IMG/VR virus record: IMGVR_UViG_3300049719_000183 | Location: 1-64,000 of that record | Reading direction: 5' to 3' (one strand) | Length of the DNA: 64,000 bases | Source of the DNA: a virus | Part shown: positions 1 through 64,000 of the stretch, piece by piece | Layout of the letters: the number at the start of each line of letters is the position of its first letter | Numbering within the stretch: the stretch's first letter is position 1 | The notes under the pieces: generated by a model | Seen by the model: the letters and a program-made list of their open reading frames with translations, nothing else | What the model was told of the DNA's origin: nothing | Databases searched by the model: none | Program-made: the position numbers and the translations under genes

Positions 1-497
1 GGGTTTCTGTTGCCGCTGAATTTCGTGGCAGTGCCCGTGTCACCGGCCCGCAGTGTATCGGGCGTCACCTTGCTGTCCCTCATAGCTGCGTAGGAGTCCC
101 CGAGATTGAGCCAGCAGGTGCCATCATCCCTGAGCACTCGCTTCACCTCGTGAAAGACATCTACGAGACGAGCAACATAGGCTTCTGGCGATGACTCCTG
201 TCCAAGTTGTTCATCGATGCGTCGAGCCCCGCACTTGGCACATGTCTGGCGGGTGAGTGCAGCAACCCCGTCACGGTTTCTTTGGCCCCGATCATCGACC
301 ACGCCATCAGCCCTGCCAGCTCCGTTGCGGCCTTGCTTGTGGTCGCAAGCAGGGTCACCACCTTCCCATTTGGCTGTGCCGTAGTCCCTCAGGCCCCAGT
401 AGGGAGGACTGGTGACTGCCATGTGCACACTGTTATCGGGCAGCGTGCGAAGCTTCGCCAACGCGTCACCCTGCAATATCTGCAGTGTCGGCGTCAT
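1..497 (-). CDS. DNA methyltransferase, N-terminal part (runs off left edge)
   Basis: Read leftwards from an ATG at 497; 165 residues are visible before the window ends. TSPPYW at residues 29-34 is the catalytic motif of beta-class amino (N4-cytosine type) methyltransferases. A CAKCG pair near residues 86-90 and the segment HEVKRVLRDDGTCWLNLGD (115-134) follow. It is a clear paralogue of the complete enzyme at 56636-57727, which has the same order of motifs. The SAM-binding FxGxG motif should lie beyond the left edge. It probably modifies phage DNA for protection against restriction; the target sequence cannot be read from the gene. It begins 17 bases after the stop of the gene at 515-1525. 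Confidence 0.9.
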   Translation of the reverse strand, partial: MTPTLQILQGDALAKLRTLPDNSVHMAVTSPPYWGLRDYGTAKWEGGDPACDHKQGRNGAGRADGVVDDRGQRNRDGVAALTRQTCAKCGARRIDEQLGQESSPEAYVARLVDVFHEVKRVLRDDGTCWLNLGDSYAAMRDSKVTPDTLRAGDTGTATKFSGNRN

Positions 498-514
498 GTG
501 GCTAGCCTGATCGG

Positions 515-1525
515 TTAGCGGGTCTTGTACGGAGCCAGAAGCTCGTCAGCCCGGTCAGGATAGGTCTTGAGCACGTACTTCTTCAGATTGTCAAATCGAG
601 TGTACGACTTGCCATCTGCCGCACAGACAAACTTCTTCTGCGCTTCTGGGAGTGCTGCGGGAGCGGGTGCATCCGGCACCGTAGGATCGGGAAGGTCGGC
701 CCCCTCGTATACGTCGCTTTCGGGGATCTTCACCGTGGCATCCGTGAGGACGACAGGGGCGGGCTCCTTTGGGGGCGCTCCAACGGGGGTGGTGATCGTG
801 ACCCTGGGACCTCCTGCAGGCGGCTTCGGCGCAGCTTCCTGCTGGCGGCGAAGGGCTCCCGGTGTGACGATCTCGTCAACATACGGGGCGTTCTTGGCGC
901 TCAGGCCATCCTCTGCATCGGGGCCTTCAATCGGAGGCCTTGCACGACGAATGACATTCCGGGCCTCAGCCTCAGCTACGCCTTCCCTCCCGGGGAACGC
1001 TCGCACAGCTGGATTGATGCCTGTGGGGGTGAACCCGGGCAGTTCGGGTTTCTTTGCCATCGGGCCGCCGGTGAATCCGGCGCTGCCCTTATCTGAGGGA
1101 GCATGGGGCTTCGGAGGCATTATGCCGCCTGGCTGCTTGCGGTCGGAAACCAGCACGTTTGTTGGAGCCCGTTGCACCTGTTGGACAGGATTGATGGCCC
1201 TCTGCTGTGGCATGGGCTGGGGCTTCCAGGGGGCCGCAGACACGCCGATGCCTTTGCCTCCCGTTGTGTTGAGTAACACCAGTGCTGTGGGGTCACCCAG
1301 CTGCTTGGTGAGGCCGCCGGGCTGAAGGAAGCCGTCGAGACGGGGGTCATTGATCCTTTGACCGTCCATCTTGCCATCCGGTCCCCGCTCACAGATGTAA
1401 CCACCCGGTTGCAGGGTGATGTTCAAGGCCAGAGCGTTCGAGTTGATCGTCAGCGGATACTTATTGCCGTTGAAGTAACCCGTTGTGGTGGTCAGCTCCG
1501 CAGGTGTTGGGGCTCTCTTTGACAT
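515..1525 (-). CDS. Unrecognised Pro/Ala-rich protein, possible virion protein
   Basis: 336 residues. The N-terminal ~90 residues look folded and contain the phrase LQPGG twice. The middle (about 95-300) is rich in Pro, Ala and Gly and probably disordered. The last ~40 residues, from FVCAADGKSYTRFDNL onwards, form a second compact segment that resembles a degenerate zinc finger, but only one Cys is present. I do not recognise a family. The start at 1525 is an ATG, with no strong Shine-Dalgarno sequence. Confidence 0.7.
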   Translation of the reverse strand: MSKRAPTPAELTTTTGYFNGNKYPLTINSNALALNITLQPGGYICERGPDGKMDGQRINDPRLDGFLQPGGLTKQLGDPTALVLLNTTGGKGIGVSAAPWKPQPMPQQRAINPVQQVQRAPTNVLVSDRKQPGGIMPPKPHAPSDKGSAGFTGGPMAKKPELPGFTPTGINPAVRAFPGREGVAEAEARNVIRRARPPIEGPDAEDGLSAKNAPYVDEIVTPGALRRQQEAAPKPPAGGPRVTITTPVGAPPKEPAPVVLTDATVKIPESDVYEGADLPDPTVPDAPAPAALPEAQKKFVCAADGKSYTRFDNLKKYVLKTYPDRADELLAPYKTR

Positions 1526-1539
1526 GGTGCTATAGAACG

Positions 1540-1737
1540 TTACAATGTTAGGTAGAAGTAGGTTTTCCCGTCGTTGGTTAGGGTGTAACGGGTTCCTGTA
1601 TCTGTAACCTCTGTTGATAGAACAGTTAACTCACTGGGCTGTGGGGCGCCCCTCAACTGCCGAAAAATCAACAGAAGCACCACGAAATTGGCAGCTCCTA
1701 CTAGGAGAACAGCCCCCGCTATGATTGCATCGCCCAT
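1540..1737 (-). CDS. Small single-span membrane protein
   Basis: 65 residues. Residues ~4-26 are hydrophobic (IIAGAVLLVGAANFVVLLLI) and followed by FRQLRG, which suggests an N-out/C-in single-span inner-membrane protein. The tail is a short polar beta-like segment. The gene overlaps the 3' end of its upstream neighbour by 19 bases. Function unknown; size and topology would also fit an accessory lysis or superinfection protein, but nothing specific shows that. Confidence 0.6.
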   Translation of the reverse strand: MGDAIIAGAVLLVGAANFVVLLLIFRQLRGAPQPSELTVLSTEVTDTGTRYTLTNDGKTYFYLTL

Positions 1738-2081
1738 CGGTTGATCAAATCCCTACAGCCATAGAGAGTATCGGCCACAGTTCGGGTTTTCGGAACAGCG
1801 TTTACAATCGCTACAGTCAACGGAGGCTTCCCCCCATCAGCTTGAAGTTCAGGACGAGAGGGATCGCGCCATATTCCCAGGTGTACCTCGTCGTTTACGC
1901 GCAGACGCAGATAACCAGCGAGAGATACCATCTGGAAGGGTTTGAATCGCTTGAAATCGGAACAGGTGAGCGCCTGAGCCTTGATTCGTCGCCCTGATGC
2001 CATGACGCTCTCACGGTTGTCCTCGTCGCGGATGACACAATAAGTGGCCGTGTCCACCAAGTGTTCGAGTTCGAGGATCAT
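1719..2081 (-). CDS. Unrecognised small protein (120 aa)
   Basis: I chose the ATG at 2081 because it overlaps the stop of the upstream gene (ATGA), the usual arrangement here; the frame stays open upstream to 2249 but that part is covered by the neighbour. The product starts MILELEHLVDTATYCVIRDE. The mixed alpha/beta look (two hydrophobic strands around VMASGRRIKA and LRLRVNDEVHLGIW) suggests an OB-like or SH3-like barrel. No family recognised. It sits in a leftward operon behind the helicase. Confidence 0.6.
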   Translation of the reverse strand: MILELEHLVDTATYCVIRDEDNRESVMASGRRIKAQALTCSDFKRFKPFQMVSLAGYLRLRVNDEVHLGIWRDPSRPELQADGGKPPLTVAIVNAVPKTRTVADTLYGCRDLINRWAMQS

Positions 2082-2284
2082 TTTTGACCGTATTCTCGAT
2101 TCAAGATGTGCAAGAAAACGCGGCCTTCCTCTCGCGTGCAACTGACCTCCAAATAATCCTGACCGCTCGCCGTTTGATAGCCCGGCTTGAAACTGAAGGG
2201 GGTTCCCGCCCGTATTAGGATGGAGCAGGCGTGGGTGGTTTTCTGCCAATTTTCACCACTGGAGAGGTTGAGTGATATTTTCAT
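2078..2284 (-). CDS. Unrecognised small protein (68 aa)
   Basis: Starts with an ATG that overlaps the helicase stop codon by four bases, so it is translationally coupled to the helicase. Contains ILIRAGTPFSFKPGYQT, a beta-rich stretch, and ends LHILNREYGQK. No family recognised. Confidence 0.6.
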   Translation of the reverse strand: MKISLNLSSGENWQKTTHACSILIRAGTPFSFKPGYQTASGQDYLEVSCTREEGRVFLHILNREYGQK

Positions 2285-4998
2285 CGGTCGTCTATGGCCT
2301 CTAAGAACCAGCTAGGAAGGTCTCTCTTCGTGCTGTGAATGAGGCGGCTGATGTCTGAATCGATGGCGTAGGTGACGCAGGTGTCGTCTTTGGCTCGCAT
2401 GCCCCTACCGCACGTCTGGACGAAGCACTTCACGGCCTCCATGTGATACCACTCAGGATCCCGAGCCATACGGGCCTTCACTACCTGATCGCCCAGGCTG
2501 GGATATTGGCACTTCAGAACGATTTGCCAACGGCACAGATCGTAGGCGAAATCAAAGCCCTCGAACAGGCTTGGGCTGATGAGGATGCTTCCAGGTGTCT
2601 CGGCGTGGCGCTTCATCGCTTCATCCCGAGCGTCTACATTTTCTGGGTAGGCGATTCGGCCTGCAAATCCAGCCTGAATGAGACCGTGCACAACCTCGTC
2701 GGCGAAGGCGTACGAGTGGGTGTGTATGACGCCTCGATCCGTGTGATTCTGGACAATCTTGGTGATGAGGCCCATCATGCGAGGTAGCATCACGTCCCTG
2801 CTCTGCTTGGCCAGGCTGCCAGCGTTGAGAAGGTGAATGGGGCGTCTTTCCTTGGCGAAATCGCTGGGAGCCTTGTAGTGCGCCACAGAGTCGGGATGCA
2901 GGCCCATCTCATGGCAAAACACTGACTTTCTCCCGATGAAGGCACTCATGTAGATGCGTCGGGGAAAGGCGTCGAAATAGTCGTGGAAAAAGGGGCCTAC
3001 ATCGATGGGTTTGCAGAGGATGGTGAGATTCTTCGTGCGCTCGTTCACGTCGTGCCAGTACACCCAGCCGCCAGGATCCGCTTGAAGCCGCTTGTAGGCG
3101 ATGGACACCCGCTCGTACTCCTGTTTGGCCTCGAATATCTCCCGGGCGTCAGCATCCGATGAGCCGACATCCTCGGCCATCTCGATCAGCACCTTTAGAC
3201 GTTCGTAGCTCTCAGGCAGGAACGTGGCCCCGAGCCAGAAGATGAAATCATGGATGCTCGTGTTGAGCGACATCATCTCATCTGCCAGCGAGCGGTCCCT
3301 CTTGTATAACTTCTCGTAGCTCAACTCGATGCCGACAAGGGAAGTCAGGGTTTTTTCCAAATTGTGACAATTGTGAACTAGGACGCCGTTGGCGAAGTAA
3401 TTGTGGTTTCCCTCAACTTCGATATTGTAGACAAAACCGTCTGGGCACAGTCCTCCAAATGTTCCGTCACCTGACTGTTCCAAAATCTCAACACGATCCA
3501 CCCTAATTCTTTCAAACGTCGAGTCTTCCAAGAGTCCCTCGTCTTCTGTTGAAGGGTTCTGTGGCTGTTCCCGTCCACCTCTATCGCTAACTTGTACTCC
3601 ACAAGTCCAATGTCCATACGATAGCATTTCACTCGGGGCATTATTTCGGAGGGAGGGGTTTGAGCGTTCATTGGCTGCTCTTCTGGCTGAAAACCTCCCA
3701 TGCCAACCGCGAGTTCCATCTTCGGATTCAGTCCAAGGGTCTTTAACTTCTCGTACAGTTCCGTTTGCCATTTCGTTGGACCCCACCCATTGCCCCGACG
3801 CAGGGCCAATTTCTTTCCTTTCATTGAAATTTTTATCTTCTCTATGACGCCGGGTCGATGTACCGGGTTGTTCTGCCGCATGCGTTTTGAGATTTTCTTG
3901 GAATCCCGTAACTGGGTGCGCGTCATGGTTTCCGACCACACTGAAAGCGACCTGGCTCGGCAGCATTTCTCTGAACAATAAGCGTAACCGTGAGACTTGA
4001 AGCGTCCGAGCGACGACCAGGGTGGATTTCCGTACTCGCAAATAACTGGCCTTGAACAGTGCTTGCAGTTTGTTAGTGCCTGCTCTCGGTTCAATCTCCT
4101 GTGAATTTTGTAGCATTCTTCCGAGCAGCAGAAATAACCCAACCTTATGGCGTGTCTGTTTTGATAGCCCGGCTTGTGAACCGCACGGTAAGCGTATCTC
4201 CGACAAACCACGCAGCGGTAAACGATGGGTTCTGCGGTGCACATACCTACCTTCTGTGTTTTTGGCTGGGATGTAAGTATCATCTGAGAAAAATGGGTGG
4301 TTGGGTGTGCAAATTATGCAGCTTTTGTCAGAAAACACCAACCTACACAGGGCCTTAGGCTGTGACCTAAATACCTTAGTAATAGTACTTAACTCAACAT
4401 TTTTAGTGATGTGATTGAAACTATGCAGGGCGTCTCCAACGTGTAATAGATTTATAGGGGTTGTGTCTATAACTACAGTGGATGGAAAACATTCATCCAG
4501 CACCAGCACAGCCCTTGGATACATGCTCTTCACGTACGCCGCATCGGTTAGGAAATAGGCGTAGTTGGTGACACCCAAAATGCTGTTCAGGAACAGGTCC
4601 TTCTGTATTTTGTAGGCGCACTCACCCGCTTTTTTCATCGGGCACGGTTTCACAGCGAGGCCACAGAATTTGAACCTTGGGCACGGGTATTCGATGGCGC
4701 TCTTGATGAGCTGAGCGCTGAAACCTCCCACCCCGAAGCGACCCAGGTCTGTGGCAATCTGATCCTGCAGGGCCTTCTGGACCACGAGCATGTAGCCCCC
4801 GGGTTGCAGTAGCGGATCGTTTGTGGGTCCACTCAGCCACCGGCACAGCGTGGCGCCCACTGCTGTTTTGCCGAATCCTGTAGGCGCTTCGATGATGATG
4901 TCCTGGTATCCCTTCGCAAGTGCATCCTCCGTGAAGGCCAGAGCCTCCACTTGTGGCTCCCGAGGGACAGGCAGTGGGAAATAATCGAGGGCAGGCAT
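2281..4998 (-). CDS. DinG/XPD-type SF2 DNA helicase interrupted by an intein
   Basis: The extein is an SF2 helicase of the DinG/XPD (Rad3) group. Walker A is APTGFGKT (residues 38-45). Four cysteines at about 106, 112, 119 and 127 are spaced like the iron-sulphur cluster of that group. The Walker B/DECH box ends the N-extein (LVLDE, 165-169) and resumes as CHN after the intein. Motif VI, QTCGRGMRAKDD, lies near the C-terminus. The intein covers residues 170-543, so the spliced product is about 531 aa. I prefer the ATG at 4998 over the in-frame GTG at 5040: it gives a natural N-terminus (MPALDYF) and TGTAAACA lies just upstream. Likely role: 5'-3' unwinding in replication or recombination. Without splicing the DECH box is broken and the enzyme should be inactive. 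Confidence 0.88.
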   Translation of the reverse strand: MPALDYFPLPVPREPQVEALAFTEDALAKGYQDIIIEAPTGFGKTAVGATLCRWLSGPTNDPLLQPGGYMLVVQKALQDQIATDLGRFGVGGFSAQLIKSAIEYPCPRFKFCGLAVKPCPMKKAGECAYKIQKDLFLNSILGVTNYAYFLTDAAYVKSMYPRAVLVLDECFPSTVVIDTTPINLLHVGDALHSFNHITKNVELSTITKVFRSQPKALCRLVFSDKSCIICTPNHPFFSDDTYIPAKNTEGRYVHRRTHRLPLRGLSEIRLPCGSQAGLSKQTRHKVGLFLLLGRMLQNSQEIEPRAGTNKLQALFKASYLRVRKSTLVVARTLQVSRLRLLFREMLPSQVAFSVVGNHDAHPVTGFQENLKTHAAEQPGTSTRRHREDKNFNERKEIGPASGQWVGSNEMANGTVREVKDPWTESEDGTRGWHGRFSARRAANERSNPSLRNNAPSEMLSYGHWTCGVQVSDRGGREQPQNPSTEDEGLLEDSTFERIRVDRVEILEQSGDGTFGGLCPDGFVYNIEVEGNHNYFANGVLVHNCHNLEKTLTSLVGIELSYEKLYKRDRSLADEMMSLNTSIHDFIFWLGATFLPESYERLKVLIEMAEDVGSSDADAREIFEAKQEYERVSIAYKRLQADPGGWVYWHDVNERTKNLTILCKPIDVGPFFHDYFDAFPRRIYMSAFIGRKSVFCHEMGLHPDSVAHYKAPSDFAKERRPIHLLNAGSLAKQSRDVMLPRMMGLITKIVQNHTDRGVIHTHSYAFADEVVHGLIQAGFAGRIAYPENVDARDEAMKRHAETPGSILISPSLFEGFDFAYDLCRWQIVLKCQYPSLGDQVVKARMARDPEWYHMEAVKCFVQTCGRGMRAKDDTCVTYAIDSDISRLIHSTKRDLPSWFLEAIDDR
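3374..3589 (-). repeat. 3' block shared with intein 2
   Basis: Two stretches are identical to the reverse complement of intein 2: 3468-3589 (122 bp) equals 13956-14077, and 3374-3444 (71 bp) equals 14101-14171. A divergent 23-bp patch separates them in both copies. The block carries the nuclease active site and the intein C-terminal splice motif. Confidence 0.92.
3378..4283 (-). CDS. EDxHD (Vsr-like) homing endonuclease nested in intein 1, +1 frame
   Basis: 301 residues in the +1 frame relative to the helicase. Paired cysteines (CVVC, CCSEEC, CKHC, CSEKC) suggest two zinc ribbons in the first ~110 residues. A NUMOD3-like segment (RMRQNNPVHRPGVIEKI) follows, then a Vsr/DUF559-like nuclease core with IEVDGNSHRTLQQKTRD, matching the E-D-x-H-D signature of phage homing endonucleases. 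The stop codon lies 8 bases before the intein end, so the nuclease C-terminus shares its bases with the intein C-terminal splicing block. An ATG at 4244 aligns better with the start of the copy at 13286 and may be the true start. Expression would need internal initiation or frameshifting. Confidence 0.75.
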   Translation of the reverse strand: MILTSQPKTQKVGMCTAEPIVYRCVVCRRYAYRAVHKPGYQNRHAIRLGYFCCSEECYKIHRRLNREQALTNCKHCSRPVICEYGNPPWSSLGRFKSHGYAYCSEKCCRARSLSVWSETMTRTQLRDSKKISKRMRQNNPVHRPGVIEKIKISMKGKKLALRRGNGWGPTKWQTELYEKLKTLGLNPKMELAVGMGGFQPEEQPMNAQTPPSEIMPRVKCYRMDIGLVEYKLAIEVDGNSHRTLQQKTRDSWKTRRLKELGWIVLRFWNSQVTEHLEDCAQTVLSTISKLRETTITSPTAS

Positions 4999-5055
4999 AA
5001 AGATGTTTACAGGCTGAGTTCTTTGAAGAACTGTGCGCACCTCGTAGTTAGAAAT
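4999..5055. promoter_or_regulatory. Divergent start region with TGTTTACA and TAGTTAG
   Basis: This 57-bp gap separates the leftward helicase from a rightward gene. TGTTTACA at 5004-5011 reads TGTAAACA towards the helicase ATG. TAGTTAG at 5045-5051 lies four bases before the rightward ATG at 5056. The two neighbours thus carry the two different start-proximal motifs seen throughout the window. Confidence 0.5.
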
Positions 5056-5565
5056 ATGAACGACCTGTTCAAGTTGCTGTTTGAAGACCTTCCAGAACCG
5101 GATGACGAGGTCATGCGGCTACTTGAGGCTGCCGAAAGGGTGGAAAAGTTGGAGGTGAAGAAGAAGCCCTTGGCAGACGCCCTGAAGGACCTCCACATCG
5201 AGGACGTGGAGCTTACAGCAACACCTGACGGTGTGCTAGCCACATGGAACAGTGATGTGAGCTTCCACACAGACACGGAAAGGCTCGGATTACCCGATGT
5301 TATCACTCAGCTAGCCGGTCACGGATGGGTTCCCGTGTGCGGTGGAGACACTCGCCCGGGCGATGAGTCGCCCAACTACACCTGGAAGTTTCTTGAGGTG
5401 GACGAGGTTCCCTATTCCAGCGATGATGAGGCCCCATCCTCGGAGGAACAGGCAGCCACGGCCATGAAGTTCAACGGTTTTGCCAAGCAGGACCAGACGA
5501 CTACTGAGCCCCCCATGCAGGGAGATGCCCGAGCCCTGAAGGCTCTCAAGAAGGGAAAGAAGTGA
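5056..5565 (+). CDS. Unrecognised acidic protein (169 aa)
   Basis: The ATG at 5056 was chosen because TAGTTAG lies directly before it and because the longer open frame would run into the opposite helicase. The N-terminal half (MNDLFKLLFEDLPEPDDEV) is highly charged and predicted helical. A more folded segment follows (ATPDGVLATWNSD, GWVPVCGGD), then an acidic linker and a Lys-rich C-terminus (LKALKKGKK). No family recognised. It overlaps the next gene (GTGA). Confidence 0.7.
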   Translation: MNDLFKLLFEDLPEPDDEVMRLLEAAERVEKLEVKKKPLADALKDLHIEDVELTATPDGVLATWNSDVSFHTDTERLGLPDVITQLAGHGWVPVCGGDTRPGDESPNYTWKFLEVDEVPYSSDDEAPSSEEQAATAMKFNGFAKQDQTTTEPPMQGDARALKALKKGKK

Positions 5566-5825
5566 GCCCTGCTCGTGAACGGATAGATGCCCTGTTCGAG
5601 CGTGCGCGGGGGCCGCACCAGGAGGAACCCTTTGACACGGTGGGATTCATCATGGCCTTCGAGAATGGTGAGTTGGACGAGCAAGAGGTCGCTGAAGGAT
5701 TTCAACATCTGATCGACAGTGGCGTGGTCTGGCAGCTTCAGGGAATGTACGGCAGGACCGCCGCTGACCTCATCAGGAACGGTCTGTGTCAAGACACGCA
5801 TGGCGTACTCGCCAAAAACCAATGA
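5562..5825 (+). CDS. Small conserved phage protein (FENGEL...YGRTA type)
   Basis: 87 residues, GTG start overlapping the previous stop. Residues ~28-75 (AFENGELDEQEV, LIDSGVVWQLQGMYGRTAA) match a small protein seen in many phages, of unknown function. The N-terminus is RERIDALFERARG, a form of the TRxxIDRLFE motif repeated in the right-end genes, which suggests this is a fusion of that leader-like motif to a common small domain. Confidence 0.72.
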   Translation: MSPARERIDALFERARGPHQEEPFDTVGFIMAFENGELDEQEVAEGFQHLIDSGVVWQLQGMYGRTAADLIRNGLCQDTHGVLAKNQ

Positions 5826-6481
5826 GTGACGCATTCTGGGAGACCATTGCATGGCACGAGGCCCACACGCCCCCTTTTCCGCCCATCCTGGAGGCCTATA
5901 GAGGCACCGAGGTGGTGGAGTGGTGGGGACGCATCGAGCGTCAGCTTGTGGACATGGTTAACCGCTTCGAGACCAGCCGGGACTTCGAGAGCAAATCCAA
6001 GGCTCAGGAAGCGCTCGACATCTGGAGGCAGAACCAGATCTCTGGCAGCATCAACATCGAGACAATCAAGGCGCTTGAGTCTGGAATGCGCATCCTGGCC
6101 GTCGATACGTGGAATCAGAGCAATTATTTTGCGGCTCTCCGTGACAGCCTGCGCAAGCTGGTGGCGGGCCAGGAGGAACTGCCCCCGATGCCTGATGAGA
6201 CAGGTGGCATGGGTGGAGGCGGCGGTGGCGGCGGTGGTGGTGGAGGCGGCGGTGGCCCCAATAAGCCCATTGTGGGTGGACCGGAGGAGAACCCTGAGGA
6301 GGGCGGCCCCGAGCCGAGCCAGGACTTTGGCCCCGAGAAGGAACCCGGAGAGACACCTGATCAAGAGGGCAAGGCCGTACCGCCCGAAGGGGAGGAACCA
6401 GCGGGTGCCCCAGGTGGTGGCGCAAGAAATCCGAGATCCAAGCCCAATCCCCTCGACAGACTTCTGAGAGGCAAACAGTAG
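5822..6481 (+). CDS. Unrecognised protein with poly-Gly tract
   Basis: The ATG at 5822 overlaps the previous stop. About 120 helical residues (MSDAFWETIAWHEA...) are followed by an uninterrupted run of about 15 glycines near residues 133-148 and a Pro/Glu/Gly-rich tail ending LDRLLRGKQ. A helical head with a flexible tail would fit a scaffold-like or decoration protein, but this is a guess. Confidence 0.7.
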   Translation: MSDAFWETIAWHEAHTPPFPPILEAYRGTEVVEWWGRIERQLVDMVNRFETSRDFESKSKAQEALDIWRQNQISGSINIETIKALESGMRILAVDTWNQSNYFAALRDSLRKLVAGQEELPPMPDETGGMGGGGGGGGGGGGGGGPNKPIVGGPEENPEEGGPEPSQDFGPEKEPGETPDQEGKAVPPEGEEPAGAPGGGARNPRSKPNPLDRLLRGKQ

Positions 6482-6488
6482 TTACACC

Positions 6489-6938
6489 ATGACCAAGATT
6501 TCCCCAAGCGTCGTTTCACTCATCGGTGAGTCCAATTTGTCTGAGGTGTCGCATGCCACCATCGAGCTGAAGGTGACGGGCACTTCGGCTGAGGTCCAGA
6601 GGGCCGTCAAGCACATCGCTGGCTCCAAGGGCAAGAAGACGCTAGCCAAGATGGCCAAGAAAGAGGTCAAGGACGAGCCGGAAGACGCCGGTGACGATCT
6701 TCCCGCTACCCATGCCGACCCAGGCCCTGACGGGCGTGGCGTGCTCGCTCGCGACGAGAGCATCTCGCCCGAGGACTTGGCCAACGCCCGCCTGATCGCA
6801 GCCGCGCCGGAGCTGCTGGACGCTCTTAGGCGCTTGATGGACTGCCCAGACCTATGCCTTGACACGCTGGAGCCTGAAAGCGATTCCGCAATCGAAGCGG
6901 CCCGCGCCGCAATCGCCAAGGCGGAGGGCCGCGCATGA
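6489..6938 (+). CDS. Small protein with common ANARLIAAAPELLDAL domain
   Basis: 149 residues. The C-terminal half (LANARLIAAAPELLDALR, AIEAARAAIAKAEG) is a short domain found in many phage and prophage proteins of unknown function. The N-terminal half has a strand-helix pattern (ATIELKVTGTSAEVQRAVKH) plus a Lys-rich linker. TAGTTAC lies three bases before the ATG. The 3' half is more GC-rich than its neighbours, which may indicate acquisition. Confidence 0.7.
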   Translation: MTKISPSVVSLIGESNLSEVSHATIELKVTGTSAEVQRAVKHIAGSKGKKTLAKMAKKEVKDEPEDAGDDLPATHADPGPDGRGVLARDESISPEDLANARLIAAAPELLDALRRLMDCPDLCLDTLEPESDSAIEAARAAIAKAEGRA

Positions 6939-7009
6939 CCGCCCAACTCGACATGTTCGCGGCTTCGACTTGCCACACGCCTTCTCGACGGGGCCTAGTT
7001 AGGGCATGA
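6935..7009 (+). CDS. Possible 24-aa peptide or gene remnant
   Basis: An ATG overlapping the previous stop opens a 24-codon frame starting MTAQLDMFAAS and ending on the TGA inside the next ATG. QLDMF resembles a sliding-clamp binding motif (QLxLF), and such N-termini occur on longer phage proteins, so this may be the stump of a truncated gene. Weak evidence. Confidence 0.3.
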   Translation: MTAQLDMFAASTCHTPSRRGLVRA

Positions 7010-7347
7010 TCACCCCGCGTCAGTTTGTTGCCGGTCTTCTCGAAGACTGGAACAACCCCAGTGCAGCTCCACGACCAGGTGAGCAGCAGGATGACCAGAT
7101 TGGGGACGATGTGACGGTAGTATCAGATGGTGAAGCTTTTCAGGGCAAGATTGCCAAGAAAGACCCGAGAGACTCCAAGGGGCGTGTCCAGGTGAGCTTC
7201 AAAGGTCCTCGCCCTCCCAAGGACGAGTTCGAGCCTGATCAGTTGAGGCACGATGATCCGAAGAACGGGCCGAAGCCCGCAACGTCACCCAGGCCCGTTC
7301 CCCCTGTTTCAAGCAGGGAGGGCAGAGGCCCTGGCAGCTTTCTTTAG
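7006..7347 (+). CDS. Unrecognised protein (113 aa), late-type start
   Basis: TAGTTAG three bases before the ATG groups it with the structural genes. The N-terminus, MITPRQFVAGLLEDW, loosely resembles the TRxxIDRLFE leader of the right-end genes. Residues ~30-70 (DVTVVSDGEAFQGKIAKK) look like a small SH3-like barrel. The C-terminus is Pro-rich. The stop overlaps the opposite gene by four bases. Confidence 0.65.
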   Translation: MITPRQFVAGLLEDWNNPSAAPRPGEQQDDQIGDDVTVVSDGEAFQGKIAKKDPRDSKGRVQVSFKGPRPPKDEFEPDQLRHDDPKNGPKPATSPRPVPPVSSREGRGPGSFL

Positions 7348-7763
7348 CCGACAATCTTGACGGTGTCGTGAGTCGTGTCACCCGTTCCGATAACGACGCA
7401 CTCACGGGGAGCGTCCTCAGGAGTCTCAGGCTGTGGTATTGCTGGCTGAGGTATAGGAACTGTGGGCTGGGGCGCAACCGACTTCACCGTAGGCATTACC
7501 GGCACTTTTTCCTCCCTGAAGTATCTCGCACGTATCAATGCCCGCTTGTGGTAGCTGAACAGCCACGGAATGGGTTGGCAGGTTTCCAGCTTGATCTGCA
7601 ACTCCTTGAGCAGAGCTGACCGTTCAATGGTTCCGTGTGCCCTGATGATGTCCACGATCATCCTCGGCTGTGGAGGAAGCGTTTCGGCCACATAGTAAGT
7701 CAACTTGCGGACGTACCGCCTCGGTTTCTTTCCTATGGTTTTTGTCTTGGTGGTTTTCTTCAT
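7344..7763 (-). CDS. Basic, possibly winged-helix protein
   Basis: 139 residues. A Lys/Arg-rich N-terminus (MKKTTKTKTIGKKPRR) is followed by a helix-turn-helix-like segment (MIVDIIRAHGTIERSALLKEL) and aromatic residues (YHKRALIRARYF), consistent with a DNA-binding winged helix. A Pro-rich linker leads to a short hydrophobic end. Convergent with its left neighbour. No family assigned. Confidence 0.6.
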   Translation of the reverse strand: MKKTTKTKTIGKKPRRYVRKLTYYVAETLPPQPRMIVDIIRAHGTIERSALLKELQIKLETCQPIPWLFSYHKRALIRARYFREEKVPVMPTVKSVAPQPTVPIPQPAIPQPETPEDAPRECVVIGTGDTTHDTVKIVG

Positions 7764-7878
7764 GTGTTAGGGCATGGGTTTCTTTCGTAGGCGGAGTAGT
7801 TACCACAATGATGCACGTTTGTAAACAGCATTCTAACTTTTGTGTTTACATCACTCCCTGTATGTATACGGTACGCCC
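7764..7878. promoter_or_regulatory. Divergent intergenic region with two TGTTTACA elements
   Basis: The 115-bp gap holds TGTAAACA at 7820-7827 and TGTTTACA at 7843-7850, an inverted pair, with TATAC-like sequence at 7864-7869 before the rightward ATG. Probable promoter/operator region for both flanking genes. Confidence 0.5.
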
Positions 7879-8136
7879 ATGAACTACAAGAACACCATCA
7901 TCGTAGTCTCCGGTCCCTCTGGTCGTGAGTATGTTGTGAAAATGGGCAGTACCACGATCATCAGCACGAGGCTGGATGACGCATCAACACTGTCCCCACA
8001 GGAAGCCGCCGATTTTATCAACAAAATGGACCGTCCTGCCGTTGCCAAGGATCTTGACTGGTATAGGGTTGAGGTAGGTCGCAGCCGTGAAATTGAGGTG
8101 CGATTGGAACGGGAACTTCAGGAGATCCTGGAGTAA
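7879..8136 (+). CDS. Unrecognised small protein (85 aa)
   Basis: The ATG at 7879 (MNYKNTIIVVSGPSGREY) lies about 29 bases after a TGTTTACA element; in-frame codons further upstream fall in that element. Two beta-like strands, then a helical, charged C-terminus (VRLERELQEILE). Isolated rightward gene between leftward ones, probably separately regulated. Confidence 0.65.
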   Translation: MNYKNTIIVVSGPSGREYVVKMGSTTIISTRLDDASTLSPQEAADFINKMDRPAVAKDLDWYRVEVGRSREIEVRLERELQEILE

Positions 8137-8138
8137 CG

Positions 8139-9722
8139 TCAGTTCGAGTCGAGTTCGAGGACTGCGTCTGCGCCTGTCGTCTGTGAGGCGGGCGCATAGC
8201 CATCGAGAGCCAAGCTGCTGCCAACCGAGATTCCGTTGGACGGGTTCGGAGCGCCTGCCGTGCTTGTAGCCCCGTTGAAGGACCAAGCATAGGGTCCCGA
8301 GTACGGAGAGTTCCTAGCGGAAGCGGGATAAAACACCATGTTCACCACAGGGTTTGCCTGCGTGAAGCTGGAGCAGAAGAGAGCCGAGGAGTACCCGGCC
8401 CCGAGGTTTTGCGAGTACTGCGTGCCGTAGATGAGCGCACGGATCGCACTGTTGACGAAGAAGGCCGGTGTGGGTGAGGAACCTCCACCAGATGCTGTGA
8501 TGGTTCCCGTGATGACTATGGCCGAGGTGGTCGTGCAGACAACGGTGTAGGAGGCGTTAGCGTTCGAGACCGGCACCGTCCATGAAATCGAGGGAGGATA
8601 CGCCGTGTTTGTGCCAGTAGTCAGACTGGCTACGGCTGCGCCAGTAGAGCTGAAAACAGTGAAAGTGGATCCAATCGGCATCGAGCCCGAGGAGCTGCTT
8701 GCGGAGAACGTAACTGAGGGTGCCACAGAGCAGGTGGCAGTGTTAATGTAGAAGCCGTAGATGACATCACCCTGCAGTGTCGTATTGCTGACTCCCGTGA
8801 GAGTGCTGGGCTGGAGCACCGCCACGCCCGTGAACGAGGTCCAAGTCGCCTTATAGGCGTAGGGTGTGACCGTCAATGTGGCTGAGGCTGAGTTGACGTT
8901 TCCAGAGCCATTGGACACGTTGCAGAAGTAGGATGAGCCGTTGAGGGAATACGGCACATTGGTCAATGTCAGTGAGGCTCCACCATTGCTTGTACCGCTG
9001 TTGATCGCGACGTTGTTTTGGTACCACTGGTAACTCAGGGGAGCTGTGCCGGAAGCCAACACGCTGAATGTGACCGAATTTCCAGTAGAGATAGTCTGGT
9101 TGGAGGGATTCGAGGTGACGACGGGAGTTCCCGTGACGACCAGTACAGCGGGCAGTGAGGCGGTTGACCCGCCGGATCCCGTCACAACCACGGTGTAGGT
9201 GCCCGCATTGGCCGATGCCGCGCTGGCAATGTTGTAGCTCGATGCGGTGGCACCTCCGATGTTCACACCATTCAAGAGCCACTGGTAGGTCAGCACTCCT
9301 GCGCCCGTGGCTGCCACCGTGAAGGTGTAGCTGTTGGTGGGATTGACGGTCGCTCCCACGGGCTGCGTTGTGATCTGAGGGGCTGCAACTGGCGTAGGCG
9401 TGTAGGCAACGGGGCCGATGATCACCCAGGTGCTGCCGTTCCAACAGCTCAACTGTTGCGTCGTGCTATTCCAGTACAGGTAGGGGTAGGATGGGCTGGT
9501 CGGGTAGCCCGTCGAAGTGCCTGCGGCGAAGGGGAAGACAACGCTTCCCACTGTCAACCAGGTGGAACTGTTCCAGACGACGACGATGTTGAGCGACGTG
9601 TCTGAGTAGACGAACCCATCAATGGGGTTCGAGGGTCGTTGCGCAGTCGGGCCTACACCGAACGCAATGTTGGTAGCGCCCGGACTCTGTGTCTGTAGGA
9701 ACGAACTCTGGGGGTTGGGCAT
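8139..9722 (-). CDS. Virion surface protein with two Ig-like domains
   Basis: 527 residues, Ser/Thr/Gly/Val-rich and almost free of Lys and Arg. Residues ~1-105 hold two tail-fibre-like modules (SDTSLNIVVVWNSSTWL, YWNSTTQQLSCWNGSTW). Two bacterial I-set-like Ig domains follow: ITTQPVGATVNPTNSYTF...YQWLLNG...GTYTVVVTGSGG, and NPSNQTISTGNSVTFSV...YQWYQNN. The C-terminal part may be a receptor- or carbohydrate-binding domain. Ig-like folds are common decorations on tailed-phage virions. The ATG overlaps the TAA of the gene before it. Confidence 0.85.
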   Translation of the reverse strand: MPNPQSSFLQTQSPGATNIAFGVGPTAQRPSNPIDGFVYSDTSLNIVVVWNSSTWLTVGSVVFPFAAGTSTGYPTSPSYPYLYWNSTTQQLSCWNGSTWVIIGPVAYTPTPVAAPQITTQPVGATVNPTNSYTFTVAATGAGVLTYQWLLNGVNIGGATASSYNIASAASANAGTYTVVVTGSGGSTASLPAVLVVTGTPVVTSNPSNQTISTGNSVTFSVLASGTAPLSYQWYQNNVAINSGTSNGGASLTLTNVPYSLNGSSYFCNVSNGSGNVNSASATLTVTPYAYKATWTSFTGVAVLQPSTLTGVSNTTLQGDVIYGFYINTATCSVAPSVTFSASSSSGSMPIGSTFTVFSSTGAAVASLTTGTNTAYPPSISWTVPVSNANASYTVVCTTTSAIVITGTITASGGGSSPTPAFFVNSAIRALIYGTQYSQNLGAGYSSALFCSSFTQANPVVNMVFYPASARNSPYSGPYAWSFNGATSTAGAPNPSNGISVGSSLALDGYAPASQTTGADAVLELDSN

Positions 9723-10177
9723 TAGGGTACCGGAAGCTCATCCTCGCGCTCTAGGGCGTCTTCCCCTTGATCCGCCGCTTCCTCGTTGCCCCCAAGGTCA
9801 TACCTCTGGTGGAGGTTCTCGCCATCGCCCCCGCGTGTTTCCGTGTCTGCAGAAGGTTCTGCAGGGGCCTCATCGGGGATCACTTCCTCTTCCTCGCCAG
9901 GTCCCGGCTGCTCACCCGGCCCCTCGCCATCGAGACCATCACCGCCCTGTTCCACGGAAGCAATCGTGGGGCCGCCCTCGCCGCCACCCTCTCCACCCTC
10001 AGGCTCATCGGCCCCTGGCGGTGGGATTCGCTTGAAATACCACTCCAAATTGGCGGCTATCTCGTCCACCATGGCTCCGCTGCCGCGGCATGCGAGGTCA
10101 TAGATGGCTTTCAGCTCTCCAAAGGACAGCTCGACGGTGTAGTTGTTGAACGTCTCTGACTTCTTTTTGACAATCAC
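9722..10177 (-). CDS. Unrecognised acidic Gly/Glu-rich protein
   Basis: 151 residues from a GTG at 10177. About 50 residues look folded (VELSFGELKAIYDLACRGSG, ANLEWYFKR). The rest is Gly/Glu/Pro-rich and likely disordered. TAGTTAG occurs 19 bases upstream, further than usual. Operon partner of the Ig-domain protein. Confidence 0.6.
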   Translation of the reverse strand: MIVKKKSETFNNYTVELSFGELKAIYDLACRGSGAMVDEIAANLEWYFKRIPPPGADEPEGGEGGGEGGPTIASVEQGGDGLDGEGPGEQPGPGEEEEVIPDEAPAEPSADTETRGGDGENLHQRYDLGGNEEAADQGEDALEREDELPVP

Positions 10178-10221
10178 GGTGGGGAAGTTGTTCTCCTAAC
10201 TACCCTAGGTTCTCAACATAG

Positions 10222-11355
10222 GTGCACCTCATCACATTCGCTCAATCGGTAAGTTTCCGCTACGTCAAATCAGCGGGCACTTACATGTTTACGGCCATGC
10301 CGAGGGTGCCCTACGTTTTCTCCTTCTCCCAGTTCGAGGCCATCAACAACACGGAGAAGATCAGGGACCTGCTGGTATCTGACAGCCTATTCTGGCCCCG
10401 TCTGCCCGCCTTCACGGTGCGCCCCACAGGTGGCCGGGGTGAGACAGTGCTGTTTTTCACGGGCGCAGGCGGGTATGGGGACCAGATCATGGCGTGGCCT
10501 GTGGCCAAGTTTCTGCATGACATGGGCTATCGTGTTCACGTCCTGTGTGACCCGGGCAATGACCACTTATGGGGATGGTTCCCCTGGGTGGCAGGTGTGA
10601 AAGTGATGCCCCTGTCACTTGCCGAAATGGAGGAGTTCGATCATCTGGCCCTCTATGCCTATGTCACAAATGTGGACGAACATGAGGGGCAGCCACACCC
10701 CACGGACCACCTGTTCCGAATGGTGGGCATTGATCCATCCACCATCCCACCAGAGAAAAAAAGGGTGCCTCCACCGTTGAGTTTTGGACAGCTGAGTGTG
10801 CGTGCCGGTGCACCCGAGAACCTGGGCCTCATCCAGCTGAGCGGCTCTAATTTTGTCCGCAGGCCCATGCCAGACAGATTGGCAAGGATGCTCACGAAAC
10901 TCATCACCGAGGTGCCGATGAACTGGCTGGGATTGCACGATGTGGACGATGAGCACATGGCTGCGGCGAGGAAAGTGGCCGAGGAACATCCCAAGCTATT
11001 GCAGGTACGGTTGAACGTTTCCTTTGATGAGTTCGTAGGCCTCACCGCTGCCGCCAAGATAACGGTAGGTCCTGACAGCTTCCTGACACACTTGCGGGGC
11101 TCCATGGGGCTGCCAGGTGTGAGCGTCTTTGGCACTCACCATCCAGGTATTCGCACCCGCTACTACCCCGAAATGGTGTCAGTGTGGGAGCGACAAGTGT
11201 GCCCAAGTTCTCCCTGTCTCGTTTTTCGCCGAGCTTTTCCAAGATACTTGTGCCCTCCCTCAGCTGGACCACGACAGGAGTGTGCCGTGGTGGCTGCTGG
11301 GTACGATGTTGTTACAGATACAGTTAAGAAGGTTCTTTCAGGGGTGAAAGGTTGA
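10222..11355 (+). CDS. GT9-like (heptosyltransferase-fold) glycosyltransferase
   Basis: 377 residues, GTG start; the N-terminus aligns with its paralogue at 36241-37560. TGAGGYGDQIMAWPVAKFL (~77-95) is the N-domain glycine loop of GT-B fold family 9 enzymes. The second half has the donor-site pattern of the family (TAAAKITVGPDSFLTHL, then LPGVSVFGTHHPG). A Cys-rich segment (CPSSPC, CPPS, QEC) near the C-terminus is shared with the paralogue. Likely transfers a sugar to DNA, to a virion protein or to host surface glycans; the acceptor cannot be inferred. Confidence 0.78.
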   Translation: MHLITFAQSVSFRYVKSAGTYMFTAMPRVPYVFSFSQFEAINNTEKIRDLLVSDSLFWPRLPAFTVRPTGGRGETVLFFTGAGGYGDQIMAWPVAKFLHDMGYRVHVLCDPGNDHLWGWFPWVAGVKVMPLSLAEMEEFDHLALYAYVTNVDEHEGQPHPTDHLFRMVGIDPSTIPPEKKRVPPPLSFGQLSVRAGAPENLGLIQLSGSNFVRRPMPDRLARMLTKLITEVPMNWLGLHDVDDEHMAAARKVAEEHPKLLQVRLNVSFDEFVGLTAAAKITVGPDSFLTHLRGSMGLPGVSVFGTHHPGIRTRYYPEMVSVWERQVCPSSPCLVFRRAFPRYLCPPSAGPRQECAVVAAGYDVVTDTVKKVLSGVKG

Positions 11356-11398
11356 TTGTTGTTTACAACATGTGTAAATCCTGTATTGTAGGTAAGGT
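11356..11398 (+). promoter_or_regulatory. TGTTTACA promoter-like element
   Basis: TGTTTACA at 11360-11367. A TATTGT hexamer at 11383-11388, 16 bases after TTTACA, could serve as a -10 box. AAATCCTGT, the reverse of the ACAGGATTT that follows this element elsewhere, lies between them. Confidence 0.5.
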
Positions 11399-12019
11399 AT
11401 GAATCTAACGCAGTATGCTCATGACCACCTGGTGAAGGGGGTTACGAGCCTGTCCAAAGGACCTGAGGACAAATGGCTGCCCCCTGCGTTCAGTTTCGTG
11501 AGCGGCGTTAACGACGGCTACATGACTGACTTGCTCATCTACAAGTTCACGTCGCTCGATAATAGGGACATGTCTCTGGTGCCCACACTATTGAGGCTGT
11601 TGGTTGTGAAAGCGTCCCTCTCACTCCACAAGGAGCAGGCACACGATGTCAGGGCTTGCTGTTTCTTCCCCTTCGCCTTTTCCCCGAAGGAGCAGGTGGT
11701 GGGCGCTGAGATACTGTTCACGCCTGAGAGCGTTCGCTACCGCCACTACACCCTGAGCCAAAAACCCGAGGGGATCAATCTGACTATCAGCCTCAAAGAT
11801 CAGGCCCTCGGGGACAGTCCAGAAGCTCTCCAAACGGTTATCAATCGCATGAACCCGTTCATGTTCCTGAAGCTGAGTGATGAGGGGATGATGGCCGCTT
11901 TCAGCCCTGTCCTTTTGCCCGATGGACCCTATCTGACGGGAGCGTCTGGTAACGTCGATGATGACATCTACAAGATCGCCGGGGGTATCGGCCATAGTGT
12001 GGTGGAGGTCACCCCATGA
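11399..12019 (+). CDS. Unrecognised protein (206 aa)
   Basis: MNLTQYAHDHLVKG... with mixed alpha/beta composition, a run FFPFAFSPKEQ in the middle and ISLKDQALGD later. No motif recognised. It follows a TGTTTACA element and forms an operon by ATGA overlap with the next gene and the intein-bearing helicase. Confidence 0.68.
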   Translation: MNLTQYAHDHLVKGVTSLSKGPEDKWLPPAFSFVSGVNDGYMTDLLIYKFTSLDNRDMSLVPTLLRLLVVKASLSLHKEQAHDVRACCFFPFAFSPKEQVVGAEILFTPESVRYRHYTLSQKPEGINLTISLKDQALGDSPEALQTVINRMNPFMFLKLSDEGMMAAFSPVLLPDGPYLTGASGNVDDDIYKIAGGIGHSVVEVTP

Positions 12020-12297
12020 GCAGAAAAGAAGCAGCCGCATTAGCCGCAATCAGGAGATCAGAGTTAAGGATCAAGTGGATAGAGATCATCAAGTCGGAGA
12101 TGGCCTCAGGTGAGTCCTCCAAAGATGCTCTTGTGGCAGCAGCCCGTGACATGCTCGATCTCCAGAAAAAGAACCCCTCAGGGGCATCCGAAGTTGGTCG
12201 TGCATGGACCGAATTTCGCATACAGATAAAGAGTTCCGTGGCACGAGGTCCTTCCGAGATGGGCACCAATTCTGACTTGGGGTCAGCGGTATCGTGA
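12016..12297 (+). CDS. Unrecognised small helical protein (93 aa)
   Basis: Start overlaps the preceding stop (ATGA). Mostly helical (MSRKEAAALAAIRRSEL, SSKDALVAAARDMLDLQ). Directly upstream of the UvsW-like helicase; possibly a cofactor, without direct evidence. Confidence 0.6.
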   Translation: MSRKEAAALAAIRRSELRIKWIEIIKSEMASGESSKDALVAAARDMLDLQKKNPSGASEVGRAWTEFRIQIKSSVARGPSEMGTNSDLGSAVS

Positions 12298-12309
12298 TTC
12301 TCAGGGGGT

Positions 12310-15162
12310 GTGATCACCCTCAAGGAGACTGCCACCCGTCTGATAGCTGCAGGACCGAAGGCCGAGACAAGCCTCATCATAGATCACTTTCGTTTTCAGC
12401 CTCCCGATTACTGGAGGAGCCCTCGTTATCAACTTTACAGGGAGACTGGCGGCGAACGGGGCTGGAACGGCTACGTCTACCCGGCGCAGCGCCAGAAGGA
12501 TGGTTCAGTGGTTCTCGGTCGCGGTCACAAGGACGAACTTCTGAGTTTGCTGGAGGTGGAGGGCGTTCAAGTTGATGGCGAGCGCCTCCTGGAGAGTCCA
12601 TTTCAGTCACTCACTCCAGATGACATTCCAGACGATCTCCTGCCCGGGTTCGAGCACGAGCTAACGCATGATCAGAGGGCCTGTGTCCTGACGTTGCTGA
12701 GGTACAGCTTCGGATGTGTGCGTGTGTCAGTGTCTGGAGGCAAGACGGCCATCTTTTTCGCACTGGCAGCCATGATCAAGAGCCGACACCCGAAGGCCCG
12801 TTGCCTGTATCTGGTGCCCACGGAGCGCCTGGTGAAGCAGGTGACCAAGGAGGGCCGGAAGTTTCTCCCCGACTGGCACATCACCCAATTCGGTGGTGAT
12901 GAGAAGGACAGCACGGGTGCCGATGTGGTGGTTGCCACGGTGGCGACACTCAACAAGCGCTACAAGTACCTGCTCCTCGACAACTGGTTCAAGACGTTCA
13001 TGGTGCTGCTGGTGGATGAATGTTTTCCCTGCAACACTCAGGTAAATGGACGGTGCATTTCTGACATTTTACCCGGCGATAGGGTTCCCTCCTGCAACCA
13101 CCAGACAGGTTGCATTGAATTACGCAAAGTAACGCGCATTTTTAGGTCAAAACCCTCTGCAATGTGTCGTCTTACACTATCAAATGGTAAAACCCTACTC
13201 TGCACCCCGGGACATCCCCTGTGGACGGGAACCAGGTACACACCAGCTATACTATGTTTAGGAGAGAAGATGGTGTACTTAATAAATGATAAAGAAGATA
13301 ATAGAGGGTCACTCGGAGTGTGTAGTTTGCCACGCTATGGCAGAGGTGAGATACGACAAGAAACCCTATTATCGGAGCCCCCAAGCAGTGTACGGGGGTC
13401 AGTTTGTGTGCTCCGGCGCCTGCAAACAGAAACGACGCAGAAATCTTGTGCGGAAGGCCCGGAACACATCCAGCTATGTGATAAAAAAATTGGTTGTTAT
13501 CTGCAACAACTGTGGGAAGCCTGTAAATTGTCGTGGAGGACGGTCAAAACTTCCCTACTATCAACGGTTGGGGGCTGCTCGGAAGGGGCGTGCCTATTGT
13601 TCAGAAGAATGCAAGAAAGCTTGGTCCACCTCCCGTTGGTCTTCTACTATGAGACGAACAAATATACGGGATCGTGCCATTATTTCGGCTCGAATGAAGA
13701 CAAACAACCCCTCCTCAGACCCAGAAATCTCAGCCAGAATAGGGCAAAAATTGAAGGGGCGTGCAATGGCTCTTCGTGCTGGAAATGGCTGGGGGTTCAC
13801 AAAGTGGCAACTTATTTTGAACGAAGCTCTAAAGTTGGAGAACTTATCCACAGAATTGGAGTTTCCGGTCCCATTCCATCACCACATACCTGCGGAGGGC
13901 GAGCCTCCTCCCCCAAAATGCCACATGATAGACATTGCGCTACCTCTGTTAAAGATAGCGATAGAGGTGGACGGGAACAGCCACAGAACCCTTCAACAGA
14001 AGACGAGGGACTCTTGGAAGACTCGACGTTTGAAAGAATTAGGGTGGATCGTGTTGAGATTTTGGAACAGTCAGGTGGAGCGACACACATCGCTGTGTGT
14101 CCAGACGGTTTTGTCTACAATATCGAAGTTGAGGGAAACCACAATTACTTCGCCAACGGCGTCCTAGTTCATAATTGCCACCACCTGTCATCGGGCAAGA
14201 CGTGGCAGACCATCGTTACCAGCGTACCTGCCTTTTATAGATTTGGGGCCAGTGACGGGTTGAAGAACGAGCGCAAGGACGATCTTCAATTGGGCATCAC
14301 CCTGCGTGGCTTCCTGGGTCCTGAGCGACATGAAGTGAGTCTGCTGCCACTCATCAACAACTCGCTTGTGGCGAAGCCCTACATCTATCTCGTGGATGTG
14401 CCCGAATGGAACAAGCGATTTGACGACTTACCTCACACAGCCGAGGCAGGATCCATCGCCTGGGCTGTCATCGACGGAGATTGGAAGCAGGGAACGTACA
14501 TTTGCCCTGCCTCTGACGAGGATGAGGATGGTGATGACATCCGTCGTCTAGGCTGGCAGCGTGTCATGATCGATGGCGAGGAGGTGGAGGTGGAGAGTCG
14601 TTGGTGCCTCCTCAGAAGGGCCTATGATGAAGGCATAGTTCGCTTCAAGGAGCGCAACACTTTCGTCGTGAATTGGGCGAAACACTTCTCGGACCAGGGC
14701 AAGCCCACGCTCGTGGTGGCTACCAGGACGGCTCACGTCTACATCCTGCAGACGATGATGGAGGCGGCAGGGCTGCAGCCGAAAGTGCTGACAGGCATGT
14801 CCACCTCGAAGGAGCGGGATGAGACGTTCGAGTGGCTGGTCAACACAACCGGCTCCATACTCATCAGTCCCATCGTGAAAGAAGGCGTGTCACTGCCCGA
14901 GCTGCGGGCGGGCATTGTGGCTGATCCTGTGGCCTCACCAGATCTGGCCCGTCAGATCATAGGCCGCTTCATCCGCACGAAGAAGACAGGATCCAACGAG
15001 GCCGAAGTGGTGATGTTCATCGACCGCCAGTACAAGTCGGCCAGGTATAACAGCATGGCCCTGATCAAGCAGTTGGAGAAAATACGGGGCTATAGCTTCT
15101 ACTACCCCTGCCAGGGTCCTGACAAAATCGGCCCACTTTTCGAGGCCGTGTCGATGTTCTAG
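12310..15162 (+). CDS. UvsW-like SF2 DNA helicase interrupted by an intein
   Basis: 950 codons from a GTG at 12310. N-extein: an unrecognised ~115-residue N-terminal domain, Walker A in RVSVSGGKTA (~138-147), motif Ia-like YLVPTERLVKQV, ADVVVATVATL, and Walker B VLLVDE (232-237), where the intein begins. C-extein: resumes CHHLSSGKTW, then TLVVATRTAHV, LTGMSTSKERDE, ISPIVKEGVSLPE and motif VI RQIIGRFIRTKK. Spliced length is about 565 aa, similar to T4 UvsW-type helicases, which act in recombination and replication fork remodelling. TAGTTAG overlaps the stop codon. Splicing is needed to rebuild the DECH box. Confidence 0.88.
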   Translation: MITLKETATRLIAAGPKAETSLIIDHFRFQPPDYWRSPRYQLYRETGGERGWNGYVYPAQRQKDGSVVLGRGHKDELLSLLEVEGVQVDGERLLESPFQSLTPDDIPDDLLPGFEHELTHDQRACVLTLLRYSFGCVRVSVSGGKTAIFFALAAMIKSRHPKARCLYLVPTERLVKQVTKEGRKFLPDWHITQFGGDEKDSTGADVVVATVATLNKRYKYLLLDNWFKTFMVLLVDECFPCNTQVNGRCISDILPGDRVPSCNHQTGCIELRKVTRIFRSKPSAMCRLTLSNGKTLLCTPGHPLWTGTRYTPAILCLGEKMVYLINDKEDNRGSLGVCSLPRYGRGEIRQETLLSEPPSSVRGSVCVLRRLQTETTQKSCAEGPEHIQLCDKKIGCYLQQLWEACKLSWRTVKTSLLSTVGGCSEGACLLFRRMQESLVHLPLVFYYETNKYTGSCHYFGSNEDKQPLLRPRNLSQNRAKIEGACNGSSCWKWLGVHKVATYFERSSKVGELIHRIGVSGPIPSPHTCGGRASSPKMPHDRHCATSVKDSDRGGREQPQNPSTEDEGLLEDSTFERIRVDRVEILEQSGGATHIAVCPDGFVYNIEVEGNHNYFANGVLVHNCHHLSSGKTWQTIVTSVPAFYRFGASDGLKNERKDDLQLGITLRGFLGPERHEVSLLPLINNSLVAKPYIYLVDVPEWNKRFDDLPHTAEAGSIAWAVIDGDWKQGTYICPASDEDEDGDDIRRLGWQRVMIDGEEVEVESRWCLLRRAYDEGIVRFKERNTFVVNWAKHFSDQGKPTLVVATRTAHVYILQTMMEAAGLQPKVLTGMSTSKERDETFEWLVNTTGSILISPIVKEGVSLPELRAGIVADPVASPDLARQIIGRFIRTKKTGSNEAEVVMFIDRQYKSARYNSMALIKQLEKIRGYSFYYPCQGPDKIGPLFEAVSMF
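13286..14167 (+). CDS. EDxHD (Vsr-like) homing endonuclease nested in intein 2, +1 frame
   Basis: 293 residues starting MIKKIIEGHSECVVC. Cysteine pairs at about 12/15, 42/46, 73/76 and 105/109 suggest two zinc ribbons. A NUMOD3-like repeat (RMKTNNPSSDPEISARI) covers ~137-152. The nuclease core has FPVPF, HMIDIALPLLKIAIEVDGNSH and RDSWKTRRLKELGW, with candidate catalytic residues E227, D229, H233 and D242. Last codon and stop (TAG at 14165-14167) lie inside the intein C-terminal splice block. No strong ribosome binding site is adjacent to the ATG; AGGAGAG lies about 20 bases upstream. Likely promotes intein homing by cutting intein-free helicase alleles. Confidence 0.78.
   Translation: MIKKIIEGHSECVVCHAMAEVRYDKKPYYRSPQAVYGGQFVCSGACKQKRRRNLVRKARNTSSYVIKKLVVICNNCGKPVNCRGGRSKLPYYQRLGAARKGRAYCSEECKKAWSTSRWSSTMRRTNIRDRAIISARMKTNNPSSDPEISARIGQKLKGRAMALRAGNGWGFTKWQLILNEALKLENLSTELEFPVPFHHHIPAEGEPPPPKCHMIDIALPLLKIAIEVDGNSHRTLQQKTRDSWKTRRLKELGWIVLRFWNSQVERHTSLCVQTVLSTISKLRETTITSPTAS
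13956..14171 (+). repeat. 3' block shared with intein 1
   Basis: Identical to the reverse complement of 3468-3589 over 122 bp and of 3374-3444 over 71 bp, with a 23-bp divergent patch at 14078-14100. The 5' two thirds of the two inteins are not alike at DNA level. Confidence 0.92.
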
Positions 15163-15359
15163 TTAGACTGCGCCACACCCATAGGACAATAGGGATAGCC
15201 CCATGAGCACCCGTCCACACGTCAGTAGCGAACCGGCGCACCTAGTAACGGCCCGGCAGGAGGCGGGACTGGTGGACAGCCACATCAGCTCGAAAGTCAC
15301 AATCCTCCTGCCGGGTTTCTTGCTGTTCTGGGAGTGGCAATGCCAAAACGTAAGACACT
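15163..15359 (+). other. Gap with a 12-bp inverted repeat
   Basis: No convincing gene. CCCGGCAGGAGG at 15252-15263 is the exact inverse of CCTCCTGCCGGG at 15304-15315, followed by a T-rich run, so a terminator or long-stem leader for the next gene is possible. An open frame from the ATG at 15203 runs through the hairpin into the next gene in another frame and has no family-like sequence. Confidence 0.45.
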
Positions 15360-16184
<825 letters not shown>

Positions 16185-16228
16185 TGTTTACACCGTCCGA
16201 AACAGGCTTTTCCTAGTTCTCTGACGCC
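16185..16228 (+). promoter_or_regulatory. TGTTTACA promoter-like element
   Basis: TGTTTACA at 16185-16192 starts at the stop of the previous gene. AAACAGG, part of the extended element, follows. The next ATG is at 16229. Confidence 0.45.
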
Positions 16229-17050
16229 ATGAGACCCGACATGCCTCGCATCGTGCATCAGACGTACTCCAAGAAGTACGCGAGCAGCAAGGAGAACCCC
16301 CTGCGGAAGATCCACGACATTGAGGAGATGCCTGCCAAGGAGAGCATGGGCCTCAAGTTCCGCAAGGACAAGAAGCAGAAAGGCCTAAAGACCAGCCCGT
16401 TCTACCGCTGGCTGCACAAGCAGGTGGGCCGACCGTGGGACAAGGTGTGGCACGAGGTGTGTGCTGTTGAGGCTGTTGAGCACAAGAAGATTCCATCCGT
16501 CGATTCACACTGGCACTTTGGTGAGGGCCTGCGTGACATGGTCGATTGGTGGGTGGAACGCCACGTCCTGAGGATGGAGGGCAACGTCCCCTACGACTAT
16601 CGGTTCGGCAGGTATGGCCCCATCATCAGCAAGCTCTATGTTCATCCGGTGAGCGGCCTGCTTTGTGAGTACATCCCCGACAAGATTCAGCCGAAGGTGG
16701 AACCCCTTACATTCAAGGTGATCACGGAGAGCATCCTCAAACCCGTGCCCCTGGAGGAGAAGCACAAGTCCGAAGACAACAAGGTTACCATCCAGCGTGG
16801 AGTGGTGAAAATTAGTGAGAAGGCCGTGTACGCCAACCCTGTGGACCGGGTGGCCTATCGCATCGCCCTGCGCAAGATCAAGGGCCTCTGGTACGAGACC
16901 GATGAGTACGAGGTGATTCCCTCGCAATGGCTGAGGAGAGACCACAAGGGCAATACCTACCATGTGCCTTTCTGGGCCAAGAACGCTGCCGTCATCCTCA
17001 AAAAGAGGCAACTCAACACAAAGGAACTGAAGAAGTTCGGATTCAAATGA
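16229..17050 (+). CDS. Unrecognised protein (273 aa)
   Basis: A basic N-terminus (KFRKDKKQKGLKTSPFYRWL) is followed by GRPWDKVWHEVCAVEA, HWHFGEGLRDMVDWWVERHV and LYVHPVSGLLCEY. Similar phrases occur in uncharacterised phage and bacterial proteins that I cannot name. Trp- and His-rich. Operon of four small genes behind a TGTTTACA element. Confidence 0.7.
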   Translation: MRPDMPRIVHQTYSKKYASSKENPLRKIHDIEEMPAKESMGLKFRKDKKQKGLKTSPFYRWLHKQVGRPWDKVWHEVCAVEAVEHKKIPSVDSHWHFGEGLRDMVDWWVERHVLRMEGNVPYDYRFGRYGPIISKLYVHPVSGLLCEYIPDKIQPKVEPLTFKVITESILKPVPLEEKHKSEDNKVTIQRGVVKISEKAVYANPVDRVAYRIALRKIKGLWYETDEYEVIPSQWLRRDHKGNTYHVPFWAKNAAVILKKRQLNTKELKKFGFK

Positions 17051-17259
17051 ACCTCGACAGAGAAAAGAGCCCCCACCAGGGAGAGCACAGCAAGAAAAAG
17101 GGCTGTTGCTGCGGAGGCCACAACGCCTCCAACGCCAAGAAGTCACTCACCCACCACTCCACTCGCAGCCGCTTGCAGGTTCGACGCGAGAGGAAGTTTG
17201 TGAGTGAGCCTCCCTCAGAGTATGACCAGTATGTTCACGCTTGGGAAACCCGTAGCTAA
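17047..17259 (+). CDS. Small Cys-rich basic protein (70 aa)
   Basis: ATG overlaps the previous stop (ATGA). KKKGCCCGGHNAS may bind metal. Otherwise charged (RSRLQVRRERKF). Unrecognised. Confidence 0.55.
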   Translation: MNLDREKSPHQGEHSKKKGCCCGGHNASNAKKSLTHHSTRSRLQVRRERKFVSEPPSEYDQYVHAWETRS

Positions 17260-17261
17260 GT

Positions 17262-17480
17262 GTGCGAGATGACATCACAAAGATACCGGGTACGACCCTT
17301 GGACGCAAGTACGCCCGCATGAAGGGTGGTGGAGGCAAGAAGCAGGCTGACCTGTTTGGATCGCTGCAGGCTGACACTGTGGGCAAGACTCTGAACTCAC
17401 CTATGCGGTCGGACAACGTGGGCGAGTACACGGACGGCAAGAAACTTCCCGAGTCAATTCGCCGCATTCTTGGCAGATAA
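17262..17480 (+). CDS. Unrecognised small protein (72 aa)
   Basis: GTG start two bases after the preceding stop (MRDDITKIPGTTLGRKYARM...). Basic with a Gly-rich centre (MKGGGGKKQADLF) and a helical end (LPESIRRILGR). No family. Confidence 0.55.
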   Translation: MRDDITKIPGTTLGRKYARMKGGGGKKQADLFGSLQADTVGKTLNSPMRSDNVGEYTDGKKLPESIRRILGR

Positions 17481-17481
17481 C

Positions 17482-17901
17482 ATGGTCAAGGCCTACCTGC
17501 GCAGACCCACCCGTCGTCAGAGACGTGTGGCTGAGAAATCGAAGGTGGCTGAGAGTCGCCGGAAGTACATGAATCAGTTGATTCCAAAGGTGGGTCCTGA
17601 GGACACGGTGGACTGGAAGGAGTACGAATATGGTGTGCTACACGGGCTATGGAGTCAGCCTGATGAACGCTCTCGCTACTGGCCTCTGGTGAACAGCCTT
17701 GCACGGAGGCAGGGGACCCACTTCAGGACCCTACGTCCAGAGACACGGAAGTACATGGCGGTTGTCCAGCGTTTGCTCAACGAAGGGCTGGTATATCGCT
17801 CCTGCAGGCCCATGAACGAACTGGTGCTCACCTTGCAAGGCAGCGAGCGCCTGCGAGAACTGGCAGGCATCCGACCTAAGGCTAGTTCGTCAGACCGTTG
17901 A
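17482..17901 (+). CDS. Possible winged-helix protein (139 aa)
   Basis: The ATG at 17482 is preferred to an in-frame TTG at 17470. The N-terminus is very basic (KAYLRRPTRRQRRVAEK). The C-terminal part (MAVVQRLLNEGLVYRSC, ELVLTLQGSERLRELAG) has the helix-wing pattern of small winged-helix proteins. Its end overlaps the opposite baseplate gene by 20 bases. Confidence 0.6.
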   Translation: MVKAYLRRPTRRQRRVAEKSKVAESRRKYMNQLIPKVGPEDTVDWKEYEYGVLHGLWSQPDERSRYWPLVNSLARRQGTHFRTLRPETRKYMAVVQRLLNEGLVYRSCRPMNELVLTLQGSERLRELAGIRPKASSSDR

Positions 17902-20194
17902 CGTAGATGTTGCGAATGGTGACCAGCTCCGTGGGATTCACATCCAGACGGGAGGAAGGGTTCGAGGGTGAGTTTAGGCTCACCTGAATGTTGCTCAGGC
18001 CATTCAGATTGTTCACCACGTCGTAGGCGCTGACCGGGGGCGTCGTGCTGACGGTGGGTGGCGGCACGGCATACAGGGGCGCTCCGACAGCCAGTCCGAG
18101 ACTCCAGGCACGCAGGGCAGATCGCACCTGCTGACGCTGGGCTTGGGAGTTGTCACCCGTGTACGCCACATAGATGTCCGTGGGCCTCTGCACTGTGTAA
18201 GCCTGTACGGGTGTCAGGTAGAGGTTGAGGGTCTGCAGAGGTCCAATGATGAACAGCTGCACCTCGCCTGTGGCGAGATTGATCGTGCTGTCCTGCGTCG
18301 GATCGAGGCCGGTGCCAGAGATGGTGGCATAGCCAGCAGTGACATCGGGTCCAATGTAGACGGGCAGACTGCCGTAGGTGCCACTCAACGCCCAAGCGAA
18401 GCCCGGGGCGAAGGGAAGCTGGCCACTTGCATAGCCTGCCGAGTTGCTCAGCAGTTCGGGCGTGTAGGCGATATTGGCCGCAGGGGCGATGAACACCGTG
18501 TCCAGGTCCGCAGGATAGACATCCGACTGTGGAGTGGCCACCACGGCATTTGTGACACCTGTGACGTTGAGCACCGTCTGGATGAGCTGTGCGAAATTGG
18601 CGGGAACGCCCGGGACGAGATCGTCCACATACAAATCAACAGCCACCTCGACTGCCTCGGCCACGTTTGCGACATTGTTGCCTGCGGCGACGGCCACCTG
18701 ACAGGCAAACGGCAACGGTTGCGAGCTGCCCTGTGCAATGAGCACGTAATCCGTGGCCATCGCTACGGCCTGCAGGTAATTTGAGAGATCGGTCTGCAGG
18801 GCTCCTGAAACGGGCACCAGGCCACCCGAAGAGGATGTGGTCCATGCGTAGATGAGCACCAGGTTTCCTTCCAGGAAATTGTTCCCACCCCGTGTTACTG
18901 CCCGTGCGAACGTCACTTGACCATTTGGCCCTGAGTACTGCCCAGCCAATGTCTGATAGTCCAACAGTGTCACTGCCCTGTTGCCGGTCAGCGTGCTTGC
19001 AGGAATGCTCTGGCGGGCCGACTCAAGGGTTTCGGCATCTGCACCTCCTGTGGCAGGCTGCTGATTGAGGAGGGCCAACGTGTACTGAGCGCCTGTGTTG
19101 TTGCCGGTCACCGACACTGTGGTGTCAATGGCACCCGATGACACATTCCCCGACACACCACCACCGATGCGATAGCTGATTGTGATGCTGGCTTGCGAGG
19201 GTACCAGGGCTCCTCTGGTGCCATCCCCGAAGAGCAGCACGGTGTTGCCCGTTGAGGGTATCTGGAGCACCTGAAACACGGTGTCAGTGGCTCCGTTGAG
19301 ACCGAGAGCAGTGGTTTGTGTCCAGAGGGTTGAGCCTACTTGCACTGTGACGGAACCATCGATGACAGGGGAGCCCGTCAAAGGTATGGTCATGCTTGAC
19401 GTGTTCGTCGGGGCAATCTGGGACACGGAATAGGTCTGTCCCTGCACCAGTGTCACACGGGTCTCATAGATGTTCGCTGTCCAGTTTCCTGTGTTTCCTG
19501 TCCAGGGGCTGAAAAGCTGGATGGTGTCGAAGTTTCCGTTGTTGTCTGTGATAATGGCCTGAATGACGGCGATACTTCCACTTCCATCGTTCGGAACTAT
19601 GACCTGGCCTATGCTGATGTAGGTCTGGAGGTTCACCGTCGTGTCCAAGCAATCCACCATGTTGCTGCCATTCGTGAACTGGAGCACTGAGGAAATGGTG
19701 CGACTGGTCCCACTGGTGGTATTGGGATTGAAGCTCGCTACGAGTGTTTGTGGGTAGAGAGAGCCTGACGGGATGACGTAGTTTTGAAGCACCTCGAACG
19801 TCTGTGAGGGTGCACCCGTTTTGATAGGCGTAAGGGTCGCCAGGGTCACGGCCTCCGAGAGAGGGGCCGTGAGTTGCACTGTGCACAGCACTGTTGAGGG
19901 TGACGGCTGGGCCATGTGATAGCCCACTAGGTTTCCTAGACGCACGGCACTCTCCCTAAGCTGCATCGTGCTCACGAAATTCTCAGCCACGAGGCGGTTG
20001 ATGGTGTAGGCCTGGAGAGCCGTGCACCATGCCATCACATCCAGGAAGATGGTGCCGAAGTTTCCGCTTGAGAAGTCGTTCCAGCCTGTGGGGTACCGTG
20101 CCTGGACCCTTTGGACCAGGGCATCATAGTGCGACTGATAGTCCAACTGCAGGTACTGCAGGGCATTGGCGCTGGATTGAGAGTTGGTGGCCAC
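17882..20194 (-). CDS. Baseplate wedge protein, gp6 / baseplate J-like
   Basis: 770 residues from a GTG at 20194, with CAGTTAA two bases upstream. The N-terminal ~110 residues (LDVMAWCTALQAYTINRL, NFVSTMQLRESAVRLGNLVGY) match the start of T4 gp6-like proteins. The middle is beta-rich. DAETLESARQSIPASTLTGN followed by LLDYQTLAGQYSG is the typical J-like signature region (~410-440). Together with the gp25-like protein it points to a contractile-tail baseplate. Confidence 0.88.
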   Translation of the reverse strand: MATNSQSSANALQYLQLDYQSHYDALVQRVQARYPTGWNDFSSGNFGTIFLDVMAWCTALQAYTINRLVAENFVSTMQLRESAVRLGNLVGYHMAQPSPSTVLCTVQLTAPLSEAVTLATLTPIKTGAPSQTFEVLQNYVIPSGSLYPQTLVASFNPNTTSGTSRTISSVLQFTNGSNMVDCLDTTVNLQTYISIGQVIVPNDGSGSIAVIQAIITDNNGNFDTIQLFSPWTGNTGNWTANIYETRVTLVQGQTYSVSQIAPTNTSSMTIPLTGSPVIDGSVTVQVGSTLWTQTTALGLNGATDTVFQVLQIPSTGNTVLLFGDGTRGALVPSQASITISYRIGGGVSGNVSSGAIDTTVSVTGNNTGAQYTLALLNQQPATGGADAETLESARQSIPASTLTGNRAVTLLDYQTLAGQYSGPNGQVTFARAVTRGGNNFLEGNLVLIYAWTTSSSGGLVPVSGALQTDLSNYLQAVAMATDYVLIAQGSSQPLPFACQVAVAAGNNVANVAEAVEVAVDLYVDDLVPGVPANFAQLIQTVLNVTGVTNAVVATPQSDVYPADLDTVFIAPAANIAYTPELLSNSAGYASGQLPFAPGFAWALSGTYGSLPVYIGPDVTAGYATISGTGLDPTQDSTINLATGEVQLFIIGPLQTLNLYLTPVQAYTVQRPTDIYVAYTGDNSQAQRQQVRSALRAWSLGLAVGAPLYAVPPPTVSTTPPVSAYDVVNNLNGLSNIQVSLNSPSNPSSRLDVNPTELVTIRNIYVNGLTN

Positions 20195-20361
20195 GCTTAA
20201 CTGTCGTCGGATTCTAGTTAACCAGTGAGAGTCGCCTACAGCCTATTCCTCAATGATTGCCTCATCTGCCAAGTGAGGTGCGTTGACGCTGCGCCACTGC
20301 CTCCAGCACGCTTGGGATATTCGTGGCTGCGCAGTCTTATCACAGCCGCATTAGTTAGAGG
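20195..20361. promoter_or_regulatory. Divergent start region of baseplate and neighbour genes
   Basis: 167 bp without a gene. TAGTTAG at 20352-20358 lies three bases before the rightward GTG. TAGTTAACC at 20215-20223 lies behind the leftward start. Short repeats of GCTGCGC are present. No clear -35/-10 pair seen. Confidence 0.4.
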
Positions 20362-20808
20362 GTGATCCACGAATTTCACGAACCCGTCCGTAACTTCAAG
20401 AAAGGCAAGGGCGACCTGGGGGCACCTGGATTGCCCAGCCGACAGGAGGCCTTTCTTTCGGGTGTGACGCTGTCACTTTGTAAACAGAGTCCCGCCATGT
20501 ACGCCTATCTGAGGGACGCCGAGGTGGACAAGGGTGGGAAGTGCTGGCTCGTGTTCTTCAAACTTCCTCCTGACGTGGTGAAAAACCTGGGTCAGGTGAT
20601 CAATGTGGAGAAAAAGGAGGCGTTCGAGTTCCAGCAGCACGGTGTATTTTTCACGGCCATCTCATTGGAGCCCTCGGATGACGAGATGAAGACCCTTGAG
20701 CGTTACTACCATGACAAGGGTGACGAGGCCAAATCGAAGGTAGTGGGACCGGACGACGATGAACAGACAGATAGCGCGGCTGATAGGCTGGCAACCGTCA
20801 AAAACTGA
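20362..20808 (+). CDS. Unrecognised protein with late-type start (148 aa)
   Basis: GTG start after TAGTTAG-AGG. Mixed alpha/beta core (GKCWLVFFKLPPDVVKN, FEFQQHGVFFTAIS) and an acidic tail (GPDDDEQTDSAAD). Position between the baseplate and portal genes suggests a virion or assembly role; not recognised. Confidence 0.65.
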   Translation: MIHEFHEPVRNFKKGKGDLGAPGLPSRQEAFLSGVTLSLCKQSPAMYAYLRDAEVDKGGKCWLVFFKLPPDVVKNLGQVINVEKKEAFEFQQHGVFFTAISLEPSDDEMKTLERYYHDKGDEAKSKVVGPDDDEQTDSAADRLATVKN

Positions 20809-21040
20809 GGCAGCTCCCAGCTGGCTCGGCACCCGACTCGTGCCTCTAGCCGAGGGCTTCATCCGTCAACAGCCCGAGCGGTTGGACGTAAACACTCTTC
20901 GAGTCGAATCCTCATCAGGATCGAAGGTAAACTTTGCCATTGATGGTTATGCAGCCGATCACGAGTCCACCCGTGTGTTCAACACAACGGTGCGTGGGTC
21001 GTACGACGTGACGACAGGCGAACTCAACCGTCTGGAGTAA
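20759..21040 (+). CDS. Unrecognised small protein (93 aa)
   Basis: Overlaps the previous gene by 50 bases. MNRQIARLIGWQPSKTE..., then PERLDVNTLRVESSSGSKV and ARRFNF-free end TGELNRLE. Beta-rich centre. Composition matches its neighbours, so the frame is probably real. Confidence 0.55.
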   Translation: MNRQIARLIGWQPSKTEAAPSWLGTRLVPLAEGFIRQQPERLDVNTLRVESSSGSKVNFAIDGYAADHESTRVFNTTVRGSYDVTTGELNRLE

Positions 21041-21227
21041 GAGTCCTGTCGTCGGGCTTCGTGTAAACGAGTCTTCCACTGACGAAATCTATCACGAGCT
21101 TCCGCACGAACTGGTTCTCAGTGTTTACGTTACGCAGTTTGATGCTGCGGTGTTCCTTGACCAGGGAGTCGAAGTGAGACTTGCGCAGGCGGAAGATGAT
21201 GACTTCGGATCGGGCTTCTTTGGACAT
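21024..21227 (-). CDS. Small protein, possible ribbon-helix-helix type
   Basis: 67 residues from the ATG at 21227 (an upstream in-frame ATG at 21242 is possible). SEVIIFRLRKSHFDSLVKEH resembles the strand-helix opening of ribbon-helix-helix regulators, though the second helix is not typical. It lies opposite and directly before the portal gene, so a regulatory role is possible. Confidence 0.5.
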   Translation of the reverse strand: MSKEARSEVIIFRLRKSHFDSLVKEHRSIKLRNVNTENQFVRKLVIDFVSGRLVYTKPDDRTLTPDG

Positions 21228-21269
21228 AGGGGATAAGAACAAGGGTGTCCGTTCTTAGATAGTTAACAA

Positions 21270-23174
21270 ATGGCCGCCATCAATCAATTGCTGAAAGTCC
21301 TTGGAATCGTGGGTAGTGGCGTGTCTCGCGACACGCTTTCCCCCATGTTGAGGGGACCCACGGCGGGCGAAGAGCAACAACGCGAGTGGGAAAAGGCTGG
21401 AGTGGTTCAGAACCCCGAGGTGTGGGGCATCTATGGGAACTACATGCAGCAGCCCGAGACGCTGGACCAGCAGATGTTGCTCTGGCACGAGATGCTGAGT
21501 TGGGACCTTGTGGGGGCGGCCTTGAAGGAACTCTCCGAGGAGGCTACGCAGCCTGATTTTGTCACAGGTCATACGCTGTGGTTCGAGTGCACGGACAAGA
21601 ACTTCGAGAAGAAGCTCATGAAGCTGCGGGATGCCCTAGGCGTGGAGGAACATCTGCAGTCTCAGACCTGGCACGTAGCGGGTTACGGAAACAACTTCGA
21701 GAAACTTCACTACGAGGCGGGGCAAGGCGTCACGGGGATCAGTTTTGCCCACCCCATCGATGTGCGCCGGTATTGGCTCGCCAAGAATCGCCAGTGCGTG
21801 GGCTTCATGTGGAAGCAGGAAAATCCTCCTGAGACAGAGAATTTCCAGGTGAATGGAGCTACGTTCGTCAGGGGCACCATCCAAGGTGGTGGGGCAGCCA
21901 ATGTGCCGAAGAACCTGTGGTTCCCCTGGGACTTCCTGCACATGCGCCGGATGCAGCGCAGCCGTATCAACGAGCACGGCGAGCCCATCTTCAAGGAGGC
22001 ACAGGGCATCTACAAGAAGCTGAGGCTAGCCCTCGACCAGATGGTGGTCCATCGCCTCCAGATCCAGCCAGATCGTTACGTGGTCAACATCGACACGAAG
22101 GACCAGCCCCCGGCAGAGCAGATGCGCACGGTGCAGCGTTGGCAGCAGATGATGCGCAAGAAGATGGCTTTCGGAGCCGGGCAGAGCCAAGCCAATCTCA
22201 CTGTGACGGATTTCAGGAGCCAGTATGACCCGATGGCTCTCGACACGGTGCTCTACATGCCCATTCCCAGGGACACGCAACACGCGATCAACAAGCTGGC
22301 GGGCACGCCACAGGTGCCTGATGTGTTCGACATCGAGCTGTTGATGAATCTGTTTTTCAGCATCATGGGCATGCCCTTGTCGTGGCTTGGTGTGAAGTCA
22401 GGTGGCGGTGGGGGAGACAGTCAGCAACCCGCCTCAGGCAAGGCTCTCCTAGCCCAGGACATGCGGTTCCTCAGGCAGACCCGTTCCGTTCGCAAGGGCG
22501 TCATTGACGGCTATACGTGGCTGGCCTATTTCCACGCCCTGCTCACGAACGAGAAGATAGATGATCTGAACATCTCGGCTAAGATGAGCGACATCAGCGG
22601 GTTGGAGGATCAGATAAAGCTGGAACTCTTGCAGATGCAGATCGATCTGCTGGACAAGCTTGGATCGGCGCTGGGCAACATTGGCGTGCCTACTCATGTC
22701 ATGGTGGACCTCGTTTTCAGACGCTACATGAGGCTGCCGGACGACGTGGTGAACGCTGTTATCACCGCCCTCCCGAGTGAGACGCCCCCGCCTGGCCAGC
22801 AGGAGAACGTGAACACTGTAGAGCACAAGATCAGGCAGTTGATGCTCACAGAGTCGAAGACCACACAGAAGATCATGGAGATTGTGAAGGTGCTCCGGAG
22901 CAATGATGCCGAGATGAGGCGCTTCCTGAACGAAACCTCACGGGCCGAGGCGATAGACAGGCTTCCCAAGAAGGGTGAAATGGCGAGCCTCATGGAGTCT
23001 ATACGGAGGAACGACAACACACAGCAGATACTGATGGAGACTAAGCTAGACCTCACGGGCAGCATGCCTCCCGCTCCGACACCTGCTGTTGGCCGCGGGG
23101 ATGGCAGAGTGGAGGGCTCTGTGGGCTGGCAGCTTCCCCAGTCTGTACGGGGCTTTTATGGGAGGCAGTCATGA
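21270..23174 (+). CDS. Portal vertex protein (T4 gp20-like)
   Basis: 634 residues; TAGTTAA three bases before the ATG. The helical clip and wing features fit: NYMQQPETLDQQMLLWHEM, RIPMPRDTQ-like MPIPRDTQHAINKLAGTPQV, and VFDIELLMNLFFSIMGMPLSW, a phrase characteristic of gp20-type portals. The long C-terminal helices (EDQIKLELLQMQIDLLDKLG) complete the fold. It forms the dodecameric ring for DNA packaging and tail joining. The stop overlaps the next gene by four bases. Confidence 0.9.
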   Translation: MAAINQLLKVLGIVGSGVSRDTLSPMLRGPTAGEEQQREWEKAGVVQNPEVWGIYGNYMQQPETLDQQMLLWHEMLSWDLVGAALKELSEEATQPDFVTGHTLWFECTDKNFEKKLMKLRDALGVEEHLQSQTWHVAGYGNNFEKLHYEAGQGVTGISFAHPIDVRRYWLAKNRQCVGFMWKQENPPETENFQVNGATFVRGTIQGGGAANVPKNLWFPWDFLHMRRMQRSRINEHGEPIFKEAQGIYKKLRLALDQMVVHRLQIQPDRYVVNIDTKDQPPAEQMRTVQRWQQMMRKKMAFGAGQSQANLTVTDFRSQYDPMALDTVLYMPIPRDTQHAINKLAGTPQVPDVFDIELLMNLFFSIMGMPLSWLGVKSGGGGGDSQQPASGKALLAQDMRFLRQTRSVRKGVIDGYTWLAYFHALLTNEKIDDLNISAKMSDISGLEDQIKLELLQMQIDLLDKLGSALGNIGVPTHVMVDLVFRRYMRLPDDVVNAVITALPSETPPPGQQENVNTVEHKIRQLMLTESKTTQKIMEIVKVLRSNDAEMRRFLNETSRAEAIDRLPKKGEMASLMESIRRNDNTQQILMETKLDLTGSMPPAPTPAVGRGDGRVEGSVGWQLPQSVRGFYGRQS

Positions 23175-23881
23175 TCTCGTTTTCTGGCACTCCTACGGTT
23201 GTTGCCAGCGCAACGAGCAACAACCAGCCTCTAGCCACACTTTCGGCTACCATCACGGATTCCGTGCTCACCTATGTGGGTGCCACGGTGAATTGGGGTG
23301 ATGGGACGACCACGAGATACTCCCAGGTCAAGAAGCCGTTGATCATTTCCGGCGTCATCCACACCTACAGTACGCTGGGCACCTACAACGTCACGGTCAC
23401 AGCCTTCAACTATGCGAGCCCAACGCCGCAGACGATCACCTGGACAGGCGTGCCCATTTACGCCAATTCGAGCGACATCACGTTGCCCGGCACGTTCCCC
23501 AATTACGCGTACATCGGCCCCATCATAGCCAACGCATTGGGCTACCCGAATCCGAATCAGTGGGCCTGGCAGTTTGGAACCGACAACGCCACCCTTATCA
23601 GCTCACTGACCCTCCTGCTGAGCACCTCCCGGGGCGACCGCCTGATGGATCCAAATTTTGGAACCAATCTAGCTCAGCTGGTGTTCAGTTTGAACGGCCC
23701 CATCGTGAACGACGCCATCTACAGTGACGTGCAGCAGGCCGTAGCCAGCTATGAACCCCGGGCGCAGCTCGTTGACATTAAGACCACGGTGAATGGCCGT
23801 GTAATCTTTGTGAATGCTGCTTTCCAGTCACTCATCAATGGGCAACAATTTAGTGTCCAAAATGTTCCTGTAGTCCCCTAA
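23171..23881 (+). CDS. PKD domain fused to gp25-like baseplate wedge protein
   Basis: 236 residues. Residues ~1-85 form a PKD-like beta domain (ATVNWGDGTTTRYS, HTYSTLGTYNVTVTAFN). Residues ~130-236 match the gp25/GPW lysozyme-like baseplate family (LLLSTSRGDRLMDPNFGTNL, SDVQQAVASYEPRAQLVDI). T4 gp25 is about 130 residues, so the PKD part is an N-terminal addition. A clear ribosome binding site (GGGAGG) precedes the ATG. Confidence 0.87.
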   Translation: MISFSGTPTVVASATSNNQPLATLSATITDSVLTYVGATVNWGDGTTTRYSQVKKPLIISGVIHTYSTLGTYNVTVTAFNYASPTPQTITWTGVPIYANSSDITLPGTFPNYAYIGPIIANALGYPNPNQWAWQFGTDNATLISSLTLLLSTSRGDRLMDPNFGTNLAQLVFSLNGPIVNDAIYSDVQQAVASYEPRAQLVDIKTTVNGRVIFVNAAFQSLINGQQFSVQNVPVVP

Positions 23882-24201
23882 TGCAGAGAGACAAGTTCAA
23901 GCAGGTTGATTTCATCCGATTTTTCAACGAGCAGGGCCTTCCCTATTCGCAGGCCCGCCGAGCCTACACGGCCATGATCGAGGCGTTCGAGTCGGCCATG
24001 GTGAACCAGCAGGTGATACGACTGAGCCACCTCGGTACCATTTTTCCACGGGAAATCCCGTCACGGGAAATTACGATGGGATGCCGCAAGGTGAAGGGGG
24101 GCCTGCGTGACCCGAACATCTACAAGTACACGATAGGCAAGCGGGTCAAGTTCGTGCTCAAACTCAATGAGACCTTCAGCAAGCGTTACGGTTTCAGGTG
24201 A
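23881..24201 (+). CDS. HU/IHF-like DNA-binding protein
   Basis: 106 residues. FIRFFNEQGLPYSQARRAYT and AMIEAFESAMVNQQVIRLSH match the helical half of HU/IHF proteins, followed by the beta-arm start LGTIFPREIPSREI. Start overlaps the preceding stop (TAATG). May bend or compact DNA. Its place in a tail operon is unusual, so a structural offshoot of the fold is also possible. Confidence 0.6.
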   Translation: MQRDKFKQVDFIRFFNEQGLPYSQARRAYTAMIEAFESAMVNQQVIRLSHLGTIFPREIPSREITMGCRKVKGGLRDPNIYKYTIGKRVKFVLKLNETFSKRYGFR

Positions 24202-24219
24202 GACGACACCAGTTAAGCT

Positions 24220-25488
24220 ATGACAGTCTCTGCCGGAACACTGACTACCATCACACCCCTGAACCTGCCGGATGCGGCAGGCTACAATTTCATGGGCGGG
24301 GACGTGATGCACCAGGCTCCCACAGCCCCCATCGATTGGGCCAATCTTTCCTACTGTTCCCGCACTCTGGCCGCCCGTGACAACATCATTGCAGCCAAGG
24401 TGGAGCAGCTTATCTCCCAGGTAAACAACCAGGAACAGCTTGTCCCCATAAATGTCCCCTCCACCTATTTGGCCCCGGGTGACGTGGAGACGTGCATCGC
24501 CGTTCGCATTCCCGCTGGTTTCCAAGGCCGTGTGTTGAACTCGGCGGTGAACGCTAGCCCCCTGGTGGGTACAACATTGCTGCAAGTCCTCTACAATCCG
24601 GCATTTGGAGCGACAACGGGACAGGTGGCCTCCTCGACCTACAGCGAGAACGCGACAGCCACCAGTTTCTACTCTACAGGCGAGTTCGCTATCGTCCTGA
24701 GCAACGCAGGCACGGTGCCCGTCACAGCATTCGCCAGCGTGCTCATCACGATGGAGCCGGTGGTGGACCAGCCGGGCAGTTTAATTGGCCCGGGAGTCCC
24801 GGGTCCTCAGGGCCTCCCAGGTCCGTCAGGTGCGAACGGAACCAACGGCGGCCCCGGACCCATGGGACCGACAGGTGCTCCAGGCATGGTGTGGCTGGGT
24901 CAGTGGAGCAACGTGGCCACCTACATCCCGACAAACGTGGTCTGGTACAACTGGGGTGTCCTTGGGGTGGCGGCCTACTACTGCATCGTTGCAAACAGCA
25001 ACCAGGTACCTCCCGTGCCTGCATCGGCTCCAAGTGCTTTTTGGGATCTGCTGGCCTACACGCCCCCGAGCGCACAACCAATACAGATTTCACCCACTTT
25101 CACCTGGGTAGGAGCAGGATCCGTGGGCACCACATTTGGTTACTATCAGGCACCCTTTGCAGGCTTCATCACAGGAGCTTCGGCCTCTGTGCAGTCACCC
25201 GCTGTGGGTAACATAGGGTCTGGCTGCCAGATCGACCTGCTTTACTCCAACATACCCTTCTCTGGCAGCGCAATTCGCACCTTCAATACGGTGTACCTTG
25301 AGCGCGGAAGTTTCTTTTCTGGCACAACTTTTCCGACGCCTTATCCGGTCCTGTCAGGGCAGTACATTCGTTCTCAGGTGGTACTGCCGCCAGGTAGCGT
25401 CGTGCTTACTCCTCCCTTCTTTATCCCCGGTGGCAGCAGCACTACGGTAGCCCAGAATCTCAACGTCATCTACACGTTCATCGCGTAG
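24220..25488 (+). CDS. Tail fibre-like protein with collagen-like repeat
   Basis: 422 residues; CAGTTAA and GCT precede the ATG. After ~180 beta-rich residues a Gly-X-Y collagen-like stretch (GPGVPGPQGLPGPSG, GPGPMGPTGAPG) forms a trimeric stalk, followed by a Trp/Tyr-rich module (WLGQWSNVATYIPTNVVWY) typical of bacterial carbohydrate-binding repeats, and a C-terminal beta domain. Likely trimeric and virion-exposed. Confidence 0.82.
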   Translation: MTVSAGTLTTITPLNLPDAAGYNFMGGDVMHQAPTAPIDWANLSYCSRTLAARDNIIAAKVEQLISQVNNQEQLVPINVPSTYLAPGDVETCIAVRIPAGFQGRVLNSAVNASPLVGTTLLQVLYNPAFGATTGQVASSTYSENATATSFYSTGEFAIVLSNAGTVPVTAFASVLITMEPVVDQPGSLIGPGVPGPQGLPGPSGANGTNGGPGPMGPTGAPGMVWLGQWSNVATYIPTNVVWYNWGVLGVAAYYCIVANSNQVPPVPASAPSAFWDLLAYTPPSAQPIQISPTFTWVGAGSVGTTFGYYQAPFAGFITGASASVQSPAVGNIGSGCQIDLLYSNIPFSGSAIRTFNTVYLERGSFFSGTTFPTPYPVLSGQYIRSQVVLPPGSVVLTPPFFIPGGSSTTVAQNLNVIYTFIA

Positions 25489-25503
25489 TTCTAATTGGGC
25501 CTC

Positions 25504-25980
25504 ATGGCCCGTGAACTACCCACACTGAAGCGTCTGAAGCTTGGACGTGACGCCATCGATCTCGATTACTACCTGACATCGAACTACGACAATATCAGCG
25601 ATGCCAGCGCTGAGTTGCCCGCAGTGATCGAGTGGGTGAATGAGCAGAACCAAGGCTACGTCGAGAGGATGCACATCCTCAAGGGCGAGCTGAAGGAGGC
25701 CGAGGCTTCGGCTTTCCTACGACTGGCTGAACCGGGCACTGATGAGAGCTTTGAGAACAAGTTCCCTGGTGTCAAACGCACGTCCGAGGCTTTGAACCAT
25801 GCCATGGAGCTTGACCCCGAGGTGAGGCAGAAGCGGAGCGACCTGGCCCATCACATTTCTTGGGTGGAAAGACTGCGCCAACTCCAGGTGAGTCTCACTG
25901 CAAAACTCGACATGGTGAGGAGCAGCGAGGCCACGCGGAGACGCGTGTTCTTAGACCCTCACGACGATCCGTCAGTTTGA
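25504..25980 (+). CDS. Probable UvsY-like recombination mediator
   Basis: 158 residues from the ATG at 25504 (a TTG lies at 25495). Strongly helical and charged: WVNEQNQGYVERMHILKGEL, EAEASAFLRLAEPG, SDLAHHISWVERLRQLQV. Length and helical pattern fit the T4 UvsY class, which loads UvsX on gp32-coated single strands. The next genes encode the gp32-like protein and UvsX, which supports the assignment, but the sequence match itself is weak. Confidence 0.6.
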   Translation: MARELPTLKRLKLGRDAIDLDYYLTSNYDNISDASAELPAVIEWVNEQNQGYVERMHILKGELKEAEASAFLRLAEPGTDESFENKFPGVKRTSEALNHAMELDPEVRQKRSDLAHHISWVERLRQLQVSLTAKLDMVRSSEATRRRVFLDPHDDPSV

Positions 25981-25997
25981 TTCAATCCCCCAACACT

Positions 25998-27245
25998 ATG
26001 TCCAATACTGATCCCTCCTTCATGGCCGAACTCGATGCGGAGGCCGAGTACGCCCGCAAGGGCAGCCTCATCAGCCGTCTGACAATCGAGCGTGGCGAAG
26101 GCGCTGTGGTGCGCTTCCTGCCCGTCCAGATGGGCACGGCCCACACTTGGTTCGGCCGGGTAGGCCGTCACTGGTTCAACAAGAAAATGATCGGCTGCCC
26201 CCGCACCACGAGCCCCCACATGGGCGGCGACATGGAGGCCGATTGCCCCGTCTGTGCGCTTGCTGAGGCGCTGATGGCTGAGGGCGACAAAGCCCTCCAC
26301 GATCAAGGCAAGAAGCTGGCCGTCTGGCCCCAGTACCTCACCTACGTGCTCGAACTGGAGCGCATCGACAAGCGGGGAGACTCCGAGCCCGTCAAGGCAA
26401 GGGACGCCTACACACCCCAGATCTTCTGGCTCACCAAGATCGCTTTCATCGAGTTGGAGCGGCTGGTGAAGAAGTCGCTGGCCGCATCGCCTCAGCTTGG
26501 CCTTCTTGACCCCATCCTTGGCAACGATGTCGAGGTGCGCCGGGATGCAAAGGGCACTTGGAGGCTCGATCTCATGGCTCCACAGCCCATTCGCAACGAT
26601 CTGTCCGATGACGATCTTGTTGCATGGGTGAACGACCTCTGTTCCTCGATCAAGCAGGAGAACACACGGCCTGCCGGATACGAGGAGCTGGAGAAATACG
26701 CTCAGCACGTCGAGAAGCAGCTGGAGAACGTCGAGGAGGCTCCCCGGGGTCGTGGTCGATTCGAGGAGGAGGAGAGTGAACAACCCGCTCCTCGTCGCCG
26801 CCTTGCTGCCGCTGCACCTGCCGCTGCCATCGCTCCTCGGGGCGCACTTCGCTCCCTCAGGGCACCTGCCGCTGCGGCCCCTGCCCCGTCACAGGTGGAG
26901 CGGGAACTCGATGCAGTGCCAGAAGGGGAAGCACCTGCCGCAGAAGTTCGCAGGGCACCTACGCCAGCACCGCAACCGGCACCCCGTCCGGCACCACGCC
27001 CGGCAGTACGTCAGAGCGGCGTCATCAGCGAGCCTCCTGCAGGACGCAGGCCCACACCGGCTACGCCTCCCCCCGAGGCCAGCATGAACGAGGACCCCTC
27101 CGATGAGGTACCCCCCGAGACAAGAGATCCGGCCCCTCCGATTGCGCAGGAGCCACCTCCCACACCGCCCGCTTCAGCACCCAGGCCGCAGACACCCCGT
27201 CGCCTGAGTGCTGCGCTCACTCGAACCCTTAGCAGAGGAGTCTGA
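25998..27245 (+). CDS. Single-stranded DNA-binding protein, gp32-like
   Basis: 415 residues from the ATG at 25998; the longer open frame starts inside the previous gene. Residues ~30-100 contain FLPVQMGTAHTWFGRVGRHW and CPRTTSPHMGGDMEADCPVC, an OB-fold with a Cys/His zinc site as in T4 gp32. The C-terminal ~170 residues are a long Pro/Ala/Glu-rich tail, much longer than the acidic tail of T4 gp32 and likely the docking arm for partners such as UvsX, UvsY and helicases. Confidence 0.82.
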   Translation: MSNTDPSFMAELDAEAEYARKGSLISRLTIERGEGAVVRFLPVQMGTAHTWFGRVGRHWFNKKMIGCPRTTSPHMGGDMEADCPVCALAEALMAEGDKALHDQGKKLAVWPQYLTYVLELERIDKRGDSEPVKARDAYTPQIFWLTKIAFIELERLVKKSLAASPQLGLLDPILGNDVEVRRDAKGTWRLDLMAPQPIRNDLSDDDLVAWVNDLCSSIKQENTRPAGYEELEKYAQHVEKQLENVEEAPRGRGRFEEEESEQPAPRRRLAAAAPAAAIAPRGALRSLRAPAAAAPAPSQVERELDAVPEGEAPAAEVRRAPTPAPQPAPRPAPRPAVRQSGVISEPPAGRRPTPATPPPEASMNEDPSDEVPPETRDPAPPIAQEPPPTPPASAPRPQTPRRLSAALTRTLSRGV

Positions 27246-27246
27246 C

Positions 27247-27522
27247 ATGGGCAGGCACTTTATACGATTCAAGCTGCTATACATCACCCTGATCATCTCG
27301 ATTGCTTCGGCAATCGTGGGTGCTCTAGGACCCCTTAAGGATCTCACGAAGGAGCAACTACACGCCTTCTCCTGGGTGTACTGGGCGGTGGTGTTCTTCA
27401 ATATCGTTGTCTCCGCAGGCAACAACATTGTCGCCGCTCTGAGCACACCTCCTGCCGATACAGAGCCCGCTGAGCCCGTCACCGAACCAAAGCCTACACC
27501 TTCACCGGCACCTGCCGTTTAA
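27247..27522 (+). CDS. Small two-span membrane protein, possible holin
   Basis: 91 residues from the ATG at 27247. Hydrophobic spans at ~10-28 (LYITLIISIASAIVGALG) and ~45-65 (WVYWAVVFFNIVVSAGNN) with a Pro/Glu-rich cytoplasmic tail. Size and topology fit a class II holin, but no lysin is next to it, so this is only one option. It sits inside the recombination operon. Confidence 0.6.
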   Translation: MGRHFIRFKLLYITLIISIASAIVGALGPLKDLTKEQLHAFSWVYWAVVFFNIVVSAGNNIVAALSTPPADTEPAEPVTEPKPTPSPAPAV

Positions 27523-27526
27523 CACC

Positions 27527-27826
27527 ATGATCAGAAAATCCACACTCTCTGACGAGGCGTGCCCCGTCAAACAGAAGCACACTCCCGTAGAGGAGGCACT
27601 TGCCTGTCAGCATTCGGCCTGCAACGAGCTTATAGCCTCACTGGATTCCCTCAGAAAGAGGTTGAACCCTATTCTGGAGCCTACCCCGTGTAGTGATGGC
27701 GGTGACGATGCGTGCGAAAAGGAATGCCCGGACATTCTTCTCACTCACCGGATAGACGAGAACACGAACGGCGTGCGTACGGCACGGTCCATTGTTAGCG
27801 ACATCAATGAGAGGCTGATGCTCTGA
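27527..27826 (+). CDS. Unrecognised small Cys-containing protein (99 aa)
   Basis: Helical with conserved-looking cysteines (DEACPVKQKH, LACQHSACNELI, CEKECPDI). A metal site is possible. It overlaps the UvsX start by one base. Confidence 0.55.
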   Translation: MIRKSTLSDEACPVKQKHTPVEEALACQHSACNELIASLDSLRKRLNPILEPTPCSDGGDDACEKECPDILLTHRIDENTNGVRTARSIVSDINERLML

Positions 27827-29139
27827 TGCCAACCCTCCGAGCAAAGGGTCCCAAGGACGTGATGACTCGCGTCCTGACGAAGCTCCAGCCCCCTCAGGGC
27901 CGTGGCACAAAGCGTCCCTACGAGGTGACACGGTCTTCTCAGTCGCCCCTTCTGTCGGGCATCAAGTACATTCTCCAGACGGGTATCGAGCCCATTGACG
28001 AGTATACCGGCGGCTTCCCCTTCGGCAGGTTGGTGGAAGTGTACGGCGTGGAGGCCTGTGGCAAGACCGCCCTATGCCTACGTTGCTGCGTTCGTGCTCA
28101 GCAGCATTACATCTACCAGCGCATCATCAACCCTGACACCAAGGACATCACCTATGAGCGTGTTGATGAAAAGTGCGAGGTGGTGCTTCTCTACATCGAC
28201 AATGAGCAGTCGTTAGACGAGGGGGCCAAGGTGATCGTGGACGGCACGGAGATCGACGCCCTGGTGGCTCGCTGTGACACCATCGATCAGATTTTCAAGA
28301 TGGTGGATGACACTATCACCACCGTGGAGACCATCAGGGAAGAGGATGAGGCTGCGGCTAGGAAGAAGGCCAAGGACAGCAAGGAGCCGTATGTTGAGCC
28401 TCTGGCTTCTTTCATTGTGGTGGTCGTGGACACCATAGCGGGCACCTCCACTCAGTCGGACATGGACGCCGAGTGGGGCACGCAGGATTACCCCAGGCTT
28501 CCCCAGCAGTTGAAACGGGCCTTCTCACAGATGACGAGGAAGATCAACCGCAACAATGTCCTTTTCATCGCCACGAACCAGGTGGGTGACACTTTCAAGG
28601 CCAAGAAAAAGACCTTTGTGAACCCTTATGCCCTGGATCTGCCCCGTCCGGAGGACTTCAAGTCGCCGGGCGGCAGGGCTATCAAGTTCTTCGCCACGCT
28701 CCGCATCTTCATGTTCCCCGTGAACCTGGCGTTCAAGCTCTCGAAGCATCACGCCAACCCTGACGGTTTCACGGCAGGATTCATCACGGTGAAGAACCGC
28801 ACGGTGAAACCCTATCGAGAGGGCAGGTTCACTCTGCTGTACGACGGCGGTCTGAGCAATGTGTTCAGCGTCCTCGAAACGATGCTCAAATGCAAGGTGG
28901 CTGCCCGGGGAGAGAAGGGCATCATTGAGTTCCGCTTCCATGCCCATGGGCTAAAGCCGACCAGCTTCCCAGGTCTGAAGGAAAACGAAAATCCCGAGCT
29001 GGAAGACGGGAATGGGGCGTGGCCAGCATTCTATCAGGATCACTTCGATGACATGCGCCTTCTATGGAACAGGGCCATCGAACTCACCTTCAACGAGGCC
29101 AATGCAGTGGCCGCTGACGACGACGAACTTCAATCATGA
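27826..29139 (+). CDS. uvsX: UvsX, RecA-family recombinase
   Basis: 437 residues. Walker A is in VEACGKTALCL (~74-84). Walker B-like FIVVVVDTIAGTST (~196-209), the loop 2 region (NRNNVLFIATNQVGDTF) and IKFFATLRIFM fit the RecA core. The C-terminal ~130 residues resemble other phage UvsX proteins. It catalyses strand exchange and recombination-dependent replication, together with the gp32-like and UvsY-like products just upstream. Confidence 0.92.
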   Translation: MPTLRAKGPKDVMTRVLTKLQPPQGRGTKRPYEVTRSSQSPLLSGIKYILQTGIEPIDEYTGGFPFGRLVEVYGVEACGKTALCLRCCVRAQQHYIYQRIINPDTKDITYERVDEKCEVVLLYIDNEQSLDEGAKVIVDGTEIDALVARCDTIDQIFKMVDDTITTVETIREEDEAAARKKAKDSKEPYVEPLASFIVVVVDTIAGTSTQSDMDAEWGTQDYPRLPQQLKRAFSQMTRKINRNNVLFIATNQVGDTFKAKKKTFVNPYALDLPRPEDFKSPGGRAIKFFATLRIFMFPVNLAFKLSKHHANPDGFTAGFITVKNRTVKPYREGRFTLLYDGGLSNVFSVLETMLKCKVAARGEKGIIEFRFHAHGLKPTSFPGLKENENPELEDGNGAWPAFYQDHFDDMRLLWNRAIELTFNEANAVAADDDELQS

Positions 29140-29837
29140 GCAACCCACCCAATGTGAATTACATCAAGGCGAGCATGGTGCTCAACTATCTCGCCCGAGA
29201 TGAACAAATCAACGCCCTCCTCGGTCCCGATGAGGTGACTGTCACCAAGAAAGGTGGAGAGGCCTTCCTTTTCCCGCAAGCGGTGATCGACGTGCTGGAG
29301 GCCATCGGAGCCGCTGGCAAGGACCCGACCACGATGACAAAGGACGCCATCCTGTCCTATGCCCGGGCCGTCATGATCGGTGAGGCGGCTGCAGAAACGC
29401 CCGTAGAACCCCCAGCAGAGGCAGCCGCTGTCGAAGTTGAGACCGAAGCGCCACCGCCTCCCCCGCCTGCTCCGAAGCCTGCTCCACGTCCTGCGGTGCG
29501 CACGCGCACACCCCCACCGAGGCCCCCTGCACCGGCGGTGGCTGCACCGCCCGTCACCGTGGCCCCTGCAACGCCCCCGGTTCCCGAGGTCGTGCGTCTT
29601 AGCCCTGTTGCGGTAACGCCGCCTGTCGCCGCTGTGCCTGTACCTGTCGCTGTTCCCGTGGCAGCGCCTGCAGAGCCCACAGCACAGCATCTCAAGCAGA
29701 GTGCTGGTTACGTCATCTTCCATCTCGTGGCTGGAGCCCACAAGTTTGCCGTCGAGCACGATACGGCCCCGGGTTTCGAGGCCCGCCGCCAGAGGCTCAA
29801 GCAACTGTTCGAGGACTACATCGTATTCGTCAATTAG
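29136..29837 (+). CDS. Unrecognised protein with long Pro/Ala linker (233 aa)
   Basis: ATG overlaps the UvsX stop. A helical N-terminal domain (~1-75: KASMVLNYLARDEQINALL, VIDVLEAIGAAGKD), a ~110-residue Pro/Ala/Val linker and a short helical C-terminal domain (RRQRLKQLFEDYIVFVN). The linker resembles the tail of the gp32-like protein. Function unknown; the operon suggests a replication or recombination role. Confidence 0.65.
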   Translation: MSNPPNVNYIKASMVLNYLARDEQINALLGPDEVTVTKKGGEAFLFPQAVIDVLEAIGAAGKDPTTMTKDAILSYARAVMIGEAAAETPVEPPAEAAAVEVETEAPPPPPPAPKPAPRPAVRTRTPPPRPPAPAVAAPPVTVAPATPPVPEVVRLSPVAVTPPVAAVPVPVAVPVAAPAEPTAQHLKQSAGYVIFHLVAGAHKFAVEHDTAPGFEARRQRLKQLFEDYIVFVN

Positions 29838-29898
29838 TGTAAACAGTTCTGGCGTGGTTCTTAAGGGGTGGTCGTCTGTGAGCGACCACCCCTTTCCC
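29838..29898 (+). terminator. TGTAAACA element followed by a perfect hairpin
   Basis: TGTAAACA at 29838-29845. AAGGGGTGGTCG (29863-29874) and CGACCACCCCTTT (29883-29895) form a 12-bp stem with an 8-base loop and a short U-run, a good intrinsic terminator for the recombination operon. The next ATG begins three bases after the stem, so the hairpin may also control that start. Confidence 0.8.
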
Positions 29899-30984
29899 AT
29901 GGATGACACAGACCCCCTAGCACCCGAGAAGCCGAAGCCAACCGGCCAACATATCTTTGACAACACCCACCTGGAGGAGGTGGCCAAGGAGTGGAAGAAG
30001 ATGGTGGCACAGAATCGTCGCAACGAGGCGATGCCCCTGCTGGAGGAGCTGATCAAGGGTTGCCAGGACATGCTCCCGAGACTGGCTCAGCATGAGGGCT
30101 TCCATCTGACGACGGACGTGGACACCCTGAACGCTGCTGCCAACTCCAAGATAGAGGGCTGGCTGATGGCCTGGAAGCCTGACTACAAAAACGCCACTAC
30201 ACAGAAGGCGGCGGCCCATGGGCTATTTTCCTTCTTGTCCAAATGCGCCAAGAACGCTTTCCGGAGCGAAGTGTCGAAGGTGAACCAGTACCGCAAGCAC
30301 TTTTATGCCACGGGAGAGAACCTGGAGAAGTTTTACGGTGAGTCCGACTACCACAAGTTCAAGGACGAGGCTACTCAGGAGGTGCGGAGTCACCTCAAGG
30401 ATCTGGTCGTGCGGTGGGGCATTGAACAGGAGATCGGGTGTGTGCGCTTCATCCTGGAGAGCATCACAGAAGAGAAGCCGCCAGGTGTAAACGAGGACGA
30501 GAGCGCCACGGAAACTCGCGAGCGCATCATTCGCAGTGCAGCCTATGCCTGGTGCGTGAGCCCTGATATGGCCAAGTTTTTCTACAGCTGGGCGGTGTAC
30601 GCTCTCAGGGACGCTCTGTACAAGAAAGCCTACCCGCCCTTCAGCGAGGAGGATATACTGAGGCACGCGGAAACGTACACCCATCTGCCTGATCTGATGG
30701 ACATCATCGGGTGGGAGAAATTCAAGCACGTCATCGCCACGCTGGGTGGAACTCGCATCAAGTTGCCCACGATGCAGCAGCTTGGCAGGCTGCATGAAAA
30801 CTACAGACTGTCACAGGCTATCAAGGACGAGGGGGAAGATCCAGACACTGTGGAGCGTGTAGGAAAAAGGTCTGGACGCAGTCAGAAGACAGCGCAACAG
30901 GTTTATTTGGAGATGAGCGAAGTTCTTGACCATAAGAGGTGTGGAGAACATCCCGTATTCGCAGACGACGACTCAATGGAATAA
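29899..30984 (+). CDS. Sigma factor-like protein (possible gp55-type late sigma)
   Basis: 361 residues from the ATG at 29899. Residues ~80-125 (SKIEGWLMAWKPDYKNATTQ, HGLFSFLSKCAKNAFRSEVS) look like sigma region 2 in the style of phage gp55-like factors, where a short 'FSYL...NAF' helix replaces the classical region. Near the C-terminus, PDLMDIIGWEKFKHVIATLG followed by GTRIKLP resembles the dimer/HTH start of Mor-type activators. A sigma-like head with a Mor-like tail would suit a late transcription factor. No SD sequence is visible because a hairpin abuts the start codon. Confidence 0.5.
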   Translation: MDDTDPLAPEKPKPTGQHIFDNTHLEEVAKEWKKMVAQNRRNEAMPLLEELIKGCQDMLPRLAQHEGFHLTTDVDTLNAAANSKIEGWLMAWKPDYKNATTQKAAAHGLFSFLSKCAKNAFRSEVSKVNQYRKHFYATGENLEKFYGESDYHKFKDEATQEVRSHLKDLVVRWGIEQEIGCVRFILESITEEKPPGVNEDESATETRERIIRSAAYAWCVSPDMAKFFYSWAVYALRDALYKKAYPPFSEEDILRHAETYTHLPDLMDIIGWEKFKHVIATLGGTRIKLPTMQQLGRLHENYRLSQAIKDEGEDPDTVERVGKRSGRSQKTAQQVYLEMSEVLDHKRCGEHPVFADDDSME

Positions 30985-30998
30985 CCCTTCAGTCCGAC

Positions 30999-31516
30999 TT
31001 GACGGGGGCAAAGTCATCCGAGTTGGAGCAACGTGTGTCGAACTTGGAGGTGAATCAGGCACGGTTCGCCGAGGGCTTGGCCCACCTTGAGGAAGAGATG
31101 GTCAACACCAGCGAGTTCGACACGTTGATCACCGAGGAGATAGATGAGCTACGCAAGGCCCTGGTCAAGGTGAACGCATCACGGACACCCCTGGACCAAC
31201 TGCTGGCCACACCTCCGAGAAAGGCATCGGAGCACCAAGGCAACGGAGTCGTCACCGTGGCCATCATCGGCATGCGCGATCGCGACTCGGCGGTTGTGAA
31301 CGCGCGGCTGAAGAACCTGCCAGGCACCGACAACCTCGACCTGCGTTTCATCCCGTCCACACGGTCCCCATTCGAGCTGAGCGTTGACTACACTCTTGTC
31401 AGGCCAAGAAGGCGGTGAAGGACAGGGCCAACTGCATCTTCCTTGGTCATACGGGCATCTCCCGGCTGACAGAGGAACTGCAGAAGATCTCCGCAGTGGA
31501 AAGCAACGCCCCCTAG
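30999..31516 (+). pseudogene. Coiled-coil protein split by a -1 frame break
   Basis: From a TTG at 30999 (start uncertain) the frame encodes a coiled coil (SELEQRVSNLEVNQARF, HLEEEM, EEIDELRKALVKV) and a folded domain (VVTVAIIGMRDRDSAV, NLDLRFIP). At ~31388-31418 the frame ends early (TGA at 31416-31418), while the -1 frame continues the domain as AKKAVKDRANCIFLGHTGIS and LTEELQKIS to a TAG at 31514. A one-base deletion, real or a sequencing error, explains this best; programmed frameshifting is less likely since no slippery heptamer is present. Confidence 0.6.
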
Positions 31517-31698
31517 TTAGAGCGGGGGTACGAAAGCAAGCGAACGGGCGTCCTCTTAGTGGGGCGCCCGTTTTGCTTCCGAGCGGCTATCGCCCACGCT
31601 GACGCTACGATACACTTGAAGAAGAAATCGGCTGAACCGTATTCAGGCTCAGGCTCAACCACTTCAATCGGAGCCAGTTTCTTCGACCGGCTCATCAA
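31513..31698 (-). CDS. Possible small protein (61 aa)
   Basis: Starts just inside the 3' end of the upstream DksA-like gene (MSRSKKLAPIEVVEPEPEYG), with a hydrophobic helix FFFKCIVASAWAIAARK. The last ~20 codons run through the terminator hairpin, which lowers confidence that the annotated end is right. Confidence 0.4.
   Translation of the reverse strand: MMSRSKKLAPIEVVEPEPEYGSADFFFKCIVASAWAIAARKQNGRPTKRTPVRLLSYPRSN
31543..31578. terminator. Bidirectional terminator hairpin
   Basis: AACGGGCG (31543-31550) pairs with CGCCCGTT (31565-31572), extended by AAGC/GCTT outside. U-rich flanks on both strands and the convergent gene arrangement fit a terminator serving both directions. Confidence 0.75.
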
Positions 31699-32092
31699 AG
31701 CGTAGTCCGAATTGGCGTTGTTTGCCTGCCCTGTGGCGTTCCATGTCTCGCTGAGCCTCGATGGAACACCGTGCGAACGGGAGAGCCCTTAGACGGGCCA
31801 CGGGGATGAGCTTGCCTGTCACCTCACAGATGCCGTAGGTCTCGCTCTTTATCCTGGATATGGCCTCGTCTATGTCACGCAGAGTTTCGTACGTCATCTC
31901 GTTGACGTTCATGTCGAGGTTGCTCTGCTCGTCGGCGAGAGCCAGGTCCCCGAAGTCGCGGCCCGCCGTCTTGTCGAACGGGGTGATTATGCGCAACTGT
32001 TCAGACACCTGTTGCCGAAGCACCAGGAGGGCGCGTCTCTGATCAGCAAGGAACTTATACGAGTGAGTGCGACTCAAGAGGGTTTGTTTCAT
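31664..32092 (-). CDS. DksA/TraR-like RNA polymerase-binding protein
   Basis: 142 residues from the ATG at 32092. Long helices (FLADQRRALLVLRQQVSEQL; ETLRDIDEAISRIKSETYG) are followed by CEVTGKLIPVARLRALPFARC. This is the DksA coiled coil and finger, but the second Cys of each pair is Thr or Glu, so zinc is probably not bound, as in bacterial DksA2-type variants. Likely binds the secondary channel of host RNA polymerase. Confidence 0.75.
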   Translation of the reverse strand: MKQTLLSRTHSYKFLADQRRALLVLRQQVSEQLRIITPFDKTAGRDFGDLALADEQSNLDMNVNEMTYETLRDIDEAISRIKSETYGICEVTGKLIPVARLRALPFARCSIEAQRDMERHRAGKQRQFGLRFDEPVEETGSD

Positions 32093-32285
32093 CGTGGAAT
32101 GAGACCCGTGAGGATCCAATGGCAAGTTTCACAGTGCCCAGTTCCACAGTCATCCACGTCACACCGAACTCTCCGAGGTCATCTGAGATGGCCTGGAAGT
32201 CCAGTTGGCATGTCCTTTCAATTTTCTCTAGGTGGGCGGCAACCCGCTCGCGTACGTTTGATGGCAATACAGATGAAGGAGTCAC
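32055..32285 (-). CDS. Unrecognised small protein (76 aa)
   Basis: GTG start at 32285; overlaps the DksA-like gene by 38 bases. NVRERVAAHLEKIERTCQLD forms a helix, followed by beta strands (FGVTWMTVELGTVKLAIG). No family. Confidence 0.5.
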   Translation of the reverse strand: MTPSSVLPSNVRERVAAHLEKIERTCQLDFQAISDDLGEFGVTWMTVELGTVKLAIGSSRVSFHDETNPLESHSLV

Positions 32286-32351
32286 TGGGTAGATACCGAG
32301 CTTCGGTTCGTGTTGAAGAACACGACCGATTTTCTATCAGTTTACACCAGG

Positions 32352-32786
32352 CTATCTGGTATCTTCAACCATCATGGCCTGCTGCCGAGTCTCAACCGTC
32401 GTCAGGCGGTGCTCAAATCCGACAAGGGTACCCATCAACTTATCCTGCCTGTGCTCGGCGGCGGCGTCGAGCTTGGCAACTGCTTTCTCCAGGTTACCCA
32501 GGGCTACCGTGAGCTGTCCCATTGGGCCAGTGGTGAACAGGTCAAATTTCTGACCTTGCTCGTTTATTTTCATCGTGATCTCCTGCCGTTTCTCCTCGTG
32601 GTCCGCTGCGACACGGTCCCGCTCGTCCTTGTCTCTTGTCCGCATTTCGTGAAAGGCCTTTTTGCGAAGATAGGTGGTATCCAGCACCCATATCGCAGCC
32701 CCCGCAAGGATGATGAGGATGCTGATCGCAGCAAAGATCTCCGTGGGGGGAAAGGTGAGCGGTTGTTCTGTGACTGCGAGGATCAT
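32352..32786 (-). CDS. Membrane-anchored coiled-coil protein
   Basis: 144 residues. One membrane span at ~16-37 (EIFAAISILIILAGAAIWVL), then a long charged coiled coil (FHEMRTRDKDERDRVAADHE; LEKAVAKLDAAAEHRQDKL). Type II single-span topology resembles an i-spanin, but it is longer than usual and lacks an o-spanin partner, so function stays open. Confidence 0.6.
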   Translation of the reverse strand: MILAVTEQPLTFPPTEIFAAISILIILAGAAIWVLDTTYLRKKAFHEMRTRDKDERDRVAADHEEKRQEITMKINEQGQKFDLFTTGPMGQLTVALGNLEKAVAKLDAAAEHRQDKLMGTLVGFEHRLTTVETRQQAMMVEDTR

Positions 32787-32811
32787 AGTGTTCTAAGGAT
32801 AACTACTAATC

Positions 32812-33459
32812 ATGAGCGAACCTACAACCCATACTCTTGCCATCACCAACGGTGCAGCCAACCTTCTGGCTCTCTTGCTCAACCAGGACGGTTGGGTGAA
32901 AGGCGTTGATGAGCTTATCATTACGGGAGACCTCTTGAAGGACCTCCCTGACGAGCGTCCCATAGAAGACGCTGATACGTGGGATAAGCAGCCGTTTACG
33001 GCTGAGATTTCAGCCAAGCAGTTCAAGGCAGCCAAGCACTGCTTCACGGCCATCGCCGAGAAAGGCAATCTTTCGGCAAATCAGAATGTGCTCCTGCTAG
33101 CCGAAGTGTTGGGGTTCACCATCCCTCAGACGGAGCCTTCTATCTCGATCACGTTGCCCCAGATTTCGGCCAAGTACCTGGCCGATATTTTCACCATGCA
33201 AGGGAAGGTGAAGAAGGTGGAGGACCTCATCGACGCATGCCAGGTGAACTCGAAAATTCCTGTACTGGACGGAGCCTTGATGGAGAAGGGTCGCGAGCGT
33301 GATCTCCGAGCGTGGATGGAAACCTCCTGCGAGTTACTGATAACTGATCGGCAGCGTGACACCTGTCGCCAGGTGCTCAAGGCTGCAGCCGAAGGCGGCG
33401 ACGTGAAGGCGAACAAGTACATTCCCGTCCTCTACACGGAGTTTGGCCTGCGTGAGTGA
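32812..33459 (+). CDS. Unrecognised protein with internal duplication (215 aa)
   Basis: Two similar halves: each has a strand (TLAITNGAANLLALLLNQ / ISITLPQISAKYLADIFT), VDELI- or VEDLI-like helix, and a C-terminal helix ending in an NQNVLLLAEVLGF or NKYIPVLYTEFGL motif. An internal tandem duplication of a ~100-residue domain. No function assigned. Confidence 0.65.
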   Translation: MSEPTTHTLAITNGAANLLALLLNQDGWVKGVDELIITGDLLKDLPDERPIEDADTWDKQPFTAEISAKQFKAAKHCFTAIAEKGNLSANQNVLLLAEVLGFTIPQTEPSISITLPQISAKYLADIFTMQGKVKKVEDLIDACQVNSKIPVLDGALMEKGRERDLRAWMETSCELLITDRQRDTCRQVLKAAAEGGDVKANKYIPVLYTEFGLRE

Positions 33460-33492
33460 GGGATCTGGGCCTCCCTCTAGGCCTAGTTAGGC

Positions 33493-33783
33493 GTGGCCTT
33501 CAACGTCGTATTCGTAAACAACACTTCGGGGAACCCGGACTCCTATTCCTGGGACTTCGGTGATTTGAGCAGCAGCACGCAGCCCAACCCCACCCATACG
33601 TATGTGGCCAGCGGCCTGTATGTGGTCAGGCTGACGGCTACCAAGAACGGCGTTTCTTCCACGATTGCCAAAGCTGTCCCCATTCAGGCTGGCACAGTTG
33701 GTTTCACGTTGATGACCAACAACGCCGGTGCTGTTCTGACCACCCCTCTCACGTCCAACCAGATTGCAGCCATTGTGGGGTAG
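33493..33783 (+). CDS. Single-domain PKD protein, probable virion decoration
   Basis: 96 residues, GTG start two bases after TAGTTAG. Complete PKD domain: GNPDSYSWDFGDLSS, PTHTYVASGLYVVRLTATKNG. PKD domains mediate surface or carbohydrate contacts. The unit resembles the N-terminal part of the gp25 fusion at 23171. Confidence 0.78.
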   Translation: MAFNVVFVNNTSGNPDSYSWDFGDLSSSTQPNPTHTYVASGLYVVRLTATKNGVSSTIAKAVPIQAGTVGFTLMTNNAGAVLTTPLTSNQIAAIVG

Positions 33784-33802
33784 TTGCCTCCCTAGTTAGG
33801 GC

Positions 33803-36223
33803 ATGGCGACGATCCTAACATCCAACCTCACTCCCGTTTCGCTTCTTGCTGCGACGGACAGTGTCGTTGTTCAGCCTCTTGGTGGTGATACGTCGAAGAT
33901 CACTCTCAGTGCGTTGGCGAACTCTGTGTTGACGGTGATAAATGCCGGTGGAGCAACAGGTTTCAACCTGGGCACCGCCAACCTGACAGGCATTCTTGGG
34001 TCGGCATTCATTGGCAGCATCAACGGCAGCATCATCCAGGCGGGTAGCATCACCGCCAACCAGATTGGCAGCATCAACGGTGGCGTCATTCAGGCGGGCA
34101 CCATACAAGCGACTGCCATTGGCAGCATCAACGGTGGCGTCATTCAGGCGGGAACGATTGCGGCGGCTGCCATTGGCAGCATCAACGGTGGCGTCATTCA
34201 GGCGGGCACCATACAAGCGACTGCCATTGGCAGCATCAACGGTGGAATAATCCAAAATGGCACGATACTGTCGGCAGCCATAGCGAGCATCAACGGGGGA
34301 ATTATCCAGGCGGGCACCATTCAGTCAGGGTCCATTGCCAGCATCAACGGGGGAATTATCCAGGCGGGCACCATCACCTCCACGCAGGTCGGCTCGATCA
34401 ACGGCAGCCTCATTACGGCAGGTACCATCACGACGACGCAGCTGGGTTCGATCAACGGCAGCGTCATCCAGGTGGGCACCATCACCTCTGGTCAGATTGC
34501 CAGCATCAACGCCAACACGATCACCAGCGGCACCATTTCGGCAGGTCAGGGAGTGAGCATCAACGCCAACGCCATCAACGTGGGTGTGATCCTCACCAGT
34601 CAGCTTGCAGCGGGCATCATGAACTCGCTTGCCCTGCTTTCCAATAACCTGAACGTGGTGCAGACGGTAACCTCTCTGCCCTCGGTGCCGAACGCCAACT
34701 ACCCGGCGGGCTCCCTGGTGCTGCTGACCACGACCAACACGCTGTACCAGTGCAACGTGGCGGGAACGGGATGGGTGGCAACGACGGCCTCCAGCACGAT
34801 CACGGGTTACATCCAGCAGAGCGACATCACCAGTGTTAACTGCAGCGTGTTGAACGGCGTCATTGCGGCAGCCAGGATAACCAGCGTCAACGCAGCGGCC
34901 ATCAACGGCACCATAATGGTGGGTGGAGGCTGCAACATTCAGGCAGGCGTTCTGACAGGATCCATCTCGGCCAACACCGTAAACATCGATGCCACAAACA
35001 TCCAGGGATCTCTGTCTGCCGCCGTGATCAACAACATCACGATCTCACCCGGACAGATTGGTGCCGGTACGTTGCCCATTAACGTGCAGATTTCTGCGGG
35101 CAACCTCGGCAACTTGACTATTCCTGCCACCAACATCACCTCGGGCACCCTGGCCTCCACGGTGATGATTCAATCGGCCAACATTACCGGATGCACGATT
35201 GCCCTCAGCCAGCTTGGCGCAGGCACGCTGGCCTCCAACATAGCACTCTCTGCCACTGCCATTGGTAACATGACCATCGCGCCCACACAGCTTGGCGCAG
35301 GCACGCTGGCCTCCACGGTGATGATTCAATCGGCCAGCATTACCGGATGCACGATTGCCCTCAGCCAGCTTGGCGCAGGCACGCTGGCCTCCAACATAGC
35401 ACTCTCTGCCACTGCCATTGGTAACATGACCATCGCGCCCACACAGCTTGGCACAGGCACGATGCCCGTAGCGGTGACCGTACAGTCGGCGAGCATCAGT
35501 GGATGTTCCATTGCGCCCAGCCAGCTTGGCGCAGGCACAATGCCCGTAGCAGTGACCGTACAGTCGGCGAGCATCAGCGGATGTTCCATTGCGCCCAGCC
35601 AGATTGGCACAGGCATACTCTCTTCCAACGTTACTATTCAGACGGGTAGCATCAGTGGTCTCACCATTGCGCCTAGCCAGATTGGCTCCGGTTCGCTCAA
35701 CTCAAACGTGTTTATTTCCGCTGGTTCTGTGAACGGCACATTCAACAATTGTAGCTTTATTACAGGTTCAGGCTCAGGCCCAGGTGGACTCCAAACCTCC
35801 ATCACGTCGTCAGGCCTCTCCATGGGTTCCATTGTCATGGCAGGAGGAGGAAACCAGAACACCATCACCGTGGGTACCGGAGGCTCGTACACCGTGACGA
35901 TAGGGGGAGGAATTGCAGCCGGGTACATCAACATCGGCCCCGGGCCAAGCATAGCCCTTAACGCTTACTCACTCAGCACAATGAACTCGGGTCTGTCTGT
36001 GCAGTCGGGGTTGACAGCCACAGGGGGCCTCACCATCGACACATTGAAGTTCACAGGCTCTACGGGTGCTTCTGCACCTGGCACCGCGAATTACAGTTTC
36101 TGGCCAACTAGCGGCGGGGCCTACTATGGCACGGGCCAGTTCCCCTTCCTGGGCAACCCCACCGGCTGGTGCACATTTACAGACTCTGGTGGAGGCACCA
36201 AGCGTTTCCCCTACTACACTTGA
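33803..36223 (+). CDS. Giant repetitive tail fibre (beta-helix-like)
   Basis: 806 residues; TAGTTAG-GGC before the ATG. Residues ~70-270 repeat an 18-residue unit (SINGGVIQAGTIQATAIG). Residues ~390-640 repeat longer units ending in SQLGAGTLASNIALS or SISGCSIAPSQLGAGT. Regular turns with Gly, Asn, Ile and Ser suggest a trimeric or single-chain beta helix. The C-terminal ~90 residues (YSFWPTSGGAYYGTGQFPFL) look like a distinct tip domain. Likely the main host-recognition fibre. Confidence 0.85.
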   Translation: MATILTSNLTPVSLLAATDSVVVQPLGGDTSKITLSALANSVLTVINAGGATGFNLGTANLTGILGSAFIGSINGSIIQAGSITANQIGSINGGVIQAGTIQATAIGSINGGVIQAGTIAAAAIGSINGGVIQAGTIQATAIGSINGGIIQNGTILSAAIASINGGIIQAGTIQSGSIASINGGIIQAGTITSTQVGSINGSLITAGTITTTQLGSINGSVIQVGTITSGQIASINANTITSGTISAGQGVSINANAINVGVILTSQLAAGIMNSLALLSNNLNVVQTVTSLPSVPNANYPAGSLVLLTTTNTLYQCNVAGTGWVATTASSTITGYIQQSDITSVNCSVLNGVIAAARITSVNAAAINGTIMVGGGCNIQAGVLTGSISANTVNIDATNIQGSLSAAVINNITISPGQIGAGTLPINVQISAGNLGNLTIPATNITSGTLASTVMIQSANITGCTIALSQLGAGTLASNIALSATAIGNMTIAPTQLGAGTLASTVMIQSASITGCTIALSQLGAGTLASNIALSATAIGNMTIAPTQLGTGTMPVAVTVQSASISGCSIAPSQLGAGTMPVAVTVQSASISGCSIAPSQIGTGILSSNVTIQTGSISGLTIAPSQIGSGSLNSNVFISAGSVNGTFNNCSFITGSGSGPGGLQTSITSSGLSMGSIVMAGGGNQNTITVGTGGSYTVTIGGGIAAGYINIGPGPSIALNAYSLSTMNSGLSVQSGLTATGGLTIDTLKFTGSTGASAPGTANYSFWPTSGGAYYGTGQFPFLGNPTGWCTFTDSGGGTKRFPYYT
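34009..34260 (+). repeat. 54-bp tandem repeats in fibre gene
   Basis: Units starting ATTGGCAGCATCAACGG at 34063, 34117, 34171 and 34225 repeat every 54 bp with near-exact DNA identity (34063 and 34171 units agree throughout). Confidence 0.9.
35165..35620 (+). repeat. 156-bp and 78-bp repeats in fibre gene
   Basis: A 156-bp unit beginning ATGATTCAATCGGCC at 35165 recurs at 35321. A 78-bp unit beginning CCCGTAGC at 35464 recurs at 35542. Both keep the reading frame (52 and 26 residues). Confidence 0.85.
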
Positions 36224-36240
36224 CGCTGTTCTAGGAGAGG

Positions 36241-37560
36241 ATGGCAGAACGCAATCCTCCTCTTGTTACTTCCTGGGTGGTCGTCACGTTCAAGAAACCG
36301 CTCCAGTGGAGCCGCTGTGACGATGAGGTGTGGACGTTCAACCCGCACGTCCGCTACATCCTCAACCATCACCAGCTTGAGGGCCTGAAGCCCTTCATCG
36401 CCACAATCAGCGAGCTGAAGACGAGCGGCCAGTATCGTCAGCTTTCCTCCAGCACGCCGCTCCAGGGAGCCCACATCCTTATTGAGCGCTATCGTGACAG
36501 GGGCATCGGCGACTACCTGTTCCTGTCCGGCGTCCTCCAGTACATCTACGAGATGTCGGGTAGCACCTCGCTCATTGACCTGTACGCCCTCACTGACAGG
36601 GCCGGGGTGCTGCGTTTCCATCCTGCCCTGGGGAACACAGCGGGGGGTGAAGCATACGGACCCCTGGCAGGCCCCGTCCTCTACGACAGCCTCCCACATT
36701 ACACGGCCCATTGGTTCGTGGATCAGGTGACCGAGCACGTAGAAGAGCCAGACCAGCTGAATGTCTACGACCAGCTCTACCGCCAACTGAGCATCGATCC
36801 GAAGAATGTCTCACCGAGGTACAAGAGGCCCTACGTATACCTGGAAGTATCGGACTGGAGAGATTTGGACAGCATCTACGCCACCTGCTATGGTGCTCAG
36901 CAGGTGGACCTGCGGATGACTCCGTACATTGTGCTGTGCCCGGCCGCCTATGGTGCCCTCCGCAGCGCTCCCTACAGCCTGTGGTTGAACTTGGCTGCGG
37001 CCCTGGCTGACAAGTTTGTGGTGGTGCTCGTGGGCCGCACGACGGACCAGGGCCAGCTCCCAATGCCTGACATGACGTTCGGGGAATTTTATCAGCAGAT
37101 CGACGCCATGGCGAAGAAGAACCCAAAGCGCATCTTCAACCTCATCGGCCCCACTCCACTCCGTCCGATGATGGCGTTGGTGGCGAGGGCCACGGCTCTC
37201 GTGTCCCTTGACTCGGGGATGCTCTACGTGGCCCAGGCCTCAAGAGTGCCCGCTGTTTCCATGTGGGGCACACACGCACCACACGCACGCCTTCTCTATG
37301 ATGCTCCGTACATGCGCGGGGCGATTTGGAACCGACAGGCGTGCCCGTGTTCGCCGTGTTGGGCCTACGCGGGATTCCCTGAGTCCAAGTGTCCACAGGG
37401 AGCCTCGCAACGGGCCTGCGCCCCCATCGCTTCGGTGACTGTGGATGATGTCATGAAGAAGCTTGACGTGGTGCTCACCGATGTGGATGGAGCCCGTCCT
37501 GCCTTGCCTCTCAGCCCTTCTGACGCCATAAAGGTTGTGCCCGATACTCCTAATCCTTAA
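36241..37560 (+). CDS. GT9-like glycosyltransferase (second copy)
   Basis: 439 residues; AGGAGAGG directly before the ATG. Paralogue of 10222-11355. HILIERYRDRGIGDYLFLSG (~79-98) is the N-domain nucleotide-sugar loop; FNLIGPTPLRPMMALVARAT, SLDSGMLYVAQA and PAVSMWGTHAPHARLLY form the C-domain donor site of GT9 enzymes. The Cys-rich CPCSPCWAY and CPQGASQRAC segment matches the first copy. Position after the fibre gene suggests a fibre or capsid glycan as substrate, but DNA or cell-surface glycans are possible. Part of its 3' region is duplicated at 48.8 kb. Confidence 0.8.
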   Translation: MAERNPPLVTSWVVVTFKKPLQWSRCDDEVWTFNPHVRYILNHHQLEGLKPFIATISELKTSGQYRQLSSSTPLQGAHILIERYRDRGIGDYLFLSGVLQYIYEMSGSTSLIDLYALTDRAGVLRFHPALGNTAGGEAYGPLAGPVLYDSLPHYTAHWFVDQVTEHVEEPDQLNVYDQLYRQLSIDPKNVSPRYKRPYVYLEVSDWRDLDSIYATCYGAQQVDLRMTPYIVLCPAAYGALRSAPYSLWLNLAAALADKFVVVLVGRTTDQGQLPMPDMTFGEFYQQIDAMAKKNPKRIFNLIGPTPLRPMMALVARATALVSLDSGMLYVAQASRVPAVSMWGTHAPHARLLYDAPYMRGAIWNRQACPCSPCWAYAGFPESKCPQGASQRACAPIASVTVDDVMKKLDVVLTDVDGARPALPLSPSDAIKVVPDTPNP

Positions 37561-37612
37561 GGATTAAGGAACACTGTAAACAAATACTGTTTACAAAAAC
37601 AGTATTGGCCTT
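37552..37612 (+). promoter_or_regulatory. Palindrome and paired TGTTTACA elements
   Basis: AATCCTTAAGGATT (37552-37565) is a perfect palindrome over the GT9-like stop. TGTAAACA (37575-37582) and TGTTTACA (37588-37595) form an inverted repeat with 5 bases between, and ACAGTATTGG follows before the ATG at 37613. The whole block is repeated at 48899-48959. Confidence 0.6.
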
Positions 37613-37834
37613 ATGATGCGAGTCATGAGGTACGAAGTCGTTGTCGGAAACATCGGAACAGTGTACTCGGGATCCAATGAGCGCCAAGCTCAGAAGGATT
37701 ACGTCGAGTACGTCGAGCAGTCCAAAACCAACTATGGGCGGGCTGCGGGCGAGAGTGTAACCTTCTTCAAGGACGGTGAGCCTACTCACTCGTTCGTCGG
37801 CTCCATCGAACAGGAGGCAGAGCAGTACGCATGA
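37613..37834 (+). CDS. Small conserved phage protein (YEVVVGNIGTVYSG type)
   Basis: 73 residues (ATG at 37613 or 37616). YEVVVGNIGTVYSGSNERQA and YGRAAGESVTFFKDG are hallmarks of a small protein common in phages, function unknown. First gene of the long rightward accessory cluster, behind paired TGTTTACA elements. Its first 55 codons are duplicated at 48960. Confidence 0.75.
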   Translation: MMRVMRYEVVVGNIGTVYSGSNERQAQKDYVEYVEQSKTNYGRAAGESVTFFKDGEPTHSFVGSIEQEAEQYA

Positions 37835-38112
37835 GCGACAAGAAAATACTACTCCGTAGGATGGTCGCACACGGGCCTGGAGCCCGCTATCGACCAGGAC
37901 AACTGACCAATCCCGCTGACTACGCTACGCCGCTCAGTGTCAGCAATGCTCTTCGGTCGCTCAACCGAGAAGGACTGGTTGAGAACTATACCAGATACAC
38001 GAGGCGGGGAATCCGTAGCCGCGGCGGTGCGGATGTTGTGGTCAACTACTACTGGTTGACCCCCGCGGGCGAGGCGCTCGCTAGAGCAACACAGAGGCCC
38101 GATCACACATGA
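37831..38112 (+). CDS. Winged-helix-like protein (93 aa)
   Basis: ATG overlaps the previous stop. SVSNALRSLNREGLVENYTR and YYWLTPAGEALARATQ show the recognition helix and wing of small MarR/PadR-type winged helices. May regulate the accessory cluster. Confidence 0.62.
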   Translation: MSDKKILLRRMVAHGPGARYRPGQLTNPADYATPLSVSNALRSLNREGLVENYTRYTRRGIRSRGGADVVVNYYWLTPAGEALARATQRPDHT

Positions 38113-38402
38113 GCTTCTATGAGATTCCCCGTACGGTGCTGATGGGCCGCAACAGTCACCTGCGTTCCGAGAACGAGAAACTGCGTGCCGTGCTCAAGGA
38201 GTGGCTTGCGGCCACGGATGCCCGCATGGCTCTCGGAAGCAACGATGATCGTGCTGCAGCCAACGTGCGGGTGTGCGCTGCCTACGATCAGGCCTGTCTT
38301 CTCATTCATTGGGAGGGCGAGAAGCCGCCCAAGAATAGGAGCACTCTCAAACGGCGAGATCATCTGATGGCAAACGGTTCAACCCAACTCTCCCTTTTGT
38401 GA
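38109..38402 (+). CDS. Unrecognised small protein with clamp-like C-terminus
   Basis: 97 residues. Helical start (SENEKLRAVLKEWLAATDAR). The last residues TQLSLL resemble the bacterial sliding-clamp binding pentapeptide (QLSLF), so contact with a clamp is possible. Confidence 0.58.
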   Translation: MSFYEIPRTVLMGRNSHLRSENEKLRAVLKEWLAATDARMALGSNDDRAAANVRVCAAYDQACLLIHWEGEKPPKNRSTLKRRDHLMANGSTQLSLL

Positions 38403-38674
38403 CTGAGTGGAAAATTACAGAGGCCACCATTGAGGCGGTCAACAAGGTGATCGAAGCAGCCGTGAAGGCTGACTATGATCGTCTGCGTGCATCAGGCACG
38501 AAGCTCAACCCTCTCACCGTGCCGCTTCTGCACCCGAAGAAAAAGCGCAAGAACTACAGCAAGGCTCACGGCTTCCACGACTTCATGGCCGAGGTGCACG
38601 AGTGCCAGGCGCGTCCTGTAGCTCACGTTCCCAAGCGTAGATTCACTTTCGAGGAAGGTACTCATGACCAATAA
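38399..38674 (+). CDS. Small basic protein with RRFTF C-terminal motif
   Basis: 91 residues, GTG start overlapping the previous stop. ATIEAVNKVIEAAVKADYDR helix, a basic stretch (LLHPKKKRKNYSKAHG), then KRRFTFEEGTHDQ at the end. The RRF(N/T/S)F motif recurs at the C-termini of six other small proteins in this cluster. Confidence 0.6.
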   Translation: MTEWKITEATIEAVNKVIEAAVKADYDRLRASGTKLNPLTVPLLHPKKKRKNYSKAHGFHDFMAEVHECQARPVAHVPKRRFTFEEGTHDQ

Positions 38675-38684
38675 CTTAGGAAAT

Positions 38685-38734
38685 AGTCCATCTTTATTCT
38701 CGACTTTCGTGCCATGTGACCTAAGATGGGTCTC
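38685..38734 (+). promoter_or_regulatory. Promoter-like element TTTATTCTCGACT-N16-TAAGAT
   Basis: TCTCGACT at 38698-38705 and TAAGAT at 38722-38727, with 16 bases between, reappear with the same spacing at 41289-41318. A start about 7 bases after TAAGAT would fall on the ATG at 38735, giving an essentially leaderless mRNA. Confidence 0.5.
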
Positions 38735-38881
38735 ATGTACGGAACACTCCACCTCAAAACACTCGTCGATGTCGCCGAGTTTCTCGCTGAGTTCGCCAAG
38801 ACGGGCAGCACCGCCGTCTTCGAGGTTGCCTTCAAGAACAACAACGTCGGGTACGAGGTCAGGTTCACGGGGGGCATATAA
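38735..38881 (+). CDS. Unrecognised 48-aa protein
   Basis: MYGTLHLKTLVDVAEFLAEF followed by AVFEVAFKNNNVGYEVRFTG: helix plus two strands. An in-frame ATG at 38726 overlaps the putative -10 box, so 38735 is preferred. TAATGA junction with the next gene. Confidence 0.5.
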   Translation: MYGTLHLKTLVDVAEFLAEFAKTGSTAVFEVAFKNNNVGYEVRFTGGI

Positions 38882-39009
38882 TGAGCGCCGTCAACCAGAT
38901 CAAGTTCAACGCTACCGTGGCGGTTCGCCAGTTGGGCAAGCGGCGTTACAGCGCTGCCCTCTTCGCCGTCAGGGGCCTGTTCAGGGGTGTCGGTCAACTC
39001 TTCGCCTGA
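38881..39009 (+). CDS. Unrecognised 42-aa basic protein
   Basis: MSAVNQIKFNATVAVRQLGK then RRYSAALFAVRGLFRGVGQLFA. An amphipathic or membrane-active helix is possible. Its ATG overlaps the preceding stop. Confidence 0.45.
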   Translation: MSAVNQIKFNATVAVRQLGKRRYSAALFAVRGLFRGVGQLFA

Positions 39010-39039
39010 TGAACGTCCCCGCCAACTACACCACCTAAC

Positions 39040-39236
39040 ATGACAACCACCGATTCCATGACCACCGCCCTCTACTTCGCCGTCCCCCTGCTTTCCGTCG
39101 CGCTGGTCGCTTCGCCGACCTGAGGGCCGAGGCTCGGGCCAAGGAGGAGAGCGCCCGCGGCGACCGCAGGCTCGCCGTCACGCTCGACGACCGCATCACC
39201 AAAATACTCATCAACGCCCGCAGGAAGATTTCTTAA
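39040..39236 (+). pseudogene. Small membrane protein with a -1 frame break
   Basis: ATG at 39040 reads MTTTDSMTTALYFAVPLLSV (one membrane span) and stops at 39121. The -1 frame continues as LRAEARAKEESARGDRRLAV and TLDDRITKILINARRKIS to a TAA that overlaps the next ATG (TAATG). The two halves make a sensible single-span protein with a charged cytoplasmic tail, so one base is probably missing near 39100-39120. Confidence 0.5.
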
Positions 39237-39703
39237 TGTCCCCCCGTCAATCCATCGACCTCGCTGAGCAACTGGCCCACCTTCTTGCGGAGGGCCAGTT
39301 TCGCCGTGACAAGATGGGTGCCTTAATGGTGCCTGCTATCGTGCACTCTGAGCAGGTGGTCGCCCTGCTGGTCGCTGCTGGTGCGGATTGGGTGGAGGTG
39401 TCGGCGGGCTGGCTGCATGATACGCCGGAGGATGCGCTGGACCCTGACGCCATGTTCGAGCACCTGCGCAAGGCGGGTGTTTCGCCGAGCGTTCTGGAGG
39501 TGGTCAGCCTGCTCACCCACAGGAAGGGTGTCTCCAATCTCGACTACATCAACCAGATGATCCACTACCCTGATCGCAAGGCTGCCCAGAGGGCCATGCG
39601 GGTGAAGAGGGCCGATATACAGGCCAACCTCGCGGATGCCCCCACGGCGTATGCCGTGGAGAAGTACGGGCGCGCCCTGAAGTGGATGGAGGCGGTGTCA
39701 TGA
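39236..39703 (+). CDS. HD-domain hydrolase (SpoT/MESH1-like)
   Basis: 155 residues. HSEQVVALLVAAGADW and GWLHDTPEDA provide the H...HD metal-binding pattern of small RelA/SpoT-type (p)ppGpp hydrolases. RVKRADIQANLADAP with a later KYGRALKWM supplies the final Asp region. Could lower alarmone levels in the infected host; nucleotide hydrolase activity on other substrates is possible. Confidence 0.72.
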   Translation: MSPRQSIDLAEQLAHLLAEGQFRRDKMGALMVPAIVHSEQVVALLVAAGADWVEVSAGWLHDTPEDALDPDAMFEHLRKAGVSPSVLEVVSLLTHRKGVSNLDYINQMIHYPDRKAAQRAMRVKRADIQANLADAPTAYAVEKYGRALKWMEAVS

Positions 39704-39906
39704 GGTGTGAAGGTGAAGTGGCCATGAAGCTGAATTTCTACCGCACCCGCCAGTGCAAGCGTGAGGCGCAGGAGGGAAGTTGCTTCTGCCGTCTCCATGA
39801 CCCTGCGCTTGAGAAAGAGCGTGCCGCTGCAAAGCAGGCCCGCTGGGAGGCGCGCCAGCCGCTCGCCCATGCGATGCGCTTCGAGGCGGTATTGAAAAAG
39901 CCATGA
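39700..39906 (+). CDS. Small Cys/His-rich protein (68 aa)
   Basis: ATG overlaps the previous stop. RTRQCKREAQEGSCFCRLHD is a compact metal-binding pattern found in small phage proteins. Alternative ATG at 39724 (MKLNFYRTRQC). Confidence 0.58.
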   Translation: MRCEGEVAMKLNFYRTRQCKREAQEGSCFCRLHDPALEKERAAAKQARWEARQPLAHAMRFEAVLKKP

Positions 39907-40802
39907 AGCCGAAGTCATTCGATCAGGTGGTGGAGTCACTGGGATACTTGGGGTACAGCCCCACGGAGGATGAACTGGCCACGGCCAAGGCCCTATTTGA
40001 GGGCCGCACCCGCCAGCAGGTGCTCTACGGTCCCGCCAAAGCCTCACTGCGTACGGTGCAGAAGGTGATTGCCCTCATCGGGTGGGACCTGACATGGCGC
40101 ACCATTTCCACGAAGTCGAGGCTGGAGCGGGTGCAGGCTGCTCGGCGGGAGGCTGCAAAGGCCTACGCCAGCAGCAAGCCCGAGGACCTTCGCCTTGTGT
40201 TGGCTAAGCTTGGGGACACTCCGGAGCCGTGGCATCTGAAGGCGGCATCACTCCTGTGGAACGGTGAAAACTCCAGCGTTGTCAGGAGGATGCTTCGTGT
40301 CGGTGACAGTAAGGTACAGGCTGTGGCCACTCGCATTGGGTGGGATCTTAGCTGGCGCACCATCTCGCACATGAAGCGGCCTCCGAACAAGGTCCGCATG
40401 GCGGGCATGTTCACCACGGATCAGGTGGTCGAGCTGTACGACAAGCAGGGACTCACTCTCCAGGCGATTGGTGACAGGGCGGGCGTGAGCAGGGAGCGGG
40501 TGCGCCAGATCCTCGAAGCCACGGGCCATGACTATGTAGCTGACCGCAAGAAGCGGAGGGACGAGCAGAAGGAGAAGGACCGGCTTGATCGCAAGCAGAA
40601 GCGCTTTGATCATTTCAAGGGCACCTATGCTAGCCGATACGCTGAGGCGATTGCATTGTGGGACGCCGGTGTCACGACGAAGGCCATGGCAAAGCTGCTG
40701 AAGACGACAAAGGTCAACGTGGGTGCTATCATTCATCGCGGACGCCACAAGTACGGGCTGTTCCCATATCGTCGTCCCGAGTACGGCAAGGGGGTCTCGT
40801 GA
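39903..40802 (+). CDS. HTH protein with sigma region 4-like motif and internal repeat
   Basis: 299 residues. LTLQAIGDRAGVSRERVRQI (~182-201) is almost a textbook sigma-70 region 4 helix-turn-helix. Upstream, IGWDLTWRTIS and IGWDLSWRTIS end two related ~90-residue repeats. A further HTH-like stretch (AGVTTKAMAKLLKTTKVNVG) lies near the C-terminus. Probably a DNA-binding transcription factor or terminase-like regulator; no sigma region 2 is present. Confidence 0.65.
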   Translation: MKPKSFDQVVESLGYLGYSPTEDELATAKALFEGRTRQQVLYGPAKASLRTVQKVIALIGWDLTWRTISTKSRLERVQAARREAAKAYASSKPEDLRLVLAKLGDTPEPWHLKAASLLWNGENSSVVRRMLRVGDSKVQAVATRIGWDLSWRTISHMKRPPNKVRMAGMFTTDQVVELYDKQGLTLQAIGDRAGVSRERVRQILEATGHDYVADRKKRRDEQKEKDRLDRKQKRFDHFKGTYASRYAEAIALWDAGVTTKAMAKLLKTTKVNVGAIIHRGRHKYGLFPYRRPEYGKGVS

Positions 40803-41260
40803 AGAAAGGAGATTCAGGCTTGGGCGGTTGGGAGTTCAATCGTCCTGTGGTCACTGTCTCCCTGAAGGAGATGGTGAAGATGGCCAAGAAGAAGAGCGTT
40901 ACGCTCGATCTGGCTAGGCTGGTAGCTTCCAAGAAATCCAAACAGGTCATCGCCGCCGATCCCTACACGGGTGGGGATTACGATGGCGGCTACGACACTA
41001 CGTCGTGGAAGTACAAGTATGAGAAGGAGGACGAGGAGCCCGCCGAGTGGCCGAAAAAATCAGATGCGTGGATCGAGATGATGAAGCTGGCAAAGCGGCA
41101 GGCAAAGAAGCACGCCATCAGGAAGCCCAAGAAACGGAAGCCGAGGAAGCCTAAGGAGGTGACGCCCACCCCGCCGCCTGTTGATCCCATCACCCCCGGC
41201 AAACGCAGATTTAACTTCGATCTTAAGTCTGACACTTCCAACTCACAACCAACAAGTTAG
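40799..41260 (+). CDS. Lys-rich protein with RRFNF C-terminal motif
   Basis: 153 residues from the GTG overlapping the previous stop (GTGA). Very basic (RKPKKRKPRKPKEV) with a YDGGYDTTSWKYKYEKED segment. Ends PGKRRFNFDLKSDTS..., one of seven copies of the motif. Confidence 0.6.
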   Translation: MKKGDSGLGGWEFNRPVVTVSLKEMVKMAKKKSVTLDLARLVASKKSKQVIAADPYTGGDYDGGYDTTSWKYKYEKEDEEPAEWPKKSDAWIEMMKLAKRQAKKHAIRKPKKRKPRKPKEVTPTPPPVDPITPGKRRFNFDLKSDTSNSQPTS

Positions 41261-41324
41261 GAACCATTAAATTGGAACCCTGTTTTAGTCTCGACTCCAC
41301 CTTCCCAACCCATAAGATGGTCCC
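41261..41324 (+). promoter_or_regulatory. Promoter-like element TTTAGTCTCGACT-N16-TAAGAT
   Basis: TCTCGACT (41289-41296) and TAAGAT (41313-41318) repeat the arrangement at 38698-38727. An ATG follows seven bases later at 41325. Confidence 0.5.
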
Positions 41325-41360
41325 ATGAGCGAAACACTGACACATGTCATCCGCGAGTGA
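41325..41360 (+). CDS. 11-aa leader peptide before ligase
   Basis: ATG at 41325 opens MSETLTHVIRE and its TGA overlaps the GTG of the ligase. A possible leader that couples translation of the ligase; evidence is only the promoter-like element and the overlap. Confidence 0.35.
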   Translation: MSETLTHVIRE

Positions 41361-41977
41361 GCGACCGCATCATCATAGCTCCTGGCGTGGCACTCCCCCA
41401 TTACCCGATGAGGCCAATGATGGGTGTGCGCCTGCGCACGATTGAGCAGGCTATCGAAGCGCTCGACTCCATGAGGAAGACGCATGTGTTTCAGCCGAAG
41501 ATGAACGGCGACCGTGTTGAACTGTCCAAGGACGGGGACGGCAACCTCCACGCCTTCCAACGCCACCTGAAGCGTTACACCTACAGCTTCGACTTGAAGC
41601 CGTGGCAGAAGCTGCCCAAGCTAACGTGCCTCGATGGCGAGGTGAAGGACGGCCACTTCCACCCGTTCGAGGCCGAGGCATGGGACGGTGTGAGCCTGTT
41701 ATCTGCCACTCAGGAAGACCGCATCGCTCAGGCTGAGCGCAGTTGCGCCGAGTGCGGCAGGCCGTTCGAGTTCGATTTGGAGAACCCTGTCGGTGCCTAC
41801 GGCTGCACGCTCGAAACCCTTCTCGAAGTGTACCTCGGCGAAACCGACCAACCCCGCAACACGAGTCCCTATTGGGAGGGCATTGTGGCCAAGAAGAAGA
41901 GCTGCCGTTACAATGTTCTCGGCGTCGTGAAGGACGATCCGAACTGGATCAAGCTGAAGTTCTGGTATGCCCTGTAG
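41357..41977 (+). CDS. Minimal ATP-dependent DNA ligase-like nucleotidyltransferase
   Basis: 206 residues. FQPKMNGDRVELS (~46-58) is motif I (K-x-D/N-G-x-R, Lys is the adenylated residue; Asn replaces the usual Asp). LDGEVKDGHFHPFEAEAWDG is motif III, EGIVAKKKSCRY motif IV, WIKLKF motif V. A CAECG finger-like insert sits between III and IV. It lacks a C-terminal OB domain, so it is shorter than ordinary ligases and may need a partner or may join nicks only. Confidence 0.72.
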   Translation: MSDRIIIAPGVALPHYPMRPMMGVRLRTIEQAIEALDSMRKTHVFQPKMNGDRVELSKDGDGNLHAFQRHLKRYTYSFDLKPWQKLPKLTCLDGEVKDGHFHPFEAEAWDGVSLLSATQEDRIAQAERSCAECGRPFEFDLENPVGAYGCTLETLLEVYLGETDQPRNTSPYWEGIVAKKKSCRYNVLGVVKDDPNWIKLKFWYAL

Positions 41978-42013
41978 GTGCGGACTTGTTTTTACCTTCA
42001 ACCCTCAAACAAC

Positions 42014-42205
42014 ATGATCGTACGCGAAATCAGGGACAACCCGAATCTCCTCATCGAGGCGTTCGACTGGTTCAATGACTACAAGGACACCCGGTCCTGG
42101 GCCGTGGTGAATTGCCCTGCCCTGGTCGATGCTCTCGACCTTGGCCACGACACATGGCTAAGAGAGCACAACGCATCTATCCTGGCATCTATCAGGGACA
42201 GGTAA
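42014..42205 (+). CDS. Unrecognised 63-aa protein
   Basis: MIVREIRDNPNLLIEAFDWF followed by WAVVNCPALVDALDLGHDTW. Helical. An in-frame GTG at 41978 is the alternative start. Confidence 0.55.
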   Translation: MIVREIRDNPNLLIEAFDWFNDYKDTRSWAVVNCPALVDALDLGHDTWLREHNASILASIRDR

Positions 42206-42208
42206 TTT

Positions 42209-42502
42209 ATGGACGGAAAAATCACATTCGACAAGGCTGACTTTGCCTCCGTGCGGGCCGACACCACGCTGGTGCAGCCCACTTACGAGGAGTGCCCGGA
42301 GCCTCTTGACATGCTTCCCGGTACGTCGGTGAAGACCTACGTTGACAGTAAGCTCGGCGAGCCCCCTCTGTGCGGCAGGCTGTCACGCCTCTCAGAGGAT
42401 GGCGCTGTTGTAGTCGGCTACGGCTGGCTCGATATGCCCAGTGAAACATTCGTCTGGCGGGGCACCCGTGACGAATACGCCCGCACCTGGGTGTGCGACT
42501 AA
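42209..42502 (+). CDS. Unrecognised 97-aa protein
   Basis: MDGKITFDKADFASVRADTT..., beta-rich with RLSEDGAVVVGYGWLD and TFVWRGTRDEYARTWVCD near the end. Short intergenic spacing before and after suggests operon membership. Confidence 0.55.
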   Translation: MDGKITFDKADFASVRADTTLVQPTYEECPEPLDMLPGTSVKTYVDSKLGEPPLCGRLSRLSEDGAVVVGYGWLDMPSETFVWRGTRDEYARTWVCD

Positions 42503-42506
42503 TATC

Positions 42507-42718
42507 ATGAAAAATCCACCCAATCCAAACAGCAAGAACAGCCTCAGGAAGGCCGAGCGCAAGGAGTCCAAGCGACGGGAAAGGCTCTACCCGATAGCCC
42601 ATGTGGTGGCAAATCAACTGGGTCAAGCAGAGGCGGAGAGCCGGTTCATCCACGAGCCGAGAAGAAGCGACTGGACTCCCAGCGCGGAGGGCTGCGCAGA
42701 TTCACTTTCCTACCATGA
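42507..42718 (+). pseudogene. Small basic protein with frame break and RRFTF end
   Basis: The ATG frame reads MKNPPNPNSKNSLRKAERKE then ERLYPIAHVVANQLGQAEAE. In the -1 frame the 3' end reads KKRLDSQRGGLRRFTFLP and stops at a TGA overlapping the next ATG, the normal junction type here. The RRFTF ending is the motif seen in six neighbours, which argues that the -1 frame is the true 3' end and one base is missing between ~42590 and 42660. Confidence 0.5.
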
Positions 42719-43431
42719 AACGTACCACCCATCGCACGCCACCCGACAACCTTGTGTTGCCTTCCAACCCCGCTGCACTCATGGCCCTTCTCAACGGAGA
42801 CATTGGCAACTTCGCCATTGCCTCTACGCCCGGCGGTATCGAGGCACAGGAGAAGGCAGGCCAGATGGCCCAGGCCCTCAAGGAAACGCTGCCCATCGAC
42901 GGCACCATTGAGACCAAGTTCGGCCGCGACAACCCGAGGGCAACGTGGGAGAAGCTAGGCTTCAAGTTCGGCAAGAAGACGGAGGACATCTTCGTGGAGT
43001 GCACATTCCCGAAGGGCTGGAAGAAGCAGGAGACCGACCACAGCATGTGGACCGACCTCCTGGACGAGCACGGGCGCAAACGGGCTGCCATCTTCTACAA
43101 GGCGGCGTTCTATGATCGTTCGGCCCACGTATCCCTGTGCCACCGCTTCGGCGTCAGGCGCAAGTACCCCGATAATAGGGGAGACCCCCTTACGGTGTAC
43201 GTTGAGGATCAGAACGGCGAGGTGAGCCGTGAGATCGCCGACCTGCCCCAGCCCGACTGGAAGGACCGCGAGGAGTCGAAGAAGCTCTCCGACAGGATCG
43301 ACGCCGCTGAGGCCGAGCTGAGGGACTGGCTCACTGCCAAGTTCCCGGACTGGGGGAAGGCCTGGGCCTACTGGGACACGCCGCCCGTCCCCGAGGCTCG
43401 TCGCAGGTTCAACATGGGAGCAGGAACATAA
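42715..43431 (+). CDS. Conserved phage protein of unknown function (238 aa)
   Basis: ATG at 42715; the open frame upstream is shadow. NPAALMALLNGDIGNFAIAS and GGIEAQEKAGQMAQALKETL resemble a widely distributed uncharacterised phage protein. GRKRAAIFYKAAFYDRSAHV and a later helical part complete the fold. Ends ARRRFNMGAGT, a variant of the RRFNF motif. Confidence 0.68.
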   Translation: MKRTTHRTPPDNLVLPSNPAALMALLNGDIGNFAIASTPGGIEAQEKAGQMAQALKETLPIDGTIETKFGRDNPRATWEKLGFKFGKKTEDIFVECTFPKGWKKQETDHSMWTDLLDEHGRKRAAIFYKAAFYDRSAHVSLCHRFGVRRKYPDNRGDPLTVYVEDQNGEVSREIADLPQPDWKDREESKKLSDRIDAAEAELRDWLTAKFPDWGKAWAYWDTPPVPEARRRFNMGAGT

Positions 43432-43694
43432 TGGCTAAATACATCGTACATACCCGGGGCATCATGCCCGAGAGCATGGTCATTTTCGACCATGCCACAC
43501 CCCATGTGGAAATGGTGGAGATGCTCCACGTTCCGAGAGAGTGCATCGTGTCGGCAGGCAGGGTGAAATTCGTCGGTGACACAGCCTACTGCGACATGGA
43601 GAGCGAATCTCTCGGCATCAGGCGTGATGAGCACCGTGAGGAAAAAGATCGCAGGCTGGCCAACGTCACCTTCGACCCGCTATACAGGGAATGA
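43431..43694 (+). CDS. Unrecognised small protein (87 aa)
   Basis: ATG overlaps the previous stop. MAKYIVHTRGIMPESMVIFD, beta-alpha start, then AGRVKFVGDTAYCDMESES and a charged end. No family. Confidence 0.55.
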   Translation: MAKYIVHTRGIMPESMVIFDHATPHVEMVEMLHVPRECIVSAGRVKFVGDTAYCDMESESLGIRRDEHREEKDRRLANVTFDPLYRE

Positions 43695-43873
43695 TCTTCA
43701 AGACGCATCGTGAGGCCAAGGAGGCTGTTCGGAGGCGGGGGCTGAGGAGCTGGCAGATCGCGGTCGTGCGAGGCCCCAGGGGTGGCAGACGCCCCATCGC
43801 CTACGACCTTACCGACCTTGAGAGGCCTGATATGCCTGGCCTCACGGCCAGGCGGTTCAACTTCGCACAATAG
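43691..43873 (+). CDS. Small protein with RRFNF C-terminus (60 aa)
   Basis: ATG overlap with the preceding gene. Basic helix (HREAKEAVRRRGLRSWQIAV) and the ending LTARRFNFAQ. Confidence 0.6.
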   Translation: MIFKTHREAKEAVRRRGLRSWQIAVVRGPRGGRRPIAYDLTDLERPDMPGLTARRFNFAQ

Positions 43874-43911
43874 TGTTTACAAACAGACAAAATCCTGTTT
43901 ACGTTTCTTCC
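43874..43911 (+). promoter_or_regulatory. TGTTTACA element with AAATCCTGTTTAC
   Basis: TGTTTACA at 43874-43881, then AAATCCTGTTTAC at 43891-43903, i.e. two related half elements, before the GTG at 43912. Confidence 0.5.
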
Positions 43912-44226
43912 GTGAAAGCCGAGCCCGCATTCAAGATTGGCCAGCGTGTTAAGGTGCTTGTGTGCCCGGGCTATTGGTATTGCAGGCACGGGATCATCAC
44001 GAGAAAGGCCAAGAAGAGTGCCTGCGTGATTCCGTGCCCGGCCCACTTGGAGAGACCATACACCTCTCGCGGTTGGAAGGGGGCGGAACGTGATTTTGAG
44101 GCCACATTTTCTCACTGGACGTTTGGAGCCCACGCTACTGCACGACGTAAGGCATTGGGCCTCGCCTCTTGGGGCTTTCGTGTGCCCTACGTGGACATCG
44201 TGCCCGAGTCGGAGGCAAAACTATGA
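43912..44226 (+). CDS. SH3-like small protein (104 aa)
   Basis: GTG at 43912 chosen because the earlier in-frame GTG at 43873 falls in the TGTTTACA element. FKIGQRVKVLVCPGYWYCRH and GIITRKAKKS look like a KOW/SH3-like barrel. Later ATFSHWTFGAHATARRKALG. Function unknown. Confidence 0.58.
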   Translation: MKAEPAFKIGQRVKVLVCPGYWYCRHGIITRKAKKSACVIPCPAHLERPYTSRGWKGAERDFEATFSHWTFGAHATARRKALGLASWGFRVPYVDIVPESEAKL

Positions 44227-44411
44227 AGGCTACCATCAAAATCAACATGGACAACGCAGCGTTTGAGCCTGACTTCAATGTCGAGCTTGCACGCTTGCTC
44301 GAAGCAGTTGCCGCCCGCATACGGGACGTTGGATGCAGCGGCGCGGGCTCCAAACGTCCGATCAGCGACATCAATGGAAATCTGGTTGGGGGGCTCGCCA
44401 TATCGAAGTGA
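44223..44411 (+). CDS. Small conserved phage protein (NMDNAAFE...DINGN type)
   Basis: 62 residues. KINMDNAAFEPDFNVELARL and ISDINGNLVGGLAI match a small phage protein family with an N-terminal 'NAAFE' and C-terminal 'DxNGN' signature, function unknown. Confidence 0.7.
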   Translation: MKATIKINMDNAAFEPDFNVELARLLEAVAARIRDVGCSGAGSKRPISDINGNLVGGLAISK

Positions 44412-44677
44412 AGGTGTTCGACTCCATCGTTACTGAGGCCGAGATCGCCTGCGTGCTCCAGCGCATGAGGGCGAAGCCTTTCACTCTGTCCGATCTGAGA
44501 CAGGCGGCTGACGATGCGGGCGTTGTCTACACCTACGAGTTCTGTTGCCGTCTCATCAATAAGCACCGCAGCGAACTTCGCCCAGTCACAGGCCGAAACA
44601 TCCGCCCTCGCACCTGGGAGTGGGTGGGTGAGGCCACAAAGCACGAAAGGGAACTCCCGAGATGGCACGCACCATGA
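44408..44677 (+). CDS. Unrecognised small protein (89 aa)
   Basis: GTG start overlaps the preceding stop (GTGA). Helix-rich with PFTLSDLRQAADDAGVVYTY, which could be an HTH, then CCRLINKHRSELRPV. Confidence 0.55.
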   Translation: MKVFDSIVTEAEIACVLQRMRAKPFTLSDLRQAADDAGVVYTYEFCCRLINKHRSELRPVTGRNIRPRTWEWVGEATKHERELPRWHAP

Positions 44678-45006
44678 AATTCTACAAGATGACTCCTGTC
44701 ACCATCGACCTTGTCAAGGAGCGTCGATATGTGGCTATGCACGACGCCCACTGGCTCAACATTCCTCGCAGGAAACGCGGGGCTGCATTGAAGCGCAAGA
44801 GCGAGCTTCGCAAGTGGCACACCCCTGCGGACTGCGCCCGCCTCCACCAACTCCTCGATCTTGTGGAGAAGGGCAAACTTATGGACGCTGTGGCTGCCAC
44901 CCGCAAGTGGCCGGGGTCCCTGAGGGAGGCTATCAGCGAGGAGATATGGGACATGCTCTGGAACGTCTCCAGGGACGAAGCCCGTTACCTCATCATGGCC
45001 GAATGA
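44674..45006 (+). CDS. Unrecognised helical protein (110 aa)
   Basis: ATG overlaps the previous stop; an earlier in-frame ATG lies at 44662. LDLVEKGKLMDAVAATRKWP and EEIWDMLWNVSRDEARYLIM. No family. Confidence 0.55.
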   Translation: MKFYKMTPVTIDLVKERRYVAMHDAHWLNIPRRKRGAALKRKSELRKWHTPADCARLHQLLDLVEKGKLMDAVAATRKWPGSLREAISEEIWDMLWNVSRDEARYLIMAE

Positions 45007-45040
45007 GAAGTAACGGAACCTATGCCTCCCGTGACTAGAA

Positions 45041-45334
45041 ATGCCCACTTCGCCACGATCAAAAACCCCTGGAAAGGCAAGTCCATGCAGAGGTCTTCGC
45101 CCGAAGTGGGAGGAGACGTACAAGTGCGGCTGCGTGGCGGGAGCGCCCCGCAAGAGGGAACTTCTGGGATATTGCGCGAAGCACGGAACCGACCGAGAGG
45201 GAATCCCGTGGAACAACGAGGAGAACCAGGTGGTAGACGGAGTGACGTACGCAGCGCACAACCCGACAATTCGGTCTGCTCGGAAGATTTATCTCGGCCA
45301 CCTGTTTCGCAGGCTGGCCCAGGGACCGGATTGA
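45041..45334 (+). CDS. Small Cys-containing protein, start uncertain (up to 97 aa)
   Basis: The convincing part is WEETYKCGCVAGAPRKRELL followed by YCAKHGTDREG, a C-x-C...C-x2-H pattern. The first ~25 codons look odd and the other frame (from ATG 45022: AHFATIKNPWKGKSMQ) may hold the true N-terminus, implying one extra base near 45080-45100. Confidence 0.45.
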   Translation: MPTSPRSKTPGKASPCRGLRPKWEETYKCGCVAGAPRKRELLGYCAKHGTDREGIPWNNEENQVVDGVTYAAHNPTIRSARKIYLGHLFRRLAQGPD

Positions 45335-45477
45335 ACCGCACCGAGGATCGATGGGCTTGGAACCTCGTACGCATTGGCATCCGTAAATCTGCCGTTTCCT
45401 ACATCGTGAAGATCACAGGATGCAGTCTCCAGGAAGCCCGTTCTTACGTCCGACAACTTGCCACCAAAAAATTGTAA
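45331..45477 (+). CDS. Small 48-aa protein with L7/L12-like motif
   Basis: TTG start overlapping the previous TGA. RWAWNLVRIGIRKSAVSYIV then KITGCSLQEARSYVRQLA, resembling the short helix-turn-helix of ribosomal L7/L12-like C-terminal domains found alone in phages. Confidence 0.5.
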   Translation: MNRTEDRWAWNLVRIGIRKSAVSYIVKITGCSLQEARSYVRQLATKKL

Positions 45478-45532
45478 ACTATTTCTGTTTACATTAAACA
45501 GGATTTGTGATCCCACTCAAACACCGTCAATT
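45473..45532 (+). promoter_or_regulatory. TGTAAACT/TGTTTACA inverted pair
   Basis: TGTAAACT (45473-45480) and TGTTTACA (45486-45493), followed by AAACAGGATTT, upstream of the ATG at 45533. Confidence 0.52.
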
Positions 45533-45814
45533 ATGGATACCAACATCACGCCCATCACGCCCGAACAGCGAGCCGCACGCTGGGGGTTGTTCGCCAAGAT
45601 CGCCGTCTTTGCCATAGGCGGTCTTCTGTTCTACAAGATCGCTGTCGCTACCGTTGTCGGGATGATAGGCCTCATCGTCGCCGCCGTCATCGGGGCTCTC
45701 TTCATTGCATTCCTCCCCATCGTGGGACGGCTGGTCTCAATCTATCGGCTCAACGAGGACGCCACCACCGCAGCCAACGAGGCCGTGGATCGTTGCTACC
45801 CCAACCCCACCTGA
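45533..45814 (+). CDS. Two-span membrane protein (93 aa)
   Basis: Hydrophobic spans at ~20-38 (LFAKIAVFAIGGLLFYKIA) and ~40-65 (VVGMIGLIVAAVIGALFIAF). A charged C-terminus follows. Fits a holin or small membrane accessory protein; no lysis gene is adjacent. Confidence 0.6.
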   Translation: MDTNITPITPEQRAARWGLFAKIAVFAIGGLLFYKIAVATVVGMIGLIVAAVIGALFIAFLPIVGRLVSIYRLNEDATTAANEAVDRCYPNPT

Positions 45815-46152
45815 TGCTCACTGCCAAGGCCATCATGAAGGTGCAGAAGATGCGGGACCAGATGCCTGTGGTCCGCCACATTCCACGCAAGAAGAGCAGC
45901 CTGAAACCCTCAGGACGCCGCTATCGCTCGGTGCAGGCACTGATCTCGGAGCAGGCCATTCCCGACTCCTTCAGCTATCACGAGATGATGGACCGTGTGT
46001 CCATCTACAATGGGTTGGTGGACGATCTGGTCACACATCCCGTGGCCGTGAAGCACACAAGTATTCGCCTGCTTGCCATCGAGGCCACACAGGTGCTCAC
46101 GGCCCTCTACGAAGAGGCTGTCAAACTGCATCCTGGCCAACCACAACCATAA
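45814..46152 (+). CDS. Unrecognised basic protein (112 aa)
   Basis: ATG overlaps the previous TGA. N-terminal basic region (VRHIPRKKSSLKPSGRRYRS), then helices (YHEMMDRVSIYNGLVDDLV). No family. Confidence 0.55.
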   Translation: MLTAKAIMKVQKMRDQMPVVRHIPRKKSSLKPSGRRYRSVQALISEQAIPDSFSYHEMMDRVSIYNGLVDDLVTHPVAVKHTSIRLLAIEATQVLTALYEEAVKLHPGQPQP

Positions 46153-46159
46153 ACCCAAA

Positions 46160-46675
46160 ATGAAGATCGATACCAGAATCACAATCGCCCGACTCAATCG
46201 TGAGGCCGAGCAGTACGAACGGGACGCCGCCATCTGCAGGAAAGCGGCTGAGGAGCTTGGAGCCACCGAGAAACTGCTGCGGGAGATTGACACCCGCATC
46301 GCCACACCCACGGCGGTGATCGAGCCCCCGAAGCACAAGGTGATCAAGAAGGCCAAGAAGCGGCCAAGCAAGTACACTGTCGCTAGGACCAAGCGGGCGC
46401 TGTATTCCAGTCCCCAGGTGGTCGCCGCTGCCTGCCGTCAGGTGTTCGCCAACAACCCTGACAAGCCCATCTTCAGGACGAAAACGCTGAAGAACGAGGT
46501 GCGCAAGATCGAGGGCGTCACCGTTCGGAGCAATCGCACGCTCGGCCAGATGCTGAAGAAGTTCCAGGAGTTCCGGCGCGGCGAGGACAAGGCGACCTGG
46601 TGCTGCCCGAGCATCACCCCCGTCCCGATCCACACTGAGCCGCAGGCCACCCTGGCCGCTGTCGGAGGTGCCTAG
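46160..46675 (+). CDS. Helical coiled-coil plus basic C-terminal domain (171 aa)
   Basis: ATG at 46160 (eight bases after the previous stop). N-terminal coiled coil (IARLNREAEQYERDAAICRK; ATEKLLREIDTRIATP), basic linker (KKAKKRPSKYTVARTKRA) and a C-terminal part with IFRTKTLKNEVRKIEGVTVR resembling a winged helix. Confidence 0.6.
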   Translation: MKIDTRITIARLNREAEQYERDAAICRKAAEELGATEKLLREIDTRIATPTAVIEPPKHKVIKKAKKRPSKYTVARTKRALYSSPQVVAAACRQVFANNPDKPIFRTKTLKNEVRKIEGVTVRSNRTLGQMLKKFQEFRRGEDKATWCCPSITPVPIHTEPQATLAAVGGA

Positions 46676-46698
46676 GCCCCTACTCGTCCACCAGCGCC

Positions 46699-47172
46699 AT
46701 GACAATCCCAGACGTTCCTGATCATCGCACCAAGCCCCTCAAGACGAGGGGTATGAAGGTGGTCATCAACAATTGCTTCGGGGGCTTCTCACTCTCGGAG
46801 GTGGCTGTCATGCGGCTGGTGGACGAGCAGTTTCCCTTGGAGAGCTGGCCTTGGGATCCAAACGAGAAATTCAACGTATCCATAGGCAGGGCAACGCAGG
46901 CGCACGATCTCGGCAACGGCTGGGTGCGCTATGGCGACAGCAGCATGTTCAGCAGCCTTGTGAAGAACGGCATGGTGTACAGCAGCCATCTCAGTGACGA
47001 CAAGCTGCGGGCCGATCCTCGCCTCGTTAGGCTGGTGGAAGAGATGGGAGATGATGCTTGTGGTCCCTGTGCGGATCTGAAGGTGGTAGTCATTCCCGAG
47101 GGCGTGGACTACGTCATCGAGGAGTACAATGGCTCGGAAACGGTGGCTGAGAAACACAGGACGTGGTCATGA
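46699..47172 (+). CDS. Conserved protein of unknown function (MKVVINNCFGGF type)
   Basis: 157 residues. MKVVINNCFGGFSLSEVAVM and LKVVVIPEGVDYVIEEYNG with EKHRTW at the end mark a family widespread in phages and bacteria without known function. An internal ATG at 46753 (MKVVINN) is a plausible alternative start. Confidence 0.75.
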   Translation: MTIPDVPDHRTKPLKTRGMKVVINNCFGGFSLSEVAVMRLVDEQFPLESWPWDPNEKFNVSIGRATQAHDLGNGWVRYGDSSMFSSLVKNGMVYSSHLSDDKLRADPRLVRLVEEMGDDACGPCADLKVVVIPEGVDYVIEEYNGSETVAEKHRTWS

Positions 47173-47369
47173 ACTGCCCCTATTGTGACCGTGTCATCAA
47201 CGCGTGGACAGGCTTGCAGGAGCTTCAGAAGTTCCAGAAGCATCTGGGAAAGTGCCGCAAGAACCCGGCCAACTTTCCCCTTCCCCTGAGGGGCGGCAGG
47301 AGACTCATCTCCCCCTCCTGTCCCACCATGAACGACGCCCTCATCCTGAGGCACGAAAGCGGCCAATGA
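47169..47369 (+). CDS. Zinc-finger-like small protein (66 aa)
   Basis: MNCPYCDRVINAWTG then FQKHLGKCRKNP gives C-x2-C...H-x3-C, a C2HC finger pattern. ATGA overlap with the previous gene. Confidence 0.6.
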   Translation: MNCPYCDRVINAWTGLQELQKFQKHLGKCRKNPANFPLPLRGGRRLISPSCPTMNDALILRHESGQ

Positions 47370-47608
47370 TCACTGACACCACTCTTAGCAACATCGGCAC
47401 TATAATCCGCGATTACCACCAGCGGGGCTACCCCATGGTGTTTGTGCCCGAGCACTGGCCTCAGTTGGTGGCCGAGATAAAACGGCTGCAGGAGTTCGAG
47501 AAGAACGAGTTGGTGGCCCGTGTACAGAGGGCGGAACAGTTGGATGAGATTCTGACCACCCTTCGGCGCATTGAAGCCGCTTTCGACAGGAGGATACGAC
47601 CAGAATGA
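47366..47608 (+). CDS. Small coiled-coil protein (80 aa)
   Basis: MITDTTLSNIGTIIRDYHQR then VFVPEHWPQLVAEIKRLQEF and ELVARVQRAEQLDEILTTLR. ATGA overlap. Unrecognised. Confidence 0.57.
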   Translation: MITDTTLSNIGTIIRDYHQRGYPMVFVPEHWPQLVAEIKRLQEFEKNELVARVQRAEQLDEILTTLRRIEAAFDRRIRPE

Positions 47609-47856
47609 GCCTCAGCGTCCATCCGAGCCCCCGCCTCAACAGGCAGTTGGCCATGAAGGAGCCTAGCAAGCTCGCTCAGGCCATTACCTGTGAGTTCATT
47701 GCCTGTCCTGCCAGGGATGGCAAGCTGTCCCATCTCGGCACCCGCATGGCCCACATCGTGGACGCCCACTTGGAGAACCTGCTAAAGGTGGCCACGCTGG
47801 GCAGTGACATCGAGCACGCACAGGAGAACATCAAGCACGCCACCCCCACGCCGTGA
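47605..47856 (+). CDS. Unrecognised small protein (83 aa)
   Basis: MSLSVHPSPRLNRQLAMKEP, with CEFIACPARDG and HIVDAHLENLLKVATLGSD. ATG overlaps the previous stop. Unknown. Confidence 0.52.
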   Translation: MSLSVHPSPRLNRQLAMKEPSKLAQAITCEFIACPARDGKLSHLGTRMAHIVDAHLENLLKVATLGSDIEHAQENIKHATPTP

Positions 47857-48125
47857 AGCCCGCCACCAAACCCTGTCCCTTCTGCGCCAACCCTCCCAGG
47901 TGGAGCTTTGAGCCCGTCACCGTGGATCACACGGAAGGCACTGTGGATCGCATTGGCTGCCCGTCCATCCATGTCTCTCTGGCCTGCGGGTGCAGGGCGC
48001 ATCCCCATGTGGAGGCTAACGCTGATTTCTCAGACGGCATTTACAGGAGTGACTACTGGCTCCCCGGCACTCTTGAGTCCACCGTGCAAGACGTGGCCAA
48101 CATCTGGAACACACAGAGACCGTGA
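47853..48125 (+). CDS. Lar-like zinc protein (restriction alleviation type)
   Basis: 90 residues, GTG start. TKPCPFCANPPRWSFEPV at the N-terminus and DVANIWNTQRP at the end frame a Cys-rich core (IGCPSIHVSLACGCRAH), the pattern of Lar-type phage/prophage proteins (CPFC...W.NTR). Known members counter host type I restriction. Confidence 0.62.
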   Translation: MKPATKPCPFCANPPRWSFEPVTVDHTEGTVDRIGCPSIHVSLACGCRAHPHVEANADFSDGIYRSDYWLPGTLESTVQDVANIWNTQRP

Positions 48126-48322
48126 CCATCCTCGTTTACACGTCGCGAGAGCATCTCTGCACCTATCAGTCGGACATCATGCCTCGACTCGAAGAGAAGT
48201 TGGTGGGCATCCCAGGGCACGAGCACACTCCGTGGGTGGTGGGGGCCGTCGAGCACATCGTACCTATTGCACCAGACAAGCACCAGACGGCGGTGAAGGT
48301 AATTGTTTCCAGCCAGAGATGA
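48122..48322 (+). CDS. Unrecognised small protein (66 aa)
   Basis: GTG start overlapping the previous stop. MTILVYTSREHLCTYQSDIM, then EHIVPIAPDKHQTAVKVIVS, alpha/beta. No family. Confidence 0.52.
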   Translation: MTILVYTSREHLCTYQSDIMPRLEEKLVGIPGHEHTPWVVGAVEHIVPIAPDKHQTAVKVIVSSQR

Positions 48323-48532
48323 AAACTCTCAAATGTGATCAAGCCCTTGTCAGTTTCTTCTCCGTCCTGAGCGGCGGATTCCTCGATCCTACCCATTGGG
48401 AGAAGGCTGAGAAGGTGGCTATATTCAGGCTGCAGGCCGAAAAGCGGGGCTGCATGCAAGGCCCTCCTGCTGTCCCACAAGTTGGTGAAATACATCTCTG
48501 AGGAGGAAAGTACCCACAAAAAGGCGCTGTAG
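48319..48532 (+). pseudogene. Small helical protein with a +1 frame break
   Basis: Frame 0 reads MKTLKCDQALVSFFSVLSGG, HWEKAEKVAIFRLQAEKR, then meets a run of four G (48446-48449) and loses sense, stopping at 48501. In the +1 frame the sequence continues as AACKALLLSHKLVKYISEEE to a TAG at 48530. Removing one G restores a 70-residue helical protein. Confidence 0.5.
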
Positions 48533-48591
48533 TGACCCTCTACCACCCCGCCCCCAAGTTAAAGCATTTTCCATTTGCAAGTGGAAACCAC

Positions 48592-48629
48592 TTTTACCTG
48601 TTGAGCACCAGGAATGAACGCAGGTAAAA
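48592..48629 (+). other. 9-bp inverted repeat in intergenic region
   Basis: TTTTACCTG (48592-48600) and CAGGTAAAA (48621-48629), 20 bases apart, in a gap between accessory genes, with a smaller TTTCCA/TGGAAA pair just before. Possible operator or weak terminator. Confidence 0.45.
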
Positions 48630-48642
48630 ACACCAACTAGAC

Positions 48643-48819
48643 ATGTCACTATTCCAGCCCACCGATCCGAAGGACTTGGAGATTGAGCGGCTGACTACCG
48701 AGCGTACCCGGATGGTGCAGTGGGGGAACTTGGAGCGGGTGCCCGAGTTGGACCAGCACATCCACCGGCTGCGGGAGATGAAGCACCGGGAGAGGTTGGC
48801 GAGGGAGAATGCCAGGTAA
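48643..48819 (+). CDS. Small coiled-coil protein (58 aa)
   Basis: MSLFQPTDPKDLEIERLTTE followed by HIHRLREMKHRERLARENAR. Highly charged helix. Its stop codon is where the duplicated segment from the GT9-like gene begins. Confidence 0.55.
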   Translation: MSLFQPTDPKDLEIERLTTERTRMVQWGNLERVPELDQHIHRLREMKHRERLARENAR

Positions 48820-49162
48820 CCCAAAGCGCATCTTCAACCTCATCGGCCCCACTCCACTCCGTCCGATGATGGCCATAAAGGTTGTGCCCGATACTCCTAA
48901 TCCTTAAGGATTAAGGAACACTGTAAACAAATACTGTTTACAAAAACAGTATTGGCCTTATGATGCGAGTCATGAGGTACGAAGTCGTTGTCGGAAACAT
49001 CGGAACAGTGTACTCGGGATCCAATGAGCGCCAAGCTCAGAAGGATTACGTCGAGTACGTCGAGCAGTCCAAAACCAACTATGGGCGGGCTGCGGGCGAG
49101 AGTGTAACCTTCTTCAAGGACGGTTACGCTGTCAAATCAAGTACGTGGTGGGGGGTTCTGGC
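48818..49162 (+). repeat. Mosaic of duplicated segments
   Basis: 48818-48873 equals 37120-37175 (inside the GT9-like gene). 48872-49124 equals 37525-37777 (its 3' end, the regulatory block and the start of the next gene). 49131-49162 equals 51098-51129. The first two are joined at a short GGC/GCC match, skipping 349 bp of the source. Confidence 0.93.
48899..48959 (+). promoter_or_regulatory. Copied palindrome and TGTTTACA pair
   Basis: Exact copy of 37552-37612: AATCCTTAAGGATT, TGTAAACA (48922-48929) and TGTTTACA (48935-48942). Confidence 0.6.
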
Positions 49163-49313
49163 CGCCGTGAAATTCCCGCCCACGGTGTCAGAGGTGGCCT
49201 CACTGAGGGCTGAGAACGAACGGCTGAAGAAGCAACTGCGTCCGTCGGAACCAGAGGCCCCACCGCCTCCCATCGAGACGCCACCTAGGAGGTTTAGCTT
49301 CCAGCACACATAG
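48960..49313 (+). CDS. Chimeric protein: duplicated N-terminus plus new tail
   Basis: 117 residues. The first 55 (to FFKDG) are identical to those of the gene at 37613. The next ~10 come from an out-of-frame copy of 51098-51129 (KSSTWWGVLA). The rest is a coiled coil (EVASLRAENERLKKQLRPSE), a Pro-rich linker and PPRRFSFQHT, a form of the RRFNF end. The parts suggest recent assembly by recombination. Confidence 0.65.
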   Translation: MMRVMRYEVVVGNIGTVYSGSNERQAQKDYVEYVEQSKTNYGRAAGESVTFFKDGYAVKSSTWWGVLAAVKFPPTVSEVASLRAENERLKKQLRPSEPEAPPPPIETPPRRFSFQHT

Positions 49314-49353
49314 TTTCCACTACAATTCTCAATTTAACTTTAGATTCCTTATC

Positions 49354-49929
49354 ATGCACCACGATACCATGTACGAACCCACCAACAACAATACGAGGAA
49401 CGTCCTCGGCGTCCTCTTCGCCTTCGTAGCAGCCCTCATCCTCATTGCTGACGGCACCTTCACCGTACTCGGCAACTACGAGTACAGCAAGAGCATCGAG
49501 TCCTATTGGAGCCTGGCCGACAAGGCTTCCACCATCCCGCAGAAGTCCACGTACATTGACAAGTTCGTGGCAGCTCTGGAGGCATCTTCGCTGCAGGGCC
49601 AGCACAACGCTGTGGTGCTCGACACACCCGACAACAGTTTCGACAGCAACCTCGAAGCACTGAAGACGCTGCAAACCCGCCTGCACGAGATAGCGGGCAT
49701 GGATGTCACGTCATTCCAGTACCAGACGGCCATACAGCAGATAACAGGACAGGAGCAGGGTGAGGCTCACCATCTGCTGGGCATATTCGAGGGCTGCTGG
49801 TGGAAGGTGCACCACTTCTTCCTGTGGGGCTGGGTGGGCTGCATCAATGTGCTTGGCTCCATTATTCTCTTCATCGTTGGTCTCTGCATGCGCTTCGCTG
49901 ACGTACTCACAATGGCCAAGGCTTTCTAA
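49354..49929 (+). CDS. Two-span inner membrane protein with large periplasmic loop
   Basis: 191 residues (ATG at 49354; 49369 possible). Spans at ~17-38 (VLGVLFAFVAALILIADGTF) and ~158-178 (CINVLGSIILFIVGLCM). The ~115-residue loop between contains KASTIPQKSTYIDKFVAALE and LDTPDNSFDSNLEALKTLQT. Similar phage proteins of unknown function exist. A role at the host envelope is likely. Confidence 0.65.
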   Translation: MHHDTMYEPTNNNTRNVLGVLFAFVAALILIADGTFTVLGNYEYSKSIESYWSLADKASTIPQKSTYIDKFVAALEASSLQGQHNAVVLDTPDNSFDSNLEALKTLQTRLHEIAGMDVTSFQYQTAIQQITGQEQGEAHHLLGIFEGCWWKVHHFFLWGWVGCINVLGSIILFIVGLCMRFADVLTMAKAF

Positions 49930-50184
49930 TGAGCTTCGGTGTCAAACGCAACGTGTCCGCTGCCCTCAAGCGTGTGGGCGCTGAGATAGCTGGCATGTCG
50001 CATGGCAGCCTGTACGCAGGCGAACGATTTCCTCAGTCTCTTCGAGGAGCTGAACACCGACCCTGACCTAGGCACTCCGAAGGGCAGCCTGATAGGGCGC
50101 ATGGGTGTGGACGTGTTCCTCATGGCAGCCACGCCTGAGATGATGGCTGACACGATCTCCAAGCTGGGCACCTCGGAGGTGTAG
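49929..50184 (+). pseudogene. Small protein with apparent +1 frame break
   Basis: Frame 0 from the ATG overlapping the previous stop reads MSFGVKRNVSAALKRVGAEI. From ~49990 the +1 frame reads MAACTQANDFLSLFEELNTD, GSLIGRMGVDVFLMAATPEM to a TAG at 50182. The two parts together resemble one ~85-residue protein, so one extra base near 49990-50005 is suspected. Alternatively the ATG at 50002 starts a separate gene. Confidence 0.5.
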
Positions 50185-50189
50185 ATTGT

Positions 50190-50226
50190 TGTTTACAAAA
50201 ACAGGAACCGTGATAGGAGTTAGGCA
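50190..50226 (+). promoter_or_regulatory. TGTTTACA element combined with GAGTTAG
   Basis: TGTTTACA at 50190-50197 with AAAACAGGAACC after it, and GAGTTAG (50217-50223) three bases before the ATG at 50227. The only place where both start-proximal motifs precede one gene in the same direction. Confidence 0.5.
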
Positions 50227-50607
50227 ATGAGCCTTCCGTTCATTTTCCGTGTTCAGCCCTGCTCCTACAAGGGGTACAGCCTGCTACAGTGGAAGGAGGC
50301 TGACGATCCCGACTTCGAGCCGATCAAGAACTCCCTGCAAATGCCAACGGAGGTGGCACAACATATCGTGAAGACGAGGTTGCTGTCGAAACTGCTCGAC
50401 CCGGACGGCAAGAGCGACGCGGGGGAGTTGGCGCTAGTCCACAAGTGGATATATTCGGAAGCCAGTGAAGACGACCAGCGGACCATGCTGGCCGAACTTC
50501 GCGCCCACACGGCGGCTGCGGTCGCCAGCAGGGACGCGGAGATTATCCGCAGGCTAGACGATCGTATCGCAGTAGTCCGCGCCGCAATTTCAGGGGGTGC
50601 CCGATGA
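50227..50607 (+). CDS. Unrecognised helical protein (126 aa)
   Basis: MSLPFIFRVQPCSYKGYSLL, LALVHKWIYSEASEDDQRTM, AAAVASRDAEIIRRLDDRIA. Codon use and composition from here to ~52.8 kb are richer in GCG/CGC than in neighbouring genes, which may mark an acquired cassette. Confidence 0.58.
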   Translation: MSLPFIFRVQPCSYKGYSLLQWKEADDPDFEPIKNSLQMPTEVAQHIVKTRLLSKLLDPDGKSDAGELALVHKWIYSEASEDDQRTMLAELRAHTAAAVASRDAEIIRRLDDRIAVVRAAISGGAR

Positions 50608-50813
50608 GCACGCTTACCGAACGGATGAGGGAACCAGCCTTTGAGAATATCAAGTGCCTGTTGCACGAAGCCGCATCCGCAATCGAGGCGCTGCAGCGCG
50701 AGCTTGCTGACCTGCGCAACAGCTCGCCGCAAATCATGGACGACCTTGGCTTGAGCGAAGACAGGGGCATCGCCTTGTCGCCACGCTCACCTACAAGCCC
50801 AACTCCAACATGA
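50604..50813 (+). CDS. Small coiled-coil protein (69 aa)
   Basis: MSTLTERMREPAFENIKCLL with HEAASAIEALQRELADLRN, a short phage motif often seen in ~70-aa proteins. The Pro/Ser-rich end may be out of true frame. ATGA overlaps on both sides. Confidence 0.5.
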   Translation: MSTLTERMREPAFENIKCLLHEAASAIEALQRELADLRNSSPQIMDDLGLSEDRGIALSPRSPTSPTPT

Positions 50814-50890
50814 AGACCCGGGCCGATAAGTTCGACGCCATCGAACATGGGTTCATCGACAACAACATCCCTGTTCCACGGTTTGAATGA
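50810..50890 (+). CDS. Possible 26-aa peptide
   Basis: MKTRADKFDAIEHGFIDNNI... between two ATGA junctions. May be the 3' remnant of a larger gene. Confidence 0.33.
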   Translation: MKTRADKFDAIEHGFIDNNIPVPRFE

Positions 50891-51204
50891 TGAAGCCTTA
50901 CCTGATCAATTCCGCTGTTCGTGAGACCACCAGCGACCTGCGTTGGGTGCACCGTGATGCGCCCAACCCAAGCCCCGACAACATCGACATCTACCCACCA
51001 TCCACCATCCCGAACGCCAAGCTTCAACAGCGTCGAGTGATGGTGGACTACTGGCGCGCCGGTCGGAAGAGGGGGCAGTGCCCCAGGCACATTGCCAGTC
51101 AAATCAAGTACGTGGTGGGGGGTTCTGGCGACGACATCGAATACGTGTACATGACCGAGCGGAGCGAGTGGTTCGATGTGGGGTTCATCGATTATCGCAA
51201 ATGA
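50887..51204 (+). CDS. Unrecognised protein (105 aa)
   Basis: MMKPYLINSAVRETTSDLRW, RRVMVDYWRAGRKRGQCPRH, GSGDDIEYVYMTERSEWFDV. Mixed alpha/beta. Source of the 32-bp segment copied out of frame at 49131-49162. Confidence 0.55.
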   Translation: MMKPYLINSAVRETTSDLRWVHRDAPNPSPDNIDIYPPSTIPNAKLQQRRVMVDYWRAGRKRGQCPRHIASQIKYVVGGSGDDIEYVYMTERSEWFDVGFIDYRK

Positions 51205-51713
51205 AGATACTCGACATGTCCGCAGGCCACAGGGCCATCTGGTTCAACAAGAATCAGCCCAACACCACCTATGTGGACATCCGTCCCGAGGTGAAGCCCA
51301 CCGTGTGCGCCGACACCACCAAGGATCTGGCTGCAGCCGTGGGCGTGGGGTATAACCTCATCGTGTTCGATCCACCCCATGTGAACGGCGGCAAGAATAG
51401 CCACATCTCCCGTGACTATGGCCACCACACCACGGCGCAGATTAGGCGCATCGTGCAGGAGAGCGCCCTGCAGGCCTGGTGGGTGAGCGAGAAGGATGCC
51501 GTCATGAGCTTCAAGTGGAACGACCATGACCAGAAGCTGGAGGCCATGTTGAAGCTGATGGACCCGTTCTGGGAACCCCTGGTGGGCTACAAAACCGCCA
51601 GCCGCCTGAAGCACAGGAGCAGCACGCAGTGGGTTCTTCTCAAGCGCCGTCCCGTCTATCCACTGCATCCACTGCACCAAAACTATAGGCGACTATCCCC
51701 TGACGACACGTAA
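51201..51713 (+). CDS. Methyltransferase-like protein with DPPH motif
   Basis: 170 residues. MKILDMSAGHRAIWFNKNQP and YVDIRPEV give a SAM-fold start, and YNLIVFDPPHVNGG is a DPP(H/Y/W)-type catalytic motif. HRSSTQWVLLKRR ends the core. Shorter than most DNA methyltransferases and lacking FxGxG, so activity is uncertain; an MT-A70-like or degenerate enzyme. Confidence 0.6.
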   Translation: MKILDMSAGHRAIWFNKNQPNTTYVDIRPEVKPTVCADTTKDLAAAVGVGYNLIVFDPPHVNGGKNSHISRDYGHHTTAQIRRIVQESALQAWWVSEKDAVMSFKWNDHDQKLEAMLKLMDPFWEPLVGYKTASRLKHRSSTQWVLLKRRPVYPLHPLHQNYRRLSPDDT

Positions 51714-51716
51714 CCC

Positions 51717-52007
51717 ATGAAAACCTCAATTGACCTAATTGCCCCCGCGAGCGCGGCGACGGCTGGCGACCGAGAGTGCGCATTGCAGGTAATGCGGGCA
51801 GTCCGCAATATGGCGCCAGCAGTAGAAGCCTTCGACGTAGTTCTCGGCTTAGAGTACGCAAAGGCAGCCGGAGACATCATCGCCGCCCACTGTGCCGCCG
51901 CACGGGCAGAAGCGGAGAGGGCTAAGGCTCTAAACACGCGGCTGATTAGGGAACTTGCCGATAAAACGACTCCTCCCACAGACGAACTAACCGGACTACC
52001 ACTATGA
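51717..52007 (+). CDS. Unrecognised helical protein (96 aa)
   Basis: Ala-rich helices: ALQVMRAVRNMAPAVEAFDV and AAHCAAARAEAERAKALNTR. Part of the more GC-rich 50-53 kb block. Confidence 0.52.
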   Translation: MKTSIDLIAPASAATAGDRECALQVMRAVRNMAPAVEAFDVVLGLEYAKAAGDIIAAHCAAARAEAERAKALNTRLIRELADKTTPPTDELTGLPL

Positions 52008-52435
52008 ACGACGAGCAAGAACAAGCCACAGATTCAGCTCCTATCGAGGATTGGGTGGTATGCCCTAAATGCCTCAAGGAAGTCCCGATGCACAGGGCTC
52101 ACTATTGCGTCAGGGTTACCATCACGACACCCGAATACGAAGTGACGCCGGAGCGTTTAGTTGAGCTATTGCATGACGCTCGCAGCAAGACCAAGGAGGC
52201 CAACCGAAGGGACTTTGAATCGAGCGCCGAGCTCGCCGCCCACGTTGCCGCCGCTACGGCCAAGGAGAGGCAAGCGCGGGAATTGGCGGAGGGGGAGAAC
52301 GCGAGGCTGAAAGCGAAACTGCACTCTGTCACCCTTGCCGTTGATGGGTACGTGGACGGTGCGCCCGACTGCAACGCAGTCTCCAAGCTGGCCAACCAAG
52401 TATCGCTAATCATCAACCCACCTGCGTACCCATGA
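52004..52435 (+). CDS. Zinc-ribbon plus coiled-coil protein (143 aa)
   Basis: VVCPKCLKEVPMHRAHYC supplies a C-x2-C...H...C site. A coiled coil follows (AKERQARELAEGENARLKAK). ATGA overlap both sides. Unknown function. Confidence 0.55.
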   Translation: MNDEQEQATDSAPIEDWVVCPKCLKEVPMHRAHYCVRVTITTPEYEVTPERLVELLHDARSKTKEANRRDFESSAELAAHVAAATAKERQARELAEGENARLKAKLHSVTLAVDGYVDGAPDCNAVSKLANQVSLIINPPAYP

Positions 52436-52662
52436 AACTAAAGATCGCCAACCGTATACGCGAAATATACAATCAGATTGAGGAAGGGGAGCCCGACATA
52501 TCCACCGAAAGGCTGCTCTGTCAAACTGCTGACCAACATAATTTGTGTTATGGAACAGAGTTCGATAACAGCGACGTGGTAGATGCATTAATCACCACGG
52601 GGGAACTCAAGGAATCCCCGCCCGCCGTTAGCGGCGAGTGCCTACCTGTCGCCAAGGGATAA
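52432..52662 (+). CDS. Unrecognised small protein (76 aa)
   Basis: MKLKIANRIREIYNQIEEGE and DNSDVVDALITTGELKESP. ATG overlaps the previous stop. Confidence 0.5.
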   Translation: MKLKIANRIREIYNQIEEGEPDISTERLLCQTADQHNLCYGTEFDNSDVVDALITTGELKESPPAVSGECLPVAKG

Positions 52663-52674
52663 TCACCAAACTAT

Positions 52675-52797
52675 ATGAGCTACATCGACAAACACGAAGC
52701 TAATGTCCGCGAACAAATCGCGGCTGGAAACATGGACTACCTGCGAGTCGAGCTTGCGGAGGCACGGAAGGAAATAGCGTTCCGAGATGATGCTTGA
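52675..52797 (+). CDS. Unrecognised 40-aa charged peptide
   Basis: MSYIDKHEANVREQIAAGNM then DYLRVELAEARKEIAFRDDA. A single helix. Overlaps the next start by 11 bases. Confidence 0.42.
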   Translation: MSYIDKHEANVREQIAAGNMDYLRVELAEARKEIAFRDDA

Positions 52798-53644
52798 GGA
52801 CACAGCAGAGACCAGGCTGGCCCAGACGCTCTTCTGCGTGGAGGCCACGAGTTTCGAGAGGTACTCGCTGTGGTGCAACTATGCCCACCATAGCCATAGC
52901 AGGCTACCCGGGGTGACGCCCATCAAGTGGGAGCAAGCGTACAAGCCAGATGGTTGGCTCGTCACTGTGGGCAAGCTGGCCAAGAAGCCCGTGTGCATCG
53001 ACATCAGCTGGGACAGGCTTGACGGCCAGATGATCTGCTTCTACCGTGGCTGCAGTCGGGTGACTGACAGTGTCATGATCGAGAAGTGGATGAGGAAGCA
53101 TTTCAAGGGCGTGTGGGATGGGGGCAGACGGCTGGCCATGGAGGACGCACAGAACTTCCACACTGCATCCATGCTATCCAGGAGGCCAACAAATAAAGTC
53201 CCGCAATCACAACAATCAAGTTCATCCATGAGTTCATCCATGAGTGAGTGCATCAACACTTGGGACCAGCTGAACAAGGCCAAGGCGATGGGCCTGGTGC
53301 CTGTGGCCATTGGCCCGTACAAGACGGGCACACGCAAACTTTACGTGGGCGGTCTATTATTCCGCATAGGTGCTTTGCCATGTCTCCCGATGGCTGCCGG
53401 TGTGAAAGTGTGGCATCTCACCGAGGCCACGGATCCGAAGGAGAACTCCTGGTGTGAACTAGGCACCAAGAAGTTCCGACTGATCGGGGCCGAAGGTGAC
53501 ACCTATCACCAACGCATGAAGTGGCTCATCGAGCAGGCCAAGGCCTGGGTGAAGGACAGGTATGGTGTGGTGGAGTGGGAGCGCAACCGTTCTGGTGATC
53601 TTGTCCCTGCACCTGTAAACACAAAATACCCCCTGGCAAAATGA
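52787..53644 (+). CDS. Phage protein, probable fusion of two small domains (285 aa)
   Basis: The first ~140 residues (SFERYSLWCNYAHHS, YRGCSRVTDSVMIEKWMRKH, FKGVWDGGRRLAMEDAQNFH) resemble a small phage protein of unknown function. After a Ser-rich linker, a second part begins MSECINTWDQLNKAKAMG and continues with KLYVGGLLFRIGALPC. The linker and internal Met suggest two formerly separate genes. TGTAAACA (53614-53621) lies in its 3' end, in front of the next gene. Confidence 0.62.
   Translation: MMLEDTAETRLAQTLFCVEATSFERYSLWCNYAHHSHSRLPGVTPIKWEQAYKPDGWLVTVGKLAKKPVCIDISWDRLDGQMICFYRGCSRVTDSVMIEKWMRKHFKGVWDGGRRLAMEDAQNFHTASMLSRRPTNKVPQSQQSSSSMSSSMSECINTWDQLNKAKAMGLVPVAIGPYKTGTRKLYVGGLLFRIGALPCLPMAAGVKVWHLTEATDPKENSWCELGTKKFRLIGAEGDTYHQRMKWLIEQAKAWVKDRYGVVEWERNRSGDLVPAPVNTKYPLAK
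53614..53621 (+). promoter_or_regulatory. TGTAAACA element
   Basis: Located 20 bases before the ATG at 53641, inside the 3' end of the preceding gene. Confidence 0.45.
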
Positions 53645-53874
53645 GACGAAGCCCTATGAACGATGGTGGCGCTCTCGATGACATCCGCACTGAGAAGGAT
53701 GAGATCGTGCAGGTTGAGACCAGCACATCGGCTGGTGGCCTCGACACGGTGTACATCCATGTGAACGGTCGAACCATCGTGCGCGTCATCTCGGCGGAGC
53801 CCATCCAGGCGAACCCACGGACACGGATGATCCAGAGAAGCCTCCGCTGCCATCCTGGCGGACCCACAGATTAA
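53641..53874 (+). CDS. Unrecognised small protein (77 aa)
   Basis: ATGA overlap (an ATG at 53656 is an alternative). Beta-rich: KDEIVQVETSTSAGGLDTVY, IHVNGRTIVRVISAEP. The last ~15 residues look atypical. Confidence 0.5.
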   Translation: MRRSPMNDGGALDDIRTEKDEIVQVETSTSAGGLDTVYIHVNGRTIVRVISAEPIQANPRTRMIQRSLRCHPGGPTD

Positions 53875-53911
53875 CGGTGCCCGCGTTGTACGAGGCGTAG
53901 ATGAATGACAA

Positions 53912-54175
53912 ATGAATAAAGACCTACCCTACCTGACGGAACAGGAAGCCGATACCATCTGCCTGTTCGGAGGCGGTGAACGGTGCTGCAGGTACCTGGT
54001 GATGGGCGCTGGTGGCCTGCAATGCGCCAAGCACGACTTCGGCCTGAGGATGACCCTTGACGCCCGCAAGGATATGGTGGCGAAGGGTGACAACTGTGAG
54101 GGCAAGCATGGCGAGGGCACCCTCACAGGTGGTGGATCGCTACGGGCTGTAATCGCTGTTCTGAGGAAAACATGA
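53912..54175 (+). CDS. Small Cys-rich protein (87 aa)
   Basis: EQEADTICLFGGGERCCRYL and GGLQCAKHDFGL give several Cys/His; possible metal site. Overlaps the next start (ATGA). Confidence 0.55.
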   Translation: MNKDLPYLTEQEADTICLFGGGERCCRYLVMGAGGLQCAKHDFGLRMTLDARKDMVAKGDNCEGKHGEGTLTGGGSLRAVIAVLRKT

Positions 54176-54366
54176 ACATCATCTCTCGCATCATCTACAT
54201 CATCGTCTGCACGGGCACAGCCATGGTAGGTTACAGCATCCACCACAGTGTGGGCTGGGCCATCATTGACTGGCTGTTCTGGCCCGTTGCCTGGGTCAAG
54301 TGGCTCGTCTGTCACGAGGTGAGCCTGTCGCTCATCAAGTCCACCTTCTCTTTCTTCTTCACATGA
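54172..54366 (+). CDS. Small membrane protein (64 aa)
   Basis: Hydrophobic throughout: IISRIIYIIVCTGTAMVGYS and WAIIDWLFWPVAWVKWLV, i.e. two likely spans. ATGA overlaps on both ends. Confidence 0.57.
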   Translation: MNIISRIIYIIVCTGTAMVGYSIHHSVGWAIIDWLFWPVAWVKWLVCHEVSLSLIKSTFSFFFT

Positions 54367-54590
54367 TGGCAGGCCAGCGCATTCGTGTCCGGATTCCGGG
54401 CACTGACGCTCTGACGAAGTCCAAGGAGGTGCTGCGTCTCTCGCCCAACGGGCTGCCTGTCGTACGCATCTGGTACCCCGATGGGGCGAGGGAGGAAACC
54501 GTAACAGACTTTGTGCTTGCGCCCCACACGACAAATCCTGTAAACACTTCCAATGCCCAAGCCGAAGACAGCCTCAGCGCACAGGGTTGA
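54363..54590 (+). CDS. Unrecognised small protein (75 aa)
   Basis: MMAGQRIRVRIPGTDALTKS, VLRLSPNGLPVVRIWYPDG. A beta-rich SH3-like core of ~55 residues. The C-terminal 12 codons are overlapped by the next gene. Confidence 0.52.
   Translation: MMAGQRIRVRIPGTDALTKSKEVLRLSPNGLPVVRIWYPDGAREETVTDFVLAPHTTNPVNTSNAQAEDSLSAQG
54539..54546 (+). promoter_or_regulatory. AAATCCTGTAAACA element
   Basis: Reverse complement of the extended TGTTTACAGGATTT element, six bases before the ATG at 54553 and inside the preceding gene. Confidence 0.47.
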
Positions 54591-54801
54591 AACGCGCCAC
54601 TCCAACTTCATGCTGAGCACCCACAAGGCTGTGCTGGTGCCTGCCCTGCATGAGGGCAAAATGGTACAGTTCAGAATGCCTTTCACCATGCAGAAGAGCC
54701 TGTTAGAGGCTTTCACACACAAGTACGAGAAGTGCCCGATGTGTCTGCTTGAGGAAGAGGTTCTTCAACCTGTCCACCGTAGATTCAATTTCGCCACATG
54801 A
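54553..54801 (+). CDS. Small protein with RRFNF C-terminus (82 aa)
   Basis: MPKPKTASAHRVETRHSNFM, CPMCLLEEEVLQ and the ending VHRRFNFAT. Overlaps its upstream neighbour by 38 bases. Confidence 0.6.
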   Translation: MPKPKTASAHRVETRHSNFMLSTHKAVLVPALHEGKMVQFRMPFTMQKSLLEAFTHKYEKCPMCLLEEEVLQPVHRRFNFAT

Positions 54802-55070
54802 AAATCTCACTGAGCTGCATCTTTTGCGGGGCAAAGCACACGACCAGCGCTGTTGCTGAAGCGGGTTGGCGGGTGCGCTACGGCTCCATGGACATCCGCA
54901 ATGGTGTGCCTGCCAAGATTGAGGAGATGGTCATCAGTGACCCGGCCTCGCCCGAGTCCGGCCAGGCGCTGCTGGACGCCATTGACGGATACCTGGCCAA
55001 GTACGCCAAGGCTGGAAGCCCCTACGACCGCAGTTCTGTAAACAAATGCCCACCACCGGAACAGGAATGA
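54798..55070 (+). CDS. Unrecognised small protein with Cys pair (90 aa)
   Basis: SLSCIFCGAKHTTSAVAEAG, then MVISDPASPESGQALLDAID. ATGA overlap. A single CxxC could be half of a zinc site. Confidence 0.55.
   Translation: MKISLSCIFCGAKHTTSAVAEAGWRVRYGSMDIRNGVPAKIEEMVISDPASPESGQALLDAIDGYLAKYAKAGSPYDRSSVNKCPPPEQE
55037..55044 (+). promoter_or_regulatory. TGTAAACA element
   Basis: Inside the 3' end of the preceding gene, directly before an ATG at 55046 and 23 bases before the ATG at 55067. Confidence 0.45.
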
Positions 55071-55285
55071 GCGAACAGCAACCTGTCAGCGAGCGGGAGT
55101 TCCGCATGGGACGCCAGCTGGCTGCCACTCAGGAGGAACTGAAGGTGGTCCGTGAGACCGCCACCAGGCTGCTCGCCGCCATGTATCAGTCCACCAAGAT
55201 AACATCTGAGGACTTCAGGCAGGAGCGGGAACGCCTTCGGCAGTCAATGGAGTCCCCCAACAGGCCGACGCTACAGCCACTGTGA
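55067..55285 (+). CDS. Small coiled-coil protein (72 aa)
   Basis: ATG overlaps the previous stop; the in-frame ATG at 55046 sits right after TGTAAACA and is the alternative. EFRMGRQLAATQEELKVVRE and EDFRQERERLRQSMESP. Confidence 0.52.
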   Translation: MSEQQPVSEREFRMGRQLAATQEELKVVRETATRLLAAMYQSTKITSEDFRQERERLRQSMESPNRPTLQPL

Positions 55286-55719
55286 AGACGCTCGCCATAC
55301 TTCTCATCCTTGCCCATTTCTCCGGGGACTGGCTGCTGCAGACCCGTGCGATGGCCGAGAACAAGAGCCGTTATTTCACCACGCTGCTGTTCCACCTGGC
55401 CCTGATGCTTTCACCCATTGCGGCGGTGGTGATCATCCTTCACCCGATGCCAGCCAACCCTCTCGTGGGCGCTCTGTTCCTCTACGCCGTTGCCCATGGC
55501 ATACAGGACTGGTACCTGTGGCGTTTCTATGTCCAGATTCGGGGCGGTGACAATGCGTTCGAGGTGCCTACGGGTGGGCAGCCCTTCTGGCGTGGGCTAC
55601 AGGAGACGAAGGTGTATGCCACACCAAAGCTCAACATGCGCCACGACTACGCTTTCTACAGCACCATCGCCATCGACCAGATGCTGCACCTGGTGGTGCT
55701 GTTCTTGATCTTTCTCTGA
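55282..55719 (+). CDS. DUF3307-like membrane protein
   Basis: 145 residues, GTG start. Four likely spans. ILAHFSGDWLLQTRAMAENK is the signature of DUF3307 proteins (H-F-x-D-W-x-L-Q), which are multi-span membrane proteins of unknown function found in phages and bacteria. Ends with a hydrophobic span (MLHLVVLFLIFL). Confidence 0.72.
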   Translation: MKTLAILLILAHFSGDWLLQTRAMAENKSRYFTTLLFHLALMLSPIAAVVIILHPMPANPLVGALFLYAVAHGIQDWYLWRFYVQIRGGDNAFEVPTGGQPFWRGLQETKVYATPKLNMRHDYAFYSTIAIDQMLHLVVLFLIFL

Positions 55720-55720
55720 C

Positions 55721-56077
55721 ATGAGAAAGCGTCATCCAAATGTGCACCAACTTGGCGGCAAGAATCTGGTGGACAGTTTGAGGGATGCCACGGGTAGGGA
55801 CGATCCTTACAGGCGGCTCAAGGACTGGGAGGCGCTGGCTGAGATACTTTGCACCCGGCCTCTCACCAAGAAGGAGTACTGGCCCAACGACTGGCACCAG
55901 GACTGCGGCTTCGTGGCGTTTCTCCTCCACAACCTGGAGACGACGCTGGAGGAATTGAACACGGGCAAGCGCATTGTGCTGCCCAAGACCAAGGAGCACG
56001 CTGTGCACATGATCCAGGTTGCTGAGGCCACTATCAAGTCACTGGCCGATGCACCGACCGAGACGCAAGGGCAATAG
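55721..56077 (+). CDS. Unrecognised protein (118 aa)
   Basis: MRKRHPNVHQLGGKNLVDSL, EYWPNDWHQDCGFVAFLLHN, EHAVHMIQVAEATIKSLAD. Helical; the 3' end overlaps the HNH gene by 29 bases. Confidence 0.55.
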   Translation: MRKRHPNVHQLGGKNLVDSLRDATGRDDPYRRLKDWEALAEILCTRPLTKKEYWPNDWHQDCGFVAFLLHNLETTLEELNTGKRIVLPKTKEHAVHMIQVAEATIKSLADAPTETQGQ

Positions 56078-56375
56078 GGGCAAGAAAAACCTCGTTTGGT
56101 ACGAGAAGTACGGCCCGGTTCCCAGGGCGCCCTGTTGCTGGTGCGGGCGCCTCATGAAGTTCAATGAGGCCACGCTGGAGCACGTCATCCCTCTAGGCAT
56201 GGGTGGCCGGGATCACCCCGACAATTGGGACATCAGCTGCTGGCGATGCAATCAGCGGGAGGGCAAGTGGGTGTCCCACTTCTGCAACAAGAGGAAGCGT
56301 GTCCAGGTGGAGGATCCCAAGTCTCGCTGGAAGACCTGGCTCAAGTCAGCCAGCAAGTGGCTAGGGGTATCGTGA
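56049..56375 (+). CDS. HNH endonuclease
   Basis: 108 residues from the ATG at 56049. CCWCGRLMKFNEATLEHVIP (~31-50) followed by LGMGGRDHPDNWDISCWRCN shows the two CxxC pairs and the H...N...C/H core of HNH nucleases. Likely a free-standing homing-type or packaging-associated HNH enzyme. Its end overlaps the opposite virion gene by 35 bases. Confidence 0.85.
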   Translation: MHRPRRKGNRGKKNLVWYEKYGPVPRAPCCWCGRLMKFNEATLEHVIPLGMGGRDHPDNWDISCWRCNQREGKWVSHFCNKRKRVQVEDPKSRWKTWLKSASKWLGVS

Positions 56376-56604
56376 CGGTGACACCGGAGAAACCGCCCTG
56401 TGTCACTGGCAGTGTCACCAGGAGCGTTGAGCCATCCGGGCCGTAGTTGATCTGCTGCACGGCGCTGGCCTGGGACGAATCACCGTAGTAAAACTCCACG
56501 TTGTTCCCCACTGTGGCTGTGAAGGTCTGGAAATTCTTGTCGGACACCATCGTGACACTGGTGATGACGTCCTGGGGATTGGTGGTGATGACAGGATTGG
56601 CCAT
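56341..56604 (-). CDS. Small beta-rich protein with late-type start (87 aa)
   Basis: MANPVITTNPQDVITSVTMV, FQTFTATVGNNVEFYYGDS, LLVTLPVTQGGFSGVTVTI. Ser/Thr/Val-rich and Lys-poor like the other virion proteins. TAGTTAG (56608-56614, minus strand) is three bases before the ATG. Isolated leftward gene in a rightward cluster. Confidence 0.65.
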   Translation of the reverse strand: MANPVITTNPQDVITSVTMVSDKNFQTFTATVGNNVEFYYGDSSQASAVQQINYGPDGSTLLVTLPVTQGGFSGVTVTIPLATCWLT

Positions 56605-56635
56605 GCTCTAACTAAGGGGCATTCTAAGAGGGCCT

Positions 56636-57727
56636 ATGGCCTTCTTTCGACTCATTGAGGGTGACGCCATCGATGCCCTTAGGGACTTTCCTGCTGAGAG
56701 CGTTCATTGCGTCGTCACCAGCCCGCCCTATTGGGGCTTGCGTGACTACGGCACGGGCACCTGGGTGGGTGGTGATCCTGCCTGTCAGCACGCTGTGGGA
56801 AACCAGGTGGCCGACAACAAAGCGCCCGGCGCTATCACCACGGGTCAACGGCCAGGTGTCGATGCCAGCCACTGCCGCAAGTGTGGGGCGCTGCGAAAGG
56901 ACAAGCAGATTGGGTTGGAGAGCGAGCCCGAGGATTACATCGCCAGTATGGTGCGCGTCTTCCGTGAAGTGAAGCGAGTGCTCAGGGATGATGGCACGCT
57001 GTGGCTCAACATTGGGGACAGCTACAGTGGCTCAGGAAAGGGGCCTGCGGGCAATCTCGGCAGGAAGCACGATGAGCGTAACCTTTGGAAGGCGGCGGGC
57101 GGTGTGGTGAGCGCCAACGTGCCGAAGGGAACGAAGCCCAAGGATCTCGTGGGCATCCCGTGGATGCTGGCATTCGCCTTGAGAGCTGATGGCTGGTACC
57201 TCCGGTCTGACATCATCTGGTGCAAGCCCAACCCGATGCCCGAGAGCGTGAGGGACCGGCCCACGCGCAGCCATGAGTACATCTTCCTCCTGGCAAAAAG
57301 TCCTAACTATCACTACGACCATACGGCCATCATGGAGCCTGCCGTGGCCACCCACACGATGGGCAACAAGAAGCATCGCTACGTTGACGGCTACGAGGGC
57401 GGCACCGAGACGTTCAGGACCAAGGGCGGATTGATGGCGTACGCCGAGAAGACTCGCAAGAATCCACCCACCGTGCGCAACAGGCGCTCCGTGTGGACCG
57501 TGCAGACGAAGCCGTACGAGGAAGCTCACTTCGCTACGTTTCCACCCGAGCTGATAAAGCCGTGCGTGCTCGCTGGATGCCCCGAGGGCGGTGTGGTGTT
57601 GGACCCGTTCGCGGGCTCAGGCACCACAGGAGAAGTGGCCTTGGAGAATGGAAGGGGCGCTCTCCTGATAGAGCTTAACCCCGACTACTGCAAGCTGATA
57701 GAAAAGCGCACGGCGCACCTGTTGTAA
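56636..57727 (+). CDS. DNA methyltransferase (TSPPYW, N4-cytosine type)
   Basis: 363 residues. TSPPYW (~30-35) is the catalytic motif. A CRKCG zinc-knuckle lies near 81-85 and FREVKRVLRDDGTLWLNIGD at ~109-128 follows. SDIIWCKPNPMPESV and the SAM-binding DPFAGSGTTGEVALENGRG (~322-340) complete the beta-class order (motif IV before motif I). Full-length paralogue of the left-edge gene. Probably protects phage DNA from host restriction. No gene for a matching restriction enzyme is next to it. Confidence 0.92.
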   Translation: MAFFRLIEGDAIDALRDFPAESVHCVVTSPPYWGLRDYGTGTWVGGDPACQHAVGNQVADNKAPGAITTGQRPGVDASHCRKCGALRKDKQIGLESEPEDYIASMVRVFREVKRVLRDDGTLWLNIGDSYSGSGKGPAGNLGRKHDERNLWKAAGGVVSANVPKGTKPKDLVGIPWMLAFALRADGWYLRSDIIWCKPNPMPESVRDRPTRSHEYIFLLAKSPNYHYDHTAIMEPAVATHTMGNKKHRYVDGYEGGTETFRTKGGLMAYAEKTRKNPPTVRNRRSVWTVQTKPYEEAHFATFPPELIKPCVLAGCPEGGVVLDPFAGSGTTGEVALENGRGALLIELNPDYCKLIEKRTAHLL

Positions 57728-57730
57728 TCT

Positions 57731-57766
57731 TGTTTACAAAACAGGATTTGTTGTTATACAGGAGAC
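57731..57766 (+). promoter_or_regulatory. TGTTTACA-AAACAGGATTT element
   Basis: TGTTTACA at 57731-57738 directly after the methyltransferase stop; TATACA at 57755-57760 could serve as -10 (16 bases after TTTACA). GGAGA precedes the ATG at 57767. Confidence 0.55.
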
Positions 57767-57955
57767 ATGCCCAAGTCACAGCCACAGTGGTATACTCTCC
57801 GCAGGACCACGACCAAAAAGGTGTTCGGCGTGCCGCCCACCGAGGTGCGTGACGCTGAGATTGAACTGGGCACAGCCCTTCAGAGCCTGATAAATCAGGC
57901 CGACAAGCTGTGTGAGTTGAGCCTCACGGCATCGAACAAGCTCCTGCTTACCTGA
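57767..57955 (+). CDS. Unrecognised small protein (62 aa)
   Basis: MPKSQPQWYTLRRTTTKKVF, EIELGTALQSLINQADKLCE. Good ribosome binding site (AGGAGA). No family. Confidence 0.58.
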   Translation: MPKSQPQWYTLRRTTTKKVFGVPPTEVRDAEIELGTALQSLINQADKLCELSLTASNKLLLT

Positions 57956-58461
57956 TGGGCTTCCTCGCACACATCTACGTCTACATGGACGCCTACCACG
58001 AGGCTGAGGCTGATCCTGCCGCATTCGGCAAGAGCCTCGTTGACGCCATACGCCGTGTCTCAGGTCTTGGTGGACCTGTCAGCTTGTGCGTGGGCTGCCA
58101 CGGCAATGGGGCCACAGTGATCGGTATCAAACACGCAGACGACGAGACAGTGCTCGTCCACAAGGGCAACTGTGTGGTGGATGTGCTGAGCCGGGACTTC
58201 GAGGCGTTCGTCAAGCGCTCTCCCGAGGTGGCTCAGGAGTTCCTGAAATCGGCTGAGTGGTCCGTCAAGGAGGCTCGCAGGCGCGTCTGGTGCGCTCAGC
58301 AGGAGGCCGCAGGCCTGAAGCCCAAGCCACCGAAGCCGCCCCGCCACTACCACAAGTGGTACCCCATTACGCACCAGCTCGTGGAACGCACCTGCAAAGA
58401 ATGTGGGTCCACCAGGAGGTGGAATGGAAAGAAGTGGGTGGTCAAACCCAAGAAGCCATGA
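57955..58461 (+). CDS. Unrecognised protein with zinc-ribbon end (168 aa)
   Basis: Start overlaps the previous TGA. Alpha/beta N-terminal part (MGFLAHIYVYMDAYHEAEAD; SLCVGCHGNGATVIGIKHAD), a helical middle, then HYHKWYPITHQLVERTCKEC followed by GSTRRWNGKKW, half a zinc ribbon. Confidence 0.6.
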   Translation: MGFLAHIYVYMDAYHEAEADPAAFGKSLVDAIRRVSGLGGPVSLCVGCHGNGATVIGIKHADDETVLVHKGNCVVDVLSRDFEAFVKRSPEVAQEFLKSAEWSVKEARRRVWCAQQEAAGLKPKPPKPPRHYHKWYPITHQLVERTCKECGSTRRWNGKKWVVKPKKP

Positions 58462-58814
58462 GGCACGACGAGAAGCGCTATCTGTCAGCGCACAAGCACG
58501 TTCAGCTCATCACGGGCAACACGCTGGTCACCTTCCCCGTACTGTACGAGGAGGAGTACGACTACGCAGGGAGCGACGAGATGCACCACGCCCACCAGAT
58601 CGTGCTGGCCATGAACGTGAAGCCAGCCCGTATTGAAGGCGAGATGACCGAGGAGGCCAAAGCCGAGGCGTGGGACGACATTGCATTCCCGAAGTGGGTG
58701 CCAATGACGGAGGCCATCGAGCACCATCTGTTCGCCTTCACACTCGATGAGCGGGTGAACTACCAGGGTCCCAAGATATTTGCCAACTATGACTCCACGT
58801 TGCCCGTTGACTGA
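58458..58814 (+). CDS. Unrecognised protein (118 aa)
   Basis: MRHDEKRYLSAHKHVQLITG, FPVLYEEEYDYAGSDEMHHA, MTEAIEHHLFAFTLDERVN. ATGA overlap. No family. Confidence 0.57.
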   Translation: MRHDEKRYLSAHKHVQLITGNTLVTFPVLYEEEYDYAGSDEMHHAHQIVLAMNVKPARIEGEMTEEAKAEAWDDIAFPKWVPMTEAIEHHLFAFTLDERVNYQGPKIFANYDSTLPVD

Positions 58815-58815
58815 C

Positions 58816-59079
58816 ATGACTGTCACTGATTTTCATAACAGGGAGCACGCCCACGCCATCCGTCGTTCCCTTCGGGACGCCAGCCTGTGGATTCACCAGA
58901 TAAAGGGCAACACACTGTCGCGGAAGACGCCCCTGGAGGTGATGGTGAACGACAAGGCGCTGGCTGCCATTGCCTCCCTTGAACAGGCTCTCCACCTCAT
59001 CGACACGCCTCCCGTTACGCCTGAGGGCGTGGTCTTCCTGAAGAAGGTGGTCGAGAGCGCGAGAAGCGCTGTTGACTGA
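58816..59079 (+). CDS. Unrecognised helical protein (87 aa)
   Basis: MTVTDFHNREHAHAIRRSLR, LEVMVNDKALAAIASLEQAL, VVFLKKVVESARSAVD. Last gene of the accessory cluster before the late-type block. Confidence 0.57.
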   Translation: MTVTDFHNREHAHAIRRSLRDASLWIHQIKGNTLSRKTPLEVMVNDKALAAIASLEQALHLIDTPPVTPEGVVFLKKVVESARSAVD

Positions 59080-59093
59080 TCTGTAGTTAACGG

Positions 59094-61217
59094 GTGAGCG
59101 ACACCTATAAGACTTTCGTCCGTTCGGCCAGTAACTGGTCAGAGTTTTCCAGTGCCAAGAAGCATGTGCAAGATACGGGCCTGACGTATGATGAGGCCAA
59201 ACGTGCCTGTGCCGCCTACAACGCCAACCTGACTCCCTCCGAGAAGGGTACAAAGATGGAGTTCACGGCTGAGAGCGCCACCCGCAAGGCAATTGACCAG
59301 GTGCCACTCCACGAGTTTTTCGGCAAGGACTCCTCTGGCGGCGAGCCCGACGACTACGGGGTTGCTGCGGGAGAGCGCAGGAAGCTGCCCTATGGAAGCC
59401 AGGGAGGCAACATGCTCCTGACGAAGAAGAGCTACGAGCGTGTGAAGCGAGAGCGGGCCGAGGAGGGCCAGGACACGCCTGCATGGGAAACCCTGGCGGT
59501 GTACAAGACTGAATCAGCCAAGCCTCGCCGCCTCCGCATAGAAGAGATGATGTCTGCTGGAGAGGTGACCCGCTTGGCCAACGAGCAAGCTGAAAAAGCC
59601 GCCCGTAGGAAGCAGTCGCCTCGGGTGTTTTTCGATGCTGCTGACATCGAGAAGAATTTTGGCAAGATACCAAACATCGGCAGCTACCGTCCCACGGGTT
59701 GGGAGCTGGTGGAACATCACATGGTGGACAAGAGCGGCATGGGAGCCGAGGATGAGCCTGCCCTCACTGTTAAAGGCTACAAGGCGTGGCTATCAAAGTA
59801 CTTGGAAACCCCAGAGACGTGCGGATGGGCGATCATCGAGGAGGGCCAATTCCAGGTGGTCGTGGGTCGGTTCGTCAAGCAGGTGCAGAGAAACGCGGGT
59901 CCGTCACCGACCCGGGAGAGCATCGACAGGATGTTCGAGGACAGTCAACTGGGCATTCCCGGGTTTGACTGGACGTACGGCGACATCGGTCCATCGGATC
60001 CGGACGCTGGCAAACCCGCCAATGGTGGCAATTTCGACACCATCGAGTACACGTTGCCCGAGTACTGGGCCAGCTATCTGATCAATGGCGATGCCTCAGG
60101 CCTGGAGGACGGCGAGCAGGAGGAGATTGACGCCTGGCTGGCGAAGGAGGGCAATCCCAACATCGTGGATTGCAGCGAGGAGGGCTACTTCTCCCGCTAC
60201 TGTGACGCCCCGGGCCAGCTTGCAGGGAACATGCTCACGTACACGGCGCTTGTGCCGAAGGACAAGAATTACCCGGGAGAAACTGAGGAATCCCCGCCTG
60301 GCGCGTTGGAATCCACCGATCGCGCCCCGGGTGATCACGGCTATGTGGCCTTCTACAAGGGCAAGAAGATGGACGTGTACGCTACTTCCTCCTATGCTGC
60401 ACAGAAGAAGGCGGCAGCGGCCTTCGGGGCGAAGAAGAGCTACGAGGTGAACGTAGTGCTCGCAGAGAAGCCTGATGGATCACAGGTGACGCACGTACCC
60501 GAGGGCACTGAGCCTGATTGGCACGAGCCAGAGAGGACAGGAAAGCCACCGGCTTCAATGCGTCTGGCAACTGCGGCAGCCATGCTGCAGGGCATGCCAG
60601 ACGGTCCTGAGAGGCATCGCAGAAAGTCTGCCGATATTCGTGGCCGAGCCGATGACGTGGCCAATGCTCGTGACAAGGAGGCGGCCAGGCCGATGAACAA
60701 GCTCAAGAGATTCTTGGGCTTCGGGGAGTCCATTCAGGAGGCAGGCATCGCCTCAGGCATGAAGGCAGGCCCCGAGCCCCGGGGTGAGGAGCAGGAGGAA
60801 GAGGGCACTGCCAGGGAGCAGGGCTACGAAGGCGACGGCACGCCGCAGGACGGCGCTGATGGCAGCCGGGCGCACACGGACAAGGGAATTGAGGACATGC
60901 AGTTTCAGCCCTCTGACCCGAAGCTGCTTGAACCTGAGCCGGGACAGCACAGCTACCGTGCGGGGTGGGACAACGAGATCGCCTACTATCTGTCTCATCC
61001 ACAGATGGACAAGCTTGAGGAACTGAAGGCCACGCCTGAGCAGATGAAGGCGTTCGTGAGGGTGGTACGGCGCTGGCACAAGGTGAGCCTCCCGAATACG
61101 CTGATGGGAGATCCCAGCTGTCTCATGGTGCAGGTGTGGGGCGAGCCGAGCGGCGACAACATGGAGGGCTATTCCATGTGGCTCGGCATTGAGAAGGACG
61201 GCTACACCCACTCATGA
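59094..61217 (+). CDS. Multi-domain protein, possible head polyprotein (707 aa)
   Basis: GTG start, TAGTTAA-CGG before it. It joins several domains that usually occur as separate small phage proteins: TGLTYDEAKRACAAYNANLT (~29-48), a segment with WELVEHHMVDKSG, YWASYLINGDASGLEDGEQE (~323), DHGYVAFYKGKKMDVYATSS (~417), and a C-terminal domain (ATPEQMKAFVRVVRRWHKVS ... IEKDGYTHS) shared with 62927-63220. TRESIDRMFE lies at ~278, between domains. Such an organisation would fit a polyprotein cut by a prohead protease, but cleavage is unproven. Confidence 0.65.
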   Translation: MSDTYKTFVRSASNWSEFSSAKKHVQDTGLTYDEAKRACAAYNANLTPSEKGTKMEFTAESATRKAIDQVPLHEFFGKDSSGGEPDDYGVAAGERRKLPYGSQGGNMLLTKKSYERVKRERAEEGQDTPAWETLAVYKTESAKPRRLRIEEMMSAGEVTRLANEQAEKAARRKQSPRVFFDAADIEKNFGKIPNIGSYRPTGWELVEHHMVDKSGMGAEDEPALTVKGYKAWLSKYLETPETCGWAIIEEGQFQVVVGRFVKQVQRNAGPSPTRESIDRMFEDSQLGIPGFDWTYGDIGPSDPDAGKPANGGNFDTIEYTLPEYWASYLINGDASGLEDGEQEEIDAWLAKEGNPNIVDCSEEGYFSRYCDAPGQLAGNMLTYTALVPKDKNYPGETEESPPGALESTDRAPGDHGYVAFYKGKKMDVYATSSYAAQKKAAAAFGAKKSYEVNVVLAEKPDGSQVTHVPEGTEPDWHEPERTGKPPASMRLATAAAMLQGMPDGPERHRRKSADIRGRADDVANARDKEAARPMNKLKRFLGFGESIQEAGIASGMKAGPEPRGEEQEEEGTAREQGYEGDGTPQDGADGSRAHTDKGIEDMQFQPSDPKLLEPEPGQHSYRAGWDNEIAYYLSHPQMDKLEELKATPEQMKAFVRVVRRWHKVSLPNTLMGDPSCLMVQVWGEPSGDNMEGYSMWLGIEKDGYTHS

Positions 61218-61459
61218 ACACCACGGTAAGAAAGCTCCTTGGTGAAGAGGCTGCCGTATGGACTGACAGCGAAATCCTGGACTGGATTGAGGCCAACTGT
61301 GACGTGAATGTGTATACGGGCACGGGCGCTAACACACGGAAGCTCAATTACAGCGGGCCGCTGCGCAATCGTGTCTCTATTGAGATGAACAGACAGCGGC
61401 ACACGGAGGCAGGCACGGATCCAGCCCCGAGTGTTCATCATGTAGGAGCACATCCATGA
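61214..61459 (+). CDS. Unrecognised small protein (81 aa)
   Basis: ATGA overlap. MNTTVRKLLGEEAAVWTDSE then ILDWIEANCDVNVYTGTG. The first ~40 residues look folded; the end is disordered. No TRxxIDRLFE motif. Confidence 0.57.
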   Translation: MNTTVRKLLGEEAAVWTDSEILDWIEANCDVNVYTGTGANTRKLNYSGPLRNRVSIEMNRQRHTEAGTDPAPSVHHVGAHP

Positions 61460-62223
61460 ACGAAGCCTACGCACGTCAGAATCCCGAGGAGTACCGCCGC
61501 AAGGAGAACGAGTGGAAGCCAGCCACTCGCAGGAGGAGCGGGGAGGCCATGCCACGCACTGCCCATGATTGTCTGCCGGGTGAGCCGTGCGACAATGGTG
61601 TGCTCAGGCCCGGCCGCCTGAAGAAGGGCTGGTCCACGCAGGACGAGGTGGACGCCGAGATACTGGCCAAGGCCGAGCAGCGTGCACGCGAGGTGGGGGT
61701 TGAGCAGTACGCCCGATCCAAGGAGGCCTCCATGGACTCGCCCGATGTGCTGCCAGAGTCAGCCACGCGCAGGCGCATAGACCGGATATTTGAGATTGCG
61801 GAGGAGCCCGATAATCTGAAGGCCGAACTGCGTGCTAATCAGGCTGAAATCTCTGACCAAGCGACGGGCATAGCGGAGAATCCCTCAGGTTTGGGTCAGT
61901 ACTACTTGGACGGTGGGCGCGAAGTAAATACGGAGGAGGCTCAAGATGCCTTGCTTGCTGGTGAACAAGTGGAAGTACCCAATGCAGGTGCTGGAAGCTT
62001 TCGCTCTTTCTTTAAGTCCGTAGGCTGTGACAAGGTGGAGGTGTGGGACTGGACAAGCAGTGCGGGTGATTGGGTTTTTGGTGTACGAGATGGTCCTGAG
62101 GGAATGTGGTACCCTGCTTTCCAATCAAACCGGTACCCTGGTCATGGTATGAGCTATTCAATTGACCGAGGACACGGCTTCCCTTCTTGGGAGGACTTGA
62201 TGGAATATATGGGTCAGCAATGA
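61456..62223 (+). CDS. Protein with internal TRRRIDRIFE motif (255 aa)
   Basis: N-terminal ~100 charged helical residues, then ATRRRIDRIFEIAEEPDNL (~101-119) in the middle, and a C-terminal folded domain (AGAGSFRSFFKSVGCDKVEV; GHGFPSWEDLMEYMGQQ). The motif sits at a domain border. Confidence 0.6.
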   Translation: MNEAYARQNPEEYRRKENEWKPATRRRSGEAMPRTAHDCLPGEPCDNGVLRPGRLKKGWSTQDEVDAEILAKAEQRAREVGVEQYARSKEASMDSPDVLPESATRRRIDRIFEIAEEPDNLKAELRANQAEISDQATGIAENPSGLGQYYLDGGREVNTEEAQDALLAGEQVEVPNAGAGSFRSFFKSVGCDKVEVWDWTSSAGDWVFGVRDGPEGMWYPAFQSNRYPGHGMSYSIDRGHGFPSWEDLMEYMGQQ

Positions 62224-62294
62224 GTACCCGTGCCCGCATAGACAGGTTGTTTGAGCGGGGTGCCCCGTACAAGACGGCTAAGACGTCCAGGTGA
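62220..62294 (+). CDS. 24-aa peptide made almost only of the TRxxIDRLFE motif
   Basis: ATG overlaps the preceding stop. MSTRARIDRLFERGAPYKTA and four more residues. It looks like a leader that lost its cargo, or a free peptide. Confidence 0.45.
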   Translation: MSTRARIDRLFERGAPYKTAKTSR

Positions 62295-62342
62295 TGGGTT
62301 TCACCGTACGCAGCGACTCCTTCCACGACCTCTCCATCACCC

Positions 62343-62912
62343 ATGAACACCACTGAAGCCTTCCTACGCCAGCATCCCAGCATAGACCTGAAGAAGGCGC
62401 ACCGCTTGCGCGACGAGCCCATCCGTTGCCGCCACTGTGGTGGCGAGGGAGGCAGTCATGAGGCCAATTGCCCGACAGGACCGTCCCCGTCTGACAGAGA
62501 CGTGGAGGTGGGTTCCGAGGACCCACTCCACACACGTCGCGATCGCGGGTGGGTGAAGGACTTGAATCTAGAGCCCAGGGGCTACACGGACGAACCCGAA
62601 ACTTATGCGTGGGAGTCCGAGACGCGCAGGCGCATAGACCGTTTGTTTGAAGCGCCGTGGGTGTCAGGATCGGACCTGAGCCCTGAAGAGCGGGAGCACG
62701 TCAAAAGAGCTTACGTTCACCGCTTCACCGGCCAACACAAGCCGGACTGGGTCAGTCGGCCCCGTCCAAACGGCAAACCCTACCCGTTGCATTTCAAGGA
62801 CGACGATGACTGGCTGAGGAACACGAAATTCGACGTGACAAAGGGTGGGCGTCTCAGCCGTAGGACCAAGCACTCTCAGAGCAACCCCACATTCCCGAAC
62901 GGGATAGAGTGA
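62343..62912 (+). CDS. Protein with zinc knuckle and internal RRRIDRLFE motif (189 aa)
   Basis: RCRHCGGEGGSHEANCPTG (C-x2-C...H...C) near residue 28. TRRRIDRLFEAPWVSGSD at ~94-111 separates it from a basic C-terminal part (AYVHRFTGQHKPDWVSRPRP; LSRRTKHSQSNPTFPNG). Confidence 0.6.
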   Translation: MNTTEAFLRQHPSIDLKKAHRLRDEPIRCRHCGGEGGSHEANCPTGPSPSDRDVEVGSEDPLHTRRDRGWVKDLNLEPRGYTDEPETYAWESETRRRIDRLFEAPWVSGSDLSPEEREHVKRAYVHRFTGQHKPDWVSRPRPNGKPYPLHFKDDDDWLRNTKFDVTKGGRLSRRTKHSQSNPTFPNGIE

Positions 62913-62926
62913 TCCTTAGTTAGTGG

Positions 62927-63220
62927 GTGAACACCCGCCAACGCATTGACCGTCTGTTTGAGATAGCCACCCCACTAGCGCCTGGGGAGCTTTCTCCTGA
63001 GGAGCAGGAGGCTCTCATTGGCAACAACGCCACGCCGGAACAGGTTCAGGCCTATTTGGACCTGAAGGAGCAGTACGCCCAGGTGAGCGTTCCCTATCGC
63101 TATTCAAGTGCGATTGCCACGGCCAAGGGGGCGCCCGCTGTGCTGGCCTGCTGGTGTCACTATAAGGACGGCGGCAAGATTTTCATCGCGATCACCAAGG
63201 ATGGCGAGACCCACTCGTGA
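62927..63220 (+). CDS. Small protein: TRQRIDRLFE leader plus THS domain (97 aa)
   Basis: GTG after TAGTTAG-TGG. MNTRQRIDRLFEIATPLAPG, then a domain starting ATPEQVQAYLDLKEQYAQVS and ending FIAITKDGETHS, homologous to the last ~63 residues of the 707-aa protein at 59094-61217. Confidence 0.7.
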   Translation: MNTRQRIDRLFEIATPLAPGELSPEEQEALIGNNATPEQVQAYLDLKEQYAQVSVPYRYSSAIATAKGAPAVLACWCHYKDGGKIFIAITKDGETHS

Positions 63221-64000
63221 CCACTCGTCAGCACATCGACACCCTGTTTGAAATAGGGCCTCCTGACGAAATGAACGTCAGCAGGGACCAGGCGGTGCGC
63301 GACTGGCAGGCAGCACTGCACAGTGGAAAGTCGAGCAAGGAACTTCAGAAGGATTTCGAGTTGTACGGCAAGAGGCTGGCTGCCAACTATGCCCGGGGGA
63401 AGGGTTCTGATTACAGTTCGGCACGGAAGCTGGCTGCCATGGGCAAGCTGAAGGAGACACTGACTGGCGGTGGTTCCTCTGCGTTGCCACATATCCGCAT
63501 CATCAAGAAGGCTCCAGGGAGGCAGTTTTACAGGGGCGTTGGAACTCTGGAGAACCATACTCTGTGTGGGGCAGAGATGACCGACAGAGATATGCGTCTC
63601 CATGATGCTCGAAAGTCTGCCGCTGCTGGGTGGAAGATTTGTCCTGAGTGCCTTAGGCGGGCGGGCATTACGGAAACTCTCACCGGCTATGGTTCTGGTG
63701 GCAATGTGGGTGGTTCCACCTCTGGCACGGGCGGCATGGAGGCCGATGCGGGCAGTGAGATAGCTCATCAGGAGACGGCGAGGAAGCTGGCGAAGAAAAG
63801 GCGTCGTACCTTCGAGACTGTGTTTGGCGAGCCCAGTGGGCTTTACGGAGAGCCTAAAGAGGGGACGGAGCACATCGTATCTGCTGCCGTACGCAATACA
63901 GAGACGGGAGACATTTACCTGGGCGACGATCACGAATACTGTTACCAAAACGTGGATCGTAACACAGGCAAGAGAGACTACGATCACTACGAAGACGGTT
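63217..64000 (+). CDS. TRQHIDTLFE-leader protein, continues past the right edge
   Basis: GTG overlaps the previous stop (GTGA); open to the window end, 261 codons visible. MTTRQHIDTLFEIGPPDEMN leader, then helical DWQAALHSGKSSKELQKDFE, a segment with LCGAEMTDRDM and ICPECLRRAG (possible split zinc site), a Gly-rich linker, and RRRTFETVFGEPSGLYGEP, itself a variant of the leader. The C-terminal domain is cut off. Confidence 0.65.
   Translation, partial: MTTRQHIDTLFEIGPPDEMNVSRDQAVRDWQAALHSGKSSKELQKDFELYGKRLAANYARGKGSDYSSARKLAAMGKLKETLTGGGSSALPHIRIIKKAPGRQFYRGVGTLENHTLCGAEMTDRDMRLHDARKSAAAGWKICPECLRRAGITETLTGYGSGGNVGGSTSGTGGMEADAGSEIAHQETARKLAKKRRRTFETVFGEPSGLYGEPKEGTEHIVSAAVRNTETGDIYLGDDHEYCYQNVDRNTGKRDYDHYEDG

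Follow-up and report, generated by a model that had tools for sequence, protein, structure and literature searches.

Phage inteins in the DExx box of helicases with a predicted homing endonuclease in an overlapping +1 frame

The window analyzed here, a stretch of 64,000 nucleotides from the virus record IMGVR_UViG_3300049719_000183 (72,485 bases), encodes two SF2 helicases, each with an intein. Searches with Pfam, NCBIfam and PHROGs profiles assign helicase gene A (2281..5040, minus strand) to the XPD/DinG-like type (Helicase_C_2, 3.6e-17; phrog_2488, 1e-82) and helicase gene B (12310..15162, plus strand) to the UvsW/ResIII-like type (ResIII, 1.5e-13; phrog_16, 3e-38), in agreement with the hosts proposed in an earlier note on this DNA. 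Both genes are uninterrupted open reading frames (ORFs) with the intein included, and an Intein_splicing or intein_Cterm profile matches each. Intein A (374 aa; 3370..4491, minus strand) has the junctions LVLDE|C and VHN|CHN, and intein B (385 aa; 13021..14175, plus strand) the junctions LLVDE|C and VHN|CHH. Translation of the two ORFs gives PRAVLVLDE|CFPSTVV...NYFANGVLVHN|CHNLEK and FMVLLVDE|CFPCNTQ...NYFANGVLVHN|CHHLSS, respectively, as expected from the note's claim that the inteins split LVLDE|CHN and LLVDE|CHH; the junction of intein A falls between bases 4492 and 4491, inside the interval 4487-4497 that the note had singled out. Splicing would be needed for catalysis by either helicase. 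Elsewhere in the window, the ORFs at 10222-11355 and 36241-37560 have similar C-terminal motifs (CPSSPCLVFRRAFPRYLCPP and CPCSPCWAYAGFPESKCPQ) and look like paralogous glycosyltransferase-like proteins, and the ORF at 33803-36223, which is long and has degenerate short repeats (GSINGGVIQAGTI type), probably encodes a tail or fibre protein.

The splicing domain is recognizable at both ends of each insert. C1, H65 and the terminal HN are invariant in a 55-member alignment, the block B TxxH is present, and the +1 residue is Cys or Ser in the unique inteins counted. Intein B scores above the cut-off of the Intein_splicing profile and intein A just below it; both exceed the cut-off of TIGR01443, and the profile match to Hint structures in the PDB reaches 5e-20. 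In the structure model, confidence is high over the first 90 residues and most of the final 50, with pLDDT >90 at the Hint ends, and the middle is mostly disordered (pLDDT mostly <60). In both inteins, about 300 codons of the +1 frame are free of stops, and the helicase/intein frame is open throughout as well. This overlapping frame contains nuclease ORF A (301 aa; 3378..4283, minus strand) and nuclease ORF B (293 aa; 13286..14167, plus strand), each with zinc fingers and a DUF559 domain (E = 1.6e-11 and 5e-10, respectively). Eight nuclease residues are invariant in 74 sequences (D216, E227, D229, H233, D242, W254, R258 and N261), and they supply the D, ExD, H, D and WxxxRxxN of a PD-(D/E)XK core. 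The nuclease model has a mean pLDDT of 88, and its best PDB matches are 3hrl and I-Bth0305I (3r3p), with target-normalized TM scores of 0.68-0.72; the Foldseek E-values are modest (at least 2e-3), and by sequence profile 3hrl is matched at 2.6e-13. The protein is predicted to be a Vsr-like PD-(D/E)XK homing endonuclease with zinc fingers.

Matches to the nuclease were found in 40 phage records, including Vibrio phages, Corynebacterium phi673 and Pseudomonas MR14, in which the genes are annotated as encoding helicases, P-loop or coil-containing proteins, or hypothetical proteins. A first survey yielded 97 unique inteins, 85 of them directly after DE and 12 located 2-4 residues later (best 80 loci per scan). 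An extended survey, also seeded with divergent nucleases, gave at least 159 full-length nucleases: 146 in complete cis-inteins, 8 in split or partial inteins and 5 without a recognized intein. Each scan retained its best 80 loci, and the family is at least this large. Our site counts exclude relatives retrieved only via the catalytic core, which are generic DUF559 genes mostly from bacterial chromosomes (in L118-L175).

The earlier note had regarded the nuclease as belonging to the intein. It instead occupies its own frame over the intein, +1 relative to the helicase, in all 146 cis-inteins (best 80 loci per scan). In the 14 members examined first, the nuclease was always in this frame and ended near or just inside the intein end, with one overrunning it. 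In this arrangement, intein codon position 1 is nuclease codon position 3, and close relatives reveal which frame is constrained. Between the Vibrio phages 1.194.O and 1.088.O, the middle zone has 30, 2 and 0 changes at intein positions 1, 2 and 3, so that 30 of 32 substitutions hit the third position of nuclease codons; comparison of 1.194.O with K391 in the N-terminal zone of the intein gives 1, 1 and 14 changes (14 of 16 at intein position 3). The periodicity of substitution changes frame within the element.

Stop codons tell the same story. None occurs in the intein frame of any of the 14 members, against 4.8-14.9 expected from synonymous permutation of the nuclease codons, and the same permutation puts the stop count of the third frame near expectation. 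Seven split relatives, in which helicase and intein are carried as two ORFs, have 15-35 frame-0 stops across the same stretch; freed from cis-splicing, they provide a natural control for the open intein frame. The double constraint is visible in one 27-base block near the 3' end (AGGGTGGATCGTGTTGAGATTTTGGAACAG), which encodes a strand of the intein, RVDRVEILE(Q), and a strand of the nuclease, GWIVLRFWN: WxxxRxxN is present in the nuclease frame of 96 of the 97 unique inteins, and V..V.I is encoded by the same bases in the intein frame of 91 (best 80 loci per scan). A chance open frame is rejected on the permutation, the periodicity and the split relatives; the dual coding is real, with selection on both frames.

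To relate the two window elements, we used a nuclease tree of about 100 sampled relatives, in which many inner branches and the deep branches are weak. A and B are sisters (SH-aLRT 92), joined by L001 (96). Their 3' ends share a tract of about 230 bp (blastn 217/232; 94% identical), with approximate bounds of 3364..3593 on the minus strand for intein A and 13953..14181 on the plus strand for intein B. In A, one frame of the tract encodes the catalytic core of the nuclease and another the C-terminal splicing domain of the intein, and the bounds of the tract extend slightly beyond the intein end into the DECH codons. Identity at third positions is mostly 100% in the tract and about 0.5 elsewhere. 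Constraint alone is insufficient to explain this identity because, in the first part of the tract, A matches L001 at 0.55 where it matches B at 1.00; the tract looks recently gene-converted. A patch of about 30 bases inside the tract is diverged, and there A is more like L001 than B is. That the converted tract created the sisterhood as an artefact is rejected, as A and B are sisters without it as well (SH-aLRT 98).

Outside the tract the two nucleases are 39% identical. L001 and L017 have a UvsW-type host, like B, and L027, with an XPD host, lies far from A, indicating that XPD hosts were invaded more than once. Across the tree there are 10 host-family changes, compared with 31 when hosts are shuffled. 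These data are most simply read as an ancient transfer, whose direction and place we infer, from a UvsW-type to an XPD-type helicase, and then recent gene conversion. The low identity outside the tract and the repeated invasion of XPD hosts would also suit a history without in-genome transfer, in which A and B were acquired independently from other phages and landed at the same hot spot. We consider that possible but rather unlikely, as A and B are mutually nearest among the sampled relatives even with the tract removed and are nearly identical over the tract, third positions included. Returning to transfer between the two genes, given the age of the A/B split a direct jump within the window genome is likely but not proven. 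The earlier note's proposal of movement between motifs in one genome stands as movement between proteins, given the host changes and the sisterhood of A and B, with a probable in-genome step.

The shared position of A and B recurs throughout the family. The extended survey places 145 of 146 nuclease-bearing cis-inteins at the DExx box, at offset 0 in 130, 2 in eight, 3 in five and 4 in two (best 80 loci per scan). Their hosts comprise UvsW/ResIII, XPD, SNF2 and SNF2-methylase helicases as well as AAA+ DnaX clamp loaders. The shared position of A and B is therefore not chance, and, with sites spread across SF2 families and DnaX, what the hosts have in common is the codon block rather than the gene family. 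The only non-DExx host (best 80 loci per scan) is a D12 (Dam-type) adenine methylase that carries the same element at NE|CELH (L326, 2412-4514); its junction DNA, AATGAG|TGC, hints at recognition of DNA rather than of a protein family.

Inteins generally concentrate in active sites, including the Walker B motif of mycobacteriophage TerL (PMC5050341), and a mini-intein without a nuclease also lies at DE|CH (L015). Unrelated inteins might thus have survived convergently at DExx, where they are hard to lose, with no targeting by a nuclease. This explanation is improbable. A single nuclease lineage is behind all 145 DExx insertions, and the ATPases that it occupies are not orthologous (best 80 loci per scan); the lone outlier sits at a DNA-similar site, and retention alone would permit other catalytic sites. 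Targeting of a conserved catalytic codon block, as the earlier note envisaged, is supported at the family level, as is movement between motifs; related inteins were not found scattered over other helicase sites, nor did A and B prove phylogenetically unrelated. Two details hold for A and B but not for the whole family: insertion between E and C (15 of the 145 lie 2-4 residues 3' of DE) and an extein Cys as the +1 nucleophile (some hosts have Ser).

We sought a close intein-less allele of window helicases A and B and found none, so comparison with empty sites relies on Vibrio phages. The helicases of vB_VchM-138 and CP-T1 are 96% identical, and the 1059-nt intein, no more and no less, is absent from vB_VchM-138, as would fit homing into intein-less alleles. 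Its empty site reads GATGAA|GCTCATCAT (DEAH) where CP-T1 reads GATGAG|intein|TGCCATCAT (DE|intein|CH); in this pair, either gain of the intein brought the Cys or its loss removed it, and the DEAH of the empty allele means that the +1 Cys may not be ancestral. Empty relatives of 1.194.O have DECH (1.024.O and 234P10) or DEAH (1.285.O), and two further relatives, K389 and K459, carry a nuclease-less mini-intein at the same residue.

Other arrangements of the same parts were also recovered. Free-standing nucleases lie directly 5' of intact intein-less helicases with DEAH or DESH, not DECH (L056, L097), as if beside a resistant site. Seven loci have split DExx inteins with a nuclease ORF overlapping both halves (L088, L108, L216, L219, L222, L241 and L263); their C-half exteins are alike (NC[GS]AFPKP...), so they may represent one split-helicase lineage. 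In Vibrio phage PS65A.1 (L177) and in 13VV501A (L182), the helicase gene (from 301) carries another intein, which interrupts its Walker A motif (GGGK|C...HN|T in L177, GAGK|C...HN|T in L182), and both ATPase motifs of one gene are thereby occupied. One helicase (L041, 2638-6530) combines a Walker A-type mini-intein with a dual-coded DExx intein, and the next gene, DnaB-like in appearance, begins another intein.

How the nuclease would be expressed can be judged from its start region. Nuclease ORF A more likely starts with the ATG at position 4244, which has GAAGGTAGGT before it; the nuclease frame of ORF B opens stop-stop-ATG. In 96 of the 97 unique inteins, an ATG lies no more than 180 nt from the start of the nuclease open frame, and an ATG with an SD match of at least 5 nt is found in 43 of the 97 nuclease frames, compared with 11 intein frames and 7 third frames (best 80 loci per scan for both). 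About half of the members, ORF B among them, have a weak SD-like site or none. The proximity of an ATG and the SD enrichment lead us to prefer internal initiation, and the nuclease is most likely translated from an internal ATG within the intein. Programmed +1 frameshifting from the helicase/intein frame would leave the anatomy unchanged; the +1 relation, which all 146 cis-inteins share (best 80 loci per scan), and the members without a clear SD are compatible with it. It is nevertheless quite improbable, considering the near-universal ATG, the enrichment of SD-like sites in the nuclease frame only, the stop-stop-ATG of ORF B and the split relatives, where the nuclease has a gene-like arrangement of its own.

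Inteins A and B are each one open frame, not the separate N-half and C-half ORFs of a split intein. The endonuclease is not in-frame between the splicing halves, as in inteins with a homing endonuclease (HEN inteins), since it is +1 in 146 of 146 (best 80 loci per scan), and an in-frame LAGLIDADG or HNH nuclease was rejected after the helicase frame gave no such match in Pfam or NCBIfam. Nor are they of the ShiLan type, as a splicing domain is present and the nuclease is DUF559/Vsr-like, not HNH. By the sequence features tested, the element is an intein minus the in-frame endonuclease of HEN inteins. That the inserts are RNA introns is hardly credible: a hidden ORF does recall intron-encoded endonucleases, but the conserved intein motifs at both ends (C1, TxxH, terminal HN, Cys/Ser +1), the predicted Hint fold and the intein frame kept open argue against it, and a search for ribozyme introns with Rfam over window positions 1-20000 brought no family to its gathering score.

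With its anatomy, frame relation, two-frame selection, site specificity and precise empty sites in view, the element is very probably a mobile intein that encodes two proteins on the same DNA, a frame-0 splicing domain and a +1-frame homing endonuclease aimed at DExx codons. Protein splicing, internal initiation, DNA cleavage and homing are steps that we infer from the sequences. In frame 0, continuous with the helicase, the first ~90 and last ~50 residues would form the Hint splicing domain, its two parts joined by a disordered linker of ~230 residues; after translation, the intein would be excised and DE|CH rejoined, restoring Walker B. The +1 frame would yield, from an internal ATG, a separate nuclease composed of zinc fingers and a Vsr-like PD-(D/E)XK domain. 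This nuclease would cut intein-less alleles at the DExx codons, which SF2 helicases and certain other P-loop ATPases cannot afford to lose; repair of the break from an occupied allele would then copy the intein in, sometimes with the +1 Cys codon. With a catalytic codon block as its target, the element could jump between unrelated ATPases. In the window genome, it occupies both an XPD-like and a UvsW-like helicase, and the two copies appear to have exchanged 3' ends recently. More broadly, we think it likely that there is a widespread family of such overprinted inteins, each pairing a splicing domain with an independent DExx-aimed homing endonuclease in two frames, and that it is a possible source of split inteins. 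Its linked forms would be the free-standing nuclease beside an empty helicase, the dual-coded intein, the nuclease-less mini-intein and the split intein with a nuclease between its halves.

Several known systems share individual properties with A and B. Fractured genes, in which a free-standing endonuclease lies between the two parts of a split intein, were reportedly described by Dassa et al. in 2009. They have the same kind of nuclease, and the fractured layout occurs at DExx in the seven split loci listed above and in phage S16 (gp114/114.1/115); A and B, in contrast, are continuous (cis) inteins with complete nuclease overlap. Canonical HEN inteins likewise have a Hint domain with C1, the block B His, the terminal HN and a Cys/Ser +1, carry a homing endonuclease inside and occupy a conserved active site. 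The nuclease of A and B differs in lying in the +1 frame over the linker and C-terminal splicing domain, not fused in frame, and in being Vsr-like, not LAGLIDADG or HNH. I-Bth0305I has the Vsr-like catalytic fold predicted for A and B, but its PDB entry is a mobile intron protein, whereas the window nuclease lies in an intein and has N-terminal zinc fingers. Closest in layout is the ShiLan domain of actinobacteriophage methylases, a host-frame insertion that hides an out-of-frame HNH endonuclease, has no splicing domain and was concluded by its authors not to be an intein (PMC11855218). There, as in A and B, the insertion is read through in the host frame and the endonuclease is in another; unlike ShiLan, the host frame of A and B is a recognizable intein. 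The mycobacteriophage TerL inteins, inserted in a Walker B motif, have another host and another position, and the part of that report available describes no hidden +1-frame nuclease (PMC5050341). Apart from the non-intein ShiLan domain, we found no prior report of an intein with an overlapping-frame endonuclease in the open-licence literature searched, an absence that is not proof; this large family of selfish elements has apparently not been described previously.

Inteins are classified by the presence of an in-frame endonuclease, and overprinted ones would score as large inteins with an unrecognizable middle. Such scoring, together with annotation as 'helicase' or 'hypothetical protein', would keep well over a hundred related mobile elements out of sight. 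As a natural example of overlapping genes the family is also clean, with both frames under strong selection and split relatives as a control, and it suggests a testable route to split inteins. Finally, one selfish lineage crosses between non-orthologous ATPases via a catalytic codon block, which bears on the concentration of inteins in active sites.

Follow-up and report, generated by a model that had tools for sequence, protein, structure and literature searches.

A phage intein that appears to carry its homing endonuclease as a separate gene in another reading frame

Results

A nuclease frame nested within a helicase intein

The window analysed here (64,000 nucleotides of viral DNA, positions 1 to 64,000 of IMG/VR record IMGVR_UViG_3300049719_000183) carries two copies of an element that we read, with a probability of about 0.86, as a mobile phage intein in which an overlapping gene, and not a domain of the intein, encodes the homing endonuclease. 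Two open frames, predicted folds, conservation, stop avoidance, dual constraint and empty insertion sites, each established directly from sequence, underlie this reading, from which we infer protein splicing, translation of the nuclease, DNA cutting and homing. In the proposed mechanism, the helicase frame would yield a helicase interrupted by a mini-intein, with Hint N joined to Hint C by a long unstructured linker, that excises itself post-translationally, and the same DNA read one base later would yield a free EDxHD nuclease, most likely from an internal ATG just after Hint N. Helicase genes without the intein would be cut by this nuclease at the Walker B site and would acquire the intein during repair; as the helicase has to be made, the host frame must remain free of stops across the nuclease. 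The features of copy 2 are as follows (slashes mark intein boundaries).

12310 to 15162, plus strand: SF2 helicase host gene with intein (N-extein 12310-13020, C-extein 14176-15159); ResIII, DEAD and Helicase_C matches flank an Intein_splicing match
13021 to 14175, plus strand: intein copy 2, 385 codons, between Walker B 'DE' and 'CHH' (VDE/C...VHN/CHH)
13021 to 13290, plus strand: N-terminal Hint splicing block, in the host frame (residues 1-90 of the AF2 model, pLDDT ~95)
13286 to 14167, plus strand: ORF of a 293-aa EDxHD (Vsr/DUF559-like) homing endonuclease, in +1 to the helicase frame
13291 to 14022, plus strand: central linker, host frame, open and predicted to be disordered
13931 to 14068, plus strand: catalytic core of the nuclease (D216, E227, D229, H233, D242 and K245 invariant in the family)
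14041 to 14164, plus strand: dual-coded stretch (nuclease GWIVLRFWN..., Hint RVDRVEILEQ...), with family-wide suppression of synonymous-site change
14041 to 14178, plus strand: C-terminal Hint splicing block, in the host frame, with VHN/C at its end

An earlier, sequence-only reading had placed the intein at 13021-14175 with the nuclease inside it, and our analysis reproduced these positions, with a helicase frame that is stop-free over 12310-15162 (950 aa) and a nuclease running from ATG 13286 to a stop at 14167, 8 nt short of the intein end. Its assignment of Hint N and Hint C to the helicase frame, in a 385-codon intein that has no stop, agreed with the ORF and with profile matches in Pfam and NCBIfam (PF14890, 5e-10; TIGR01443, 5e-9). 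The intein lies between ...LLVDE upstream and CHHLSSG... downstream, and has the Cys1, a TxxH block that reads CTPGH, the C-terminal VHN and the following Cys+1 that are expected of an intein. The 293-codon Vsr-like nuclease was likewise found open in +1 and matched DUF559, which has the Vsr/EDxHD-type nuclease fold; the NUMOD3-like segment that had been attributed to it was not recovered, as Pfam and PHROGs returned no NUMOD3 match. The end of the nuclease does share its DNA with Hint C, over about 41 codons here where about 45 had been suggested.

Structure predictions, made from alignments built without INPHARED loci, gave a folded AlphaFold model for the nuclease (mean pLDDT 87), with the nearest solved folds being 3hrl (E 2e-12) and I-Bth0305I (3r3p, E 2.5e-4), which were also the top Foldseek matches. 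A catalytic E, DxxxH and D on a PD-(D/E)XK-type fold identify it as an EDxHD nuclease, D216, E227, D229, H233, D242 and K245 being invariant. The AF2 model of the host-frame intein was ordered at residues 1-90 and 335-385 (pLDDT ~95) and mostly below 60 between them, and its Foldseek matches were the RecA mini-intein, gp41-1 and DnaB inteins.

EDxHD nucleases are known in introns too (PMC3943268; PMC12350094), which lends something to the idea that the insert is removed as RNA, being a group I, group II or other intron with an ordinary intron-encoded nuclease. However, Rfam gave no match in 12300-15170 even at E 0.1, nor in eight sources at the gathering threshold, an intron would have no need of an open host frame, and complete Hint blocks (Cys1, TxxH, HN, Cys+1) sit in the helicase frame; we regard an intron as extremely improbable.

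A second copy of the same design

These two copies are the only ones in the whole 72,485-bp virus record. Copy 1 lies on the opposite strand.

2281 to 5040, minus strand: copy 1 host gene, DinG/YoaA-like SF2 helicase ORF
3370 to 4491, minus strand: intein copy 1, 374 codons, of the same design as copy 2
3378 to 4283, minus strand: EDxHD nuclease ORF of copy 1, out of frame (+1), probably starting at ATG 4244-4242
13945 to 14175, plus strand: stretch of copy 2 nearly identical to copy 1 (87-97% identity; ~57% just upstream)

The copy 1 nuclease ends at 3378 and bears the same frame relation to its host gene as that of copy 2. From the near-identical stretch, the catalytic core and Hint C appear to have recombined recently between the two copies.

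The helicase frame is kept open across the nuclease

Scans of isolated phages, viral contigs and bacterial contigs gave a set of 226 loci, in 141 of which a single open frame holds both Hint N and Hint C and the nuclease is read in +1; no such locus has it in +2 or in frame. A further eight are split, with the nuclease in +1 to both halves (a single stop makes the split in L211), a ninth split locus, L180, has another N offset, two are truncated at Hint C, two have no nuclease match and 72 have no Hint. The arrangement seen in copy 2 is thereby confirmed as more general than the sequence-only reading had it. An in-frame fusion of the nuclease was rejected, with 0 of the 141 contiguous loci in frame, as was a sequencing frameshift, since a single indel is unable to explain both copies and 139 further loci.

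The chance of an open host frame was calculated with a null model in which the nuclease protein was held constant, synonymous codons were redrawn and host-frame stops were scored. The probability of no helicase-frame stop was 7.6e-7 for copy 2 with the codon usage of the flanking helicase (1.6e-8 with the nuclease's own usage) and 3.8e-6 for copy 1 (2.2e-7 with the nuclease's own usage), and the third frame contains 24 stops in copy 2 and 21 in copy 1. The figure of 10^-5 to 10^-6 offered earlier was thus about right for copy 2, but is far too mild for the family as a whole. At the +1 offset, a nuclease codon ending in T creates a host-frame stop when it precedes AAN, AGN or GAN, and T-ending codons were found at 0 of 3607 such risky places compared with 3358 of 10022 safe ones. 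Across 70 non-redundant elements no host-frame stop was observed, where about 965 or 824 were expected. The negative control, 71 Hint-less loci with the nuclease domain, had a median of 13 stops in the same frame and never zero.

The sequence-only reading had reasoned that stops in the helicase frame of relatives would tell against it; the 141 loci are stop-free, and in the few relatives that do have host-frame stops the host gene is two ORFs, with a split intein. An open frame by chance was rejected (0 stops against ~820-960 expected in 70 elements). The same count weighs against the wider proposal that only one frame is real, an active nuclease with a host frame open through coincidence, as a relic or by sequencing frameshift. 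Such a proposal would account for the lack of sequence conservation in the middle of the host frame, but many independently sequenced isolate phages agree with one another, the Hint blocks are intact at both ends and conservation of Hint C exceeds what the nuclease would require, leaving this proposal hardly any probability.

Two selective regimes along the element

Amino-acid identity between independent pairs of relatives was 0.61 for the nuclease and 0.38 for the host frame in the central region, compared with 0.67 and 0.61, respectively, in the Hint C overlap. Nuclease third positions were the most variable in the centre, and in the overlap all three positions varied almost alike. At 4-fold sites of the nuclease, 52.6% differed in the centre (1516/2884) versus 25.6% in the overlap (158/616), with divergence in the centre exceeding that in the overlap for 54 of 58 pairs (p = 4e-11). 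The arginine of the nuclease motif GWxVLRF is encoded by AGR in 83 of 99 elements versus 10 of 35 without Hint, and an AGR codon at this place keeps the Glu of the Hint motif RVxxVE in the other frame.

Together, the substitution patterns, identities and AGR bias indicate an overlap that is dual-coded residue by residue and a centre that is merely open. They support amino-acid-level selection in both frames where the final ~41 codons of the nuclease overlap Hint C and, over the ~250-codon centre, conservation of the nuclease sequence alone, with the helicase frame apparently selected just for openness; the linker sequence of copy 2 is a by-product of the nuclease. The predicted structures agree with this substitution pattern, the Hint ends being ordered, the linker disordered and the nuclease folded. 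The earlier proposal that one stretch of DNA is selected for two proteins therefore stands for the Hint C overlap, where the dual-frame comparison of relatives that had been suggested with it found both proteins constrained, but does not extend to the centre, where the host frame is only stop-free.

Homing endonucleases often decay after fixation, which is a reason to consider that the nuclease is degenerate or unexpressed, the element immobile and the splicing part alone functional today. Against this, the catalytic residues are invariant family-wide, third positions are the most variable, and a decaying ORF would not remain open in both copies in the window; we consider a decayed nuclease quite improbable.

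Probable translation of the nuclease

A start site for the copy 2 nuclease is proposed behind Hint N.

13260 to 13288, plus strand: proposed start region of the nuclease, with AGGAGAG (13260), then TAATAA and ATG 13286

The distance from the Shine-Dalgarno-like sequence (13260) to ATG 13286 is 20 nt, which is longer than ideal and makes the start mechanism of copy 2 uncertain. Across the family, a nuclease-frame ATG within Hint codons 72-112 was present in 63 of 70 elements, compared with 31% in control windows, and the best start there was preceded by stronger Shine-Dalgarno pairing than in controls (median -5.8 versus -3.9 kcal/mol, p = 3e-5). Textbook AGGAGG and ATG combinations occur in three loci (L053, L082 and L083), and about a third of the family has no convincing Shine-Dalgarno site. 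A promoter of the nuclease's own was looked for and none was found. The nuclease is thus likely to be made by internal initiation at the ATG behind Hint N.

The main rival to internal initiation is programmed +1 ribosomal frameshifting, which would give a fusion of N-extein, Hint N and nuclease. A fixed shift would be expected to produce the uniform +1 offset seen in all EDxHD elements, and copy 2 does lack an ideally spaced Shine-Dalgarno sequence. However, the nuclease frame is closed just upstream, by TAATAA immediately before ATG 13286, and both ATGs behind Hint N (63/70 against 31% by chance) and Shine-Dalgarno pairing are enriched; HNH versions of the element occur in +2 too, and the constant offset is explained by the shared overlap of Hint C and nuclease. 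We judge frameshifting unlikely. The HNH case in +2 (L263/L295, below) and the shared overlap led us to reject a mechanistic cause for an invariable +1, and make common descent the simpler reason for it.

Distribution, insertion site and empty alleles

The nuclease search found 40 isolated-phage records, from phages of Vibrio, Corynebacterium and Pseudomonas, with carriers including Vibrio CP-T1, Corynebacterium phi673 and Pseudomonas MR14. These records have a single CDS, labelled as a helicase, P-loop NTPase, coil-containing or hypothetical protein, and the nuclease is unannotated. The intein is nearly always positioned directly after the Walker B acidic pair (DE/C) of a P-loop NTPase, with a few lying one to three residues further on, as in DEAH/C, and the host proteins are SF2 and SNF2 helicases, DnaX-type clamp loaders and one terminase. 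The Cys1...HN/C pattern holds across the listed relatives, with SN/C or GN/C in a minority.

Intein-free alleles were found in Vibrio phages 1.251.O, 1.024.O and 234P10, which read ...QDECHHV... at the exact site and have flanks that are 85-93% identical; for the copy 2 helicase, a search for C-extein relatives gave no match and no intein-free allele. Taken together, the loci look like a type of mobile intein that is widespread and has largely been overlooked, such nucleases being missed because isolate records annotate one long helicase.

Split inteins and other nested nucleases

Two of the split loci retain the nuclease overlaps and frame relation of the contiguous form, with the Hint C gene having its own ATG: L056 (Hint N gene 444-1013, nuclease 910-1671, Hint C gene 1551-2669) and L079 (Hint N gene 203-817, nuclease 711-1472, Hint C gene 1352-2455). 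A quick, unrooted tree places the split clade (L056, L079 and L176) with L046, L081 and L222, which are contiguous (support 97), and also has relatives lacking Hint interspersed among contiguous ones. This quick tree fits an origin of the split forms from contiguous ones. Through stop codons in the unconserved linker and a new start before Hint C, an intein that splices in cis would become a split one of the 'fractured' kind, and as the splicing part and the nuclease would already be separate proteins, the conversion would leave the nuclease and its frame relation unchanged.

A nuclease-blind scan, with a DNA pattern for the Hint C motif NYFANG(V/I)LVHNC, gave 83 loci, 49 of them contiguous with EDxHD in +1. 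An HNH nuclease lies in +1 in the terminase inteins L242/L267 (P 2.5e-4) and L300 (P 1e-4), and terminase intein L263/L295 has HNH_3 in +2, which is modestly significant alone (P 0.02). In L234, L266 and L298, which were assigned by eye from translations as LAGLIDADG-type inteins, the nuclease is in frame. We tentatively suggest, at a little under even odds, that phage inteins other than the LAGLIDADG type usually have their endonuclease nested out of frame, and that this state is a doorway to natural split inteins.

Discussion

If the main reading is true, inteins are not always one protein with a built-in nuclease, as a large family of them would be two proteins from one stretch of DNA. It would also be a rare example of gene overlap that is well sampled and whose two selective regimes are separable along the sequence, and would suggest a concrete, testable way in which natural split inteins, important in biotechnology but of unclear origin, could have arisen. 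Dozens of new Hint domains that would splice in cis or in trans would be added, all at a single conserved position, Walker B in helicases, clamp loaders and terminases.

Comparison with known systems

The 'fractured genes' of Dassa and colleagues (2009) are reportedly split inteins whose two halves flank a free-standing EDxHD endonuclease. Copy 2 resembles them in its class of nuclease, in its phage host gene and in a nuclease that would be translated apart from the intein, but its host gene is unbroken over 12310-15162 and its nuclease overlaps the intein out of frame. As one frame runs through the nuclease, the copy 2 intein should splice in cis, unlike fractured genes; two ORFs with the endonuclease between them were found only in L056, L079, L176, L179 and their relatives.

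The sequence-only reading knew of no description of this arrangement. For splicing inteins, our literature search also found no description of an out-of-frame nuclease, and a preprint of the ShiLan group whose title concerns the non-canonical architecture of actinophage inteins (doi 10.1101/2025.01.02.630785) may overlap. Out-of-frame HNH inserts without a splicing domain were, however, published in 2025 as the ShiLan domain of phage methylases, the disjunct distribution of which implies homing (PMC11855218). ShiLan and copy 2 share a stop-free, in-frame insert that conceals a homing endonuclease in another frame. ShiLan stays as a protein loop without a splicing domain (PMC11855218), whereas copy 2 has both Hint blocks, an EDxHD nuclease and a dual-coded Hint C.

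With canonical large inteins, copy 2 shares the Hint domain, insertion in a conserved active-site motif and endonuclease-based mobility, the last of these predicted; in those inteins the endonuclease (LAGLIDADG or HNH) is an in-frame domain, whereas in copy 2 it is a separate out-of-frame ORF. The nuclease is like I-Bth0305I (PDB 3r3p) and NGO0050 (3hrl) in its catalytic fold and E-V-D/N-G...D-K pattern, but I-Bth0305I is intron-encoded and has another DNA-binding part, in contrast to the zinc-ribbon N-terminus of the copy 2 nuclease. In Hint sequence and fold, copy 2 is like the split inteins gp41-1 and NrdJ-1 (PDB 6qaz, 8ubs), from which it differs in that its own Hint is contiguous.

Exchange between inteins of the window

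DNA identity between the inteins of two different helicase genes (copies 1 and 2) changes at one point, from about 57% to 87-97%. From this abrupt rise, we conclude that the catalytic core plus Hint C was recently exchanged between these genes; the DNA-binding parts of the two nucleases still differ.

13945-14175 and 3370-3600 (minus strand): stretch of 87-97% identity

Elsewhere in the window, two direct repeats have copies spaced about 11.3-11.7 kb apart, which adjoin at 48.8-49.1 kb and are separated by 350 nt at 37 kb. Two repeat arrays lie within a single ORF (33803-36223), the product of which is probably a fibre-like protein.

37120-37777 and 48818-49124: one direct repeat of 56 nt and one of 253 nt, each with 100% identity between its copies
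33956-35707: arrays of 54-nt and 78-nt units

Related and split loci

The same out-of-frame element was observed in the cultured bacterium Ktedonobacter racemifer DSM 44963 (locus L099), a handy laboratory source. At locus L211, the element is contiguous apart from one in-frame host stop within the linker (about 4015-4017). This stop may mark an intein that is beginning to split, may be read through, or may be an error.

'Fractured' split-intein loci carry other endonucleases between the halves or fused to them: HNH by Pfam match in L292, and GIY-YIG-like, Vsr-like and HNH-like, as assigned by eye, in L241/L244/L272/L273, L269, L288, L275 and L286.

Terminase inteins with out-of-frame HNH nucleases (L263/L295 and L267/L300) employ the same trick, with independent origins.

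L263:592-1245: HNH, +2 frame
L295:5095-5748: HNH, +2 frame
L267:762-1478: HNH, +1 frame
L300:7203-7790, minus strand: HNH, +1 frame
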